Shown here one piece after another: positions 1 through 64,000 of a stretch of 64,000 bases of DNA (position 1 is its first letter; every line of letters begins with the position of its first letter). This stretch comes from Prorocentrum cordatum. Taxonomy: Eukaryota > Sar > Dinophyceae > Prorocentrales > Prorocentraceae. The stretch is from assembly GCA_963575745.1 (NCBI GenBank), contig CAUYUJ010015685.1, positions 254,205-318,204 on the forward strand. The letters run 5' to 3'. Below the pieces are notes generated by a model. The model worked only from the letters and a program-made list of their open reading frames with translations, had not been told where the DNA came from and searched no databases. The position numbers were made by a program, and so were the translations under genes.

Positions 1-12
1 CTCCTTGAACTC

Positions 13-126
13 GGTGCTGGCGCGCATTCTCCCCAGCCGTCAGGCCGTCAGTCTCAGGGCGTCTGTCCCACAAATGCTTGTTTGACTGGGTGCTGGCGCG
101 CATCCCCTCGGCCGCCAGGCCATCAT
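13..126. repeat. two-copy direct repeat, 76-bp period
   Basis: The motif GGTGCTGGCGCGCAT followed by CC-rich sequence and GCCRYCAGGCC begins at 13 and again at 89. The window opens inside this repeat, so there may be more copies to the left. No coding role is visible. Confidence 0.6.
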
Positions 127-3100
127 ACCATGACGTAGAGATTACTCCATGTGTTGGATTTGCCAGATTGTACCGTGATGGAGAAGCAGGGGCAGGGAGA
201 CAGAAATAATGAGGTAGAGTGGGAGAGAGAGAGAGAGAGACTCGTTCCCCAGCACCCATTTTGCCGCCCCCTCCTCCGCAGCTCCCTTTGGCTCGTTCTA
301 GACATGAAGGCGCTCCGCGAAAAGATCCGCGCAGCAAATTCTGATCTGTTCTGTTGGGACGGGGTACCTGGCCTCACTCTCCGTTTCGATTTCCGGGCAT
401 CGGCCCGCATCGGCCAGCGCTTGCTGGAGTTCTGGCGGCACGGCCGTAAGCTTGGGGCCGACGGCGCCCAGCCCAGACAGGTTCGCAATCATCGATCCTG
501 CTTCGCTCATGGACCTCGCAGCTGGCGCGCGAGTATTGCAGTAACTGCTTACTGTCGGGGACAGGAGTGGTTTCCCATTCTTCTGGCCCAGTGTGGAGCA
601 TTTGGGGAACATGTGCGTCTTGCCGTGTCCCAGGTGCGTGCAGGGGGGTTAGATTGACAACGTGGACCACTGGTTGCAGGAGTGCCCGGGCAACTGAACC
701 GCCCCCCCTGCCGCGCCGGCCGCGAGGGGCCGCCGCGCCCGCGGACGATGGGAATTGCTTACGGCTGTACAGCCATAATGTTGGCCATCTTACACCATCG
801 TGCATGTCGTCACGCTGGCGTTTCGCGAATCGCCGCGCAGCGCTTCCCTGTGCCACGTAACGAAACACATCGCAGGCGACATCTTCAGAAACTCGCTCTC
901 GCTTCCGCGGTTGCGATCGGATCGCGGTCCGCTCGGTGACTCGTGTACGCGTTCTTCCATGACCCAGATCGAGGTCGCGCCTGGAGGCCCCAGCATCGAC
1001 GAGAAAATCGTGATACGTCCGAGCGTCCAGGGCAGGATTCCAAAGCGACATGCCCACCGTCCTCCTCTCGCAGCCGCCCGTCCGCCGACTTGTCCCCTGC
1101 CCCTCCCCCCTCCCCTTCTGCTCTCGGAAGGCCGGCCGGCGGGTGGTGACACGGCCGGAGGGAAGGAGAGGAATGAGGGAGCGAGGCGCTCCATTTGGGG
1201 CCAGGCGGCACAGAGGCGGCTGCGCCCGCGTGCGCCCTTGACACGACCAGGCACGCAGGCCCTGGGTCCGCCATAGGTGGTGGCGCTTGCTTCCGCCCCT
1301 GACCCTGGACCCCTGGCGCCCCCGGGGTCAGCGATAGGGGGGGCCCCCTCCTCCCCCCGCCCCCGAAAAAGAATTGCGGATAGGCCTGCACTTTCAAAAA
1401 TGATATGTTGATCGTCTTGTGTCGAGATTCGGGACAAGCCGGTCTTGTGGAACTTTTCATTGTTTCTGAGGGCGCCCTGGGGCAGGCAAATCCTGCCCCC
1501 CCTGCCAAGCAGCGGAGTCCTGACCGTCAACGCTCCGTCAGTGCGCGTCACCAGGGTCAGATCGACGATTCGTGTCCTCGGGGGGCGCATTTGCATCCAT
1601 GTGCCGACATGCAGGAAGCTTGCCGACACGTGCCAGTGTTCGCCCAAATCTGGGTCGGGGGCGCTCCGGCCCTCCCCCGCCCCGTCCCTACGTACGCGTG
1701 AGGCCACTGCGGGGCAGGACCCCCGGAGGGGCCACTTTGCGTGACTTGTTCCTCAAGGCTCGGCATTTCCCAGTGGACGTTCCGTCGCGCCACGAGGCGC
1801 TCACAGACCCTCGCAGCCTCCCTTTTCTTTTCCTCGGCCCACTCCGCAGGCTTTCAAGGATCGGCCCTAGGCGCATTCACGTTTTCTATTTTTGCGGCGA
1901 ACGCACGCCAGAACCCTTGCCGAGTGAGCGTCAAGACATCCCCCCCTTCCAGCTGGTGGGCCGAGATGTATTCACGCCCAATATTTTTTCTTCTCGCGGA
2001 CTCGGCGAGAAAAGGAGGACAAAGCGGGCACACGTCAACTCATTTGTGCAAACTTGGCCCTGCTCGAAGCAGTCATCTACGCCGCACCCGAACGCAGAGC
2101 ACAGAGCAAAAGCGGTGAGCACGATCCAAGCAAGCTTTGGGAACCCTCCGCGGTTGCACGGTACGAATCCGCATTGCGCATTTGCTTGAATCGTAATGAA
2201 TCGGAGTCGGGGCTGCATTTTTTTCTTTGCGGCGCCGATGTGAAATTAATGTGTTTGTTTGCGAGCATCGACGGGACACCGTGAGGTCGATAGTGACAAA
2301 CGCAAGCGTGAGCGCGTGGCATGTGGAGCGACAACTTTTTGTTTTTTGTTGGGTTGCTGGACCGAACGTTCGACGGCCTTTTGGCGCAAAAGGGCTTACC
2401 ACACGAGGAGTCTCACGAACATTACGCGACGCAGCGGCAGCCAGCTTCGCATTCGTTCGGTATTCGCTTGAGTGGTATTTCCGGGCATTATTGGTTTTGG
2501 TATTCAAGTCGGTTCCGACCATTACGTCGCGCTGACAAGGCGGTAGAAAATGACCCGAATGGTCAAGGAATGCGTTGCTTCATCCCACCATTCCGGCCTT
2601 TGGCCAAATCCGTCCAGTCCGTTCGCGGAATGAGTGACCTCGGTTGCGGGCCCAATTTTGATCTGTCATCGCAGGCCGAGCGTTACTCTCATTTCTGGGT
2701 TCCGCGATTCCCCGTGAGCTTTCGGCCGAAAGCTTCTTGGAAAGCACTGCACGCCACTCTGCCGAATCTGGGCACGGGCGCGCACTCCATCCGTAAAGGG
2801 AGAGCGCAGTGGAACAAATACCAGAAGCTAGTACCTGAAGAAGTGATACAGGCAGAAGGTGGCTAGAGCAGCCCAGGCACCATGCGGTCCGTGCAATTCC
2901 TGGAAAAAGAAGGCGAGCGCCGCGACCTTCTTATCCAGTCGGGCACGCGCTGCCTTGCATTGCCGCACACGCGTTCACACCGTGAGACGCCCACGCCTCC
3001 ACGGGGTGCGGCCGGGTGACTTCGTTTTCCCTGGCTTCAAAAGGAGGTCAAATCTGCCTTTCACTGGCCTGCAGCCGCCCGGCACACCCGCTGAGGCACT

Positions 3101-3500
3101 CAATTACCAGAGCTGGGGTAAAGAAGCAGTTTTCTTTCATCACATCCCCTCGTCCCTTCGCTTCTCGCCCCGCGCTGGCCAGAAGGGCGACGGCACCTTG
3201 CGCCCACGGAGTGTGGGCGTCTGATTGCGATCGGCTGGAAGGTTTGGTGACGCTTGAGTTGGACGACGACGAAGCGAAACGAGACGGCGATGGGGCGCCG
3301 CCGCCCTTTCACCGTCGCACGGAGGCTTGACCAGAAGGGAGGGACAGGGGCGGTAGGGCGTTCTTTGGCCGTTTGCGGAAGCTATAGCTCCACACGCGCA
3401 CATGCACATACACACACATCAGAGTGAGGGGGCCGAACGGTCATTCATTGTTCCTGGGCGCGTGGTGAAAATGAGAATCCGTGGTGAGGATTATACTTGT
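127..3500. other. unassigned DNA, no gene recognised
   Basis: A short (GA)n run lies at about 222-240. The open frames here overlap on both strands, have skewed composition (Arg/Pro/Ser-rich) and show no motif I recognise. The least repetitive is a 181-codon frame at 2321-2866 on the plus strand, whose product resembles nothing I know. A spliced host gene with short exons cannot be excluded. Confidence 0.5.
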
Positions 3501-3502
3501 TG

Positions 3503-3504
3503 CG

Positions 3505-3559
<55 letters not shown>

Positions 3560-3645
3560 GGTTGTTGTGGTTGTGGTTGTGGTTGTGGTTGTGGTTGTGG
3601 TTGTGGTTGTGGTTGTGGTTGTGGTTGTGGTTGTGGTTGTGGTGG

Positions 3646-3677
<32 letters not shown>
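3503..3677. repeat. (GTT)n / (GTTGTG)n microsatellite
   Basis: About 175 bp of pure TTG units, switching in the middle (about 3558-3645) to a GTTGTG hexamer and back. It reads as poly-Val, poly-Leu, poly-Cys or poly-Gln depending on frame and strand, so open frames across it are artefacts. It directly abuts the 5' module of the dispersed element that follows. Confidence 0.97.
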
Positions 3678-4066
3678 GAACTCTCACCTCTGAAGAATAA
3701 TTATGGTTGATCCCCCCACCGGTGCATACTGTTTTTTCTCAATCAAAGTGTGCCCCTCGACGCTCGCACCGTGTTTTTTGACAGGGAAAGTCTTCCTGCT
3801 CAAACTGGGCCCCTGGCCCCCAGGTTACAACAACAACGGCTCCCGCCTGAGACTTCCTCACAATTTAGCCAGGACCGCCGCTCCCGCCTGAGATTCCTTC
3901 ACATTTTATTATGGAATCGCGCTCTCGCTTGGGACTTCCTCACAATTTATTCAGGAATCGCTCTCCCGGCGCTCTGGGGTCGCGCTCTCGCTGGAGACTT
4001 GCTTGCAATTTACTGAAGAATAGCGCCGTTGCGTTGGAATTTCTTATAATTTGCTCAAGCGCCGCG
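3678..4066 (+). repeat. dispersed element copy A, 5' module
   Basis: After the GTT run comes GAATAATTATGGTTGATCCC, then four to five imperfect copies of a CGCTCYCGCYTGRGACTTCCTCACAATTTA motif at roughly 55-60 bp spacing. The same order of sequences recurs at 38530-38900, and the start alone recurs at 4686-4760. One copy of the motif (3839-3866) is the exact reverse complement of part of the 159-bp satellite at 17.4-22.3 kb, which links the two families. Confidence 0.75.
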
Positions 4067-4079
4067 CTCCCGACACCCA

Positions 4080-4335
4080 GGCACCCAGGAGTCGCGCCCG
4101 TTGTGGCCCCATGTGCATGCCCTTCGTGGCCGCGCTGTCGCCGTTGGTGGCCCCTCACTGTCCTACGTGGCCCAGTTGCTACCCTCAGTGGCCCGATCGT
4201 TGCCTTCTGTGGCCCCGCATTATCTGCCCTTCGTGGCCCCCGCTCGTTCGCGCTCTTCGTAGCCCCATACGCATTCCCTTCATGTCCCCGCTGTCGCCCT
4301 TCGTGGCCTAATTCGTGTCCTTCGTGGCCCTGTTG
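4080..4335 (+). repeat. CTTCGTGGCCCC degenerate array (copy A interior)
   Basis: About ten imperfect repeats of CTTCGTGGCCCC-type sequence at 18-30 bp spacing occupy the interior of dispersed element copy A. In copy B the corresponding interior holds a much larger 91-bp array that also contains TTTCGTGGCCCCATAGGG. Confidence 0.7.
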
Positions 4336-4365
4336 TCGTTCTCTCTCGCTCTCGCTTTTGCTCGT

Positions 4366-4428
4366 CGTCGCCGTCGTCGTCGTCGTCGTCGACGTCGTCG
4401 ACGTCGTCGTCGTCGTGGTCGTGGTGGG
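4366..4428. repeat. (CGT)n microsatellite
   Basis: About 60 bp of CGT/CGA triplets inside dispersed element copy A, reading as poly-Arg or poly-Val. It is not in the corresponding place of copy B. Confidence 0.95.
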
Positions 4429-4457
4429 TCCCCTGTCCGTCCCTCTTGGGGTCGGGT

Positions 4458-4528
4458 CGACGGTCCGCGGCCGCCCCGCCGATCAGCGCTGCCGCTGGCC
4501 AGGCCGACGGTCCGCGGCCGCCCCGCCG
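4458..4528. repeat. two-copy 47-bp direct repeat
   Basis: CGACGGTCCGCGGCCGCCCC occurs at 4458 and, with a one-base change at the front, at 4504-4505. The unit period is about 47 bp. Confidence 0.8.
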
Positions 4529-4549
4529 CTTGCCGGGGCCCGGCCTGCA

Positions 4550-4693
4550 GGGGAGAAAGGTATACCCCCGAAAAGGGGTTCGATCGAAGACGAAGGGGGC
4601 GGGTATCGAGGGTTTGGGAAGTACGCGTTATTGGACACTTGAGCAGATAGGGGCGAACAGTCTTACAATGATTGTTGTTGTTGTTGTTGAACA
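4550..4693 (+). repeat. dispersed element copy A, 3' module
   Basis: The sequence contains a CCCCGAAAAGG block, then CGATCGAAGACGAAGGGGGC, GGGTATCGAGGGTTTGGGAA and GCGAACAGTCTTACAATGA, ending in a short (TTG)n run. The same series with small changes is found at 40690-40830 behind the 91-bp array. The (TTG)n run sits where a retroposon tail would be. Confidence 0.75.
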
Positions 4694-4765
4694 TTATTAA
4701 TTCTAAAGAATAATTATTGTTGGGGCCCCTGGTGCACGGCCCCCCTGCGCCGCCTAGGCCGCAGC
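4686..4765 (+). repeat. start of a further dispersed-element copy (5' module only)
   Basis: The order TTGAAC...TCTAAAGAATAATTATTGTTGG...GGTGCACGG repeats the beginning of the modules at 3678 and 38530. It then departs into unrelated sequence, so this is a truncated or abutting copy. Confidence 0.65.
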
Positions 4766-5330
4766 TACATTTTCATCATTTTCGTGAGGAAGCCTCAGGT
4801 AATACGATGTCATCAAGATCCGGTTGTTTTGTTGTAATCCGTTTTCCCTTGCAAAAAACACTATAAAATGACATTTCTTGTTCTAATATAATCAAATTTC
4901 AAGAATCCCTTGCAAAAAATAAGGTAAAGTGGACATTCGCGCGCGCAAGACGAAATCCTTCCAAAAGCTTAGTGTTCGGAGCGATTTTAACATAAAAACA
5001 TCAAAAAACCAATGGTTTTTCAACAAAAAAATGTCAAAATCTCATCCCGCGCGCTCTTGCGGATTCGTAGGAAACCCAACACTTTTTAAACATTTCTGTC
5101 AAACGGGCTTTTGCGAGCAACTTTTTCGAACTTCTGCGACAACGGTTGCGCACCTGCCAGGGCCATCATCCCTGTCAAATAATACCATGCGGGACACATT
5201 CGTTTTTTCTTCGCGCGCGCACGCCGAAATCTCCAAAAACCATTGGGTTCTTAAGAATTTTAGCACCGCGCATCATAAAATCACACGAATCGCACCGTGC
5301 TGGGCACATGCGCGCCCCGAATAAGTGACC
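4766..5330. other. AT-richer unassigned segment
   Basis: Lower GC than its surroundings, with A-runs. The block CGCGCGCA..ACGAAATC...CAAAAACCA(A/T)TGG occurs twice (about 4937-5015 and 5214-5250), suggesting an old local duplication. No coding region is supported. Confidence 0.5.
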
Positions 5331-5595
5331 AAGTTCTGTGGGTGTGTACCCCACGCCAGTGTAGTAGCCACGGTCGTCCGCACGCCACGAAGTGAAGTGT
5401 CCCAACGTCATAGGGCGGGAAGCTGGGTTTGGGTGGTCGCGAAGAGTCGTTTGGATATTTGGTAGAGCTTGTAATGCCCCCCCACGAAGTGGGGGTATTG
5501 CCTGGTGTCGTATGAAAACCCTGGCACTGGGGAGAACACCACGCGTTCGGGTAAAATGATTATTGTTGTTGTTGTTGTTGTTGTCGTCGTCCCCC
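5331..5595 (+). repeat. (GTT)-tailed module with strong hairpin
   Basis: A compact segment containing a stem-loop at about 5475-5503 (CCCCC-CAC / GTGGGGG with a GAA loop flanked by AAT/ATT). It ends AAAATGATTATTG followed by (TTG)n and GTCGTC. The ending resembles the 3' ends at 4675 and 40805, so it may be another member of the (TTG)-tailed family. Function unknown. Confidence 0.45.
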
Positions 5596-5712
5596 CCGCG
5601 ACCCACCCGCGACCCACACCGCGACCCACGCCGCGACCCACCCCGTGACCCACCCGCGACCCAACCCGCGACCCACCCCGCGACCCACCCGCGACCCACC
5701 CGCGACCGATCC
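5596..5712. repeat. GCGACCCACC minisatellite
   Basis: About ten units of 10-14 bp built on CGCGACCCACC, ending in CGCGACCGATCCACAT. Related sequence is present in inverted orientation at 6655-6740. Confidence 0.95.
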
Positions 5713-6950
5713 ACATTGGTTTGAAGAAAAGATCGGCGCCTGCGGCGGGCTCGTTGTATAATTTGTGAAACTTTGGCGCCTGCGGCGGGTTTTTTCCAGA
5801 GTCTCGCAGATTGCCCACGGTCCAACCGCCCCCTCACTCTTATCCGCATCTGCGGGGTGCTACGTATTTCACCGCGGCTTGCCCACACCTGCAATGCTCT
5901 GTCGAGGGCCACCCCTCCATTTTTGATCCTTCCTCATAGTGGCGATGGATGAGGGAGATTGATTACCAATATGGGAAAGGAGGGGGGAGAGGAGAGATGG
6001 TGTAGGAGTAGGGAAGGAGAATGGGGAGGGGGTGCGGTGAAGAGAGGTATTAGGTGGGAGGATCAGGGCGCAACGCGCTAGTTACCAAACCGAGCCAGAG
6101 CACGAGCCAGGCTCTTCGACCAAGTTCGTCTGACCAGGTCCGTCAAATAGACGCCCCTGCTTGCTCCTTCAGAACCTCTGTGCGTGTTGCCCTGGCCTTT
6201 GCTTTTTTTGGGCGCTCCTTTCGCGGACCCGTTTGCGGGATGGCCAACCAGGGAGGGCGCGCGGTGGCCCGCCTGGGTTGGTCAGCCTGCAGCCGTCCCC
6301 GCGCCGTGCTGTCACGCTCCGCATGCGCCGGTTCGTTTGCCTGGTCGCTCGGGATAGTGGCAGCCCAACTGGCGCTGGTGCAGGCGGGCTGGCCCCGCGG
6401 TGGCAAGGCGCAGCATCCATCATGCAAGCTTCGAGTTGGCTGTGCACGGCCGTGGCCGTTCCACAGGCCGTCGAGACCAGATAACAGTAGTAATGTGACC
6501 TGCGGGTAGGATGACAGGGCGAGCTGCCACGCGCGCGGGTGGTGGCGGACGCAGGGCGGGTTTGCGCGGGTGGGGGCATACAGTTAAGGTTCCCCAAAGC
6601 GATATAATTAACGTTGCCTGCCGTAGGAGCCGCTTTTTCCAGATCATGTGGGCATGTCGCGGAGTGGGTCGCAGATCGGTCGCGGGTGGGTCGCGGGGCT
6701 TGCCGCGAGGTAACTTCGACAACAACAGCAACTGATCGCGTATCATTTGACTTGTGTTCCTCTGATCTCTCGATGCCCGCCCTCAACGTCGTCGATCGTG
6801 CCGCCTTGGCACGAGCAGAATGAGGCTGAGGATGAGGAGAACGTCGACTGCTAGCTTGAAGCTTCTTGAATGGTCGAGGAGGGGGATGGAGGGGAACAGG
6901 GATGGAGAATGGGGAGGTCGGTTGGCGGGAGAGATCATAATGATAAGTGA
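5713..6950. other. unassigned DNA with one inverted minisatellite copy
   Basis: No gene recognised. At 6655-6740 the minus strand reads TTGCTGTTGTTGTCGAAG...GCGACCCACCCGCGACCGATC, the same order as (TTG)n plus minisatellite at 5565-5712. A second, shorter copy therefore lies in opposite orientation 1 kb away. The segment at 5940-6050 is purine-rich. Confidence 0.55.
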
Positions 6951-6951
6951 A

Positions 6952-7045
6952 GTTGAGGAGGAGAAGGAGGAGGAGGAGGAGGAGGAGGAGGAGGAGGAGG
7001 AGGAGGAGGTTGGGTGGAGGAGGAGCAGGAGGAGAAGGAGGAGGC
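6952..7045. repeat. (GAG)n microsatellite
   Basis: A run of GAG triplets from about 6953 to 7010, continuing imperfectly to 7045. It reads poly-Glu or poly-Ser/Pro. Confidence 0.95.
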
Positions 7046-7500
7046 GGGGTTTGACGAAGGGGCTTGGGAGCTGGGGGGTGGGAGGCGGCAGCAGGCGGCG
7101 GAGGCGGCAGACGCCCATCCCCCGCGCGGGCCGGGGAGGAGTGGACCGCGTGCTTGGCGAAGAGCGGCGGCGTCCCCGGCAAGTGCGAGAAGCTGCAGAA
7201 CGACAGAGGGGGGGGGGCGTACCCATCGCCAGGGGTGGAACGTAGGATGATTGAAGCCGCCCTTGCTTGCAGACCCTGAATTCTCCCTGGGCGGTACAAC
7301 GAGCGGAACACGTATCATGGGCAGCGTGGTCGACGGAGAACTCGGAGAGTGGGATGGGAGGGGCGAAGAATGGCGGCAGAGGAATGTGAGGGATATTTGA
7401 GGGTGCCTTTATCGAATGTTGTTGACCCTTGGAGGGCGATGCAGCAAAAACTTGTCGAGACAACAATCGAACAGGCGAGGTAGGGCAATTTCGGGAGGGG
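7046..7500. other. unassigned spacer between microsatellites
   Basis: A GC-rich spacer with a G9 run at about 7208. No supported gene. Confidence 0.4.
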
Positions 7501-8550
<1,050 letters not shown>

Positions 8551-8626
8551 CTGGGCTCATAACCCAGTCATCATGCTGTTCTTCTAGCGAAGTCTTTGGG
8601 GCTTGCCCCCCCAGCGTAGCACGAAC

Positions 8627-9640
8627 ATGGTTCTCTCTCCAGCGCCCTTGGAGCCCGAGGGGCCAGGTGCCACGCTCGGAGGCCCAAGCAGGTTGTGGGC
8701 GCTCGGCTGGGCAGGCGCCGCGCTGCTGTTGATCGGCTTCCTCGCGGACGGCGCCCTGAATGCCGACTCTGGGCGCGGCGCGGTGCCGCGCTTGCGCCTG
8801 GCCGTTCTCGCAGCCTGCGTCGGGACCAGTCTCACCCTGTGGCGTCCGGGCCTTTGGAGCTGGCGCTGCCGCCGCAACAACGACGCCCACGAACTCGAGC
8901 GCTTGAGGGCCCAGTTGGCCGCGCTGTAGCTGGCCAAGTTGGCGCCCCCCGCCGCCGCTTCGGAGGACGGCGGCCTCGGTGGCGCTACGGCGGATGCAGC
9001 CGCCAGCGGCTGCCTGGGCCTGCCGCCCCCGCCGCCCTTCGGCATCGGGCCGCCGCCCGCCGCCACGCCCGGCACGTGGGCACCAGGCCCCGCAGCGGCT
9101 CCCGACGGCGGATTCGCCGCATTCCACGCCTTCGGCGCTGGAGGCGGACTGCCAGGACTGATCTCGGCGCCCGCCGCTGCCACGTTCGCCGCGCAGCCCG
9201 TGCAGGGCTTGGCGCCAGGTCTGGTCGCGGACACTGCGAACCAGACCTTCGCGGCCGTGGCGGCGGCAACCCCGGCGAGCGTGTCGCTTGCGGCCCCTGC
9301 GGCTCCATCATGTGCCAGCGCCTGCGCCGTGGCAGCGGGTCCACCAGCGCGACCAGGCGGGGCTGTTCGACCCAGGCGTGAAAGCGGCGCTGGTGGCCCT
9401 CGGCTACGCCGGCGAGGCCTCGGTCGAGGCGCCCGACGTGGAGAGCGTCATGGCGGTGCTGACGGGCTTCGAGGCGCCGGCGGCCCAGTTCACGGGTGGC
9501 TTCGTGGGCAGTGGGCTCGCGGCATCGGCGTCCGTCGAGGGCTGGGCCCACACTCTCCCTCCAGACTTCCAGAGTGCAGGCGGCGATCTTTCAGGAACAT
9601 CAGGGCCTCGGGGTCCACGTCGGCGCGCAAATATTTGAGA
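8627..9640 (+). pseudogene. broken Ala/Pro-rich ORF with membrane segment
   Basis: An ATG at 8627 opens a frame with a hydrophobic stretch (residues about 24-42, WALGWAGAALLLIGFLA), a second one soon after, then a short charged heptad-like piece (ELERLRAQLAAL). An in-frame TAG stands at 8927-8929. The same frame continues as Ala/Pro/Gly-rich sequence to about 9350, where coding character passes to another frame (GLFDPGVKAALVALGYAG..., to a stop near 9638). GC-rich third positions and sensible composition suggest real but decayed coding sequence. I do not recognise the family. It could be an exon-bearing host gene or the N-terminal part of a non-LTR element. Confidence 0.35.
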
Positions 9641-9659
9641 GGGTGCGCCGCTGGATCTC

Positions 9660-9890
9660 CCCAAAGGGGGGGGGGGGTAGGACCACCTCCCCCCCTTTCC
9701 CCGATCCGTCGTCGGGGACCCCCCCCCCCCCCCATCCCCGATGCGTCGTCGGGACCCCCCCCCATCTCCCCCTTTCCCCGATCCGTCGTCGGGGAACACC
9801 CCCCCCTCCCCCCCTTTGGCCGCACCCCCCCCCCCCTTTCGCCACGCCGCCACCTGACTCCGACCCCCGCCAACCCTACCCCTAGTCCTC
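9660..9890. repeat. C-rich tract with repeated GGGG/CCCC hairpins
   Basis: Homopolymeric C runs (up to about 14) alternate with three copies of CCCCGATCCGTCGTCGGGG-type sequence at about 55-bp spacing. Each copy can fold as CCCCGA/TCGGGG. No coding role. Confidence 0.8.
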
Positions 9891-9949
9891 ATCCTTGTTC
9901 CTTATTATATTATTATATACCCCTACCTACCTCGTATTCCGGCCGATAG

Positions 9950-10655
9950 CAACCCGATCCGGGACCTCCCATCCGGATTGTAGAAAATCAATACAAAGTA
10001 GCCGTTTTTTCTTCTCAACAACGTCTTTCTTGTCGTCGACCATGCGAAAAGCGTGGCAGGAATGGGACGCGGCGCGCATCGCGCGCGGCAGTCAATCTGG
10101 GCCCGCCCATCCTGATTGTAACAAATCATTACACAGTCTTCGTTTTTTTCCTCTCAGCATGGCCTGCCTTGTCGCCGACGGTGCGAAATATGTGGCAGCA
10201 GTGGGACGCGGCGCACGTATGGGACGCGGCGCACATCGCGCGCGGCAGTCAATCTGGGCCCGCCCAGCCTGACTGTAAAAAATCAATACACAGTTTCCGT
10301 TCCTTCCTCTCAGCATGGCTTGCGTTGTCGCCGGCGGTGCGAAATATGTGGCAGGAATGGAACGGCGCACATCGCGCGCGGACGTCCATGCGGGCCGCGG
10401 GCCCTCCCATTCTGATTGTAAAAAATACACAGTTGCCGTTTTTCCTTTCATCATGGCCTGCGTTGTCGTCGACGATGCGAGATGCGTGGCAGGAATGGGG
10501 CGCGGCGCACATCGCGCGCTGACTTCTGAGGCAACCCCAAGGCAGGAGGGGCCACCTTACTTGTCAGAAGCAATGCCACGCTGATTTTCCCTGCCCACAT
10601 AGCTGTTCTTGTCGTCCACCCCGCAAAAATGCATGGCAATAATTCGGCGCGGCAC
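9950..10655. repeat. ~125-140-bp tandem repeat, 5 units
   Basis: Units start near 9955, 10086, 10246, 10380 and 10520. Each holds CCTGATTGTAAAAAATCA, ACACAGTTTCCGTTTTT, a GTTGTCGTCGACGATGCGA block and GTGGCAGGAATGGGACGCGG, ending in CGCACATCGCGCG. The second unit carries a local 16-bp duplication (GTATGGGACGCGGCGCAC). The fifth unit is strongly diverged. Confidence 0.9.
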
Positions 10656-10839
10656 ACCCCCCTCCCCCCGTTCGAAGTGAATGAAATGACCTTCCCGCTT
10701 GGGCGCCGAGCGAAATTTCCTCAAAGTTGCGCTCCCGCTTTGGCTCGGCGCACGTTTTTAGCTCGCCAATTCATTGGGTTCCGGGGCGTTCCAGGAGGCC
10801 CTGGGGTGACGAATGCCTGGGAGGTATTTGCTTGTTCAG

Positions 10840-11110
10840 GCTCTTGGAGGGCCTCCTGAGGCTCCCCGCGGTTTCTTGGCGGCGCCTTCGGCCGCGTGGA
10901 GGCCATCTTGGGCGTCTTGGAACGATCTTTCGGCGACTCAGGGCGCCTCGGATCGTCTCGGGAACGTCTCGGCTCTCTTGGGGCGTTCCTGGGGCGTTTT
11001 GGGACCTGGAAGTCAGCGCCGAAGAAGAAAACCATTGCTGGGACCGACGTGCCCCGGACCTGCTCGGGGTTCTTTTCGTCCCGGGGCCCCCAGGGCCGCC
11101 CCGCGCGAGC
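10840..11110 (+). repeat. degenerate CTTGGGGCC array, copy 1
   Basis: An imperfect array of short CTTGGRGC/CTCGGGGC-type words at 9-30 bp spacing. Every frame on both strands stays mostly open, giving Arg/Pro/Gly/Leu-rich artefacts. Larger relatives lie at 26437-27130, 27420-28135 and 43840-44025, and inverted at 61905-62340. Confidence 0.8.
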
Positions 11111-11139
11111 AAACTAGACGCCTCTGGCCCGTTGGGCTG

Positions 11140-11275
11140 GCCCGGGACTTCTACGGGGTACTTTTCGTCCGGGGGCCCTTAGGGGTTGCCCCGCGCGCGC
11201 GAACAAGAATATCGTCAATTCGTTACCGGAGGTCTTTGCACGCCTCTGGCCCGTTGGGCCGGCGAATTTGTCCCA
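11140..11275 (+). repeat. trailer module behind CTTGGGG array, copy 1
   Basis: CCGGGACTTC..CGGGGTACTTTTCGTCCGGGG, a CCCCGCGCGCGCGAA block, GTTACCGGAG.TCTT and CTGGCCCGTTGGGCCGGCGA recur in the same order at 28195-28325, also directly behind a CTTGGGG array. A partial copy (11088-11140) precedes it. Confidence 0.85.
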
Positions 11276-11571
11276 AGCCTTTCTGAGATCTCGACCCCTT
11301 TCTCGGGAGCAGTTTTGCGACCCGGATATTTTCTTATTGGTCCGGGGGAGGGCGAAGTCGAGGGAAAAACGTGCGAAGTCGACGGGAAAACGCCAGCACG
11401 GAGAAAATACTATCGTCGGGGATGTGGGCCCAAGAGCCGCGAGTGCTTCCGAGGAGCCTCGAAGCCCGAACCGGGAGGGCCCGTCGCGGCGGCACGGCGC
11501 CGGCGCCGCCCACAGGTTATGGTCGGCGGCGCGCCGAGGGGGAGTGTTTCAGTGAGGTGCTCGAACTTTGC
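11276..11571. other. unassigned spacer
   Basis: No repeat or gene recognised. Confidence 0.3.
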
Positions 11572-11921
11572 GCCTCGAGCATCGGTGTTCGAGTCTTTCT
11601 GGCCCTCGGGGTCCTCTTTTAACTCACGGATGGATGCGACTCGAAAAAATTGTGCGTTTGGACCCGGGACGGGTCCGAAGGCTTCCTTCGGACCGGATCT
11701 GGGTTTGGGGGTACGGCGAGGGGGAAGACAGCAGCTTGTCCGTTGCCTCGAGAATCGGTGTTCGAGGCGTTCTGGCCATCGGGGTCCTCCTCGAAGTCAC
11801 GGCTGGACGCGACTCGAAAAAATTATGCGTTTGGACCCGGGAGGAGTCCGAAGGTTTCCTTCGGAACGGATTTGGGGGGTTTAGGGGTACGGCGAGGGGG
11901 AAGACAGCAGCCTGTCCGTTG
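11572..11921 (+). repeat. 173-bp tandem duplication with conserved hairpin
   Basis: Two units start at 11572 and 11745. Each contains TCGGTGTTCGAG, a GGGGTCCTC block, CACGGMTGGAYGCGACTCG, GTGCGTTTGGACCCGGGA, then a stem-loop (GGTCCGAAGG / CCTTCGGACC around 11676-11698). In the second unit the stem is retained with a mismatch. Diverged single relatives of the GGACGCGRCTCGAA core lie at 43020-43090 and 44155-44205. Confidence 0.85.
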
Positions 11922-11999
11922 TGCCATCACTGTTTCTTATGTTGTGGGAGGGCGGGTGGGAACGGGCATGCCGTGCTTGACTCGCTCGAGCTGGCTAGC

Positions 12000-12052
12000 T
12001 TGACCCTAACCCAAACCCCTAAACCTAACCCCAACCACCAACCCCAGCCCCA
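12000..12052 (-). repeat. telomere-like degenerate repeat
   Basis: The plus strand reads GACCCTAACCCAAACCCCTA then AACCTAACCCCAACCACCAA, i.e. imperfect (CCCTAAA)n. It stands immediately before the CACTACT array, which has the same 7-bp period. It may be an internal telomeric remnant. Confidence 0.55.
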
Positions 12053-13300
12053 ACGAGTACTCATTATTCATCATTCACTACGCACTACTGGCTACTCGCT
12101 ATTCGCTACTCACTTCTCACTCACTACCCCCTACTCACTACTCACGATTCACTATTCACTATCCACTACTCACTACCCACCACCCACTACTCGCTACTCA
12201 CTTCTCCCTACTCACCACTCCCTCCTCGCTACCCACTACTCACTCCTCACTACCCACTACTCAATAGTCGCTACTCTCTAAGCACTACTCACTACTCACT
12301 AATCACTAACCACTAACCACTACTCATTACCCACTACCCACTAATCCACTACTCACTACTCACTACTTATTGCCCACAAATCACTACTCACGACCCACTA
12401 CTCGCTACTCCCTACACAATACTGACTACACAGTATTCAGTATTCACTATTCGCTACTCCCATACTCGCTACTCAGTACTCACTACCCACTCCTCGCTAC
12501 TCACTGCTCACTACTCCCTACTCACTAGTCACTACATAGTCTTTAGTCACTAGTCACACCTGACTAGTCACTAGTCATTACCCACTACCCACTTCTCACT
12601 AATCGCTATTCACAACCCATTATTCGCTGCCCACATCTTACTACTCACTGCTCACTACTCCGCACTCCCTATTCACTACTCACTACTCGCTACTCCCTAC
12701 TCGTTACTCACTAATCACTCCCCATTACTCACTACTGACTACTCTCTACTCACTACTCACTACTCGCTACGCCCTACTCGCTCCTCACTACTCACTACTC
12801 GCTACTCCTTACTCGCTACTCACTACTCACTACCCACTACTCTCCATTCATCACTACTTTCTACTCATTACTTACTACTCACTACTCACTACTCACTACT
12901 CACTACTCGCTGCTTACTACTCACTACTCACCACTCAGTACTCACTACTCACTGCGCACTACGCACTACCCACTACTCACTACTCACTAATCACTACTCG
13001 CCACCCACTTTTCACTAGCCATTACTCACTACCCACTACTCAATTCTTCCTACTCCCCGATCAGGACTCACTACTCGCTACTCGCTACTCACTACTCACT
13101 ACTCACTATTCGCCACTTACTACTCACTTAGTAGTACACACTACTTACTATTCACTACTCACTACGCCCCACTCCCTACTCCCTACTCCCTACTCGCCAC
13201 TCACTACCCACTACTCATTACCCAGTACTCACTATTCACTACGCATTAACGCACTATTCACTACTCACCACTCCCTACTCCCAACTCCGTACTCCCTACA
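12053..13300. repeat. CACTACT heptamer array, about 1.2 kb
   Basis: More than 150 imperfect units of CACTACT (with CGCTACT, CCCTACT, CACTATT, CACTAAT variants), mostly at 7-bp spacing with 8-bp insertions. The units cross all frames; there is no coding capacity. Confidence 0.97.
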
Positions 13301-13440
13301 CACCTTCTCCAGCGCAGAAAGGAGAAGCGAGAGAGGCCCCCCCTCCCCGGCTCCCTTTCCGGCGCAAAGGAGGGGAGAGGGGGTTCTGGACCCCCCCCTT
13401 TTAGTGTATTCAGGGAGATCCACTGGCGCCCTTTCACTAT
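13301..13440. other. spacer with purine/pyrimidine tracts
   Basis: CCCCCCCTCC and GGGGAGAGGGGG tracts and a CCCCCCCC run. Nothing recognised. Confidence 0.3.
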
Positions 13441-13860
13441 TTGACCCAGCAGCACGTGGGCTCCAAGCGAGGCGAGGAGTGGCAGTCTTTGTGGGCGACG
13501 GCCACCGCGCTGGACTTCGCGCCCGGGGAGTGCAAGGACCACATCAGCCTCTACGCGAAGTTGAATGCCGACGACCATGTGGAGGTCGGCCTGCGCCACC
13601 TCCCTGCCTACGCGTGCGAGAGCCGCGCGCGCGACAGCGCGGGAGCGGCTCGCCTTCGCGCGGTGGTGGCGCCAGGCTCCGCGGTGGACATCGCGCCGAA
13701 CTGGCTTATCTCGAAGGCCACGACGCAGTCGAAGACGGAGCGCCAGAGGGAGGAGTGCATCGGCGCGGAACGCAGGAGGCGCCAGAAGGGCGGCCCGAAG
13801 GGCCCGAAGGGCGGCCAGCCCAAGGTGGGAAGTCCCCCCAATGGCCGGGGCGGGTGCTGA
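13441..13860 (+). pseudogene. coding-like ORF fragment, unknown family
   Basis: A 139-codon frame open from an upstream stop and ending TGA at 13858-13860, without a convincing ATG at its start. Composition is balanced (GEEWQSLWATATALDFAPG..., later WLISKATTQSKTERQ), followed by a basic Gly/Lys tail (RRRRQKGGPKGPKGGQPK) that could bind nucleic acid. G/C is strongly preferred at third positions. It may be an exon or a decayed mobile-element ORF. I do not recognise it. Confidence 0.3.
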
Positions 13861-15300
13861 CTGTCACGTCGTGAATGAGGCGGCGCGGGCCACGGCGCCT
13901 GGGCCGCCGCCAAGCTGCGCGGGCCAGGCCGCATGCGATCGAGACGTGCAGTCGGGGGGCCCAGAGCTTCGCGGCGCGGGCCATCGCCGACAACCTCGGC
14001 CCCGTCTGCCCGGACCAGTGGGGCGACACTTTGGTGGGGTGCAAGAGTGCATGCGAATCTTTTCTCGCGCCGTCCAAGTTTCCTAGCCTCCTGGCGGCAA
14101 TGGAATTGCTTGTCCTTCGAGTGAAAGGCGAGCTGAAGTGGGCGCGGGCTCTCTCGCGAGGCTGGGGGGGGGGGGGGGGGGTCGCGAGTGACCAGGCGCG
14201 CCGCGACTCTGGGGAAGGCGCCCGGCAGGCGGCTGAGCATCTACATGGCATCGGCAGGTCCACGCGAGGCTCAGCTTAGGCTTGGGTCTGCAGGGCCACG
14301 TTGGGCTTGGGCCGTCCGAGATGCTTGGCCTGCGCCCGCGACGCAAATCTTTCCCTCGCCACCTTGCTATCGACGGGCAATTTGATCCAATGGCAATGGC
14401 CTCGAGCGCGTTTCGCTACGAAAGCGCAGCTGGCTCGGGTGGCCGTGCTACCAGGGCGCCGCGCCGATGTCGCCGAAGCGCTTTAGAGTTGTGTGCAGCA
14501 GGCCCCTCACGATCAGCATCTTCTTCTTGCAGTGCCACGCGACGCCGCGCTCTGCTCGAGACAGTCGAAGCGGCGCTAGGCCGTATTGTGGGCTGGGGCC
14601 CGCGCAGCCCGCGCGCCGGCTGGGTTGCCGACTCCCGCGCCGCGGGCATCCGCGAGGGCGGCTGCTGGGTGAGCGATTCTCGCGATCTACGTCGACGCGC
14701 AGTCGGCCGTCGCGGCGCTGACAGACCCGCTCGCAGCGGTGCGCGGGAAGCAGCTGCGCTGGGCGGCGGACGGCTGCGACAGCGCGCGCGGCTTGAGCTC
14801 CCGCGAGCCCCGCGCTGCTAAGCGCGGCGCCGCAGGAGGGCGGCGCGTTCGCGGGCGGCGTCTTCGCGCCGCCCGCCTCCGCGAGATGCTTGACGCCACC
14901 TTCGGCGAAGAGCTCCAGCGCGGCGACGCCCGCCCCGGGGGCGCCGAGGTCGCCGGGCGCCCTGTCGACTTCGCTGGCCTCGAAGACGCCGGCAGGCGCG
15001 TTGCCGCCGTCGCCCTGGTTGGTGGCGGGCGCGCTTTTTGTTGTTGGCGTGGCGGCGCCTTCGCCGCGCAGCGCGCCGCCCGGCGGGATGCTGAATTCGC
15101 TCGCCGCCAGCGCGGGGGCACCGGTGGCGCCGCTGGCGCCCGCGCCGCAGCCGCCTGCGCCGAAGCGGCCTTGGGCCGCGCCTGGTGGCTGTCGCCGGGG
15201 GCCGCGCTGCTGCTGGCGCTGTGGATCAATCAGCCCGCCGACGCCGGCCAAGAGCGTCGGGGCCGTCGCCAGCCTCGTGTCGAGTCGGGCCTGTCCCCCT
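13861..15300. other. GC-rich region with competing open frames, no assignable gene
   Basis: Several overlapping frames on both strands are open because GC is very high. One plus-strand reading near 15180-15230 (WLSPGAALLLALWI) looks like a membrane segment, resembling in style the ORF at 8627. A G18 run lies at about 14164. The region may contain decayed coding DNA, but I cannot choose a frame. Confidence 0.4.
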
Positions 15301-16060
15301 ACAGGGGGACTTTTGACGAAATATATGAAGTGCCCCCCAAATCGTCAAACACATATGACATAGTACAAACATGGCCTTATTGGGGTATGTGTTTGAACCT
15401 TTCTTGGGGTATGTTTGGGATATTTTCTAGTTTTCGCAGAAAATCCCTTTGTAGGGGGACGCGCCCGACATGGGCCTCGTGTCTTCACCTGGGCAGCCTC
15501 CGGCGTCGCTGTTCTGGTGACGGATGTCGCCGCGGAGGTGGGCCGCGGTTTTTTGTCGGCCCTGGATGGGGCCTTGGGGAGGAGGCGTCGGTCTCTTCAA
15601 CGCTGCGGTGAATGCGTCAGGGGGCCGCTACATCATGCTGCGCGGCTTCTCCAAGTCCGCTCAGGTCTCGGCGATGCGAGATGCTCTGCTCCAGTTCCCC
15701 GTGGAACGGGCCGCCGGGATCTGGGGGGCACTCGATCAGGTCGGTCCCGCTTTACTTACTACCGCGAAGTCAGATCAGATGTTTGTGGCGATTCGCCGCT
15801 TTGAACTCTTTGGGTATGAGGTCGCGCTACTTACGTCGTACTCCGTGGGCGTCATATTCACATGGTCGGATCTTCACTTCACGCCAGTATGGGCGAATCC
15901 GATTTGGGGATGGTTCGGGGCCGACTCGCACGCGCAGCTCGAACGCATTTCAGAATGCGCAGATGCGGCTGTGTACATGGATAGGCTGCGCGTGCCCCAG
16001 CGCATCGCACATTCCTCCCGAAGTCTAGCCGCCCTTCTCGTATAGATGCTGGATGCAAGT
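15301..16060. other. unassigned; possible ORF fragment 15524-16045 (+)
   Basis: A 173-codon plus-strand frame has moderate coding character (RYIMLRGFSKSAQVSAMRDA..., GIWGALDQVGPALLTTAKSD) but no recognisable family and no support for its ends. The 15300-15430 part has lower GC and looks non-coding. Confidence 0.3.
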
Positions 16061-16207
16061 GAAATATTAGCTTCGGTTCGCTCGCTTGGCTGGCGGAGAC
16101 GGACCGCGATGGACCATGTTCCTGAGCTGCAGAAATATGTTCGCGAGTAGATGGGATACCAGTGGGGTGTCCGATGCGTGCCATCACGGGAACCTTGTTC
16201 GGACCAC

Positions 16208-16440
16208 AGTGCATGCGTATCCTTTTCAGTTATTTGTGCTGTGCTGGCCTCTCGCTCGTGCGCCAGATGCTGCAATCAAGATTCGGATCGTGTGGTCACG
16301 CGCCCTGTCGCTGAAAAGTTCCACCGTCTCGATCGCCACCCTGTCCATCCTGCGTCCGACGGCGTCAATCAACGGGCTTCGCGCCCTTTCGCGCGTCTGG
16401 CCGCCGTCTTGGGTGAGTGGACGGGAACAGGTGCAACACG
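16208..16440 (+). repeat. ~225-bp direct duplication, left copy
   Basis: GTGCTGTGCTGGCCTCTCGC, GCAATCAAGATTCGGATCG, GCTGAAAAGTTCCACC and CACCCTGTCCATCCTG recur in the same order 441 bp downstream (16649-16870). The copies differ by scattered substitutions, so the duplication is not recent. Confidence 0.9.
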
Positions 16441-16446
16441 TTTGAG

Positions 16447-16525
16447 CCACATGATTGGGTAATGCGGGCGCTGAATGTCACTCAGTGCGAAGTGAGAGCA
16501 GATCTCCCCTCGCGGTTTCTCCTGC
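16447..16525. repeat. short dispersed repeat, copy 2
   Basis: Partner of 8478-8550: GATTGGGTAATGCGGGCGC...GCGAAGTGAGAGCAGATCTCC. It ends in a C17-type run at about 16526-16543. Confidence 0.6.
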
Positions 16526-16648
16526 CCCCCCCCCCCCCCCCCCGTATGCACTAATGATTCAGTCTTTCGGTGGGTTAGTGGAGTGCCTGGTTGCGCATTC
16601 TCCCCTTCCCTGGGCGCTTTTGAGCCACTCTGGGGACTCTTCTGGGAC

Positions 16649-16870
16649 CAGAGTGTCTGCGTATCCTGTCAGTTCTTTGTGCTGTGCTGGCCTCTCGCCC
16701 GTGCGCCAGATGCCGCAATCAAGATTCGGATCGCGTGGCCACGCATCCTGCCGCTGAAAAGTTCCACCCTCTCGAGCGCCACCCTGTCCATCCTGTGTCC
16801 GACGTCGTCAATCACTGGGCTCTTCCCTTCACATGTTTGGCCTTCTTAGGTGGGTGGACGGGAACATATG
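16649..16870 (+). repeat. ~225-bp direct duplication, right copy
   Basis: Second copy of 16208-16440 with the same internal order. It runs up to GGTGGACGGGAACA, which also closes the left copy. Confidence 0.9.
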
Positions 16871-16904
16871 CCAGTTCTGCTTAAGGCGTTGGGACTTCAT
16901 GTTG

Positions 16905-17095
16905 TTGATGATGATGATGATGCTGATTGTGATGATGATGATGATCATGACGATGCTGATGATGATGATGCGGATGTTAATGATGGTGATGATGGTGATG
17001 ACGATTATGTTCACGCTGATGATGCTGGCGCGTGTGATGGTATTGCTGATGATGGCCTGGATGGCGATGCTTTTGATGGTGATGATTGTGGTCGA
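16905..17095. repeat. (GAT)n microsatellite, imperfect
   Basis: GATGATGATGCT-type triplets with variants. Open frames are poly-Met/Asp artefacts. Confidence 0.9.
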
Positions 17096-17097
17096 GC

Positions 17098-17369
17098 TTT
17101 TGTTCCCCACATCCTAAGTGGGGTTCTTGTTCCTCACATCCTAAATGGGGTTTTTGTTTTCTCTGCACACCCTCCGCGCAGGATCTCTCCTCCTCCTCCT
17201 CCTCCTCCCTCTCCTCTGCTCCTCTTTGCTTCCTCCTCCGCATCATCATCACCATCACCATCACTCCCCACTCATCATCACCATCAGCATCACCATCACC
17301 ATCACCATCGCACGATCACTCACCATCATCGGCATCGAACGATCATCATCATCATCACTACTCGCTGAC
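17098..17369 (+). repeat. leader of satellite block 1
   Basis: A 28-bp doublet (TTCCCCACATCCTAAGTGGGG / TTCCTCACATCCTAAATGGGG) is followed by TTCTCTGCACACCCTCCGCG, a TCC tract, a CATCATCACCATCACC tract, CGATCACTCACCATCATCGG and a (CAT)n run. From TTCTCTGC onward the same 210-bp succession precedes satellite block 2 at 20050-20277. Confidence 0.85.
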
Positions 17370-19640
17370 TTGAGGCCTGAATATGGAGGAAGTATCAGGC
17401 GGGGGCCTCGTCTGTGAGGGAATTGCGAGGAAGTCTCAGGCGGGGGCCCCCTCCCCATGGGGCCCGCACTTCATGTTCGAATCCGAGCGGGTCATCCGCA
17501 ACGTGTAACTGTCGTCACTGTTGGGCTCTTGAGACCTGAATATGGAGGAAGGTTCGAGCGGTGGCCTCGTCTGTGAGTGAATTGTGAGGAAGTCTCAGGC
17601 GGGGGCCCCCTTCCTATGGGGCCAACACTTCATGTCCGAATCCGAGCGGGTCTTCCGCAAAGTGTAAGTGTTGTCACTTTCGGGTTCTTGAGGCTTGAAT
17701 ATGGAGGAAGTATCAGGCGGGAGCATCGTCTGTGAGTGAATTGCGAGGAAGTCTCAGGCGGGAGCCCCCTCCCGATGGGGCCCGCGCTTCATGTTTGAAT
17801 CCGAGCGGATCATCCGCAGTGTGCAGTTGTCGTCACTTTTGGGTTCTTGAGACTTGAATATGGAGGAAGTCTCGAGCGGGGGCTTCGTCTGTGAGTGAAT
17901 TGCGAGGAAGTCTCAGGCGGGGGCCCCCTCCCTATGGGGCCCGCGCTTCATGTTCGAATCCGAGCGGGTCATCCGCAACGTGCAACTGTCGTCACTTCTG
18001 GGCTTTTGAAGCTTGACTATGGAGGAAGGAAGTATCAGGCGGGGGCCTCGTCTGTGAGGGAATTGCGAGGAAGTCTCAGGCGGGAGCCCCCTCCCTATGG
18101 GGCCCGCACTTCATGTTCGAATCCGAGCGGGTCGTCCGCAACGTGTAACTATCGTCACTTTTGGGCTCTTGAGGCCTGAATATGGAGGAAGAATCAGGCG
18201 GGGGCCTCGTCTGTGAGTGGATTGTGAGGAAGTCTCAGGCGGGGGCCCCCTCCCTATGGGGCCCGCGCTTCAGTTTTGAATCCGAACGGGTCATCCGCAA
18301 CGTGCAACTGTCGTCACTTTTGTGTTCTTGAGACCTGAATATGGAGGAAGTCTAGAACGGGAGCCTCGTCTGTGAGTGAATTGTGAGGAAGTCTCAGGCG
18401 GGGGCTCCCTCCCTATGGGGCCCGCGCTTCATGCTCGAATCCGAGCGGGTCATCGACAAAGTGTAACTGTCGTCACTTTTGGGCTCTTGAGGCCTGAATA
18501 TGCAGGAAGAATCAGGCGGGGGCCTCGTCTGTGAGTGAATTGTGAGGAAGTTTCAGGCGGGAGCACCCTCCCTATGGGGCCCGCGCTTCATGTTCGAATC
18601 CGAGCGGGTCGTCCGCAACGTGCAACTGTCGTCACTTTTGTGCTCTTGAGGCTTGAATATGGAGGAAGTATGAGGCGGGAGCCTCGTCTGTGAGTGAATT
18701 GTGAGGAAATCTCAGGCGGGAGCTCCCTCCCTATGCGGCCCGCACTTCATGTTCGAATCCGAGCGGGTCATCCGCAACGTGCAACTGTCGTCACTTTTGG
18801 GCTCTTGAGGCTTGAATATGGAGGAAGTCTCGAGCGGGAGCCTCGTCTGTGAGTGAATTGCGAGGAAGTCTCAGGCGGGGGCCCCCTCCCTATGGGGCCA
18901 GCACTTCATGTCCGAATCCGAGCGGGTCATCCGCAAAGTGTAAGTGTTGTCACTTTCGGGTTCTCGAGGCTTGAATATGGAGGAAGTATCAGGCGGGAGC
19001 ATCGTCTGTGAGTGAACTGCGAGGAAGTCTCAGGCGGGAGCCCACTCCCTATGGGGCCCGCACTTCATGTTCGAATCCGAGCGGGTCATCCGCAACGTGC
19101 AACTGTCGTCACTCTTAGGTTCTGGAGACCTGAGTATGGAGGAAGTCTCGAGCGGGAGCCTCGTCTGTGAGTGAATTGCGAGGAAGTCTCAGGCGGGGGC
19201 CCCCTCCCTATGGGGCCCGCACTTCGTGTTCGAATCCGAGCGGGTCATCCGCAACGTGCAACTGTCGCCACGTTTGGGCTCTTGAGGCCTGAATATGGAG
19301 GACGTATCACGCGGGAGCCTCGTCTGTGAGTGAATTGTGAGGAAGTCTCAGGCGGGAACTCCCTCCCTATGGGGCCCGCGCTTCATGTTCGAATCCGAGC
19401 GGGTCGTCCGCAACGTGCAACTGTCGTCACTTTTGGGCTCTTGAGGCTTGAATATGGAGGAAGGATCGAGCGGGAGCCCCGTCTGTGAGTGAATTGTGAG
19501 GAAGTCTCAGACGGGAGCCCCCTCCCTATGGGGCCCGCACTTCATGTTCGAATCCGAGCGGGTCATCCGCAACGTGCAACTGTCGTCACGTTTGGGCTCT
19601 TGAGGCCTGAATATGGAGGAGGTCCTCGAGCGGGAGCCTA
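17370..19640 (+). repeat. 159-bp satellite, block 1 (about 14 units)
   Basis: Successive TTGAG(G/A)C(C/T)TGAATATGGAGG starts at 17370, 17529, 17688, 17847, 18006, 18169 and 18328 give a 159-bp period (one unit 4 bp longer). Each unit contains GGAAGTMTCAGGCGGGAGC twice, a GGGAGCCCCC...GGGGCCCG hairpin, the tRNA-like word GTTCGAATCC, GAGCGGGTCATCCGCAACGT and CACTTTTGGGCTCTTGAG. Units differ by a few substitutions. 159 is a multiple of 3, so frames can run through, but stop codons recur and no protein is implied. Confidence 0.98.
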
Positions 19641-20023
19641 CGGCCCAGCCCGAAGGTTTGTCCCGACGGCTTCGCGATCTAGCCGTCGGCAGACGCGCGC
19701 GCGCTGGCCGAGGCGGCGACGGCGCTGAGGAAAATTGATTTGCTTGCCCCGACGAGGGGGAAGGGGAGGTGCACATGGAGAAAAGGCAGGGGGATGAGGA
19801 GGGAAGGGGCATGGGGGAGGCCGGCGACGAGGAGGAGGTGGCGCGAGAGGAGGAGGAGGATGAGGAGGAGGAGGAGGAGGAGGAGGAGGAGGAGGAGGAG
19901 GAGGAGGAGAGGAAATATGAGGAGGAAGAGACATATAAGGGGGAAGAGAGGGCAGTGTAGGGGGCGAGAGGAGAGGGTGTCCGCCAGGGGGAGGAGGAAA
20001 GGGCAAAGGGTAAGCTAAACAGA
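19641..20023. other. spacer between satellite blocks, with (GAG)n
   Basis: Contains a GAG-triplet run at about 19845-19912 and purine-rich flanks. The left part (19641-19740) is GC-rich and unassigned. Confidence 0.6.
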
Positions 20024-20223
20024 TTCTCATGTGGGGTCCTACCGTCGGAGTAATTTTCTCTGCGCACCCTCCGTGCGGGATCTCTCCTCCTCCTCCTCCC
20101 TCTCCTCTGCTCCTCTTTGTTTCCTCCTCCGCATCATCATCACCATCACCATCGCTCCCCACTCATCATCATCATCATCACCATCACCATCGCGCGATCA
20201 CTCACCATCATCGGCATCGAACG

Positions 20224-20266
<43 letters not shown>

Positions 20267-20277
20267 CGACTCGCTGG
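20024..20277 (+). repeat. leader of satellite block 2
   Basis: TTCTCATGTGGGGTCCTACC and GTCGGAGTAATTTTC are followed by the same TCC / CAT-CAC tract / CGATCACTCACCATCATCGG / (CAT)n order as in 17158-17369. The first 45 bp recur at 22417-22460, just after block 2 ends, so they may mark block borders. Confidence 0.85.
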
Positions 20278-22320
20278 CTTGAGGCCTGAATATGGAGGAA
20301 GGATCAGGCGGGAGCCTCGTCTGTGAGTGAATTGTGAGGACGTCTCAGGCGGGAACCCCCTCCCTATGGGGCCCGCACTTCATGTTCGAATCCGAGCGGG
20401 TCGTCCGCAACGTGCAACTGTCGTCACTTTTGGGCTCTTGAGACCTGAATATGGAGGAAGTCTCGAGCGGGAACCTCGTCTGTGAGTGAATTTCGAGGAA
20501 GTCTCAGGCGGGAGCCCCCTCCCTATGGGGCCCGCATTTCATGTTCGAATCCGAGCGGGTCATCCGCAACGTGTAACTGTCGTCACTTTTGGGTTCTCGA
20601 GGCCTGAATATGGAGGAAGTATCAGGCGGGAGCCTCGTCTGTGAGTGAATTGTGAGGAAGTCTCAGGCGGGAGCCCCCTCCCTATGGGGCCCGCGCTTCA
20701 TGTTCGAATCCGAGCGGGTCATCCGCAACGTGCAACTGTCGTCACTTTTGGGCTCTTGAGACCTGAATATGGAGGAAGTCTCGAGCGGGAGCTTCGTCTG
20801 TGAGTGAATTGCGAGGAAGTCTCAGGCGGGAGCCCCCTCCCTATGGGGCCCGCGCTTCATGCTCGAATCCGAGCGGGTCATCCGCAACGTGCAGCTGTCG
20901 TCACTTTTGGGTTCGTGAGACCTGAATATGGAGGAAGTCTAGAACGGGAGCCTCGTCTGTGAGTGAATTGTGAGGAAGTCAGGCGGGAGCCCCCTCCCTA
21001 TGGGGCCCGCACTTCATGTTCGAATCCGAGCGGGTCATCCGCAACGTGCAACTGTCGTCACTTTTGGGCTCTTGAGACTTGAATATGGAGGAAGTCTCGA
21101 GCGGGAGCCTCGTTTGTGAGTGAATGGCGAGGAAGTCTCAGGCGGGAGCCCCTTCCCTATGGGGCCCGCACTTCATGTTCGAATCCGAGCGGGTCATCCG
21201 CAACGTGTAACTGTCGTCACTTTTGGGCTCTTGAGGCCTGACTATGGAGGAAGTATCAGGCGGGAGCCTCGTCTGTGAGTGAATTGTGGGGAAGTCTCAG
21301 GCGGGAGCCCTCTACCTATGGGGCCCGCGCTTCATGTTCGAATCCGAGCGGGTCATCCGCAACGTGCAACTGTCGTCACTTTTGGGCTCTTGAGACTTGA
21401 ATATGGAGGAAATATAGAGCGGGAGCCTCGTCTGTGAGTGAATTGTGGGAAAGTCTCAGGCGGGAGCCCCCTCCCTATGGGGCCCGCGCTTCATGTTCGA
21501 ATCCGAGCGGGTCATCCGCAACGTGCAACTGTCGTCACTTTTGGGCTCTTGAGCCTGAATATGGAGGAAGTCTCGGGAGTCGTCAGTGAGTGAATTGTGA
21601 GGAAGTCTCAGGCGGGAGGCCTGCCCTATCCCGAGCGGGAGCCTCGTCTTCAGTCTCAGGCGGGAGCCCCCTCCCTATGGGGCCCGCACTTCATCCGAGC
21701 GGGTCATCCGCAACGTGCAACTGTCGTCACTTTTGGGCTCTTGAGACCTGAATATGGAGGAAGTCTCGAGCGGGAGCCTCGTCTGTGAGTGGATTGCGAG
21801 GAAGTCTCAGGCGGGAGCCCCCTCCCTATGGGGCCAGCACTTCATGTTTGAATCCGAACGGGTCATCCGCAACGTGTAACTGTCGTCACTTTTGGGTTCT
21901 CGAGGCCTGAATATGGAGGACGTATCAGGCGGGAGCCTCGTTTGTGAGTGAATTGTGGGGAAGTCTCAGGCGGGAGCCCCCTTCTTATGGGGCCCGCATT
22001 TCATTTTTGAATCCGAGCGGGTCATCCGCAACGTGCAACTGTCGTCACTTTTGGGCTCTTGAGACCTGAGTATGGAGGAAGTCTCAAGCGGGAGCCTCGT
22101 CTGTGAGTGAATTGCGAGGAAGTCTCAGGCGAGAGCCCCCTCCCTATGGGGCCAGCACTTCATGTTTGAATCCGAGCGGGTCATCCGCAACGTGTAACTG
22201 TCGTCACTTTTGGGCTCCTGAGGCCTGAATATGGGAGAAGTATCAGGCGGGAGCCTCGTTTGTGAGTGAATGGCGAGGAAGTCTCAGGCGGGAACCCCCT
22301 CCCTATGGGGCCCGCAGATC
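20278..22320 (+). repeat. 159-bp satellite, block 2 (about 13 units)
   Basis: Same unit as block 1. One unit near 21570-21700 is rearranged: the middle is partly deleted and a GCGGGAGCCTCGTCTTCAGT segment is duplicated. The block stops within a unit at about 22320, after GGGGCCCGCAG. Confidence 0.97.
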
Positions 22321-22525
22321 ATGTTAGTTCGTTTCGAAATATACGCAGAAGACACAAGCCAGGACGCCTCACCAACCACCAGGACGACCTTGAGGGCTTT
22401 TCCCAGATTCGCCCAGAGGATTCTCATGTGGAGTCCTTCCGTCGGAGTAATTTTTGATGATGATGACAATGCTGCTGATGATGCTGCTGCTGATGATGCT
22501 GTTGTTGATGATGATCCGCCGGCCC
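22321..22525. repeat. border sequence and (GAT/GCT)n
   Basis: TTCTCATGTGGAGTCCTTCC and GTCGGAGTAATTTTTGATG repeat the border sequence at 20024. A short GATGCT array follows. Confidence 0.7.
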
Positions 22526-22739
22526 CGTTGCCGGGCCACCAGGCTGCGAGGGTCAATATTGTCGATTCTTTTCAAGTTGCAGCTTCCAGTTTCCATTGTT
22601 ACAGTCCTGCCTTCTGCGTCCTTGCTATCAAGTGTTGTTGTGCGCGCGAGGGGTGGGAATCCCAAGCGGGATTTTGTACCACGCCTTGGGAGGGTTTTCG
22701 GGATTCCCTGGGGCGCGTGGGACATGCAAACATACATGC

Positions 22740-23090
22740 TACTCGCGTTCCCGAGGCCATACCCCCCAGCAAATTACACCATACTCGCCCCCCGAGGCCA
22801 TACACCCTTTTATATTAAGCGATGCTCGCTTCCCCGAAGCCATACTCCTATGTAGTGACACAATATCTGCGTCCCCGAAGCAATCCACCCTTGTAAATTA
22901 TACAGTATTCCCGCCCCCGAAACCATACCCACCCGTAATGTATGGAATCTTCGCGTTCCCGAGGCTATACACCTTTTGTAAGTTACGCGACAGTCGCGTA
23001 TCCGAATCCACAAACCACACACCACCATAAATTACGCAATGTTTGCGTCCCCGAGGCTCTACAACTTCGTATACATGATATGCCACTTAC
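22740..23090. repeat. ~41-50-bp degenerate tandem repeat, 8 units
   Basis: GCGTYCCCGAGGCCATACACC-like starts occur near 22745, 22786, 22829, 22870, 22910, 22954, 22995 and 23045, each followed by an AT-rich TAAATTAYRC.AT stretch. There is no constant frame and no gene. Confidence 0.85.
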
Positions 23091-23204
23091 CAATTGCCGG
23101 AGCATGATATTCCGATATTGTTTCACGACGGCGCCGAGAAAATACAGCACAGCTCGGGCGTACCCCATTATGATTGAAAGGGGCCGGCGGCAGGGGGCGA
23201 AGTC

Positions 23205-23410
23205 CTTACGGATAATGATGTTGATATTGATGATGTTGATGATGTTGGTGATGGTGATGCTGATGATGATGTTGCTGATGATGCTGATGATGATGGTGAT
23301 GATTATGATGATGATGATGCTGATGATGATGATGCTGATGCTGATGCTGATGCTGATTCTGATGCTGATGCTGATGCTGATGCTGATGCTGATGCTGCTG
23401 ATGATGATGC

Positions 23411-23463
<53 letters not shown>

Positions 23464-23520
23464 GCGACGACGATGACGATTATGACGGTGATGATGATGA
23501 GGAGGAGGAAGAGGAGGAGG
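23205..23520. repeat. (GAT/GCT)n microsatellite
   Basis: GATGATGCT-type triplets with a pure (TGATGC)n hexamer section at about 23333-23400 and (GAT)n to 23465, then GAGGAG triplets. Confidence 0.95.
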
Positions 23521-26249
23521 ATGAGGATTGGGGGAAGGGGATGTCATGATACAGGGGAGAGGAGAGAGGGAGTGAGGAGGGAGGAAGCACAATGAGTGAA
23601 GAGTGGAGAGACGGAAAAAGGAATCTGCGGAGGGAGAGGAATGGGCGGAGGGAGAGTGGGGGCCACAGGATGGGGGTGAAGCGAAGCAAGCGGAGGCGGA
23701 GCAGACGGAGAAGAAGACGGAGGAGGAGGATAGACAAGGGAGGATCGGCGAATAGTGTGGAGCTCAGTGGGCTGGCCGAGCGGCTGTGCGCTTGCAGTCC
23801 GAGGGTGTCGCAAGGAGCTGACTGCCATGGCGAAAGCGAGCAACACTGACTGCTGCATCGGCCGCGGCCTCGGCAAGGCGGTGGCTCTGCACAGGTGGAT
23901 GATGTATTCATCGGCACGAGGGTTTCGCGTTCGCCCCCACCTGGATCTTCCTTCGAATTGGTTGTCTGCATGAGGCTTTTGGCCTTTGGCAAAGGTTGGC
24001 CCACGTTTGTGTGGCCATTGTTTCGATTGCTTGGGCATGGTAATACGTGCAGATCGTGGTTCGTGGAGATTCCATCTCGGTCTGTGTGCACTCCTCACTC
24101 GCTGGACTGAGCGTCTCGAAGAATGTTCGCATGTGCTTGTTTCGCTGTCGGTAGTTCCATACTCCCCTCCCACCCCCCTCCCCCCCTCCCCCTCCCCGTC
24201 CACGACCTCTCCTCCCTTTTTGGCGCCCCCCCTCCCATCACCCGTCCTACCCTCCCTATCCTCCTCCACGCCGCCGTTCCCCCATCTATCAATGTTTCCC
24301 TTCCCCGCTTTCTATGTTCTTGTCCTCTTCTGCTTCAACTTCTCCCTCCTGCCCCTGCTGCTGCTTTTCTTCCGCCTCCTCCCTTTCCCCCTCCTGCTCT
24401 CGCGGGAGGGTATGAGAGTTCTGGTACCTGAAAGTTTGCCCAGGTGGGTTGCGTGCCCGAAATCTAGTGCAGGCCATGGCCCATTGTTGCCTTGCACATC
24501 GCAGTATAGTCCCCCCTTCAACGAGGTAGTGTAGTACAGTTCGTTAAATATTCCAGCGCGCCCAGCACGGTCATAATGTCTGCGGCATGAGCATTTGCAA
24601 CGTTCACCGTTCCGTGAATCCCAGGAGATACAGCTTTGTAGTGCCCCTCATCATCCACGTCCTATTCGTCTCTAACCCTCCTCGTCCTCCTCTTCTTCGA
24701 CATCCTCTCAATGTTTCCTCCTGCACTTGGCGAGCTTTGACTGGTACTATATGTGTCAGCTCGGTGAAGTTATTCGCTTTACGATATGTGTGAAAGCGGG
24801 CTTGATGTCGCATGAGTTTTGATCCTCTTGCGACGTGAATCAACCGTTTCAGATGAGCCTAGCACTTTTTTGTTGTGCCGTGTTGCACTGCTGCAACCAT
24901 ATTGTTGGGGCGTTGCCGTGGCGCCAGCGGACGTCTGGCAGGGCTATCGCGTCTCTAACACACCGCCGCCTCCCACCTCTCAGTACTCCCAGTCTCCAAA
25001 TCTGCTCCTGTTGCCGCTCCTCCCCAGTATTCGGAGAATTCTCCTCCTCCCCACCCATTTCAATCCCGACATCGTCTTGCTGGAGGTTCAGATTCGGCAT
25101 TCTATGAGACAGCGTGACAATGGTCGGCATACTTGACTGTACGAAGTGCAAGCGATCCCCTGGCTACCGCAATTTGTGCGAGTGGCTACCACACGCACGT
25201 CGTTCCGGTAGAGAGTGCAAGTCCGACTGCAGCGTTTTTCTCTGATTTCCACCGATGTTGCAAGCTTCTGTCCATTTCGCGGCCAGAGCACAAGTCTGAG
25301 CCACAAGTAATGTTGATGAAGAGGCAGCTGTGGTGCCACCAGTGTGGTCGCCACCGTCATCTCACACATCAAGGCGGAGTTCGTCTGAATCAGCTGGTTG
25401 CGGATTGTCCTGGTGGCTTGAAGGCAAGTTAGGCGTCGATCATGGGGAGAAGTGAGCGAGGTGAAACGCCCGAGCCTGGTACTACGACGCGGCTTTCAGG
25501 TGAAGCTGCGAGGCCGTGGGCGCAGGTGTGGCGAGCGCGCCGCAGGAGGTAGACCTTCCTCCTACGTCTGCCACCCTGTGCCGTTTTCATCCACCTCACC
25601 TCTTTTCTTGTCTCGTCGTCGAGCCTTACTTGTTCGAGTGCGTATGCCGGGTTTCTGCTGGTGCTGCTGTCCCTTCCATCGCCCCTTGTAAATTCAGTAT
25701 CCGGCCCCCCTGCCCACCCTCCATTCTCCCACTCTGCGGCGGCATCGTCTTCTTCTTCTGAAGTGAGGGGGGGCGGGATGGCGGAGTGTTTAGAGGGACG
25801 GGCGCCACCGGTGGGGGATGGGGGCGCTTGCAAATCGGACCCCGATGGGCGATTGCGCAAGTGCCAAACCAAGCCAAGTGGGTGCAGGGCTAGTCAGACA
25901 GGGCGTGGCGTTGGTGTTGCGTATGGCGCGCACGATTTCGATACATCATCAACGTTCCCCTCTTCATGTGTTACGCTCAGTGCGCGCATCTGTCTCGCAT
26001 TCTCGGCCTGTGCCATTCCTACTTCAACGTGTTCCTGTTATCCCGTGTCCTAATCCAGCATGGCCGCCCGAATACGTGTTATGTTGATGGCTTGGTTTTT
26101 GACCCTGTGCTCGACACCGCGAATGTTATTTACGATATGAGAGAGATACCCCAATCGCGCCCCAATCCGATTCAGTTTTTTTTTGTTGTTCACTGGTTGC
26201 ATCTTACACCGCTGTTCTTTTCCCTCATCTTCTTCATGTTCTAATTTCC
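23521..26249. other. unassigned DNA, no gene recognised
   Basis: A purine-rich left part (23521-23740), a pyrimidine-rich tract at 24150-24410, otherwise mixed sequence of lower GC. Short open frames have no recognisable motif. The TGGCCGAGCGGC word at 23770 recalls a tRNA 5' half, but no tRNA can be folded. Confidence 0.5.
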
Positions 26250-26299
26250 AGCTGCCTGCGGCAAGTTCCGTCGCCGTGCCAGCCCAAAAGTTTGGATAT

Positions 26300-26436
26300 T
26301 GCGTATTCGAGGAGCGCGCATGACATCGTGACGCGTGACATTTCGTGAGCCGAAGTTTGAGGTAGCCGTACACTGAACACGCTGTTCCGTTTCCCGTCGA
26401 CGTGTCTCTCTTCGTGGTCGTCGTTTTGTTTTCTTT
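26300..26436 (+). repeat. leader module before CTTGGGG array, copy 1
   Basis: TTCGAGGAGCGCGCA, a CGTGAYRC(A)TYTCGTG stretch and a TTCGT.GTCGT block recur at 43655-43780, again just in front of a CTTGGGG array. Confidence 0.55.
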
Positions 26437-27130
26437 TCTTCCTCTCTTGGGACTTCCTGGGGGCGTCTTGGGGGCCGTTTGGGGGAGTCTTGAGGGCACC
26501 TCGATGCGTTCGGGGCTCTCCTTGCGCAGTCGTTGGACTCTTTGGGGCAGTCTGGCGCCTTCAGAGTCTGTCTTGGGGTTTGGGTGGACCGTCTTGAGGC
26601 CCTCTGGAGGTCCTGAAAGGTCTTCGTGGGGTTTCTTTGGCCGCGTTGGGGCCATCTCGGGCTGGTTCGGGGCTCAACTGAGCCATCCTGCGGCTCTCTT
26701 TGACATCGGGAGGGTCTCCCGGGGTCGTCGTGGGGCCGTCCTGGAACTCCCTTGGGCCGTCCGGGGGGCCTCTCAGGCCGCCTTGGGTCCGTCCGGATGT
26801 CCTCTTGGGATAAGTTGGGCTCTCTTTGGGCAGTTCTGGGCCCTTTTGGGGTTCTCAGTGGGCTCCTATCTCTGGACCCGTCGAAAACCGCAAGTGGACC
26901 GATCTTCGACCAAAGAGCGTGGAAAGCGCTATAGATCGAAGGGGTGTTAGTACGTTTGCCTTTTTCCAGATTCCTGGAGAGTATCTTTCGGATGTTTGGG
27001 GGCCTCTTGGAGGCATCTTGGGATTTGTTGGCGCTTCTTGGGGACGCTTGTGTGCGGGCCGTTGAGTTAATGTTGGGCCATCTTGGCGGCCTTGGTGATC
27101 TTTCCCAGCCAAGCCGTCGTGGAAACTGCA
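26437..27130 (+). repeat. degenerate CTTGGGGCC array, copy 2
   Basis: Dense CTTGGGGGC/CTTGGGAC words to 26860, a short break (26870-26960), then sparser words to about 27110. The resulting open frames of up to 347 codons on the minus strand, rich in Arg/Pro/Lys, are repeat artefacts. Confidence 0.85.
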
Positions 27131-27419
27131 GAAAGCCTTGCAGAGCGCCAGGGAGGCGCCGGGCCACCGAGGAAGCCTCGGGAGGAGGTGGGGGGCTGTG
27201 TATGCCCCACGTTGTGACGAGAGGGATGTGCGGTCCCTTGGACGATTTAGAAGTTCTACCAGACAACACTGGGTATTTTGACACGCCCCCCGAACCTGCC
27301 AGGGGGCGCGGTGTCGGACTCTTATCTGTCCTCTTCCTCGATTCCCTCTCCTTTATTTAATCGCTTCGCTCATTCCGCCGGCCCGTATTGTGCCATCGCA
27401 GGCGTTTGCTTGCGCGTTC
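27131..27419. other. spacer between CTTGGGG arrays
   Basis: No feature recognised. Confidence 0.3.
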
Positions 27420-28135
27420 GTGGCCTCCTCGGTGGGGCCGTTTGGGGCCTCTTGGCGCCTCTTTTTAGGCCTCTTGGAGAACTCGGGAGGCCTCCAGGGG
27501 GCCTCCTGAGCTCTCGTGACGGTCTCTTGGGGGGCTTTCGGCGGGCTCTTGGCGGTATTTGTTGGTCCTCTTGGGGCCTGGGGCCTGACGTTGTTGGTCC
27601 TCTTGGGGCCTCACGGGAGCTTATTGGGGCGTCTTGGGGGTGTCTTGGAGAGTCTCTTGGGGCCTCTTTCGGGGTCCTGGGCGCCTTCTGGGGCGGAGGG
27701 CTCGATTTTTCAGTTCTCGGTTCCCTTCTTGAGCCCCTCTTGGGCCCGTCTTGGGGCCTCTTGGTCCGCCTTGGGCAGCACTTGGGCCGTCTGGGGGGCG
27801 CTCTTGGGCCGCTCCGGGGCCGTCTTGGGAGCCTCGTGGGCCGTCTTGGAGCAGTCTTGAAGGCCTCTTGGGCCCTCTTGGAGCGTCCGGAAGCGAAAAG
27901 GCCAGAACGCAAAAAAACATAGAAAAAACAAATGAAAATCAACGATTTTGGCAACTTGGGGCCCTCTTCAGAGGCCTCTTGGAAGGCCCTTGGAGCGTCT
28001 TGGAGGCCTCTTGGGCTGTCTTGGGACCATCTGGGGCGTCTTCGGGCGATCTTTGGCCGTCTCGGGCCTCTCTTGGACCGTCTAGAAAGCTTTTCGGGGC
28101 CCTCTTGGACCGATCTGGAGCCCTCTTGGACTCCG
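27420..28135 (+). repeat. degenerate CTTGGGGCC array, copy 3
   Basis: The largest array of this family: GGGCCGTCTTGGGGCCTCTT-type words over 0.7 kb, with one A-rich break at about 27890-27955. All frames are largely open. Confidence 0.9.
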
Positions 28136-28154
28136 AAACAGAACTCCGGCATCT

Positions 28155-28325
28155 CTGACCCGACCTTGCCGGGACCTTGCCGGGGACTTGCCGGGGACTT
28201 GCCGGGACCTTGCCGGGGTACTTTTCGTCCGGGGACCCGCCCCGCGCGCGCGAATTAGAAATACTGTTAATCAGGTACCGGAGATCTTAGCACGCCCTGG
28301 CCCGTTGGGCCGGCGAATTTGTTTC
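28155..28325 (+). repeat. CCTTGCCGGGGA minisatellite and trailer module, copy 2
   Basis: Five units of CCTTGCCGGGGA/CTTGCCGGGA lead into the trailer: GGGGTACTTTTCGTCCGGGG, a GCGCGCGCGAAT block, GTACCGGAGATCTTAGCACG, GGCCCGTTGGGCCGGCGAAT. It matches 11140-11275 in order and orientation. Confidence 0.85.
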
Positions 28326-28478
28326 TTGTATTCCTCTTCCTCGTCCTCTTCCCCTTCGCCCCTAGACCTCCACCTCTTTTCCTTGTTTTTTTTCCTGTAC
28401 CCACTGCCACGATCTATCGTTAGTCAGGTGTGGTCCAGCTTTGCCGTCGTACGCCCGACCGTGCTGTGTGCGCGCTGA

Positions 28479-28617
28479 GGCCAAACTGTCAACCTGATGA
28501 AATGCACCTCCGGCAGCTACAAGGCGTCTGGCTGCGCCGAGGAGTTCGTCGCCATGCGCGAGTGCAACCGTGCCGGTACGAGGGATCGCTTGAGACAGGG
28601 AAGTTACGATAGACATG
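28479..28617 (+). CDS. candidate host exon, CX9C (CHCH, COX23/CHCHD7-like) protein
   Basis: A frame open from 28479 (just after CTGAG, a usable 3' splice site) encodes L-M-K-C, nine residues, C, A-E-E-F-V-A-M-R-E, C, N-R-A-G. Spacing is C-X9-C-X9-C, with Tyr and Phe placed as in the second half of CHCH-domain proteins such as COX23/CHCHD7 (LxCLxxNNYxxxxCxxYFxxYxxC). GCCG|GTACGA at about 28587 could be a donor; otherwise the frame stops at 28615-28617. CHCH proteins are small intermembrane-space proteins held by two disulfides and used in cytochrome-oxidase assembly. Only about 36 codons support this and neighbouring exons were not found, so a chance match is possible. Confidence 0.28.
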
Positions 28618-29426
28618 GATAGTGTTGGGCGGCAGGCATTCGGCGAAACTTTGTTTGTAATCGAATCGCGGGCCCAGGCGGGCTGCTGCCCAAATCGTCA
28701 AGGGTTACAGTCACCAGCACGCCCAGCGCCTTTGTTGAACATTCGGCGCAGTTGGCACTCAAGCATAACACTTTCTAAATATGTGTGTGTGTGTTTGTGC
28801 GTGTGTGCGGGCGTTTGTGTGTGTGTGTGTTTGTCGATGGCGAGCTTGGTGTCTCGGAGCACTGTTTTGGCTCCTTCTCCCGGCCGCCCTGGCCCTTAGT
28901 CGGCTCCGCCGACGCACCCTGCCATTCGGGGCTCCTACACGCCGCCATACCCCCGCATGATTTACGGACGGCGACTTTGCGTCATTTCGCGGATCATTGT
29001 GGACCGTCACGGTTCAGCAGCGTCTCGTGCCGCCAACGGATCAATAGCGACGGCCTCACCGTGAGGATCGCTGGCGTGCCCTGGCCACCCGCGCCTCCGA
29101 GCGCGGGCCAGTCCTGCTTCTCTGCGACGCTTCGCGGCACGCATAAATGTTTCTTTTCGCAGTTTTTGACGCGGCTCAGCTCCAGTCTCATCTCAGACGT
29201 CTCCCTCGAGCGGCTGCTGCTGCTCCTCGACGTTCCGGCGGTGCTCGCCGACGCACGTGTCCCTTTGTACGCGCATCTGCCATGCTGGTCGCCAACGTTG
29301 CTAGCCCCGACGCTGCTGCCCACCCCAGCCGCCGCTCCGTAGGGGCTGGCCCGCCGGCGTCTGTTGCGCCACTGCCCGCTGCCCGCCGCCCCCCGCCACT
29401 TCCCCGTGATGGGTCTTCGGTTCTCT
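28618..29426. other. unassigned DNA with (GT)n tract
   Basis: GTGTGTGTGTTTGTGCGTGT and related GT-rich sequence lie at 28779-28832. The remainder up to the retrotransposon has no recognised gene. Confidence 0.5.
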
Positions 29427-29838
29427 GAAACAGTAACCGTTTTAGCATGCCAGCCTTGTCTGTAAATTCCCACTAGACACCCTTTTAGCCTCGAGAGGCC
29501 CCGAGTGCGTTTCAGCTTCTATTATTGCGATTACTGTGAATGTTCTGCAGTTTCAGCTTGCATATTTGCCCCTCTCAGGCTTGTGCCGTTGCATGGCCGC
29601 TTCGGTCAAACCAGCTTGAGGGGCCCCTCTTGTAGAGCCGCCAGCCGGCGACATCAGACAGATAACTCAACATATAAACATCCACAGGCAATCATATTAT
29701 ACAACAGTCAGATCAGCGGTCTGAGATTGCCGGGCTCGAGGCCCGAATCATTATTCCGCTCCCGCCGGGAGCTACATACGCAGGACTGAAGGCCGTGGCG
29801 ACGCTCCGCTCGCGGCAGTGAAAAGAAGTCCGATCACA
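29427..29838 (+). repeat. 5' LTR of element 1
   Basis: Starts TGAAACAGTAACCGTTTTAG, in which AAACAGT and ACYGTTT form an inverted repeat; ends CCGATCACA. It is 412 bp, longer than the 3' LTR by a TATTGCGATTACTGTG-type insertion at about 29522-29538. AACATATAAACATCC (about 29669) is a possible TATA-like element upstream of the transcription start, but this is unproven. Confidence 0.93.
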
Positions 29839-29858
29839 TTGGTAGCGCACGTCGTGAA
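29839..29858 (+). other. primer-binding site of element 1
   Basis: TTGGTAGCGCACGTCGTG follows the 5' LTR by one base. TGG is the complement of a tRNA 3' CCA end, and TGGTAGC agrees with the start of initiator-Met PBS sequences, although the following bases differ. Which tRNA primes cannot be decided without the host tRNA set. Confidence 0.6.
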
Positions 29859-29875
29859 CTTGAGTTCTCGCCACG

Positions 29876-31300
29876 ATGTCGTACCCGCCCTCGGAACATG
29901 GAGACGAAGGGGAGAGCTACGGTGTCTTGAGGAGGCGCCGTGGTCGGCGCGGCCGAGGCGGCAGCAGCACATCAGACGACGCCGCTGACGACCCGCTCTA
30001 CCCCCGCGGCCCCGCCCCTGGAGTCCGATGGCGCGGAGGTGCACCGCCAGCGGCCCCGACCTTCTCGGGGGATCGCAGAACGGACCCGCGCTGTTGGGAA
30101 CACTGGCGTGATGCGGTGGACGCGTGGAAGTTCCGAGTCAAGCGCTGCCTGCCGCTCGCTGAGGCGGCGTTGCAGCCCAGAGATGCCGTCGCGGGGGAGG
30201 CGCTGAAGGAGATCATCTCCGAACCGCCGATGACATGGGGCACCCAGGACGGCATCGAACGTTTGGTTGAAGTTATGCGCTCGCCCTTCGGCGAGGAAGA
30301 GATTTTCCACACGGGCGACCTGCTGGCAGCGTACGAGAGGATCAAGAGGAGTCATGGTGAGAAGCTCCATGCCTACTGCACCAGGTACGTCAGAGTTGAG
30401 CGTGCGCTCAAGCAGGTCAAGATCAATATAGCCGAGTCTCTAGACGCCCAGGCTCGCGGACACCGCTTGCTGAGCACGGCGCTTCTCGGCGAAGAACATG
30501 TACGAGGTATTCTTCCGATTTCCCACAACTACGAGTTCGACGGGATCATGAACGCCATCGGGCGCCTGTACCCGGAGAGGGCGGCGGCGCCGCCAGTGGT
30601 CTGGCCGCGCCGCGAGAGGGCGCCGGGCGACAACCGCGAGCGAGGCCACGGGCAGGAGCCTGGCGGCGGCCCTCGGCGGCAGCAACCACCTGCGCCGCCC
30701 AGCCGCCCCGCCCTGCTGGACAGGCCGTCGGCTCCGCGGCCGCCCCCGCCTCGCCACGCGGTGAACGCCGCCGAGGCCGCGATCGAGGGGGGTCAGCTCG
30801 GCGAGGAGGCTGCCGAGCACGAGGATGAGGTCGACGGCCAGCCAGATGACGATGAGCCCAATACGGAGGAGGCCGCCGACCAGGGACCCGCCGAGTTCGA
30901 TGAAGTGCACGAGGCTATGACGGCCTTGAACGACGTTCTCAGCATCACGTCTCAGAAGCTGAAGGGGATCACTCAAGCTCGAGGTTTTTCTCACGCCAAG
31001 GGGAAAGGAGGCCCCCGCTCATCCGCACCTCGCCAGGGCGCCGACCAGATCGAACAGAGAAAGAAGACGGAGGCGTGCCTGGATTGCGGAGAGCTCGGTC
31101 ACTGGGCTGGGGACGCCGCCTGCAAGAAGCCAGGCGCCAAGCTCGGGCCGAAGCCTTCCAGTTCTCGCGTTGGACCTCCAGCAGAGCATGGAGGGCAGAG
31201 AAAAAACCGTTTCATACATCTATGGTATTTTCTTCCTCCGCTCCCGCCCCTGCCAGCTCCGCCCATGTTACTTCGTCCTCTACCATGCGTGCGTGGATGA
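29876..31300 (+). CDS. gag: Gag polyprotein region of element 1
   Basis: The ATG at 29876 is 37 bases after the LTR in a CCACG-ATG context. The 474-codon frame has a basic/acidic N-terminus, then a helical capsid-like part (about residues 60-240, with ERLVEVMRSPFGEEEIFHTG and YERIKRSHGEKLHAYCTRYV, matching the UBN2/copia gag style). A Pro-rich acidic linker follows, then a zinc knuckle at residues 401-416 (C-X2-C-X4-H-X6-C, with GHWAGD). The X6 spacing before the last Cys is two longer than the classical CCHC knuckle and is shared with element 2. The A AAA AAC heptamer at 31201 overlaps the end of the meaningful frame; the codons after it are probably not Gag. Confidence 0.85.
   Translation: MSYPPSEHGDEGESYGVLRRRRGRRGRGGSSTSDDAADDPLYPRGPAPGVRWRGGAPPAAPTFSGDRRTDPRCWEHWRDAVDAWKFRVKRCLPLAEAALQPRDAVAGEALKEIISEPPMTWGTQDGIERLVEVMRSPFGEEEIFHTGDLLAAYERIKRSHGEKLHAYCTRYVRVERALKQVKINIAESLDAQARGHRLLSTALLGEEHVRGILPISHNYEFDGIMNAIGRLYPERAAAPPVVWPRRERAPGDNRERGHGQEPGGGPRRQQPPAPPSRPALLDRPSAPRPPPPRHAVNAAEAAIEGGQLGEEAAEHEDEVDGQPDDDEPNTEEAADQGPAEFDEVHEAMTALNDVLSITSQKLKGITQARGFSHAKGKGGPRSSAPRQGADQIEQRKKTEACLDCGELGHWAGDAACKKPGAKLGPKPSSSRVGPPAEHGGQRKNRFIHLWYFLPPLPPLPAPPMLLRPLPCVRG
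31201..31207 (+). promoter_or_regulatory. candidate -1 frameshift heptamer A AAA AAC
   Basis: The heptamer is in the correct phase: zero-frame Gag codons are AAA (31202-31204) and AAC (31205-31207). Shifting back one base enters the frame that encodes the protease 180 bases downstream (ADTAC). This is the canonical X XXY YYZ signal of retroviral gag-pro shifts. I see no strong stem-loop directly downstream. A six-A run is also where a simple one-base deletion would be expected, and other phase changes in this copy are certainly not programmed. Confidence 0.4.
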
Positions 31301-31735
31301 TGTCTCAGTCAGTCTTCAAGGGCCTGGCAGTCGGAGATTCAATCGAGTATATCGACGAGTTTGACGGTAAGAGTTGGATGATTGCCGATACCGCGTGCCA
31401 AAGGATGGTCCATGGATCCGCTTGGGGGGCATTCACGCCCAGAGGCTCGAAGACAGATCCCTGCCCCTCGTCGAGCGGGCCGCCCAGGAGAGGTTCAAGT
31501 TCGGCGAGGGCCCCGAGATCCACTCAGTCCTCCGATGGGGTTACCCGATAGGCATCGCAGGTGTGGCGCTCTGGGCTAGGTCTTCCGAGGTGTCGTCCGC
31601 GATTCCCCTGCTAGCCTCCAACGAGTTCATGGTCTTCTTGGGGGCCTCCATCAACGTGTTCGTGGGGGCAATCAGCTTCTTGGCGGTCGGGGTTACGACC
31701 TCCCGCTTCAGAGGGCCAGGAACGGCCAGCTCATC
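31208..31735 (+). pseudogene. retropepsin-type protease of element 1 (phase-shifted)
   Basis: The catalytic motif region is MIADTAC (Asp codon 31387-31389) in frame 1. The rest of the fold (ERFKFGEG..., YPIGIAGVALWARSSEVSSA, IPLLASNEFMVFLGA) is in the next frame after a G6 run at 31424-31429. The final strand (GYDLPLQRARNGQLIVCI) is in a third frame. Retropepsins cleave the Gag-Pol polyprotein as dimers. Both phase changes have the direction expected from one-base deletions. Confidence 0.75.
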
Positions 31736-32775
31736 GTGTGCATCTCCAAGTTCCCGAACGAGTTACCTGACTTCTCGGATTGGGACACCTTGGATGAGGA
31801 CGTCACCCTACCCCCCGATGCGAAGATCAAATGTGAACACCGTCGAGTGCGACACCTCGAGCGAGTACAACTGAACCAGAGGACCTCGGCGAGCGAGTCT
31901 ACCAATATGGACGTGCGATGACACCAGCGATGCGTGCACTTCGACATTGCCGACGACGGCCTAGCCGAGTGCGAGACCCCCGAGGGCGCCATCGAGATCG
32001 AGCGATCCGAGTCGACTAGCCAGCCATCTTCGGTCAAGCAGCCCAGTCCCAGCAGCTGCCAGCTTTCCATATCCGAGCCTTTGGCTCCTCCCATAATGCA
32101 GCCAGTCCGCCGCAGCGGATGCGGCCGCAGATCCGCGAGAGATGGAACCGACTTCTCATGCGCCTGTGGGCGGTCATCTACGCGGCCCTGAGCGCAGGTC
32201 AGGCCTTTCGAGCTTCGTTGATGACGGGCACGGGCTTTCGGAACGCGTTCCTGAAGGCGACGCCGCTCCTGGCTGCCTTCGTCAAGGGATGCGCCGAGGG
32301 TCTGAAGGCGCACGAAGCCTACCTGGACATGAAGGCGCCCAAAAGACGCGAGCCGCGCGACCACCAGGACTCGACCACGGGGGTCTCGACCATCAAGGAG
32401 TACTGCGCGGGTCGCCACGGGTGGTGCGCCAGGTGCCAGCAGCCGGCGTGCCAGATGAGGTGGAAGTGGATCGTCACCGACACCCAGTGGATCGAGTATC
32501 CCGACGACCTTCCCAAGTCATCGCGGGCATCCCCCTCGCGGCCGCCGCCGCTGTCACCGGCAGCCATAGCAGCGAGAAGCACCGCATCGCCAGCAGCGCC
32601 GAGCGCATCATCTTCGAGACCCTCAGTCCCAGCACAGTCCTTCACGGCGCCCCGCTGCAAGGTGATGTCCAAGCAGGCGCCAGCCAGGCGCCGCCGCCCC
32701 AGGGAGACCGACGCCATCATGGAGGAGGACGACTCGGACGGGGAGATATCCAACGAGGGCTTCGAGGAGCTCTGA
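31736..32775 (+). pseudogene. linker region of element 1 polyprotein with Cys cluster
   Basis: Frame 2 continues through an in-frame UGA (31919-31921) into an acidic Ser-rich stretch (HFDIADDGLAECETPEGAIE). Coding character then passes near 32110 to frame 1 (MRPQIRERWNRLLMRLWAVI..., to TGA 32773-32775). That part contains C-X6-C-X2-C-X4-C with Arg/Trp neighbours (WCARCQQPACQMRW), a possible zinc ribbon just ahead of the methyltransferase-like domain. The other long open frame starting at 32142 is out of phase here and becomes the true one only from about 32772. Confidence 0.5.
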
Positions 32776-35700
32776 AGCGTCGCATCGGCGACCTCAACCG
32801 CACCATCTCCGCGCACGAGGTCGAGGCTAAGGTTCGGGACGTCGTCGACAGCGCCGCCCGACAGGTCAACGCCGAGGCGCCGCGCCACGTGCACATCCTC
32901 GAGGGCTTCGCCGGACAGGGGAACATCGCCAAGCGCGCGCACCTCTTCGGCCTCGCCGCTCTGCAGCCCGTCGACCTCATCTACGGCTTCGACCTGGGCG
33001 CGGTCGCTGGTCGACGGAGGTGGGGCCACGCCGTCAAGACGTTCAAGCCGCCGGTGGTTATCATGGGTTTCCCTTGTACGAAGTGGTGCTGGTACAACTG
33101 CGCGATTAACTACCGTGACTTCCCCGACCTCCTCGCTTCCCTCCAGGGCAAGGATCGGCCGCTGCTCAAGCTTGTCGCATGGACCGCTCTCGAGCAACAG
33201 AAGAACGGCAGGTACTTCCTCCTCGAGAACGCCGACCAGAGCCAGGCGTGGGAGCAGCCCGAGTTCGACCCGCTCTGGAAGGACCACCACACCGTCTGGG
33301 GACGCGGCGACAGCTGCCCCTATAACCTCAGGGCCCTCAACGGCGAGCTGATGTGGAAGACTCTGACGTGGGTAAGCAACCATCCCAAATTTGCGGAGTC
33401 GGTGACCCGCAGGTGCGATCGCAGCCATCGTCACGCTGAAGTTCAAGGGCGCGATACTTCTCGCTCTCAGGTATTCACCGAGGAGCTCGCATACAACATC
33501 CTGACCGTCGTGCAGCAGGTGGTCGCAGTCCGATCGCCTGCTTCGCTCGCCTGGACATCTAGCTACGACCAGTGCCGGTACGGATGGCGCCCTCAGGACA
33601 GCACCCCCGCGGACCGCCACGACCAGCTCTACAGCGCCTGGTTCGTCGACGTCGACCGCGACACCGACGAGCGGCAAGTTGTTCTCACCCAGACGATGCT
33701 CATGATGGAGGATCGGGCCCGCGACACCTGGGAGCTGCCGCCAGGCCACGAGATCTACCAGCGCATCCAGGACCTCGTGCCATGGGAGCTCGTTCGAGTG
33801 CAATCCGCCCGGGTACCGAAAGCGCGTAGGCACGCAGTCGACATCGTCTACCGCCACCGCGGCATGGCCGCCATTGCCCACGCAGGTAACATCATCGTCG
33901 AGACTGAAGCGCTGAAGGACGTCCAGTACCCGAAGCTCCGCTTCAGCGAGCCGATCGCCCTCGCCATCTTCTTCTTCGGGAACGCGCCTGAGTCGGCCAG
34001 CGCCGACGGCGAGCTGCCTTCCGAGGTGCCGCAGCCAGGGCCTGCTGCTGCCCAAGTTCACCCTGAGAGCGCCGCGGAGCCTCCAGTGGAAGAGCCGGGC
34101 GCGCGTCCGCCGGCGCCGCCAGTTCAGGCTGCCGATCCCGACCTCTACTCTATCGCAGGGTGCCGCATCAAGTTCCCTAACCTCAGCGATGACCAGTGCC
34201 CCCGCGAGATCAAGGCGATGGTCGCCCGCCCCCACTGTCATCGCGGACACGCTGGCCGCGAAGATCTCCGACGTTTCTGCGCCTGGCAGGGGGCCAAGCC
34301 ATCAGTCTACCTGGCGAGCGACTTCTTGAAGTGCGAGGCCTGCGAGCGGACTCACCCGCCAGCCAGGCCCAAGCCGATCTCCGCGACGATTCGGTACCTG
34401 GGTCAGTTCCGCGAACACCTCCAGACCGACTTCTTTACTATCGTAGACGTCACCAACACGCCGCGCCACATGCTCGGTATCATATGCCTCAACACACACC
34501 TCCACCGCGTGAAGCGCGTGGTCGACCGCTTCCCCGAGACAGCCGTGTCCGCCTTCCTGGAGGCATGCGCGCTACCGATCGGCATGCCGATGGCCAGCAC
34601 CGTCGACATGGACGGCAGCTTCATGGGCTACTTCAAAGAGCGGCTCGAGTCGTACGGGGTCAACGTCTCCTACTGCCCGCCCGACGCACATTGGCAGATC
34701 GGGACCGTCGAGAGGCATGACGCGTCATGGAGGTGCATCTGGAATCGGACATGCGACGCCTGTGCTGTGAAGACCGCCGAGGAGGTTGACATGACTACCA
34801 TTGCCGTCAGCGAGGCCAAGAACAACGCAGTTCGCCGGGCCGGGCGCTCCGCTAACCAGTGCGCCCTGGGAAGGACTCTTCGTATTCCTGGCGAGTTGCT
34901 CTCCGACGATCACGGCCTTGCCGTCGCCGCCAACGCCACTAACTCGCAGCGCGTGATGAACAGCGACTTCTACCGCATGGAGGCCAACATCCACACGGCC
35001 CACTTCAACTACGAGCAGCACGTAAGGAAGTCGCTCCTCAGGAAAACCAGTCACTTGCGCTACGACCTTGACAAGCTCGTCGCAGGCCAGCAGGTTGGAT
35101 GCTGGCGCCGGGACGCCAAGAAGCGCCCCAGCGGCAAGTCGTCGCGCCCAGGCTTCGCCATTGGCACCTTCCTACAATGGGACGGCGGACAACAAGGACA
35201 CGGACTCGGCCGCAATGTTTGGGTCAGAGTCGGTCAGGCCATCAAGCTCTTCAGCCGCGAACAGCTTCGACCAGCCATTGGTTTCGAGCAGTGGGTGCCC
35301 GATGCCAAGGACATCGAGGTTCTTAAGAGCAGCTTCGACCTCATGAGGGGCGACCTCTGGGAGAACGAGCGAGACGCCGGGCCCGCGCCCGACGACCTGG
35401 CGGAGGAGGCCGGCATCTTCGTCGACGGCGGCCGCAACCTTCTTCCAGGCCGCGAAGGACTTTTGCCTCCACAGCCTGCCGATGCCGATCATCCTGGAGC
35501 TCAGCCCGTTCCAGTCGAGCCGCCGCCAGCCGCGGCGGCCCCGCCTCAGCCAGAGGCGATTCCGTGCGAGCCGACGCCGGTCGAGACCGAGGTCCCGCGC
35601 ACGATCCCTATGGACGCGGAGGTCACTCAGGCCACTGACTCCGTCTCCGCAGAGCCGAACACGATCGAGACCGATCTGAAGGTCAGCACCCCCAGGTCGC

Positions 35701-36209
35701 CTCGCAGCCGAGCCGCCGAAAACGAAGTCCCTCCAGAGGCCGACCCTCCAGACGAGAAGAGGCCCCGCGTGTCTACCTTGTGTGCGCAGGCTTGGCTGAC
35801 GTCTTTCTGGGCCACCGAGGTCGGGGGCGGCGCTGACGGCCCCGGCGAGACGCCCGCCGTGTTCGCCAATGTCAGCCGTTACGCCGACTACGCGGACGAG
35901 ATCGAGATCATCTACCAGGTGAACGCCATCGTCGCCGACGACGGGCCCAAGCTTCCCCTGGTGCCCGACTCCGAGGACGACGAGCCTGCCGACCAGAACC
36001 AGCCCACCATGACGAGGGCCGAGCGGAAGGCCTACGACCGCGAGATCCCGTGGCGCGAGATCATGAATATGGACGGCTCCACCATCCAGAGCTTCCTGCA
36101 GGCCACGCGCAAGGTGTACAGCAACTGGGTCAAGTGGGCGCCGATGGTCGCAGTGCCAGACGACGTCGCCAAGGACATGCTCAACTCGCCCGAGATCCGC
36201 AAGAGCTGA
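32772..36209 (+). CDS. pol: Pol of element 1: methyltransferase-like domain, integrase, start of RT
   Basis: The phase is open from 32142, but meaningful coding begins at about 32772. First comes a Rossmann/C5-methyltransferase-like domain: HILEGFAGQGN (motif I-like, 32900-32932), MGFPCTKW (Pro-Cys, motif IV-like, about 33063), GRYFLLENA (motif VI-like, about 33205), and a C-terminal segment up to about 33540. After a Pro/Ala linker comes integrase with a His/Cys zinc finger (RPHCHRGH... and KCEACERTH), core Asp in LQTDFFTIVD (about 34427), second Asp in STVDMDGS (about 34600) and Glu in GTVERHD (about 34705). A variable Pro-rich stretch leads to the RT N-terminal part. UGA at 36207-36209 ends the frame inside RT; the same frame continues unbroken beyond it. 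Confidence 0.88.
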   Translation: MKRRIGDLNRTISAHEVEAKVRDVVDSAARQVNAEAPRHVHILEGFAGQGNIAKRAHLFGLAALQPVDLIYGFDLGAVAGRRRWGHAVKTFKPPVVIMGFPCTKWCWYNCAINYRDFPDLLASLQGKDRPLLKLVAWTALEQQKNGRYFLLENADQSQAWEQPEFDPLWKDHHTVWGRGDSCPYNLRALNGELMWKTLTWVSNHPKFAESVTRRCDRSHRHAEVQGRDTSRSQVFTEELAYNILTVVQQVVAVRSPASLAWTSSYDQCRYGWRPQDSTPADRHDQLYSAWFVDVDRDTDERQVVLTQTMLMMEDRARDTWELPPGHEIYQRIQDLVPWELVRVQSARVPKARRHAVDIVYRHRGMAAIAHAGNIIVETEALKDVQYPKLRFSEPIALAIFFFGNAPESASADGELPSEVPQPGPAAAQVHPESAAEPPVEEPGARPPAPPVQAADPDLYSIAGCRIKFPNLSDDQCPREIKAMVARPHCHRGHAGREDLRRFCAWQGAKPSVYLASDFLKCEACERTHPPARPKPISATIRYLGQFREHLQTDFFTIVDVTNTPRHMLGIICLNTHLHRVKRVVDRFPETAVSAFLEACALPIGMPMASTVDMDGSFMGYFKERLESYGVNVSYCPPDAHWQIGTVERHDASWRCIWNRTCDACAVKTAEEVDMTTIAVSEAKNNAVRRAGRSANQCALGRTLRIPGELLSDDHGLAVAANATNSQRVMNSDFYRMEANIHTAHFNYEQHVRKSLLRKTSHLRYDLDKLVAGQQVGCWRRDAKKRPSGKSSRPGFAIGTFLQWDGGQQGHGLGRNVWVRVGQAIKLFSREQLRPAIGFEQWVPDAKDIEVLKSSFDLMRGDLWENERDAGPAPDDLAEEAGIFVDGGRNLLPGREGLLPPQPADADHPGAQPVPVEPPPAAAAPPQPEAIPCEPTPVETEVPRTIPMDAEVTQATDSVSAEPNTIETDLKVSTPRSPRSRAAENEVPPEADPPDEKRPRVSTLCAQAWLTSFWATEVGGGADGPGETPAVFANVSRYADYADEIEIIYQVNAIVADDGPKLPLVPDSEDDEPADQNQPTMTRAERKAYDREIPWREIMNMDGSTIQSFLQATRKVYSNWVKWAPMVAVPDDVAKDMLNSPEIRKS

Positions 36210-37403
36210 ATCCGGGCGCGATGCTGCTATCGTGACAAGAACTGCGGCCAAGGAGAGCTTGCTGCGAAATGCCGGGGAGTTGCCGTCGGTTGCAGCGACC
36301 CGAGGCTCGAGGCGCTCGAGCGGAGGTCCCCCACTACGCAGCGCATCAGCTTCTTCGCAGCATGCCAAATCCTCGCCAGCATGAAGATCTACGGCGCAGA
36401 GGGCAACTGGACCGCCTGTGTCGGCGACCTCGAGAACAGCTTCTTCCAGGGCAGCCGCGAGAGGGAGGACAAGGTCTACCTCATTCCACCGCGTGACCCA
36501 CTGGTCATCGCCACTGGCTCCTGGCCAGATACGTTGTACGAGGTGACCGGCAACATCTACGGTTTCGCCGACGCCCCACTGGTGTTGTGTCGTCACATTC
36601 GACGCAAGATATACGATTTGGGTTTCGTAAGTCGTAGCCTGGACGTGATGTGTTTTCTGAAGTTCGATAAGGGGCGTTTATTGGCCATTGTCTTGTGGTA
36701 CGTCGACGACATGTTCGCCGTATACGCCGAGAGCCGTTTCGATTTCTCCCAGCTGGAGAAGGTTTTCGTGTGGGGCAAGCTCGTGTATATGCCTCAGGAG
36801 CTCGTGTGGTGTGGGCGTGAGATCAACCAGTGCCACGACGGCCGAGTCGTCATCACTCAGAAGGAGTACGTCAAGGGTTTAGAGGTTCGCCGCATCCCAC
36901 CCAGCCGCATCCGAGAGGGAGGTTCCCTTACACCCGCAGAACGGACCGAGATGCGGAGCTGTATTGGATGCGGTCAGTGGTTTTCGGGTATATGCCGTCC
37001 GGATGTTTCGTCATACGTATCGACGTTGCAGAGCGAGGGCCCCCAGATTTCCGATCTTAAGGCGATGTACAAAACCATAGATCACCTGAAGAACACGCCA
37101 GAGGTTGGGATTACGACGATGCCGTTGCAGTTGTTTAACGATTCCGGATATATCGACGTGATTACGGTTGCGCACGGTGACTTGAGTTGGGCCAGCGCGC
37201 AGCAGATGAAGAGCCAGACCGGAGCGATGATCGTTTGGGCCAATCGAGATGCACTCTCAGGGTCAGCACCTGCCTCGTTGGCCGATTGGAGGAGCGCGAG
37301 GACACAACGCCTAGTGAGGTCCACCTTGTCAGCGGAGGCTTGTGCCGCTGACGCAGCCGTTGATAGAGGATGTTATGCTTCTGTGTTTTGTCAGAGGTTT
37401 TAA
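36210..37403 (+). CDS. pol: RT-RNase H of element 1, continuing after UGA
   Basis: Same frame as the preceding ORF, without another stop until 37401-37403. RT signatures are SPTTQRISFFAACQILAS (fingers/palm), VGDLENSFFQG (the DVKxAFLxG position, first Asp), IYGFADAP and the catalytic WYVDDMF (36699-36710). The RNase H domain starts near 37130 (HGDLSWASAQQMKSQTG, ARTQRLVRSTLSAEA). It copies genomic RNA into DNA and removes the template. The first ATG (36381) is internal to RT and is not a real start. At the right end coding passes to another phase near 37385. Confidence 0.87.
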   Translation: MRARCCYRDKNCGQGELAAKCRGVAVGCSDPRLEALERRSPTTQRISFFAACQILASMKIYGAEGNWTACVGDLENSFFQGSREREDKVYLIPPRDPLVIATGSWPDTLYEVTGNIYGFADAPLVLCRHIRRKIYDLGFVSRSLDVMCFLKFDKGRLLAIVLWYVDDMFAVYAESRFDFSQLEKVFVWGKLVYMPQELVWCGREINQCHDGRVVITQKEYVKGLEVRRIPPSRIREGGSLTPAERTEMRSCIGCGQWFSGICRPDVSSYVSTLQSEGPQISDLKAMYKTIDHLKNTPEVGITTMPLQLFNDSGYIDVITVAHGDLSWASAQQMKSQTGAMIVWANRDALSGSAPASLADWRSARTQRLVRSTLSAEACAADAAVDRGCYASVFCQRF

Positions 37404-37729
37404 CAGGCCGTTCATATATAGCCAACCGCATGGCTGACCGCACGCCGCCTAGTGTGCCGCTCTATGCTATCACGGATTGTAAGAGTTTGTACGACTGTGT
37501 TACTCAAGAGAACCCCAGCTTGGATGAAAAGCGGGCGCTTCTCGATGTTCTTTCTATCCAGACCCGTCTTGGTCTAGGTTCGATGAGGTGGGTCCCAACC
37601 TCTAACATGATAGCCGACCCCCTCACGAAAGTGTCCGATCAGTTGCGCGACAGTTTAGTTCAGTGGCTCCGCGAGCCCGCCATCGATTTGTTTGGAGCCG
37701 TTGCCGAATCAGTATCAGCTTTTGCGTGA
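37380..37729 (+). pseudogene. RNase H C-terminal part of element 1 (shifted phase)
   Basis: After the phase change the frame gives PLYAITDCKSLYDCVTQENP (RNase H Asp) and RWVPTSNMIADPLTK, the standard end of copia RNase H, and stops at 37727-37729. The change from the preceding frame is again in the one-base-deletion direction. Confidence 0.8.
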
Positions 37730-37769
37730 TTTCTATTTCTGCCTTCAGACGTCTCTCGGAGTTTTCAGC

Positions 37770-37791
37770 CAGCAGAAGAGAGAGACCAGTC
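37770..37791 (+). other. polypurine tract of element 1
   Basis: AGCAGAAGAGAGAGACCAG lies directly before the 3' LTR, where plus-strand DNA synthesis would be primed. Confidence 0.7.
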
Positions 37792-38187
37792 TGAAACAGT
37801 AACTGTTTTAGCATGCCAGCCTTGTCTGCAAACTCCCACTAGACACCCTTTTAGCCTCGAGAGGCCCCGAGTGCGTTTCAGCTTCTACAGGTTCTGCAGT
37901 TTCAGCTTGCATATTTGCCCCTCTCAGGTTTGTGCCGTTGCATGGCCGTTTCGTTCAAACCAGCTTGAGGGGCCCCTCTTGTAGAGCCGCCAGCCGGCGA
38001 CATCAGACAGATATCTCAACATATAAAGATCCACAGGCAAGCCTATTATACAACAGTCAGATCAGCGATCTGAGAGTGCCGGGCTCGAGGCCCGAATCAT
38101 TATTCCGCTCCCGCCGGGAGCTACATACGCAGGACTGAAGGCCGTGGCCACGCTCCGCTCGCGGCAGCGAGAAGAAATCCGATCACA
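37792..38187 (+). repeat. 3' LTR of element 1
   Basis: 396 bp, TGAAACAGTAACTGTTTTAG to CCGATCACA. Lacks the 16-bp segment of the 5' LTR. Here the AAACAGT/ACTGTTT inverted repeat is perfect. Confidence 0.93.
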
Positions 38188-38520
38188 GGTTTCACCCTTG
38201 CACTTGCCGGCTTTCCAGTATCGATCCTTGGTGGACTCGTTGAGCCCGGTTTCGATTCTTTGATCGCTCGAGCGGTGTTCGCCCTGGCTGCGCGCAAACG
38301 AAAACAAAGTGTGTATGTGTGTATGTGTGTGCCACCTGTCCTCCGACTCTACCTCCCTACCCAACTTGGCGTTCTCGTATGTGTTGTTCCTGCTTCAGTT
38401 TCCTGAAAACCCTTGCTCTTTGCTTTTTAGCGCTCGGCTATGCCCGCTTCCCTCTGGCACCCACAGCTGTGCTCAAGCTCCCACACAAGTTGATCAATCG
38501 ACTTGGCGCGTGACTCTCCT
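38188..38520. other. unassigned flank with short (GT)n
   Basis: GTGTGTATGTGTGTATGTGT at about 38309-38330. Nothing else recognised. Confidence 0.4.
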
Positions 38521-38900
38521 GTTGTTATCGTTGTTGAGTTCTCATGTTTAAGGAATAGTCGTTGGTGATCCCACCTCTGGTGCACATTGCACTTTTGAAT
38601 TGGAGTGCCCCTCCCGGAGCTCACACCTTGTGTCTTGTAAGGAAGAGTATTGGGCCTCAGAGTGGGTGTCGCCCCCGAGTTTCGACACCAGCGGTTCCCG
38701 CTTGAAACTTCCTCGCAGTTATGAAAAGATCGGTCTTTCGTTGGATACTTCCTCGTGGTAGTTTGCCCCAGAACCGCGATCTCGTCTAAGAGTTCCTTAC
38801 AATGCATACACGAATCAATCTTTCGGCGCCCTGTAATCGCGCTCTCGCTCAGGACATCCTCATCATTGACTCAGGAACAGCGCTCTCGCCAAAGACTTCC
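38521..38900 (+). repeat. dispersed element copy B, 5' module
   Basis: GTTGTTATCGTTGTTGAG, GGAATAGTCGTTGGTGATCCC, GGTGCACATTG, then CGCTY(T/C)CGC...ACTTCCTC motifs, in the same order as 3665-4066. Divergence is high but the order is convincing. Confidence 0.7.
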
Positions 38901-39129
38901 CTGCCATCCCCTCTTGCTAGTCCCGCTTGCTGATCCCTCCCGTCTTCCATCTTAACCCTTCCTCTTGCCCCTCCCTCATCCCAACCATCCTGTGGTGTTG
39001 GGTCCTCGTTTTGAAAAGACAGCGCCCCGCTTTCGTTTTTTCCTCCTTTCCTCCTCCCCTCCCTCCTCCCTCCTCCCCTCCCTGCCTCTGCCCTCCGAAT
39101 GTCCATCCCGTTTCAGCACCCCTTCACGG
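38901..39129. other. pyrimidine-rich spacer in copy B
   Basis: CTCCCTCCTCCC-type sequence without coding potential. Confidence 0.4.
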
Positions 39130-40600
39130 GGCCGTTGCCCCATAGGGACCTCCACCGAAGGCCCCAGTGGCTGCGCCCGCGTGGCACCACCGAACCCATT
39201 TTCCGCACACCCCTCACACGTTTCGTGGCCCCATAGGGACCTCCACCGAAGGCCCCAGTGGCTGCGCCCGCGTGGCACCACCGAACCCATTTTCCGCACA
39301 CCCCTCACACGTTTCGTGGCCCCATAACGACGTCCACCGAAGGCCAAATGGCTGCGTTCGCATGGCACCACCGCACCCATTTCGGCACACCACTCAAACA
39401 TTTCGTGGCCTCAAAGGGAGCTCCACCGAAGGCCGAAGTCGTTGCGCCCACATGGCGCCACCGCACCCATGTCGGCACACCCCTCACAGGCTTATTGGTT
39501 CCATGAGGACGCATGGCACCACCGCACCTTTTTGTCTCTCGCACCCATGAAAAGTTTCGTGGCCTCAAAGGGAGCTCCACCGAAGGCCGAAGTCGTTGCA
39601 CCCGCATGGCACCACCGCATCCATTTCGACACACCCCTCGCACGCTTCGGAGCCCCATAGGGAGCTCCACCGAAGGCCCCAGTGGCTGCGCTTGAATGTC
39701 GCAAGGCACCACCGCGCCGTTTCGGCACCCCCTTCATGGGGCCCCATGAAGACCTCCACGGAAGGCTGAAGTCATTGCGCCCGCATGGCACCACCGCACC
39801 CATTTCGGCACACCCCTCACACGCTTCGTGGTCCCAGGACCTTCCACCGGAGGCCAAGTGGCTGCGTTCGCATGGCACCACCGCACCCATTTCGGCACAC
39901 CCCTCATGCGTTTCGTGGCCCCAAAGGGAGCTCCACCCAAGGCCGAAGTCGTTGCGCCTACATAGCACCACCGCATCTATTTCGGCACACCCCTCACACG
40001 TTTCGGAGCCCCATAGGGAGCTCCACCGAAGGCCCCAGTGCCTGCGCTCGCATGGCACCACCGCGCCGTTTTCAGCACACCATTCACACGATTCGTGGCC
40101 CTATTGGGAGCTCCGCCGAAGGCCCCAGTGGCTGCGCCCGCATGCCACCACCGCACCCATTTCGGCACACCCCTCAAAAGTTTCGTGCCCCCATAGGGAG
40201 CTCCACCGAAGGCTTAAGTCGCTGCGCCCGCATGGCACCACCGCGCCCATTTCGGCACACCCCTCACACGGTTCGTGGCCCCATAAGGACTTCTACCGAA
40301 GGCTTCGTGGCCCCATAAAGACCTCCACCGAAGGCCCCAGTGGCTGCGCCCGCATGGCACCACCGCGCCCATTTCGTCACATCCCTCACACGGTTCGTGG
40401 CCCCGTAAGGACCTCCACGGAAGGCCAAATGGTTGCGTTCGCATGGCACCACCGCGCCCATTTCGGCACACCCCTCAAAAGTTTCGTTGCCTCAAAGGGA
40501 GCTCCACCGAAGACCGAAGTCGTTGCGCCCGCATGGCACCACCGCACCCATTTCGGCACACCCCTCACACGTTCCGTGGCTTCATAGTGAGCTCGACCGA
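39130..40600 (+). repeat. 91-bp tandem repeat, about 16 units (copy B interior)
   Basis: CCCCATAGGG starts at 39138, 39229 and 39320 give a 91-bp period. The unit is CCCCATAGGGACCTCCACCG, AAGGCCCCAGTGGCTGCGCC, CGCATGGCACCACCGCACCC, ATTTCGGCACACCCCTCACA, CGTTTCGTGG. Because 91 is not a multiple of 3, the frame rotates each unit, so the long open frames (up to 301 codons) are not evidence of a protein. A shortened unit stands at about 40290-40320. Confidence 0.97.
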
Positions 40601-40609
40601 AGAGGATAC

Positions 40610-40860
40610 TTTCGCACTTCCGCGGTATCACAGCTGCATATGGTTGGTTGTTTCGGCAGGATAATTCAGAGCTGCGCCAGGTACATGCGGGAGGGAAGGA
40701 ACACATACCACCGGGGTACGATCAGAGACGATGGGGGCAGGTATCGAGGGTTTAGGGAGATACATGTTGAATGGCACGCGAGCGTATGAGAACGAACAGT
40801 CTTAACATGATTGTTTGTTGGCGTTGGTGTTGGTGCTGTTGCTGTTATTGTTGCTTTGTT
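40610..40860 (+). repeat. dispersed element copy B, 3' module
   Basis: ACATACCACCGGGGTACGAT, CAGAGACGATGGGGGCAGGT, ATCGAGGGTTTAGGGAGATA and GAACAGTCTTAACATGATTG followed by TTG/GTT-rich sequence match the 3' module at 4555-4693. Confidence 0.75.
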
Positions 40861-42230
40861 TGTGCGTGTGACATACCCAGCCGTCGGATCGCGTTGTTGG
40901 TGGCCTTTCTCTTCGGCCGCGGGCCTTGGGTTCGGAAACTCGACCGCAGTAGTGGCACGCGGTGCACTGGCTCAGGTGTCGCCTGCTTACTAGCCACCTC
41001 TCCTTCGTCGTCGTCCTTCCTCCTTCTCGGTGCTGGGTGTGTTCTTCTCAGCCTTGTTGCCCTTCTCGGCTTCTCTTGGTGCACGCCTCGGTCCGCTGCG
41101 GGTTCGCCGCTCGCTCGCCAGGCCTCTCGCTGGCGTCGGCGCCATTCTGGACTGCCGTCCAGCCCCCTTGTTTCGCCAACCCTTCTCGCTCTCCTGCTTG
41201 CCTGCTTTGGAGTTTTTCTTTGATTCTTTCCCGTGCCAATCGTTTTTGCGTTTTAATCTCCCAGGACAACCGTTTTGCCCACGCTCCCTCCAAAGGTTGT
41301 AAATTAGCTTTGGGCGCGTCCCGCCATCGCTGTCCCGTCGACTGGAGTCCTCGGTCGGAGGGAAAAGTGTGTATGTGTATGTGTGTGGGTGTGGCGCACG
41401 TCTTCACACAAGGTGGCCAATTCATTGTCAGCGAGAAGTTGTGTCACCGCTTAATGTTGTCATCGCCGCGTTGGAGGGAAACAAGGTTTGAGTGCACCCT
41501 CTTGTGCGCGTATGCTGGTACGGTGTTTCGCGACTGTGGTGTCACATCGTCGGCTGAGGAGAGGTAGTGGATGCGCCCGCTTGAGCGCGTATGCTGTTAC
41601 GCGAGTTCGCGCACGTGTGCTGCCTGCGGAATGGCAGGGGGAGAGGTGAGAAATACGATTCCCCTGGGAGGAATGGGACGAGATGGATTGAATCCGCAAA
41701 CCAGCTGCAGAAACGCCATAACGGGTGGCCAGGTGGCGCGCAGCTGGTGCGCGCGAGCTCCGGGTACGACGTCGCCCCGGGCAAGGGCGGTCTGTTCGAG
41801 GCCCCGGGAGCCCAGCAGCTGCCGAACCCGAGGAGTCAAAGTCGCGTCGTGAAAGATAGCGACGGGAGGTTTTGGGTGCAACTTTCAGCCTCCTTGGGGC
41901 CTTTTTGGGCCCATGGCCGTGAAAGAAACTATTCGGGATGAACATCAGTCCCAGGGAAGGGGTCGAGATGTCTGGGGGTTCCACGTCATGAATCAAGTCG
42001 TAACGCCAGGAGTCTGGGGAGACATGAGAGAGGGGAGAGGGGAATAGAGAGAGTAGAGCGGCGATGGGCAAGCCAGGCGGGCTCGGCTCGGATCACCCTT
42101 GTCACTCTCCCCCCTCTCCCAGCCATATCTTCCTATGGTTGTCACCTCCGTATACCTGGTGCGGAGAAGGGTGAGAGACAGGATGGGGACGAGGAGGATA
42201 ATGCGGAGGACGAGGAGTGGAGGTCAAGGA
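40861..42230. other. unassigned DNA
   Basis: A GTGTATGTGTATGTGTGTGG tract at 41368-41394. The pair GAGTGCACCCTCTTGTGCGC / GATGCGCCCGCTTGAGCGCG with TATGCTG (about 41490 and 41570) is a short diverged repeat. No gene recognised. Confidence 0.45.
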
Positions 42231-42475
42231 GGAGTAGGACGAGGACGAGGAGGAGGAGGAGGAGGAGGGAGACGAGGAGGAAGGATAAGGAGAAGGGAAG
42301 GAGGAGAAGGATGATAGGATCAGAAGGAGGAGCAGGAGGGGTAGGAAAAGGTGAAGGAAGAGGAGGCGGCGCAGGTGATGACACCTTTCTTTTGAAAGTG
42401 ATTGCAGTGATGGCAGTGAAGGAGGAAGAAGAGGAGGAGGAGGAGGAGGAGGAGGAGGAGGAGGATATCGACTCC
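42231..42475. repeat. (GAG)n-rich segment
   Basis: GAGGAC/GAGGAG triplets at 42236-42320 and a purer (GAG)n run at about 42419-42465. Confidence 0.9.
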
Positions 42476-43019
42476 CCATGCATAGGTAATGCTGTCTTTC
42501 CCCGAATAGCAGCTGAGTTTTTTCGGAGGTCATCTCGCACCTCTGTTCCCTCTTCCCTCCATCCCTCCCACCCTCCTTCCTTAGGTACCCCTCTCCCCTC
42601 TCTTGACGAAATATAGCAAGCATAATCTTTTGGAGGTCCTGGCGCATTTCTCGGGTCTGCGCTGGACCCTATTTGCGGCGCCTCCGGCGCCTCCCCTGGC
42701 GCGCTGAACGCGGACATCCGAAAGTTTGTGATCCTGCCGCTTCTTGCCCGCCTGTGCCCTCCACTCCCTCCGTCCTGCAGGGGGTGGCCTCCACGTTGAC
42801 TGCGTCCTCTGCGCCGGCGCGGACGCTGAAGGGCATGCAGGAGTTCGGCCAGGAGCCGCCCGGGCCCCTCCGCGAGCGCTCCCCAGCTCGGGCCCCAGCC
42901 CGCTGAACCGCCCGAGATGGCCTGTGGGTCCCTTCTGCCTCCTCCTCCCAATCACCGAGTCTTCTCCCCATCACGACGTCGACGTCTTCGTTTCGGACGT
43001 TTCTGGACGATTCTGGGGG
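42476..43019. other. unassigned GC-rich DNA
   Basis: No gene recognised. Opposing open frames reflect GC content. Confidence 0.35.
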
Positions 43020-43090
43020 TTCTCATCGCCACGGCTGGACGCAGCTCGAAGAACTGGTCAATATGGACCCTGGGAGGGTCGAACACAGAT
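43020..43090 (+). repeat. relative of the 173-bp hairpin repeat
   Basis: TCATCGCCACGGCTGGACGC, AGCTCGAAGAA and TATGGACCCTGGGAGGGTCG parallel the core of the unit at 11745-11921, including the hairpin-forming GGACCCTGGGAGGGTC. Confidence 0.55.
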
Positions 43091-43650
43091 GATGCGCGGA
43101 TTGTGCTCCTTGACTTTGGGTGGAGTGATGAGGGCCATCAGAAATCTACCCTGGGCTAGAATCCGGCACCAGGGAAGGGTCAACATATCTCGAGCCCGCG
43201 GACCGAAACATCCATCACGCGGATGTCTTTGTCCGCCTGCCCTCTTCTCCCCCGCCTCCCGCTTCCCCCCCTCTCCCAGTCCTACGCCCCCCCCGCCCCT
43301 CCCGCCTCCCCTCCTCTCCTCCTCTCCTCCCACCTGCTCTCCTGTTTCTGCCTGCTCCCCTCCTTTCTGCCCCCAGCCTCCTCCCCCCCAATGCCACAGT
43401 GTCTGCGTAAGCTGGCTTGGGCGGAGGGTTAATGGTTAGGGGTTAGGCTTCCCCGGGCATTGAGAAGGGATGGAAGCGGGATGGGTTATGATGGTCGGGG
43501 CACAGGCCGATGTGGAACGATCTATGTGGTGTTGGGCATTCTAAACAGAACGTTGAGGGGCGATTTAGCAATTCGACCGACGACGGATTGAGCGCAGACA
43601 TTTGCGTCATCCATCTCCATATCCGTTTCAGTTCAGCACTCTGGGTGGCG
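43091..43650. other. unassigned DNA with CT-rich tract and TTAGGG-like word
   Basis: A pyrimidine tract at 43220-43400. GGGTTAATGGTTAGGGGTTA at 43427-43446 resembles telomeric repeats but is a single short stretch. Confidence 0.4.
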
Positions 43651-43835
43651 ACTGTTCGAGGAGCGCGCAGGAGGCCGTCGCGCGTGATACCTCGTGTGGC
43701 CAATGCTTCGGGGAGCCATAACATGTGTTAGGGTGCTCGGCGTCGTGTTGGAGTGCTTCTCCTCTTGTTCGTCGTTGTCTTCCCACCCTCTTCTTTTCCT
43801 CTTCTCTTGCGGCCTATTCGGGGGCATGCTTCGGA
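43651..43835 (+). repeat. leader module before CTTGGGG array, copy 2
   Basis: GTTCGAGGAGCGCGCAGG, CGCGTGATACCTCGTGTGGC, GTTCGTCGTTGTCTTCCC, in the order found at 26315-26436. Confidence 0.5.
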
Positions 43836-44030
43836 GGTGTTCTTGGGCAGTCTGGCACCTGTGAGACCGTCTTGGGGACCTCTCTGAGCCGTCTTAGGAC
43901 CCTGACGGGCCGTCTGCGGGGTCTCCTGGGCCGCCTCGGGGCCTCCTTGGACCGCCTTGAAGCCTGAGGACCTCTCGGGCTACGGGCATCCTGGGCCGCC
44001 CTGTAGGCCTCTTGGGGCTGACGGAAGTCA
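43836..44030 (+). repeat. degenerate CTTGGGGCC array, copy 4
   Basis: GACCGTCTTGGGGACCTCTC-type words over 190 bp. Confidence 0.8.
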
Positions 44031-44054
44031 GAGAAATTGCGACGTCTCAGGAGA

Positions 44055-44120
44055 GGTCGACGGCGATGATGACGACGACGACGACGACAGCGACAGCGAC
44101 AGCGACAGTGACAACGAGCT
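44055..44120. repeat. (GAC)n / (GACAGC)n microsatellite
   Basis: GATGACGACGAC then GACAGCGACAGC units. Confidence 0.95.
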
Positions 44121-44149
44121 TCTTGTCGTCTTGTTGCAGATCTCTTGGC

Positions 44150-44210
44150 GTTTCCAGAGGCTCTCGTCACCACGGCAGGACGCGGCTCGGAAAAAATAGC
44201 CAGGACGCGT
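44150..44210 (+). repeat. relative of the 173-bp hairpin repeat
   Basis: TCTCGTCACCACGGCAGGAC and GCGGCTCGGAAAAAATAG match the TCACGG.TGGACGCGACTCGAA core at 11620 and 11795. Confidence 0.5.
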
Positions 44211-45401
44211 TCTGAGAAGGACGGGTTGTGAGCGGATTCCCGTCCGACGGCGGCGCCAACGGCAACGACGGATGGCGACGGGGGAGCCGGGACCGCGGCC
44301 ACCGCAGGAGTACGCGGCCAGCCTCGGGGTGCCCGCAGGCCAGGTGCGCTTCTGAGGGCTGCGCGTTCGAGCGCCGGGCGCCGGACGCTTCAGAGCGCCG
44401 CGCCGCGAGCGGGCCTGGCACGCCTCTCGCTCGCGCTCCTTGGCAATCCCTATCCTGGTTCGTCTCGCGGCTCCCAAGGGGTCCCAGAACGGCGCGGGTA
44501 CCACACCGTCCAGTGAGTTCGAGCGAGAAGTAGCGAAAACATAGGCCTCTGCAGGTCCGCACGGACCCCCGTGGTGCCGCCTAAAGCGCCGGAAGGAGGC
44601 ATGGCTGAGGAGGGGGGGGGAAGGCGGCGGCGGAGGAGAAGGAGGAAGAGACGAACAACGAGATGAGGATAGGGAGAAACAATGAGGGATCTGTGCTGGC
44701 ATTTGGAGTCCACGCTGCGGCGGCGCCTCGCTGGGCCGCCCCCAGCCCCAGGGCAACCAGCTGCGTCCCTGTGCAACAAGCTACATGAGCTTGCGTCTTC
44801 GGAGGTTCACGCGGATTTCTTGGGTCGGCGCGAACCATGGAAATTCAGTATTCGTGTTTGGTTTTGGTGCTCTATGGGTCAACCGTGACTCGGGGGCAGT
44901 GGACAACTTTGGACTTGGATCGCTCTCCGAGGATGTCTCGAGCGCATGAGGCCTCCAAAGTCCTGAAGCCGTCCCGTCCAGGACCGTCTGGTGGGGTTTT
45001 CGGGATCTCGCTGGCATCAGATCGTCGGTGACCAGACGGGTTTAGAGCACATCATCTTTGAGCAGGCAAAAGTCGAGCAGGCCCAGAAAGAAGATGACTC
45101 GTTCAAGAGCGTTCCAGAATGCTCAGAGGGTTTCACATCGCTCTAGAATGGCCGCGGCGCCAAGTACATCTTCCATACCTGTACGACCATCCATCGGGTG
45201 ATAAGGAGGTTGGGTGGGGTGGACCAACTGATGACAACTGCGCTGGGACACCATTAGGGCACCCTGGGGACAAACAAATGCCCCCATAGGGACACCATCA
45301 GGACACCATTGCGGTCAATCCGTACATTATTTGTCAATCGATCTCACGATTGGCCCCACTACAGGTCTCGCTGTCGACCTCACTTTCGGTCACACTATCT
45401 T
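44211..45401. other. unassigned DNA
   Basis: No gene recognised. GGGACACCATYAGG is repeated three times at 45245-45312. Confidence 0.4.
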
Positions 45402-45629
45402 TGAACTCCGTTCTGCTGCCCTGCTGCAGTCCAGAGTGAGCGCAGCCCCTTTTGCTCCGACCAGCGTGCCAGCAGGCTCACGAGTCTCGGGCGCGGGCCG
45501 CCCGAGAGGCAGTAAAACCTCGGGCCCCAGGCTTGGGCCCACAGTGGTTGCGGGAGCACGGGAGAGGGGCAGAGGGAGAGCAAAGAGGAAAGGGATAGGC
45601 GGGTTGAGGCGAGCCTGGAAATCTTCACA
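45402..45629 (-). repeat. 3' LTR of element 2
   Basis: On the element strand it runs TGTGAAGATTTCCAGGCTCG to CGGAGTTCA, 228 bp, with TG/CA ends. Confidence 0.92.
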
Positions 45630-45660
45630 CGCCCTCAAAAGGAGACGCCGAAAACCGCCT
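45630..45660 (-). other. polypurine-side region of element 2
   Basis: On the element strand CTCCTTTTGAGGGCG directly precedes the 3' LTR. It is a weak, interrupted purine tract. Only about 40 bases separate the RNase H stop from the LTR. Confidence 0.4.
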
Positions 45661-45670
45661 GGCTGGCACC

Positions 45671-48600
45671 TCAATCTGCGATGTCCCGCATCTCATTCGC
45701 TCTCACGAGTTTGTCCTTCTGCCTCTTCTCCGTCTTCCTAGTGTCGATGGCGGTCTTGCGGCTAGCACGCTGCATACTCTTCTTCATCTTGATCGCCGCC
45801 GCCGCCGGATCCTGCACCAGGCTCCACTTGGCCTCCCGCAGCACCTTGTAGAGGTAGACCTTGTCCACCCCCAGCTTCGTCAGCACATCTGCGATGTTCT
45901 GCGAGCCGTCGATCCACCTGAGGTGGGTGTTCTCGCAGCGCAGCATCTCTCTGAGCAAGGCGCCCTCGATCGCCATCCTCTTGTCCTTGCTCTTGGTCGA
46001 GCCCTCCTTTGTGAGGTGGTCGTAGACGGACTTTGCGTCTGTCGCCCAAAAGCGGGGAAGCCGCTGCACCTCCCCCTGCCAGTTGAGCAAATCCACCGAG
46101 ACGTTCATCGCCTCTCTGAACAGCACTGCCGCCCAGTCGACGGCCTCCACTGCGTCCGCCAGGTGACTGGCCTCCGCTGCCAAGGTTGAGCGGCACACAC
46201 GCTGCGTCATGCCACTCTTCCAGTCCAGCACTGCCACCGGTGCCTGGTGTCCGGCCAGGATGCCGTCGGTCGTGAGGAGCACCACGTGGCCACCGCAACT
46301 CTTGTAGCGCTCGATGTCGTCGTGCTCGGGGCCGTTCGCGTGACCCGCGTCCACGGCCGCGCCAATCACAGCGCTGGACAGCCTCAAGTTGGCCGGGTAG
46401 ACCAGCGCGACCTCAGCGCCCTTCTTGGCCTCAGACACCGCCAGGTTCGCCTTCACCAGGTCCGCCACACACGGGGCAGCTCGGGCCCTCTGCAGCTCGC
46501 CCGAGAGGAAGGCCAGGTCGAGTCGGCACTGTCGACCTAGCCAGCCGATCTCACCAGATACCCTCAGCAGCTCCTTCGCCTCATCCTCGTTCAAGTCCTC
46601 CTGCAGCTGCTTCCTTCGACCTGCTGGGATCTTGATCGGCTTGAGGGAAGTTGCGTAGTTCACCATCTTAACCAGAAAACCTCTCGGATCACTCGAAAGC
46701 TCACGGCCGCGGAAGGTGAAGGGCAGCTCGCTCCACTTCCACTGGAACGTACCCAGGACCTTCGGCAAGAGGTCCGACAGCTGCATGTCCTTCATCCTCG
46801 CCACCAGCACGTCGTCAACGTGCGAGACCGCGATGCCCTTCAGCTGCCCGTCCACGCGCTTGTAGAAGAGCGCCGGCTCCAGGCGCGACTGAAGCCAGCC
46901 GTCGGACAGCAAGGCGTCACGCAGCGCTAGCCAGAATAGCCTTGCTGCCTCCGCGAAGCCGTAGATGGCCTTGCGGGCCCTCGGCAACTGGCCCGGGGCA
47001 AGGCCAGGCAGGCCTCCTCGAGGCTGCTCCAGGTAGACCTCGCGCTCCAGGTTCTGCCCATTGAAGTAGGCGTTCTTGACGTCGCCCAGGGAGAGGATCA
47101 TGCCCATAGCCGCCGCCAGTGTCAGGAGCAGCGCCTCCGCCAGCCGTGAGGCAGTGGGAGCGTCCCGCCTGAACATACCCAGCAAGCGGTCGCGAAAGCC
47201 CACCACGACCAGGCGACTCTTCGCGAGCAGCGGCAGAGGGGCTCCGGCCTCATCGTACTTACCGTCGTTCTTGTCGGTATCCACCCAGCGCATCGGGATG
47301 ATGATGTTGGCCTTGTCCGCGCGGAGCGCCTCGCTCTCATCCGGCGGGATCGGCTCTGCCGCGTCAAAGTCCTGCCAGGATCGCCACTCTGCATCACGGC
47401 TGCCACCTCGATCCATGAACATCCGGCGTTGCTCCTCAGGCAAGCTGCCGAGCTTGATCTCCTTCCTCCCAGGCTTCTTCGTCAGGAAAGCGTGCTCGAA
47501 CTCATTCCGTATCAGCCCGAAGATGAACTCCTCCTTGCCGATGCCCTCCTGGATAAAGAAAGCCTCGTCCTGCTGGTACGTCTCCAAGCCGGCCTCCATG
47601 AACTCATCCAGGTCATTGTCCAGCACGAACTTAGCCGAATCGGCAGGCGCCGAGAGGCTGGATCCTGCAGTCCCCTGTCGGATCGAGACAGGGACATCGT
47701 CCAGCAGGCGCCGTCGCTTGGCCTCCCGCTCGCGGCGCTCCTCAGTCTCCTCTTCCTCCAGGAGACTCCCAGGACGCCGATGCCGAGAGGCCCCCGGCTC
47801 GGGCTCCGTGTGCACCCCGTGGGAGTCGGGGTGCCAGTCATCGTCGCCGTCGTCCCTCATGATCTCCTGCATCGCCGCGTCGAACTCCATCGCGTCGAAG
47901 TCCAGGTCGGGCGGCACGGGCACGTCCTCAGCCCCCACAGCTGGGGCTGGCGCCGCGGGCGGCTCGGGCGCGGCTGGAGCCGCGCGGGGAGCCTCCGCCT
48001 CAGGCGGGGCCGGAGGCGCCTCCGGCTCAGGCGGAGCCGAGGCGGGCTGCGGCTCCTCCGGCACCTCCGCCCGCGGCCCGACGTCCATGCCGCTCTCGTC
48101 GCCCTGCTCAGCGGGCTCCTGTCCCGCCGCGGCGGGGGGCTTGGGCCGGCCTCGCAGGTCAACGAAGCCGCTGCCGCCGCTGACGGGCGTGTCGTGCACC
48201 AACTCCTGCTCCTGCGCAATCGATCTCCAGGCGTGGATCTCGTGGCCAGTCGCTGCAGCCAGGTGCTCCGGGCTCGCGAGCACGGTGAGGCCACGGAAAG
48301 CAAGCCACACTCCATGCCGTCGCTCATGTCCGATCACGCGCGCCAGCCCTCGCCTGTTGTCTGGATGCTCAGGTCGATGCTTGGCTGGCTGCGCTTGGTC
48401 GTAGAAAAGCACCCACTGGCCAACAACGAACGGCCCTCTCGTCGGTCGTATCTGTCGAAGCTCCGCTCGTCGAAGTCGATCCTCCGTGTCGGTCTGGATG
48501 AAAGCCATCCGGCACTGGGTCCTGATCTCCACCTTGCGGGCAAAACGCGAGCCCGGCGTAGCAGCTGCCACCTGCTCGCCCACGCGCTCCACCTCGGCGT

Positions 48601-49035
48601 CGTCCGCGAGGCTCGCCGGGAGGCGAACATCTCGTCCGAGGACCCAGAGGTAGGGACTGAAACCAGCCCGCCGGGCCAACGTGTTCTTGGCCCTGTTGCA
48701 CTCCGTCACTGCCGTTCTCATCTCCTCAAGGCCCGCCACCTGCTTGTCGTGCGCCACCCTCGTGAGCATCGAGTTCCAGATGCCGTCGTGGCGCTCCATC
48801 TTGCCGATGTGCCACGGCGAGGCCAGAGCGGCCGAGTCCAAGCGCGCGCCCTCCTGCTCCAGGTAATCCGCGAACTCGCCCAGGAAGGACCGCGCGCGGT
48901 CCACCATGATCGCCTCCTCCGGCTGGCCAGCCCAGGAGACCCAGCAGAGCTCGTAGAATTTCCTGACATCCGAGGCCTTGGGGTTCTTGTGAGTGTCCTC
49001 CAGCAGGCAGACCACGTGGAAGTTCGTCCCCATAC
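45671..49035 (-). CDS. pol: Pol of element 2, downstream part: integrase core, RT, RNase H
   Basis: An open frame of about 1120 codons in phase with the part upstream of the insertion. Order: rest of integrase core (EEAIMVDRARS, second Asp about 48900; GKMERHDGIW, Glu about 48790), integrase C-terminus, an acidic Pro-rich linker (about 48180-47450), RT (PMRWVDTDKNDGKY..., LLAKSRLVVVGFRD, SLGDVKNAYFNG near 47080, catalytic SHVDDVLV near 46815) and RNase H (DWKSGMTQRVCRSTLAAEAS near 46200, FWATDAKSVYDHL near 46040, HLRWIDGSQNIADVLTK). A basic tail ends at the stop 45671. HVDD instead of YVDD keeps both catalytic Asp. The first ATG (49033) lies at the insertion border and is not a true start. 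Confidence 0.93.
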
Positions 49036-49054
49036 TGTATGGGGACGAACTTCC
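49018..49054. repeat. perfect 18-bp inverted repeat at insertion border
   Basis: GGAAGTTCGTCCCCATAC (49018-49035, integrase sequence) and its exact reverse complement (49037-49054) are separated by a single T. The right arm belongs to the inserted sequence, so the insertion begins with an inverted copy of its own target flank. Confidence 0.95.
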
Positions 49055-49372
49055 AGGGCGGCTCCAGGGGTCGCCTCAAGTCGCCCCGACGACGCGCCAG
49101 CGCGATTCCGATCGCGCCCTAGGTGCCCCGATGCGCCCGGGAGCATGGGCAACGCATGGGAAGCAACATCAATGTGAAAAGCGATGGGGGGGGGGGGGGG
49201 GTCGGTGTACGAGTTGGCGCACGAACGACGCATGGAAATTCGCACGCCTATTGCCGCGCGTGCGCAGCCCCGAGGTTCCCTGGCAAGCCGTTATGTGAGT
49301 GCGCTTGCTTTTTTTTTTTTTTTTTTTTTTTGTTCTTTTTTCTTTTTTTGTTTTTTTTTTTATTCTCTTTTT

Positions 49373-49453
<81 letters not shown>

Positions 49454-49742
49454 TTTGTTTTTCTTTTTATTTTTTTTTTTTTTTTTTTTTTTCCTTTTAT
49501 TTTTTTGTTTTTTTTTTTTTTGAACGTAAGCCCGCTACCTCAGTCGTCCATTCATCGGTTATTGGCGGTTTGCGATGTGCGAATGTCCTCTGATATAATG
49601 AGTGGTAGCTGGGCCGAGATGCAAATGAATTGCGGCAAACGCTGCGCGCGGCAGGCCGTGGAAGCGAAATGCAAGATTGCTCGTGAGCCAGCCCCTAAAC
49701 TACCCCCCCCCCCAATAGCGCAGACCCCCAAGACAAAGCCAA
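49036..49742. mobile_element. 707-bp insertion in integrase of element 2
   Basis: CCCATAC occurs at both borders (49029-49035 and 49743-49749), as expected for a 7-bp target duplication. Insertion plus one duplicate is 714 bp, a multiple of three, which is why both integrase halves share a phase. The insert holds a G16 run (49186-49201), a 210-bp T-rich tract (49309-49521), then unique sequence and a C11-type run. No ORF, no terminal inverted repeats of its own and no recognised family. If read on the minus strand the T tract is A-rich but internal, not terminal. Confidence 0.85.
49309..49521. repeat. 210-bp T-rich tract
   Basis: Near-homopolymeric T interrupted by single C, G or A, the longest uninterrupted stretch about 65-70 T. 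Poly-Phe open frames here are artefacts. Length may be inaccurate in any assembly. Confidence 0.97.
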
Positions 49743-52276
49743 CCCATACACATGATGCCAAGGAGCTCCCAGTTGTTGCCGGCGCTGTCGACATTCTCGA
49801 AGCAGTCCATCGCGAGCAGTACGTTAAACTCGTCGACCCTCGGGAGCTGACTCGGACGTGGGATGCTGGGTCGCTGCGCTCGCCGGCAGCTCTCACAAAC
49901 AAACAGCCTCGCTGCCTTCAGCGCCAGCGCCGTTGCCTTGCCCAGGCGCAACGCCCTGAGCAGCGCTGGCCGTGAGGGGTGCCCGAGGTTCACGTGCACC
50001 CTCTCGATCGCCCTCTTGACGGCTCTCGGCAACAGCTCCCAACGTCGCTTCCTCTCCCGTGAGGCGTCCCGCTGCTGTGCTGCAGCCGGCCCCTCGGGCA
50101 GGTCGCCCCGCTCGTAGCCCGCGAAGTAGAAGACCACCACGTCGTTCTCGAGTAGATGTCGTGGCAACCAGCGCCGTCGTGCTTGCAGTGACTGTTGCGA
50201 CCAGTCCTCGAAGTCTAGCCTGAAGAGCTGGTCGCCCTTGAGCGTAGTGACCATCCTGAGCGGGGCGTCCGCGGCGTGCAGCTGCGGCTGCGCTGTCTGG
50301 AGCCGCTGACCCCCGCGTCTAGCCTTCACCATCTTCAGCGGTTCGCTGATGACTCCTCCCAGCTCCTCCAGGAAGAGGTCCGAGCCCCAGATGATCGTCT
50401 CGATATCCTCGCCCATCTTCTCCAGTAGCCTCCTATGCCAACTCCGGAACGTGTCCAGCTCAGCGCACAGCTCCACCGTCAGCAGCTCGAACTCGCCGTA
50501 CTGCGTACGCCGTCCCCGGCGGAAGCCCAGCGGGCGTCCGCCAGGAGGCACGCCGCGCTCGCGGCGAGCAGGCGCTCGGCCGCGCCTGGGCCTCACGGGC
50601 ACCTCGGCCGGTGCCTCTGGGGCCTCCGCCGCCGCCTCGGCAGGCGGCGCGTCCTCTCCGAGAGGCGGGCCCTCCTGGCGGCGGGCTCCGCGATCGCGGA
50701 CGCTCGTGAGGGAAGCGTCCTCCACCGGGAAGGCCGCATCCATGACCAGCGAGCTGCGGTAGTCGATCTGCATCTGCTGGAGCACGCCGCGACAGAAGGC
50801 CTTCGCGAGGCCCACGGGGTAGGCTGCCGCCTGCTGCGCCCGATAGCCGCCCGAGTTCCTCCCGAGCAGCTGCTGGTGGGCGCCGGGCGGACAGGCACAG
50901 CGCTTGCTCAGTTGGTTCGCCACCGTTGCGCTGTTCGTGAGCCACCCCGTCGGCTTCTTGATCGGCTTGCCCGTGTCCCTGTCGCAGGCTCCGTAGGCAC
51001 ATTGATCTCCGCGCACAAACACAACACCTTCCAAATCCCACAAACGTATCAGGATGCCATCATACTCCCAAGAAAGTGCTGTCAAAGGCTGCTCTATCAA
51101 GAAATACCGTCCTCTCGCATGCACACATCGAGATACCCGTCGAACGAGCAAAAGATAGCGACGAGCACTCCTGCGGACCTCATCCCAGTCGATGAGCTTG
51201 TTCATGTTGGTCATCAGAGACCACGGATGACAGGGAAAAGCCAACACTGTGATGTAAGGCCAGTGCAGGTCGAGGATCCGGTAGAGTAAGGCCCGTCCAG
51301 GGCCCTTGAGCAGGTCATAGTCGGGAGAGTGGTCCACATCCAGCGGCTGAGACTGCATCCAACCGTACTCCTTTGCACCGTAGCGCGTCAGGATGTGCTC
51401 TCCACCGAACGGCTCGAACACCACCGTGGTCTGGAAGTCGGCGGTCACGAAACGCTCCGCCTCGAACCTCGGTCGAAGTAGCTCCTCCCGTAGTCGACGA
51501 TCCTCTCCACGAAGCTCACGCCAGGTGGACTCGAGCTTCTTCCGAGTCGTCTTGGAGAGGATCCCTGTCGCGTCGGTGGCCAGCACACCGCGATCCTTCG
51601 ACAGGAATGCGTGGCCAACCTCCTCCTCGACTCGGATCTCCTCGCCGTCGGACTCCTCGAAGACCGACTCCTTCTGCGCCTGCGCGTAGAAGAACTCCGA
51701 GTCCCTATTCTTCGAGATCGCCGTCGCTGATCTTGAACTCGAAGCTGCTGCCGATCGGTGACCGTCATCGTCTCCCCAGTCATCAAGTCGCAGTGCCAAG
51801 TGACCGCCCTGCTTGAGCAGCTGAACGTCCACGGCGAGCGTCTGCAGCTCCATCCGCATCTCCTTCAAGTGGAGCACGGCACCCAGCGCCTCCTGCGACG
51901 CCAGGCTGACCAGGAGCGGGGTGTCGCAGTCCTCCATCTCCGTGCTGAAGATCACCCCGCGGCGGCCGCCAAGGGCGACCGGGATCTCGACCACGCGCCC
52001 CTCCTGCCTCTTGCCGAAGGCCGAGGAGAAGCTCCTCACGCGGTCCGTCACCTTGATCTCGAGGCCGCGGGGATGCAGGCACCTCTTCTCGAACAGCTCC
52101 CGCCAGTGTTTGCCGTGCATACATCTTGTGCAACCGGTATCGATGAGCGCCACTGGTACGTCAGACGTGTCCCTGTCTTCACTCACCATAAGCACCATCT
52201 CCAAAAATCCTTCCCCGGGTACTGGGCGCACGTGGCGCCCGCGAGGGGCCCCTCTGGGCCCCGGTGTGGAGTGTGC
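49743..52276 (-). CDS. pol: Pro-Pol of element 2, upstream part: protease, methyltransferase-like domain, integrase N-terminus
   Basis: Open in the Gag frame immediately after the UGA. Protease: VALIDTGCTRCMHG (catalytic Asp codon 52141-52139), ending about 51830. Methyltransferase-like domain: VVFEPFGGEHILTRYGA (motif I-like, about 51400-51425), LAFPCHPWSLMT (Pro-Cys, about 51230), RYFLIEQPLTALSWE (motif VI-like, about 51100), KPTGWLTNSATVANQL and a C-terminal AAAYPVGLAKAF segment (to about 50780). After a Pro/Arg-rich linker comes an integrase zinc finger (HVNLGHPS about 49990, FVCESCRR about 49890) and core Asp in LLAMDCFENVD (about 49800). The frame then runs into the insertion (false stop 49700). 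No ATG is needed if translated as a Gag fusion. Confidence 0.92.
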
Positions 52277-52279
52277 TCA
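52277..52279 (-). other. in-frame UGA between Gag and protease of element 2
   Basis: A single UGA (context SSA-UGA-GCA) separates two parts of one uninterrupted frame. Either it is a CGA-to-TGA mutation or a readthrough stop that limits Pol relative to Gag. The UGA C-type or CUA readthrough contexts are not present. Confidence 0.7.
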
Positions 52280-53806
52280 GGCCGAAGACGGCGGTGGCCG
52301 CGCCTCGCGCAGCCTCTGCTCGCCCTCGTTGTAGTTCAGCGTGCCCTTGCAGTCCGGAAACTGACTGCATCCGAAGAACCAGCCGCCTGTCCGATGATTC
52401 TGGCGAGCCACCAGAGCCTTGGAGCACTTCGGGCACGGCAGCACCTCGTCGTCCTTCATCGTCGGGAGGATCGTGCTGAGGCTGTCGCTGACCACACTCG
52501 CGCTGTCGCCGACGTCGCTGCCCACGAGCTTGAAGGAGCCGAGGTCGGAGCCGCGGTCCGAGCTGACGAGGAAGGCCGAGTCGTACTCGACGTCGTCCAG
52601 CACGAAAAGGGTCGCGTCCCTCCGCTTCTTGGCACTGGTGCTGCTAGATGGGCGGGGACTGCTGCCCGAAGCCGAGGGGCTGCTCCATGCCGGGCGCGAA
52701 AGCGCCGCCGCTCGTCCACGTGGATCCGCTCGACTCTTCGGCTTTGCCGACGGCTTCGGCCTCTTCGGGCCCATGGGGCACTCCGGATCCCCCGCCCAGT
52801 GGCCGAGCTTACCGCATGCCCCGCAGTGCGTGCGCTGCTTGTCCTTTGCGATCTCCGCCTTGCGCTCCTCAAAAGTCAGCGTGCCCTCCGCCTTGAAGAA
52901 GCCACGCTTCCGCTGGAGGTCCCGAACCTTGGCCCGCGCAGTGTCGTAGGCGGCGTACGCGTTGTTGATCGCCTCGTCCTGACTCGCGCCAGCGTCGCTG
53001 GCGATGTTCTCCTCGGCGTCGCCGTCCTCGTAGGCCTCGTAGACCTCGTCGTCGTAGTCCTCGTCCTGCTCGTCCTCCTCGTCGTCCACGTCGTCCGCCT
53101 CGGTGTAGTACACCCTCGTCTGCTTCTTGGACTTGTCCTTGCCGCCCTTGCCTCCACCCTTCGAGCGTCCATGAGGATGAGGCTGTGGCGGCCGGGAGGT
53201 CTTCTCCTGCAGGTGGAGGTCGTGGTAGTTCGTCTTCAGTGTGTTCTCGAAGGCCTTTGTCTCATACTTGTTGTCCGCCACCATCGTGACCAGCCTCTTC
53301 TGGTCATCTGTCAGCATAGCCCCCTCAAGGAGGAAGTACGCGTAGAGATCGTCGCTGAGCTTCGTCCCCGTGTCCAGCTCTGTCAGCTCCTTGTACTTGT
53401 TGTGGAACGTCCTCAGGTACTCGACGATCTCCTGGCCACGACGACGGCGGGATCTCTTGAAGAAATCGTCGAACTTCTGCTGCTTGCGCACTACCGCTAC
53501 CTTATCCAGGCCATCGAGAGCCTCGATGATCTTCTGGTGCGAGCCGTCCTGGGTGAGCGACGCCAGGTCGTCCAGCAGGGGCTCCACCGCCTTCCACGCG
53601 CGGCCCGTGAGGCCCCGCGTCAGGCGCAAGCCCAAGTTCGCCCGCTTCTCCTTGCCAGCCTCCGTCGAGCTCGACTGTGTGCTGTACTCTATCATCACCC
53701 TCATTCGATATTCTCGTAGAAGAGCTATGTTCTCACCGTCCCAGTGCGGGATGCCCTCTTTGTCGACAAAGAGCTCCTCTGCGGACTCGTCTGTCATACG
53801 GGCCAT
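52277..53806 (-). CDS. gag: Gag of element 2 with zinc knuckle and topoisomerase-type zinc finger
   Basis: The start MARMTDESAEE is the first ATG after the primer-binding site; the longer frame to 54328 runs through the LTR and is not real. 509 codons. Residues about 20-190: helical UBN2/copia-type Gag (EYRMRVMIEYSTQ, LTRGLTGRAWKAVEPLLDDL, IVEYLRTFHNKYKEL, LEGAMLTDDQKRLVTMV). Then a basic Gly/Lys stretch, a very acidic stretch (TEADDVDDEEDEQDEDYDDE), a zinc knuckle near residues 326-341 (C-X2-C-X4-H-X6-C, GHWAGD), and near residues 455-488 a C-X2-C...C-X5-C finger (PCPKCSKALVARQN, FFGCSQFPDCKGT) typical of the C4 zinc finger of type I topoisomerases. It forms the particle and binds RNA. Confidence 0.93.
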   Translation of the reverse strand: MARMTDESAEELFVDKEGIPHWDGENIALLREYRMRVMIEYSTQSSSTEAGKEKRANLGLRLTRGLTGRAWKAVEPLLDDLASLTQDGSHQKIIEALDGLDKVAVVRKQQKFDDFFKRSRRRRGQEIVEYLRTFHNKYKELTELDTGTKLSDDLYAYFLLEGAMLTDDQKRLVTMVADNKYETKAFENTLKTNYHDLHLQEKTSRPPQPHPHGRSKGGGKGGKDKSKKQTRVYYTEADDVDDEEDEQDEDYDDEVYEAYEDGDAEENIASDAGASQDEAINNAYAAYDTARAKVRDLQRKRGFFKAEGTLTFEERKAEIAKDKQRTHCGACGKLGHWAGDPECPMGPKRPKPSAKPKSRADPRGRAAALSRPAWSSPSASGSSPRPSSSTSAKKRRDATLFVLDDVEYDSAFLVSSDRGSDLGSFKLVGSDVGDSASVVSDSLSTILPTMKDDEVLPCPKCSKALVARQNHRTGGWFFGCSQFPDCKGTLNYNEGEQRLREARPPPSSA

Positions 53807-53814
53807 TCTCTCCG

Positions 53815-53847
53815 CCGTAGATCGAAAACCCTGCTCCGCGACCAGTT
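53815..53847 (-). other. primer-binding site region of element 2
   Basis: On the element strand the LTR end GGAGTTCA is followed by AACTGGTCGCGGAGCAGGG. TGGTCGCGGAGC would pair with a tRNA 3' end reading GCTCCGCGACCA, different from element 1. Confidence 0.5.
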
Positions 53848-54074
53848 TGAACTCCGATCTGCTGCTCTGCTGCAATCCGAGTGGGCGCAACCCCTTTTGC
53901 TCCGACCAGCGTGCCGGCAGGCTCACGAGTCTCGGGCGCGGGCCGCCCAAGAGGCAGTATAACCTGGGGCCCCAGGCTTGGGCCCACAGTGGTTGCGGGA
54001 GCACGGGAGAGGGGCAGAGGGAGAGCGAAGAGGAAAGGGATAGGCGGGTTGAGGCGAGCCTGGAAATCTTCACA
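53848..54074 (-). repeat. 5' LTR of element 2
   Basis: 227 bp; TGTGAAGATTTCCAGGCTCG to CGGAGTTCA on the element strand, with the same blocks as the 3' LTR (CTTTTGCTCCGACCAGCGTG on the plus strand). Confidence 0.92.
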
Positions 54075-54380
54075 AGGTGCGAGTGATGCAGGAAGGAACA
54101 CGGGCAGCCACCAGGGCTTCGTCGCCGCCGCAGGGTGAAAGCTTGTCTGCTGCCAGCACTGCGCAGTAGTGGCTGCGCCGTTTTGGGGTCGTACGAGGAA
54201 GGAGGGCGGAGGGAGGAGGAAACAGGGATGAGGACGAGGGATGGATGTGGGATGGGGAGTAGTAGAGGGAGGAGGAGGATGTTGCTATGATATTGCTGCT
54301 TGGGTCTGAACGCTGATAGAATCCACAACGCCCGACTCTCTTGCCGTGCAAGTTAAGAGTTACATGGGCTTACCAGTTGA
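54075..54380. other. unassigned flank
   Basis: Nothing recognised apart from purine-rich sequence at 54195-54285. Confidence 0.35.
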
Positions 54381-55275
54381 GGGATGGCGATCCTCCTCCT
54401 CTCCTCCTCCTCCTCGTCCTCCTCCTCCTCCTCCTACTAACTACTACTACTCGTCCTCCTCCCCCTCCTCCTCCTCCTCCTCCTCGTCCTCCTCTTCTTC
54501 CTCCTCCTCTCTTCCTCCTCCTCCCCCTCCTCTTCCTGCAGCCACTCCAAAGCATGTTGGCGGCCAGGGTCATCACATCAGAGACGTGGCCGCCACGGGG
54601 GCCACACTCAAAAGCCACATCCTCATCTCTTCCGCCTCCCCCCTCCCCTCTTCTCCTCCTCCTCCTCCTCCTCGCTCCTCCTCCTCCCCTCCTCCTCCTC
54701 CCCCCCCCTCCTGCTGTCCGATTCCTTCCTCATCCTCTCATTGCTCCTCCTCTCCGCCCTCACCCTCTACTCCTCCTACTCATGCAGCCACCCAACGTAT
54801 CCTCGTATTCCTCCTCCTCCTCCTCCTCCTCCTCCTCCTCCTCATCATCATCATCATCAGCATCATCATCATCAGCATCAGCATCAGCATCATATTTTCA
54901 GGCCTATATTCAGCCAGTCAGCATTCAGCATCATCATCCTCATCATCATCGTCGTCGTCGTCATCATCATCACCATCAGCATCCTCCTCATTCACATCTC
55001 CTCCTGCTCCTCATGCCACACCTGTACTCCTTCCCCTTCTCATCCCACCTTCATCCTCCTCCTCCTCTCCCTTCCTCCTTCCTTAGCTCCTCGTCCTCCG
55101 GACTCCTTCCGCATTCGCCTCGTGCTCCGCCTCCTCTCCTCCTCCGCCTTCCTCTTTCTCATCTAGTTCCCTCCGCGTCATTCGACCCTCCTCATTCGTT
55201 CTTCGTTCTGTTTACGCTGACTCGTCTGCCCCTGCGTCGCCCCTCTCAGTCGCCTCCTCCTCCTCGTCCTCTGCA
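54381..55275. repeat. (TCC)n-rich region with (ATC)n patches
   Basis: Nearly 0.9 kb of TCC/CTC triplets, with a CATCAT/CAGCAT patch at 54840-54900 and a CATCATCGTCGTC patch at 54925-54985. Long Ser/Pro/Leu open frames are artefacts. Confidence 0.95.
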
Positions 55276-55545
55276 CATCTCCTCTTTTGTTCTTTGATTG
55301 TTTAGATGTGTATGTGTGCGTCGTCTCGCCTCCGATCTTCCCTTCCTTCGGTTCTGCTCTCACCGCTTTTCCTTCTGGTTCGTCGCATTAGCCGTCTTAT
55401 TAGCATCATTTGTACCGGACGTCTTCATAGTATCATCATTCATGTACGTCGGATTCGTCTTCTTCCTCGTCTTATAAGTCTTATCATGTTCGTAGTATGG
55501 TTGTTTCCTTTCTTCTTAATACTGGTCTGATAATTCATCGTCTGC
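55276..55545. other. unassigned spacer
   Basis: Mixed sequence of lower GC (CTTATTAGCATC..., CATTCATGTACGTCGG). No gene. Confidence 0.35.
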
Positions 55546-55935
55546 TGCTGCTTCTTCTGCTCTCTCCTCCTCCTCCTCCTCCTCCTCCTGCTCCTCCTCT
55601 CCCTCCTCTTCCGCTCCCCCTCTCCCTCCTCCTCCTCGCTCCTCCTCGTCCTCCTATCATCGTCATTCATCCTCTTCCCCCCCGGCCGCGCTCATCTCTA
55701 AGCCGGCGGCCGCGTGCCGCCTCCAACGCCTCCTCCTCTCCTCCTCTCGTCCGTCCTCCTCCCTCCCATTGCGCCCGTCATCCTCCTCACTCATCAGCAT
55801 CATCCGCCCCTCGTTCATCACGAGCTGCTCCTCCGCCTCCTCATCTTCCACCCTTCCTCCTTCCTCCTCCTCCTCCCCTCCTACTCTCCTCCTCCTCACC
55901 CTTACTCCTCCTCCCTCGCACTCGGCGTCCTCTTG
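55546..55935. repeat. (TCC)n-rich region 2
   Basis: CTCCTCCTC runs at about 55563-55600 and 55835-55905, with TCC-rich flanks. Confidence 0.9.
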
Positions 55936-56895
55936 CCACCGATCATTACACTGAGGCATCAGCTGTTCGCCAGCGAAGACTGGGTTCCGGAGCGACACGA
56001 ACCGCCGCGAGCGTAGGTCCGACAGCCAGGCTCATGGTGAGGGCACACTCTTCACACCACTTTCACATCACGTCCATCCTCTCCACCTGCCCTGCGCCCT
56101 GCCTAACTCCTCTCCCACTCCCGCCCCTTTGCCCTTCTCCTCATCCTCCCCTCTCCTCCTCATCCCCCTGCCGTCAGTCCCCTAATCCCCTGCCTCCTCA
56201 TCCTCCTCCGTACCCCTCCTCACATCATTCGACCTCTCCTCCGTCCTCCTCCCGCCTGCGGTGAGTGCAATATCAGGGGGTGTGTTCGGAGTTGTAGGTG
56301 GAAGTGGAGCACGTGCACAGTACGAGGTGCCGCTCCACACGTTTTTTTTTCATCTTTTTTTTCTTTTTTTTTTTTTGTCTTCACGTTGGTCGGAGGTGGA
56401 GGTGGAGGGTCCAGGTAAATGGTGTGGTGGGGATGTCTGTGAAACAACCGTGCCGCTCGTGCCCCACAGGTTTCAAGTTCTAAGCTGCGCCGTCGAGTCC
56501 GCAATTCAACGCTTTCAGGGATGCCATCTCCAGATTTGTATTGTTAGGCGACCCCAGACGACTTTGGGTTTGAATCGCCAGGGCATCTTACCATCGGGCC
56601 TGAAACGTAGAACGCCAAGTATTGCAATATCTTCGGCGCGGCCAGGCATCGCATGTTCTGCATATGCAGGGTACCCGCTGGTGAACGAATGAGATACCGA
56701 GCGAGACGAGTGCCGCGAGCGAATCGACCTCCAGACCCTCAGTGAGGCCACTTGGGGTTGGCGAGGGGTGGTTGTGGAACGGAAGAGGACGTGGAGGAAG
56801 TGGAAGACAACGGCCTCGTCTCATAGGCCTTCTCAACTCTGCGTGTGCACAATGCGGCGTTGTATGCGCCGTCGCCTGCAGCATTGCAGGGGGTG
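55936..56895. other. unassigned DNA
   Basis: A T-rich stretch at 56341-56377. Otherwise no repeat or gene recognised. Confidence 0.4.
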
Positions 56896-56909
56896 GGGGT
56901 GGTGGTACT

Positions 56910-56985
56910 ACTGAGGAGAGGAGGAGGAGGAGGAGGAGGAGGAGGAGGAGGAGGAGGAGGGGAGGAAGAGGAGGAGGTGAAAGAG
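56910..56985. repeat. (GAG)n microsatellite
   Basis: GAGGAGAGGAGGAGGAGGAG and following triplets, with GGTGGGGGTGGTGG before it. Confidence 0.95.
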
Positions 56986-56989
56986 GATG

Positions 56990-59170
56990 ACAATTCAGCC
57001 GTTTGCACATCGCTACTTTTTGGCACCGCGCCCCGAATGTTGAGAACGAGCCGCAGCTATTTCAACCCGCGGTGAGGGCAATCGCAGGGAAAAGGGCTAT
57101 CAGGCGTAAGCTGAACGGACAGCCTCAGGAAACGTGCTTCCGCACCGGGGTCTGTGTGTGCAGGCAACGTCGGCCACACGAGTGGCAGATGAGTTGATGG
57201 AGACTTGGTTTGTCGCGCCGCTGGCTTGGACTCGCGGAAGCGGAGGCGTTCACCTTGTGAGGAAGAGGATGATATTAATATATGATGTGGAAATGGAGGA
57301 TCAACGATGGTTCGTCCAAACCGTCGTTTCAAACGATCGCCACATGCATCACCGTAAGATCCAAAATTTCTGCCAGTTGGAAATTGAAAGACCGACCGAA
57401 TCGACCGTCACGAGAGGGGCGCCAGGTGAGGGCAGTAAAGTTCGTGAGTGGGAGGTTGGGACAGGAGGAAGAAGCGTGCCAACTAAACCTTCGATTAATG
57501 TAGACAGTTTAACATCAGCAGCCCAGCGCTATTCGACGCTATAGTTAAGTAGATAAAGCCCTGCCAGTTGGCCATTGGAAGAAGAAACGAAACTATTTTT
57601 CTGGTTGCACATTACTTCGGTGAGGGTGCTTTAGACGTTATCTGCCAGCTGCCCCCATCCCTAGGGATGGTTAGAACTGCCCTCGGTAAGGGCTTTGTCA
57701 CGGGAGGCATCGGATTTTGGAGTTGGGTAGGGTGGGAGGAGATGCTTTCGTTGTCATTTGCAGATCGAATGCTGCATCCCCTCGGAGTTTCTCCATTTTC
57801 CATTGCCTCTTTCCATTTCCTGTGCCTCTTAATCTGGGTCCTGCACTCTTGGATTTTAGTTCAGAGAAAACTCGAAACAGTCACGTCGCTCATGTTTCCT
57901 TGACGCAGAAGCAGGATGAGAAGAAGAGAGACGAGGAGGAGCACGGGAAACAACATGGGAGGAGGATGAGAGAGAACGGGAAAAATAATAGGAAGAGGAG
58001 GAGGAGGACCAGAACTCATCCAGGATGCATTACCAATGCTGCAAGAGACGTCCCGTCCCAAGTCCCCTTCCCATTCGCCCTTAACAGGTTTTCCGTGCCT
58101 CTGCAGGCGGCGACCCCCTTGAAATACCAGGGCCATCTGGGCCTGTCCATCTTGGCGGGGATCTCGTCTTGAAAAGAAAGTGACTTTCACTTTGTCGACG
58201 CGTAAACAGGGATGCGGAACAACTCAGGATCTCCCCTCGAAAAAGGACCGCCTCCCATCCGTTTAGTCGATGCACTCGATTACACGTGCGGTCGTGAAGT
58301 GCGAGAATATCCTAAACGAGAATGCCACTTTGAAATGGGCGCCCTTTTTCCCGTGCAGTGCTAGTTTACATGTGTTGACGTTCCGGGTCGTTAGAGGTCA
58401 AGGGACGTTGAAGTTTTAATTCCATCCTTCCATCCAAGAAAGAGCCGTCCTCCTCCTCCATCTTTCTGGATGTTGCAGAAGTTTACAACACATGCGCGGG
58501 ACGCGAACACGAGATCCCGAATTTGAGTACGACTTGCGCTCCATCCGTGTAACCGTTGCAGCATTTGAGAAACAGAGAGTTGCCCGCTCTCAGGGGCAGA
58601 TGTTGCAGTTGCACGCCGAAGGGCTGGTGGTGTGGGGAATGGGCGGAGAAGTTGAGCAAGGGGTTCGAAACCCTTCACCACGAGACGCAGGAGCGGATGG
58701 GGGGAGGAGGCGTGGCGGAAGAAGGAGGACGGGGAGGTGAGGGTCGGGAGGAGGAGGATGCAATGGAAAGTGATCCTCTGCAGCGAGGGGGGAGGCGGCT
58801 ACGCACACCGGCGCCGGGGACGCTCGCCAGGAGGCGCGGGGGCTTCGCGGCCGGAAGTGCAAACTCTGTCCAGGTTGCATGCCTCAGGATGTCGAAGGCG
58901 GTTGGGACGGGCGAGACGAGCGTAACATTGCGGAGGACGATCAATGGAGAGGAAGCATGTTGCCAAATTACTTCCAGATGTCTAAAACATGTAATCACGC
59001 AAAAGAGCATGTTTGAAACATGTTTATAACCGTTACCCGACATATCAAACACATTTAGAATTCTAAAATTGTGGGTCCATTCGAAAACACCACGAAGCCT
59101 GGGATATGGGTCGACGTATTCCACCTCCACCTGCAGCCGACCGCTCCCGCTTCCTCCGCCCTCGTGTCAT
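56990..59170. other. unassigned DNA, no gene recognised
   Basis: Mixed GC, short frames only. AT-rich patch near 58975-59070 with two ACATGTTT words. No motif supports a gene; spliced exons cannot be excluded. Confidence 0.45.
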
Positions 59171-59176
59171 CCCAGG

Positions 59177-59211
59177 GCGCCCTCGAGGGCGCGAAGCTAT
59201 TAGCGCTTCGC
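59177..59211. other. adjacent palindrome and hairpin
   Basis: GCGCCCTCGAGGGCGC (59177-59192) is a perfect 16-bp palindrome. It is followed at once by GCGAAGC / GCTTCGC (59191-59211) with a 7-base loop. Function unknown. Confidence 0.6.
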
Positions 59212-59292
59212 TCGTCGCGGCTCGGCTCCGAAGACAGCACGATGAAGGCCGACAGCAAAACGAAAGCGAACACACAATGTGTTAGCTCAAGC

Positions 59293-59390
59293 CCTGCCCT
59301 CCTCCTCCTCCTCCTCCTCTTTCCTTCTCCTCCTCCTTCCTCCCCCTCCTCCCCCTCCTCTTCCTCCTCCTCCTCGTCCTACAGGGAAGA
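59293..59390. repeat. (CTC)n microsatellite
   Basis: CTCCTCCTCCTCCTCC and related triplets. Confidence 0.93.
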
Positions 59391-59790
59391 CTGAAGAAAA
59401 AGACTGCTCTAGCTCAAGCCCTGCCCTGACACGCGCGCGCCTCTGGCTGAGGGCGACCAGACGGCCCACGGCGGCGAGGCGCCGCTCTGGCTGTCCCGGT
59501 TCATCGCCGTGGCGGGCTCCTCGGCCGGGGGTCGGGGGCGGCAAAGGGGGGGTGATGACCAGGGGGGGTGGATATCATGGCGTGGGCCATGCTATTTCCC
59601 CAGGTTTCATGGCGCCTCTTCTTACTTCATTCCGTCCCTGGCCCCCCCGCTGGGCCGCGCACATGCCGCCGGTCATGATTTGCACCCCCCCCTTCTTGGA
59701 CACCCCCCTCTTGGCCGCTCCCGAGGGGTCTCCGGCGTTTGCTGAACAGCCTTGCCCTGTTCGACTCCTGCCTTCAGTGCGTCTGCTATC
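59391..59790. other. unassigned GC-rich DNA
   Basis: AGCTCAAGCCCTGCCCT is present on both sides of the CTC run (59285 and 59412), a short direct repeat. No gene recognised. Confidence 0.4.
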
Positions 59791-59792
59791 AG

Positions 59793-59960
59793 GAGGGGAA
59801 AAAGCACACAGACACAATTTCATTTTCGATTCCCAGGAAAATATGGATACATATGGGAGGTGGGGGGGAAGACACAGACCCATAATATATGGGAGAATAT
59901 GGGGAATATTTTTCTTTGTGTGTATTTATTTGTGTGTCCTGGGGCCCCTTCATTGTCGGG
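59793..59960 (+). repeat. ACACAGACACA dispersed repeat, copy 1
   Basis: GAGGGGAAAAAGCACACAGA, TTCGATTCCCAGGAAAATAT, GGTGGGGGGAAGACACAGAC, ATATGGGAGAATATGGG and a GTGTGTATTTATTTGTGTG.CC stretch. The same order is found at 60472-60640. Confidence 0.85.
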
Positions 59961-60227
59961 GTGCTTATTCTCAGGCTGGAGTGGTTTTGCTCCCCATCCC
60001 ACGGGATCCGGCTCGAGTGAGGAGCACTTGCTATTCAAGAGGGGCTCGGCCGTTCCTTCGGTCTGCTTGCGCTCCGCTGCCCTTTCGGCGGCGAGCCCCC
60101 CCCGTGTTCCTTCGGACTTCGTGGGCTCACTTGGACACAAAAGGGGCCTCGCTCCTTGCTGGTCCTTCCTCAGGTCCGGCGGAATGCTGCAGTCCTCACC
60201 GCTGCCCCCCTCCGCCTCTGCCTCCTC

Positions 60228-60324
60228 GTCTACCTCTCTCTCTCTCTCTCTCTCTCTTCCCGAGCCCCCTCGTCCTCCTCGTCTACCCTTCTCTCTCTCT
60301 CTCTGCCCTCGTCCTCCTCGTCTG

Positions 60325-60355
<31 letters not shown>

Positions 60356-60360
60356 TCCCG
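60228..60360. repeat. (TC)n microsatellite, three runs
   Basis: TCTCTC runs at 60232-60260, 60287-60304 and 60327-60356, joined by diverged copies of CGAGCCCCCTCGTCCTCCTC. Confidence 0.95.
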
Positions 60361-60471
60361 AGCCCCCGCCGTCGCCCTCCGCCGCCCCTCGGCCTCCCAG
60401 CGCCTCGACCCTGCTGCTGCCTGCCCCGACCCTCGTCGCGGCGGCTGCTGCAGGTCGCCCTCCTCCGTCTG

Positions 60472-60640
60472 GCAGGAGGGGGAAAACACACACACAGACA
60501 CGACGAATCGTCGATTCCCCAGAAAGTGTGGACAGTATGGGAAGTGGGGGGAAGACAGAAACCCAGAAAATATGGGAAACTATTGGGAAACTGGTTATTA
60601 GTGTCTATTTATGTGTGCGTCCCAGTTCCCCTTCAATCCG
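60472..60640 (+). repeat. ACACAGACACA dispersed repeat, copy 2
   Basis: GAGGGGGAAAACACACACAC, TCGATTCCCCAGAAAGTGTG, AGTGGGGGGAAGACAGAAAC, AAATATGGGAAACTATTGGG, GTCTATTTATGTGTGCGTCC. Clear partner of copy 1, about 680 bp away in the same orientation. Confidence 0.85.
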
Positions 60641-61000
60641 GCGCGATGCAGATTCGGATTGCTCCTTCCAAGAAGCACAGGCTGCAGTCGGACGGGGCTA
60701 GGACGAGGATCCATCCGATCCAGAGCCTTCTGGAACGCTCTCAGAGCGTCGTGGACCGCTCCGAGAAGGCCGCGGTGCCCGAGGTATCTTCCAGGGCCGC
60801 CGGATCTCAGGGATTCCCGATTTATCCTCGCTCGGTGTTCTCCTCGTCCTGGCTTCGTCTCAGAAGGGGGGGTGCTTAACCTTGGGCCTTGTATTGCCCT
60901 GGAAGCGACGGGGCCATTTGTCTGGCGTTTCCGTTCTGCAGTTTGTTTGTTTGTCTCCTCGTGTCTCCTCGGGACATGGGGATATTGAATAAGCTGGCCG
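60641..61000. other. unassigned DNA
   Basis: No repeat or gene recognised. Confidence 0.3.
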
Positions 61001-61895
61001 AACCTTCGGAATTTCAAGAATGGCCGTGCCGCCTGAGAAATCCTCGAACAATCGGATGCGCCAAGAGCTGTTTTGAGACATCATTTCGGAGCGTTTTTGG
61101 ATAACCTCCGCGATGGCCCAAGAAGCGAAACTTTTGTGAAGGACAGGTCGTTCAACACTTTGTTTAACAGTAAACGTCTCGTTCGAGACATACTAAGCAT
61201 GCCTTTGACCTGGCCCTCGAAATGATCAGATCATGATGGACAAGCCCATCTAGGTTAGGGTATGTAGGGTGAGGATCTGTGGAGTTAGGCTCCGAAAAGA
61301 TGAACGTACGTAAACACCAGTGAGTTTTTCAACATTATGGGGCTTCACCTGAACTTGCGCGGATACGGAACACCCGATTTCCCCGTGGGCGTTCGGGGGA
61401 AGCGCTTGCGCCACAGTTGACCTTGTTGCTTGTGATTTGTTTTGCCAAGTTCGTTCGAGACATGTTTTAACCTGCCTTCGACGGTTCTTCGACAAGATGA
61501 ACGTGAGTCAAGTCCAGTGCGGTTGTTTCGACATTATTTGGCTTCCCCTGAACGTGAGCGGATAGTGAACTCCACCTGATACCCCCCGTGGACGCTCGGG
61601 AACACCTGGCATGGCTCGGACGTGTGCATGTTTCCTTCGGCGAGGACCATCGAGGAGCATCCTTGATCATGTCGCGAAAAAGCCACGCACGAAACCGACA
61701 AAAGCACAGGAAATGGACGTCCGAGCGATGGTTAGAACAGCGCCTATGCTGCAGTCGATCTCGATGTTGGTGCATGTTCTTGCCACGCTCTTCGGTTTCA
61801 CGCGCTTCCCGTTCGTGCTAGTCAAGGTTTCTGAAACACGGTCGTTTCGCTAGGGAGATCCTCAAAACATCAGTTCCGGAAGGGGTTCCGAATCA
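61001..61895. repeat. region with recurrent GAGACATCCTC-type motif, part 1
   Basis: Diverged copies of GTTTCGCCYGAGACATCCTC near 61028, 61072, 61172, 61452 and 61845, 40-400 bp apart. A 200-bp segment containing TCGACATTATTTGGCTTCCC / CAACATTATGGGGCTTCACC with TGAACKTGMGCGGATA also occurs twice (about 61320-61420 and 61520-61610). Confidence 0.6.
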
Positions 61896-61899
61896 GCAT

Positions 61900-62345
61900 T
61901 CTTCTGGAATCGCTCCCAGAGAGCCTCCAACCGGTCCCAGAGAGAGCCCCCGGAGAGCTTCACAACGGCCACAGAGAGCCCCCGGAGGCTTCCCATGGGG
62001 ACCCTCAAAGGGCCCCAAGAGACTTCGAAGAGGCCCCCAAAGGTCGCCCAGAGGCCCCCCAGGAAACCCCCAGGGGATCCCCAAAGCGACTCAGGAGACC
62101 CCCAAGAGGCCCCCAAGAGCCGCCCGGAGGCCCCCAAGGGCGCTCGAAGAGGCTCGAGACAGTCCAAGAGACAGTCCAAGAGAGCACCAAGAGACCCCAA
62201 GGGAGCACCAAGAGACCCCAAGGGAGCTCCCACAGACCCTCGAGACGCGCCCAGACAGTCCAAGAGGGTCACAGAAGCCGGCAAGAGGCTCCCAAAGTGC
62301 TCCCACAGAGGGCCCCACAAAGACTTCACGGCTCGCGAGATTCAT
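61900..62345 (-). repeat. degenerate CTTGGGGCC array, copy 5 (inverted)
   Basis: The plus strand reads GGCCCCAAGAG/CCCCCAAGAGGC words, the reverse complement of the arrays at 10.8, 26.4, 27.4 and 43.8 kb. It lies between the two parts of the GAGACATCCTC region. Confidence 0.88.
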
Positions 62346-62640
62346 CATATGTGTTGAGCGGGGGGGTTCCGGGTTCCGTCTCGTTCCTCCTCGTACGTGT
62401 CTTATTTCATCTCTTCCTCCTCGTCCTCGTGCTTGTCTTCCTACTCGTTGTCCTCATGCGTCTCTCGCTGCCCTCCCCGGCATCCACGCTGTCATCCTCG
62501 TCATCCACCGCCTTTTCAACGCCATCATCTTTTGCCTTTTCCCCCCCCCCCAAGAACCCAAACGGACCAAGTCGGTGCTTCCCATTATTGTCCGATCAGG
62601 TTGCTCCAGGTTGCTCCGATCAGGGTGCTCCAGGTGTCAT
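62346..62640. other. unassigned spacer
   Basis: TCC/GTC-rich pyrimidine sequence at 62385-62470 and a C10 run at about 62542. GATCAGGTTGCTCCAG is locally repeated at 62594-62632. Confidence 0.4.
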
Positions 62641-63400
62641 AGCATTCAGGTGTTCTCAAGATCGATTTTCACGAAAAAACTAGCGTTTAGCCTGAGACAT
62701 CCTCAAGCAAATGAAAGTCGCGAATTGGACGTGCTTTGAAAAATTAACGTTTCTCCCGAGACATCCTCCAAAATAGAAGACGTCGGCGGCGGTGTTGTAC
62801 TATGTACCTCTGATGTTGAAAGCTACGTATTCGTTACGGACATCCGGAGCACGGCAGACCAACACGACCAGCACGGCAGACTGGGTCCCATTTTGTTGGG
62901 GACATCCTCGAAACATGAGATGTTCTCATCATCTTCTTGAGATCGTTCTTTGAGTATTTGAAGACGAAGGAACAAGAACCACGAACGGATCCCGCGATGG
63001 CTCCAAGACCGCCCTGAAGACTGCAGGTATTCCATCAAACACTTACGAATATGATATTATCGTTTTGAAACATGCGCTTCAACATCGTCTTGGAATCACT
63101 ATCGCAAAGGGGTCAAGACGGTCCAAGCCAGGCTTCTAAGCATGAAGATTTCGCCAGGGACATCCTCAAAACAACGTCTGTGTCTCTTATCGGAGTGAAA
63201 TGATTTTTGAGGGCATCAAGACGGCCCCAAAGAGCCCAACACGAGCTCCAACATGACCCCAAGAGCGCCCTCAAGCCGGCCGAACACGACAATTTCGCCA
63301 TGGACATCGTCACCAAACTGAGAATGCACCAACACCGAATTTTGTAGAAACACGCGTTTCGCCTGAGACACCCTCCGAGCATTGAAAGTTAAACATTTTC
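62641..63400. repeat. region with recurrent GAGACATCCTC-type motif, part 2
   Basis: Copies near 62690 (GCCTGAGACATCCTCAAGCA), 62755 (TCCCGAGACATCCTCCAAAA), 62900 (GGGGACATCCTCGAAACATG), 63155 (GGGACATCCTCAAAACAACG), 63302 and 63360 (GCCTGAGACACCCTCCGAGC), at irregular 65-250 bp spacing. No coding phase. Confidence 0.65.
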
Positions 63401-63954
63401 TTATGTTTGGTGCATGCGCTTTTCGACCGAGACGTCTTCATACACAATAGTACGCTGAGAGAGCTGCTGCACTATCTTTCAAGGCCGCTTGAGCAATCGT
63501 TGCTTGAGCCGGTTTGCGCCAGTTGCGCGACTCCAGACAACGGGTTCGTCTGTGGCGACATTGGCGCGCAAGCCACCCGCGTAGGGTCGCGCGCAAGCGC
63601 CCTCTCTTCAATCGTATCGTGCCGCGCCGGCGGCCCGCGTAAGCCGCCGCGTAACGTCGCTACAGTGCCGTTTTTTGTTAAACATCCAGGGATTTAGTAT
63701 TACAAGCAACAATGAGTTCATACATAACTCTATTAATTAATTAATTAATAATGGATTAAGATTTCTATTTTGTTTGTTAAAACCATGTATTAAACACTGC
63801 CCTGTATGTAATCTAGCCCGAGACCTTTGTCGTGTCTGCGCGCAGTTGGATGACGACCCAAGCGCCCCCCCCTGCCTTCTGGGCACGCCGACGTGGCCAG
63901 ACGTGGTGTCAGAGCGTGGCCAGGCTGCCCGGATCTGCGTTCCCCCGGTCGTTC
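63401..63954. other. unassigned DNA with AT-rich patch
   Basis: An (ATTA)n stretch at 63734-63752 inside an AT-rich 90-bp patch. The rest is mixed sequence without a recognised gene. Confidence 0.4.
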
Positions 63955-64000
63955 CGAAGGGGAAAAACACACAGACACAATTAATCCTCGAGTCCCAGGA
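63955..64000 (+). repeat. ACACAGACACA dispersed repeat, copy 3 (cut by window end)
   Basis: CGAAGGGGAAAAACACACAG, ACACAATTAATCCTCGAGTCCCAGGA equals the first 45 bp of copies 1 and 2. The rest lies beyond the window. Confidence 0.8.

Follow-up and report, generated by a model that had tools for sequence, protein, structure and literature searches.

Does the segment that lies between the protease and the integrase of a copia-type retrotransposon in Prorocentrum cordatum derive from C5-cytosine methyltransferases and, if so, what would such an enzyme do there? The segment belongs to one of two LTR elements (element 2) in the stretch of 64,000 nucleotides analysed here (the window), for whose sequences the closest named proteins are those of Prorocentrum cordatum. 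The initial annotation had read FEPFGGEH, LAFPCHPWS and RYFLIEQP as motifs I, IV and VI of a cytosine methyltransferase; all three occur in that order and with the spacing claimed, on the minus strand and within a single open frame of 858 aa. The placement between protease and integrase also holds, with a DTGC motif 5' of the domain and the start of the integrase 3' of it. The extent first given, 50780..51430, stands as the core, whereas the modelled domain reaches about 45 bases further 3', to about 50735. The features of element 2 are as follows.

45400..45629, minus strand: 3' LTR, from sequence comparison with the 5' LTR
45671..49075, minus strand: remaining integrase, reverse transcriptase (RT) and RNase H region (RVT_2, E 1.3e-15)
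49036..49742, minus strand: A-rich insertion of 707 bases inside the integrase, with GTATGGG at both sides
49700..52276, minus strand: pol frame 1, comprising protease, methyltransferase-like domain and integrase start (858 aa)
50735..51514, minus strand: C5-methyltransferase-like domain (core 51430-50780; modelled residues 1-260)
50933..50956, minus strand: KPTGWLTN block (K187, W191, N194), matching the KPT.F.SN block of a phage family
51092..51094, minus strand: Glu of RYFLIEQP (motif VI; domain E141), aligned with Dcm E224
51230..51232, minus strand: putative catalytic Cys of AFPCHPWS (motif IV; domain C95), aligned with Dcm C177
51395..51418, minus strand: motif I-like FEPFGGEH, by sequence
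52130..52141, minus strand: aspartic protease active-site motif DTGC, by sequence
52277..54352, minus strand: gag frame, stop to stop, ending in TGA and in frame with pol
52346-52435, minus strand: Top1-type C4 zinc ribbon in gag (PF01396, E 4.8e-8)
52784-52825, minus strand: CCHC knuckle in gag, by sequence
53846..54074, minus strand: 5' LTR, 95.2% identical to the 3' LTR over 230 columns

Element 2 is of Ty1/copia type: it has LTRs, an RVT_2 reverse transcriptase and an integrase located ahead of it, and the domain of about 230 aa sits in the pol frame between protease and integrase. The protease region aligns with that of a homologous protein, P0001, which carries DTAC (E 8e-20), and pol frame 1 gives a gag_pre-integrs match at E 0.0022, short of the cut-off of that model. 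A zinc ribbon of the topoisomerase I type in a copia gag is, to our knowledge, unusual. Because the integrase is interrupted by the insertion and a TGA lies between gag and pol, the copy in the window is probably immobile; e2-type copies (those closest to element 2) with open frames of up to 1,973 aa are present elsewhere in the host genome. The GTATGGG copies that flank the insertion lie at 49029-49035 and 49743-49749, and the insertion ends in GGAAGTTCGTCCCCATAC, which is reverse-complementary to the stretch of the element that directly follows the insertion. The single TGA that parts the otherwise in-frame gag and pol (52277-52279) is either a read-through signal or a sign of decay. The LTR flanks of neither element contain a convincing target-site duplication, the only 5-base candidate for element 2 falling inside the LTR ends and element 1 yielding none.

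The domain has many relatives. A search with residues 255-520 of the frame retrieved ten proteins at E ≤0.01 (best 4e-73), seven of them at 47-49% identity and three, from P. cordatum, at 89%, 40% and 32%; one of the ten, P0007, carries RVT_2. A profile search added 15 proteins, the weakest at 5e-20, including one from Effrenium voratum. The genome of P. cordatum (4.13 Gb in 21,875 contigs) contains at least 150 matching places at E ≤0.001, the window copy included; this figure is a lower bound since only 150 of 5,590 first-look candidates were scored, and in a few cases two of the places belong to a single copy. An internal stop was seen in 16 of these 150 rows, as read from the match table. 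Over 217 aa, copy L106 (C13217:286847-287497) is identical to the window domain, its open frame likewise being 858 aa, and represents either a duplication or the other haplotype.

In a 27-row alignment that includes the window domains, 22 of the 24 rows that cover the Cys site have this residue, and 25 of 26 have the Glu. The same two residues were followed in 60 genomic copies, picked from the match table rather than at random: 20 of e2-type (94-100% identical to the window, stop-free), 20 at 43-50% and 20 at 31-40% identity, with 58 of the 60 stop-free. Here the Cys is kept in 58/60 and the Glu in 60/60. The exceptions for the Cys are L142 and L146 among the genomic copies, together with P0009 and P0019 in the protein alignment. 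The surroundings vary more freely, with P, D, T, M or E ahead of the Cys and Q, H or N after the Glu, so that motif IV appears as FPC, FDC, SPPC, APPC, SPTC, SPMC, SPEC, WPC and other forms. The dN/dS ratio is 0.141 for the e2-type copies (n=20; <1 in 189 of 189 usable pairs of 190), 0.194 for the copies at 43-50% (177 of 184 usable pairs of 190) and 0.448 for those at 31-40% (178 of 178 usable pairs of 190, with dS near saturation); the pairs share sequences and are thus non-independent, and the choice of open copies biases the ratio downwards. Variable sites among 19 e2-type copies fall on codon positions one to three 33, 35 and 69 times. Given the protein relatives, the at least 150 genomic places and the dN/dS of 0.14, the motif arrangement is beyond chance.

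Sequence searches of the usual kind miss this family. At the gathering cut-off, PF00145 matches neither window domain, nor any of eight homologues, seven genomic copies and five element frames, and the domain is therefore not filed as a PF00145 member. The window protein matches no PHROG or NCBIfam model. Identification as a canonical C5-methyltransferase by sequence alone was accordingly abandoned, Pfam, NCBIfam, PHROG and PDB sequence searches of both window domains having returned nothing useful; the PDB sequence match of the element 2 domain is a chitinase (E 0.64), and its PDB profile matches are ethanolamine kinase (E 0.14) and RelA (E 0.72). A nearby viral or prokaryotic origin was likewise dropped, as none of 27 IMG/VR and 14 GTDB matches to one or two short peptide patterns encodes a relative.

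Structure prediction and profile-profile comparison give a clearer answer. The AlphaFold2 model of the domain (pLDDT 79.5, pTM 0.78) has C5-cytosine methyltransferases as all 50 of its best Foldseek matches listed, with DNMT3A at E 4e-4; these matches have low TM-scores (0.26-0.42 of the query) and large rmsd values. All 50 best matches listed by VIA are C5-methyltransferases as well, in lists from which the absence of a family does not exclude it. A model from a shallow alignment placed DNMT1 and DNMT2 on top, with every E ≥0.09 and with METT-10, a pyrophosphorylase and TesA among the rows, a mixture that the model from the deeper alignment resolved. With hhalign, the dinoflagellate family matched a family of phage C5 methylases at 94.3% (E 1e-7) and 94.1%, at 95.1% with added dinoflagellate rows and at 96.8% (E 2.7e-10) with genomic members, over 153-166 columns and hence most of the domain; reversed and 20 shuffled phage alignments reached 1.1% at most. 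The phage members are themselves recognised by PF00145 (7/7 at E ≤1, best 2.3e-7, 31 bits against a cut-off of 22).

Matches to canonical enzymes are weaker. Five bacterial and phage C5-methyltransferases gave 8%, 23% and 29%, with 20 shuffles at ≤0.71% and a later 20 at ≤0.24%; the reversed set gave 2.75%, at a score of 25.0 versus 28.95 for the real set. Dcm alone gave 1.2-3.1%, with 0.45% at most for the controls Dam, RsmB, Fmt, Def, AroB (part) and DgcQ. In the profile alignment, the Cys of FPC falls on Dcm C177 and the Glu of EQP on Dcm E224, which we take to be the catalytic residues of Dcm. C5 chemistry built on a Cys and a Glu is established for the superfamily. Further links run to phages. 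The model phrog_2882 ('DNA methyltransferase') is matched by four of seven members of the first alignment, though not by the window protein (E ≤1, best 1.1e-4), and phrog_757, of the same description, is matched by one of seven genomic copies at 8e-4 and by two others at 0.14-0.15. In a tblastn search of phages with one relative (E limit 10), at least 50 records were returned, 45 of them from Streptococcus; the best E of 0.02 is not significant alone, and 12 of the best 20 listed are annotated as C5 methylases. A scan of IMG/VR for the phage family found 163 relatives, of which the best 80 were kept.

Fold, phage-family profile match and the positions of Cys and Glu all agree, and neither structure prediction nor profile search produced a confident match to another fold, so that the element 2 domain is almost certainly homologous to C5-methyltransferases, as first proposed. 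Since relatives carry ENP, EQP, EHP or ENA, and the phage family combines PPCE with ENP, EQP in place of ENV and the missing PCQ are, to judge from the motifs, not marks of a damaged enzyme. Past motif VI, the 27-row alignment contains conserved DQCxYG, KKPTGWLTN, C..H and AxxYP blocks. The KPTGW block occupies the place of the canonical QxRxR (motif VIII), in a region that is unaligned with the canonical set, and the domain has no obvious target recognition domain. Three residues in this part, C172 (50999-51001), C206 (50897-50899) and H213 (50876-50878), are conserved in most dinoflagellate rows, and no such set was seen in the phage family; they could possibly form a metal site that replaces the target recognition domain.

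Element 1, on the opposite strand, contains a second such domain.

29424..38187, plus strand: element 1, LTR to LTR (LTRs 29424-29838 and 37790-38187, 91.6%)
32799..33521, plus strand: homologous methyltransferase-like domain, 26% identical to that of element 2 over 193 aa
32898-32921, plus strand: LEGFAGQG of this domain
33066-33086, plus strand: GFPCTKW of this domain
33216-33236, plus strand: FLLENAD of this domain
36210-37403, plus strand: RVT_2 match at E 2.1e-6, under Pfam's cut-off

By its sequence, this domain is a divergent member of the same family; a search with it found four P. cordatum proteins, 78-81% alike. In a tree of 28 rows, drawn without a fixed root and without the most divergent genomic copies, 15 dinoflagellate domains in three lineages fall on one side of a branch with support 100/100. 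The position of the domain within the polyprotein also seems to vary. An integrase profile made from P0007, P0001, P0011 and L173 matches after the methyltransferase domain in L166, L167 and L174, which lie outside the profile, and in L173. In the copia elements L168 (3247-9447) and L170 (2539-6993), RVT_2 starts 76-77 residues after the methyltransferase match (under Pfam's cut-off in L170), and the profile finds no integrase in either. Because RT follows so closely and the integrase match is absent in these two, the domain seems to occupy at least two positions, the second directly ahead of RT. In P0010, integrase-like sequence was seen by eye ahead of the methyltransferase domain.

The phage C5 methylases of phrog_2882 (MarMP of MAV1 and proteins of Streptococcus, Enterococcus and Lactococcus phages) resemble the dinoflagellate domain in size (about 235-270 aa), in having no evident target recognition domain, and in sharing PPC..WS, IENP..S..W, KPT.F.SN and a late (I/V)P block. 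They differ in being free-standing genes detected by PF00145, and are 19-27% identical to it. With DNMT3, DNMT1, M.HhaI and Dcm the domain has the fold and the positions of Cys and Glu in common; it differs from them in its weak sequence match and in showing no QxRxR or target recognition domain.

Captured methyltransferases are known from other retroelements. SymbioDIRS-Dnmt3, SymbioLINE-Dnmt and KnitGypsy-Dnmt3, as described in the accessible text of PMC5890265, likewise carry a C5-methyltransferase in a retrotransposon coding frame and in many copies, and Dam-like adenine methyltransferases of DIRS elements (available text of PMC5890265) are a further case of a methyltransferase in a retroelement, unlike the present one in that the E. 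coli Dam control reached only 0.19-0.45%. Whether the domain belongs to the family published by de Mendoza and colleagues had been left open. Their families were counted with PF00145 and have LINE, DIRS and charophyte element backbones, whereas the present domain is in a Ty1/copia element, is invisible to PF00145 and is nearer in profile to phage than to canonical enzymes; element 2 has neither the DIRS or LINE backbone nor the PF00145-detectable DNMT of the SymbioDIRS and SymbioLINE families. The domain is thus probably not of the same family, being set apart by backbone and PF00145 detection. According to the part of the 2018 paper available to us, Copia is the most abundant class in Symbiodinium and 'lacks any DNMT domain', again on PF00145 counts (PMC5890265). 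As all dinoflagellate members scanned here are PF00145-negative, the blindness of that model probably explains this statement. A 2025 paper, in its accessible portion, mentions DNMT3 members embedded in 'LTR Copia and DIRS', citing the 2018 work (PMC12344493); that statement concerns DNMT3, and the same portion does not describe the present family. Nor is it described in the available parts of PMC6338049, PMC10449503 and PMC11453091, and none of the titles listed by literature searches on Copia or LTR elements and methyltransferases, largely of papers open without subscription, points to it. For the phage enzymes, the accessible text of Murphy et al., on three 936 phages, lists adenine motifs and no others and does not test the C5-methylase family (PMC4190342), and the Mycoplasma papers listed, together with the available part of PMC11096450, offered nothing usable on its activity.

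If the elements methylated themselves at CpG, a footprint might be expected; none was found in CpG content or C>T variants. The two elements have CpG observed/expected ratios of 1.02 and 1.08, versus 0.90 for the rest of the window. Variants among e2-type copies show no C>T enrichment at CpG (12/104 CpG versus 46/286 other C/G sites, P 0.33), and transitions in CpG context make up 3 of 10 LTR differences in element 2 and 2 of 18 in element 1. These data speak against a CpG-specific germ-line role of these copies. A missing CpG footprint would also fit a non-CpG target, RNA as substrate, or efficient repair.

Taken together, we consider it probable that the domain is a compact C5-pyrimidine methyltransferase of phage kin, with the DNMT/M.HhaI fold, that is part of Pol in dinoflagellate Ty1/copia elements and marks DNA. 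The computed part of this explanation consists of the homology, the predicted fold, the placement, the kept Cys and Glu and the low dN/dS. Inside the virus-like particle, the domain would be freed or exposed by the element protease and would bind AdoMet; the Cys of FPC would then attack C6 of cytosine, the Glu of EQP would hold N3, and the methyl group would go on C5. The likeliest substrate would be cDNA of the element itself, prior to or during integration, and new copies would thus arrive pre-marked in a type of genome that is heavily methylated in related dinoflagellates. Intact copies are predicted with good confidence to be catalytically active, and their substrate, with rather less assurance, to be DNA, either cDNA or the target site, and not RNA.

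Activity on RNA, as of DNMT2 on tRNA, with either the RNA of the element or its tRNA primer as substrate inside the particle, would agree with the DNMT2 structures among the fold matches and with the lack of a CpG footprint in DNA, and the small size and absent target recognition domain say little about a DNA motif. We nevertheless regard it as unlikely, as the nearest sequence relatives are phage proteins whose annotation is DNA methylase, one of them encoded next to marRP in phage MAV1, and two retroelement DNMTs tested elsewhere act on DNA (accessible text of PMC5890265). Both were DIRS-type enzymes that produced CG methylation in yeast; the authors also suggested self-methylation of cDNA (same text). 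Equally improbable is that the fold is dead or weak and is retained to bind nucleic acid or AdoMet, for example to steer integration: the Cys is indeed lost in P0009, P0019, L142 and L146 and motif VI varies between EQ, EN and EH, but the near-constant Cys and Glu of the 60 copies extend down to 31% identity and go with low dN/dS.

Another C5 pyrimidine modification or base, such as uracil or a step towards 5-hydroxymethyluracil, would suit the divergent active site and the presence of 5-hydroxymethyluracil in dinoflagellate DNA (PMC11071213, in the part available). It is very improbable, given that a different enzyme for 5-hydroxymethyluracil was reported in 2024 (cited in the accessible portion of PMC12344493) and that the annotation of the phage relatives is C5 methylase. 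That the motifs fall together by chance, or belong to an unrelated Rossmann fold, is hardly credible: the domain does lack a Pfam match and the Foldseek rows of the shallow model are weak and mixed, but the fold and profile results oppose it.

With a phage-like DNA-marking methyltransferase in Ty1/copia, captures of such enzymes would extend beyond the LINE, DIRS and charophyte LTR elements known so far (PMC5890265, available text). The family is hidden from the Pfam model of the 2018 screen and is missed by standard searches; it offers many natural examples of very compact methyltransferases and a testable link between the abundant copia elements and unusual dinoflagellate methylation. A bolder extension, which we hold to be doubtful, is that dinoflagellate Ty1/copia elements broadly carry an active phage-type C5-methyltransferase in at least two positions and write a large share of genomic 5mC; if true, the host methylome would in good part be made by its own retroelements.

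Two repeats in the window lie outside both elements. A tandem array spans 39133-40603, its period of about 91 bases being evident from self-BLAST offsets, and a long trinucleotide-type repeat at 7484-8514 would translate, depending on the frame, into runs of Asp, Met, His or Ile.
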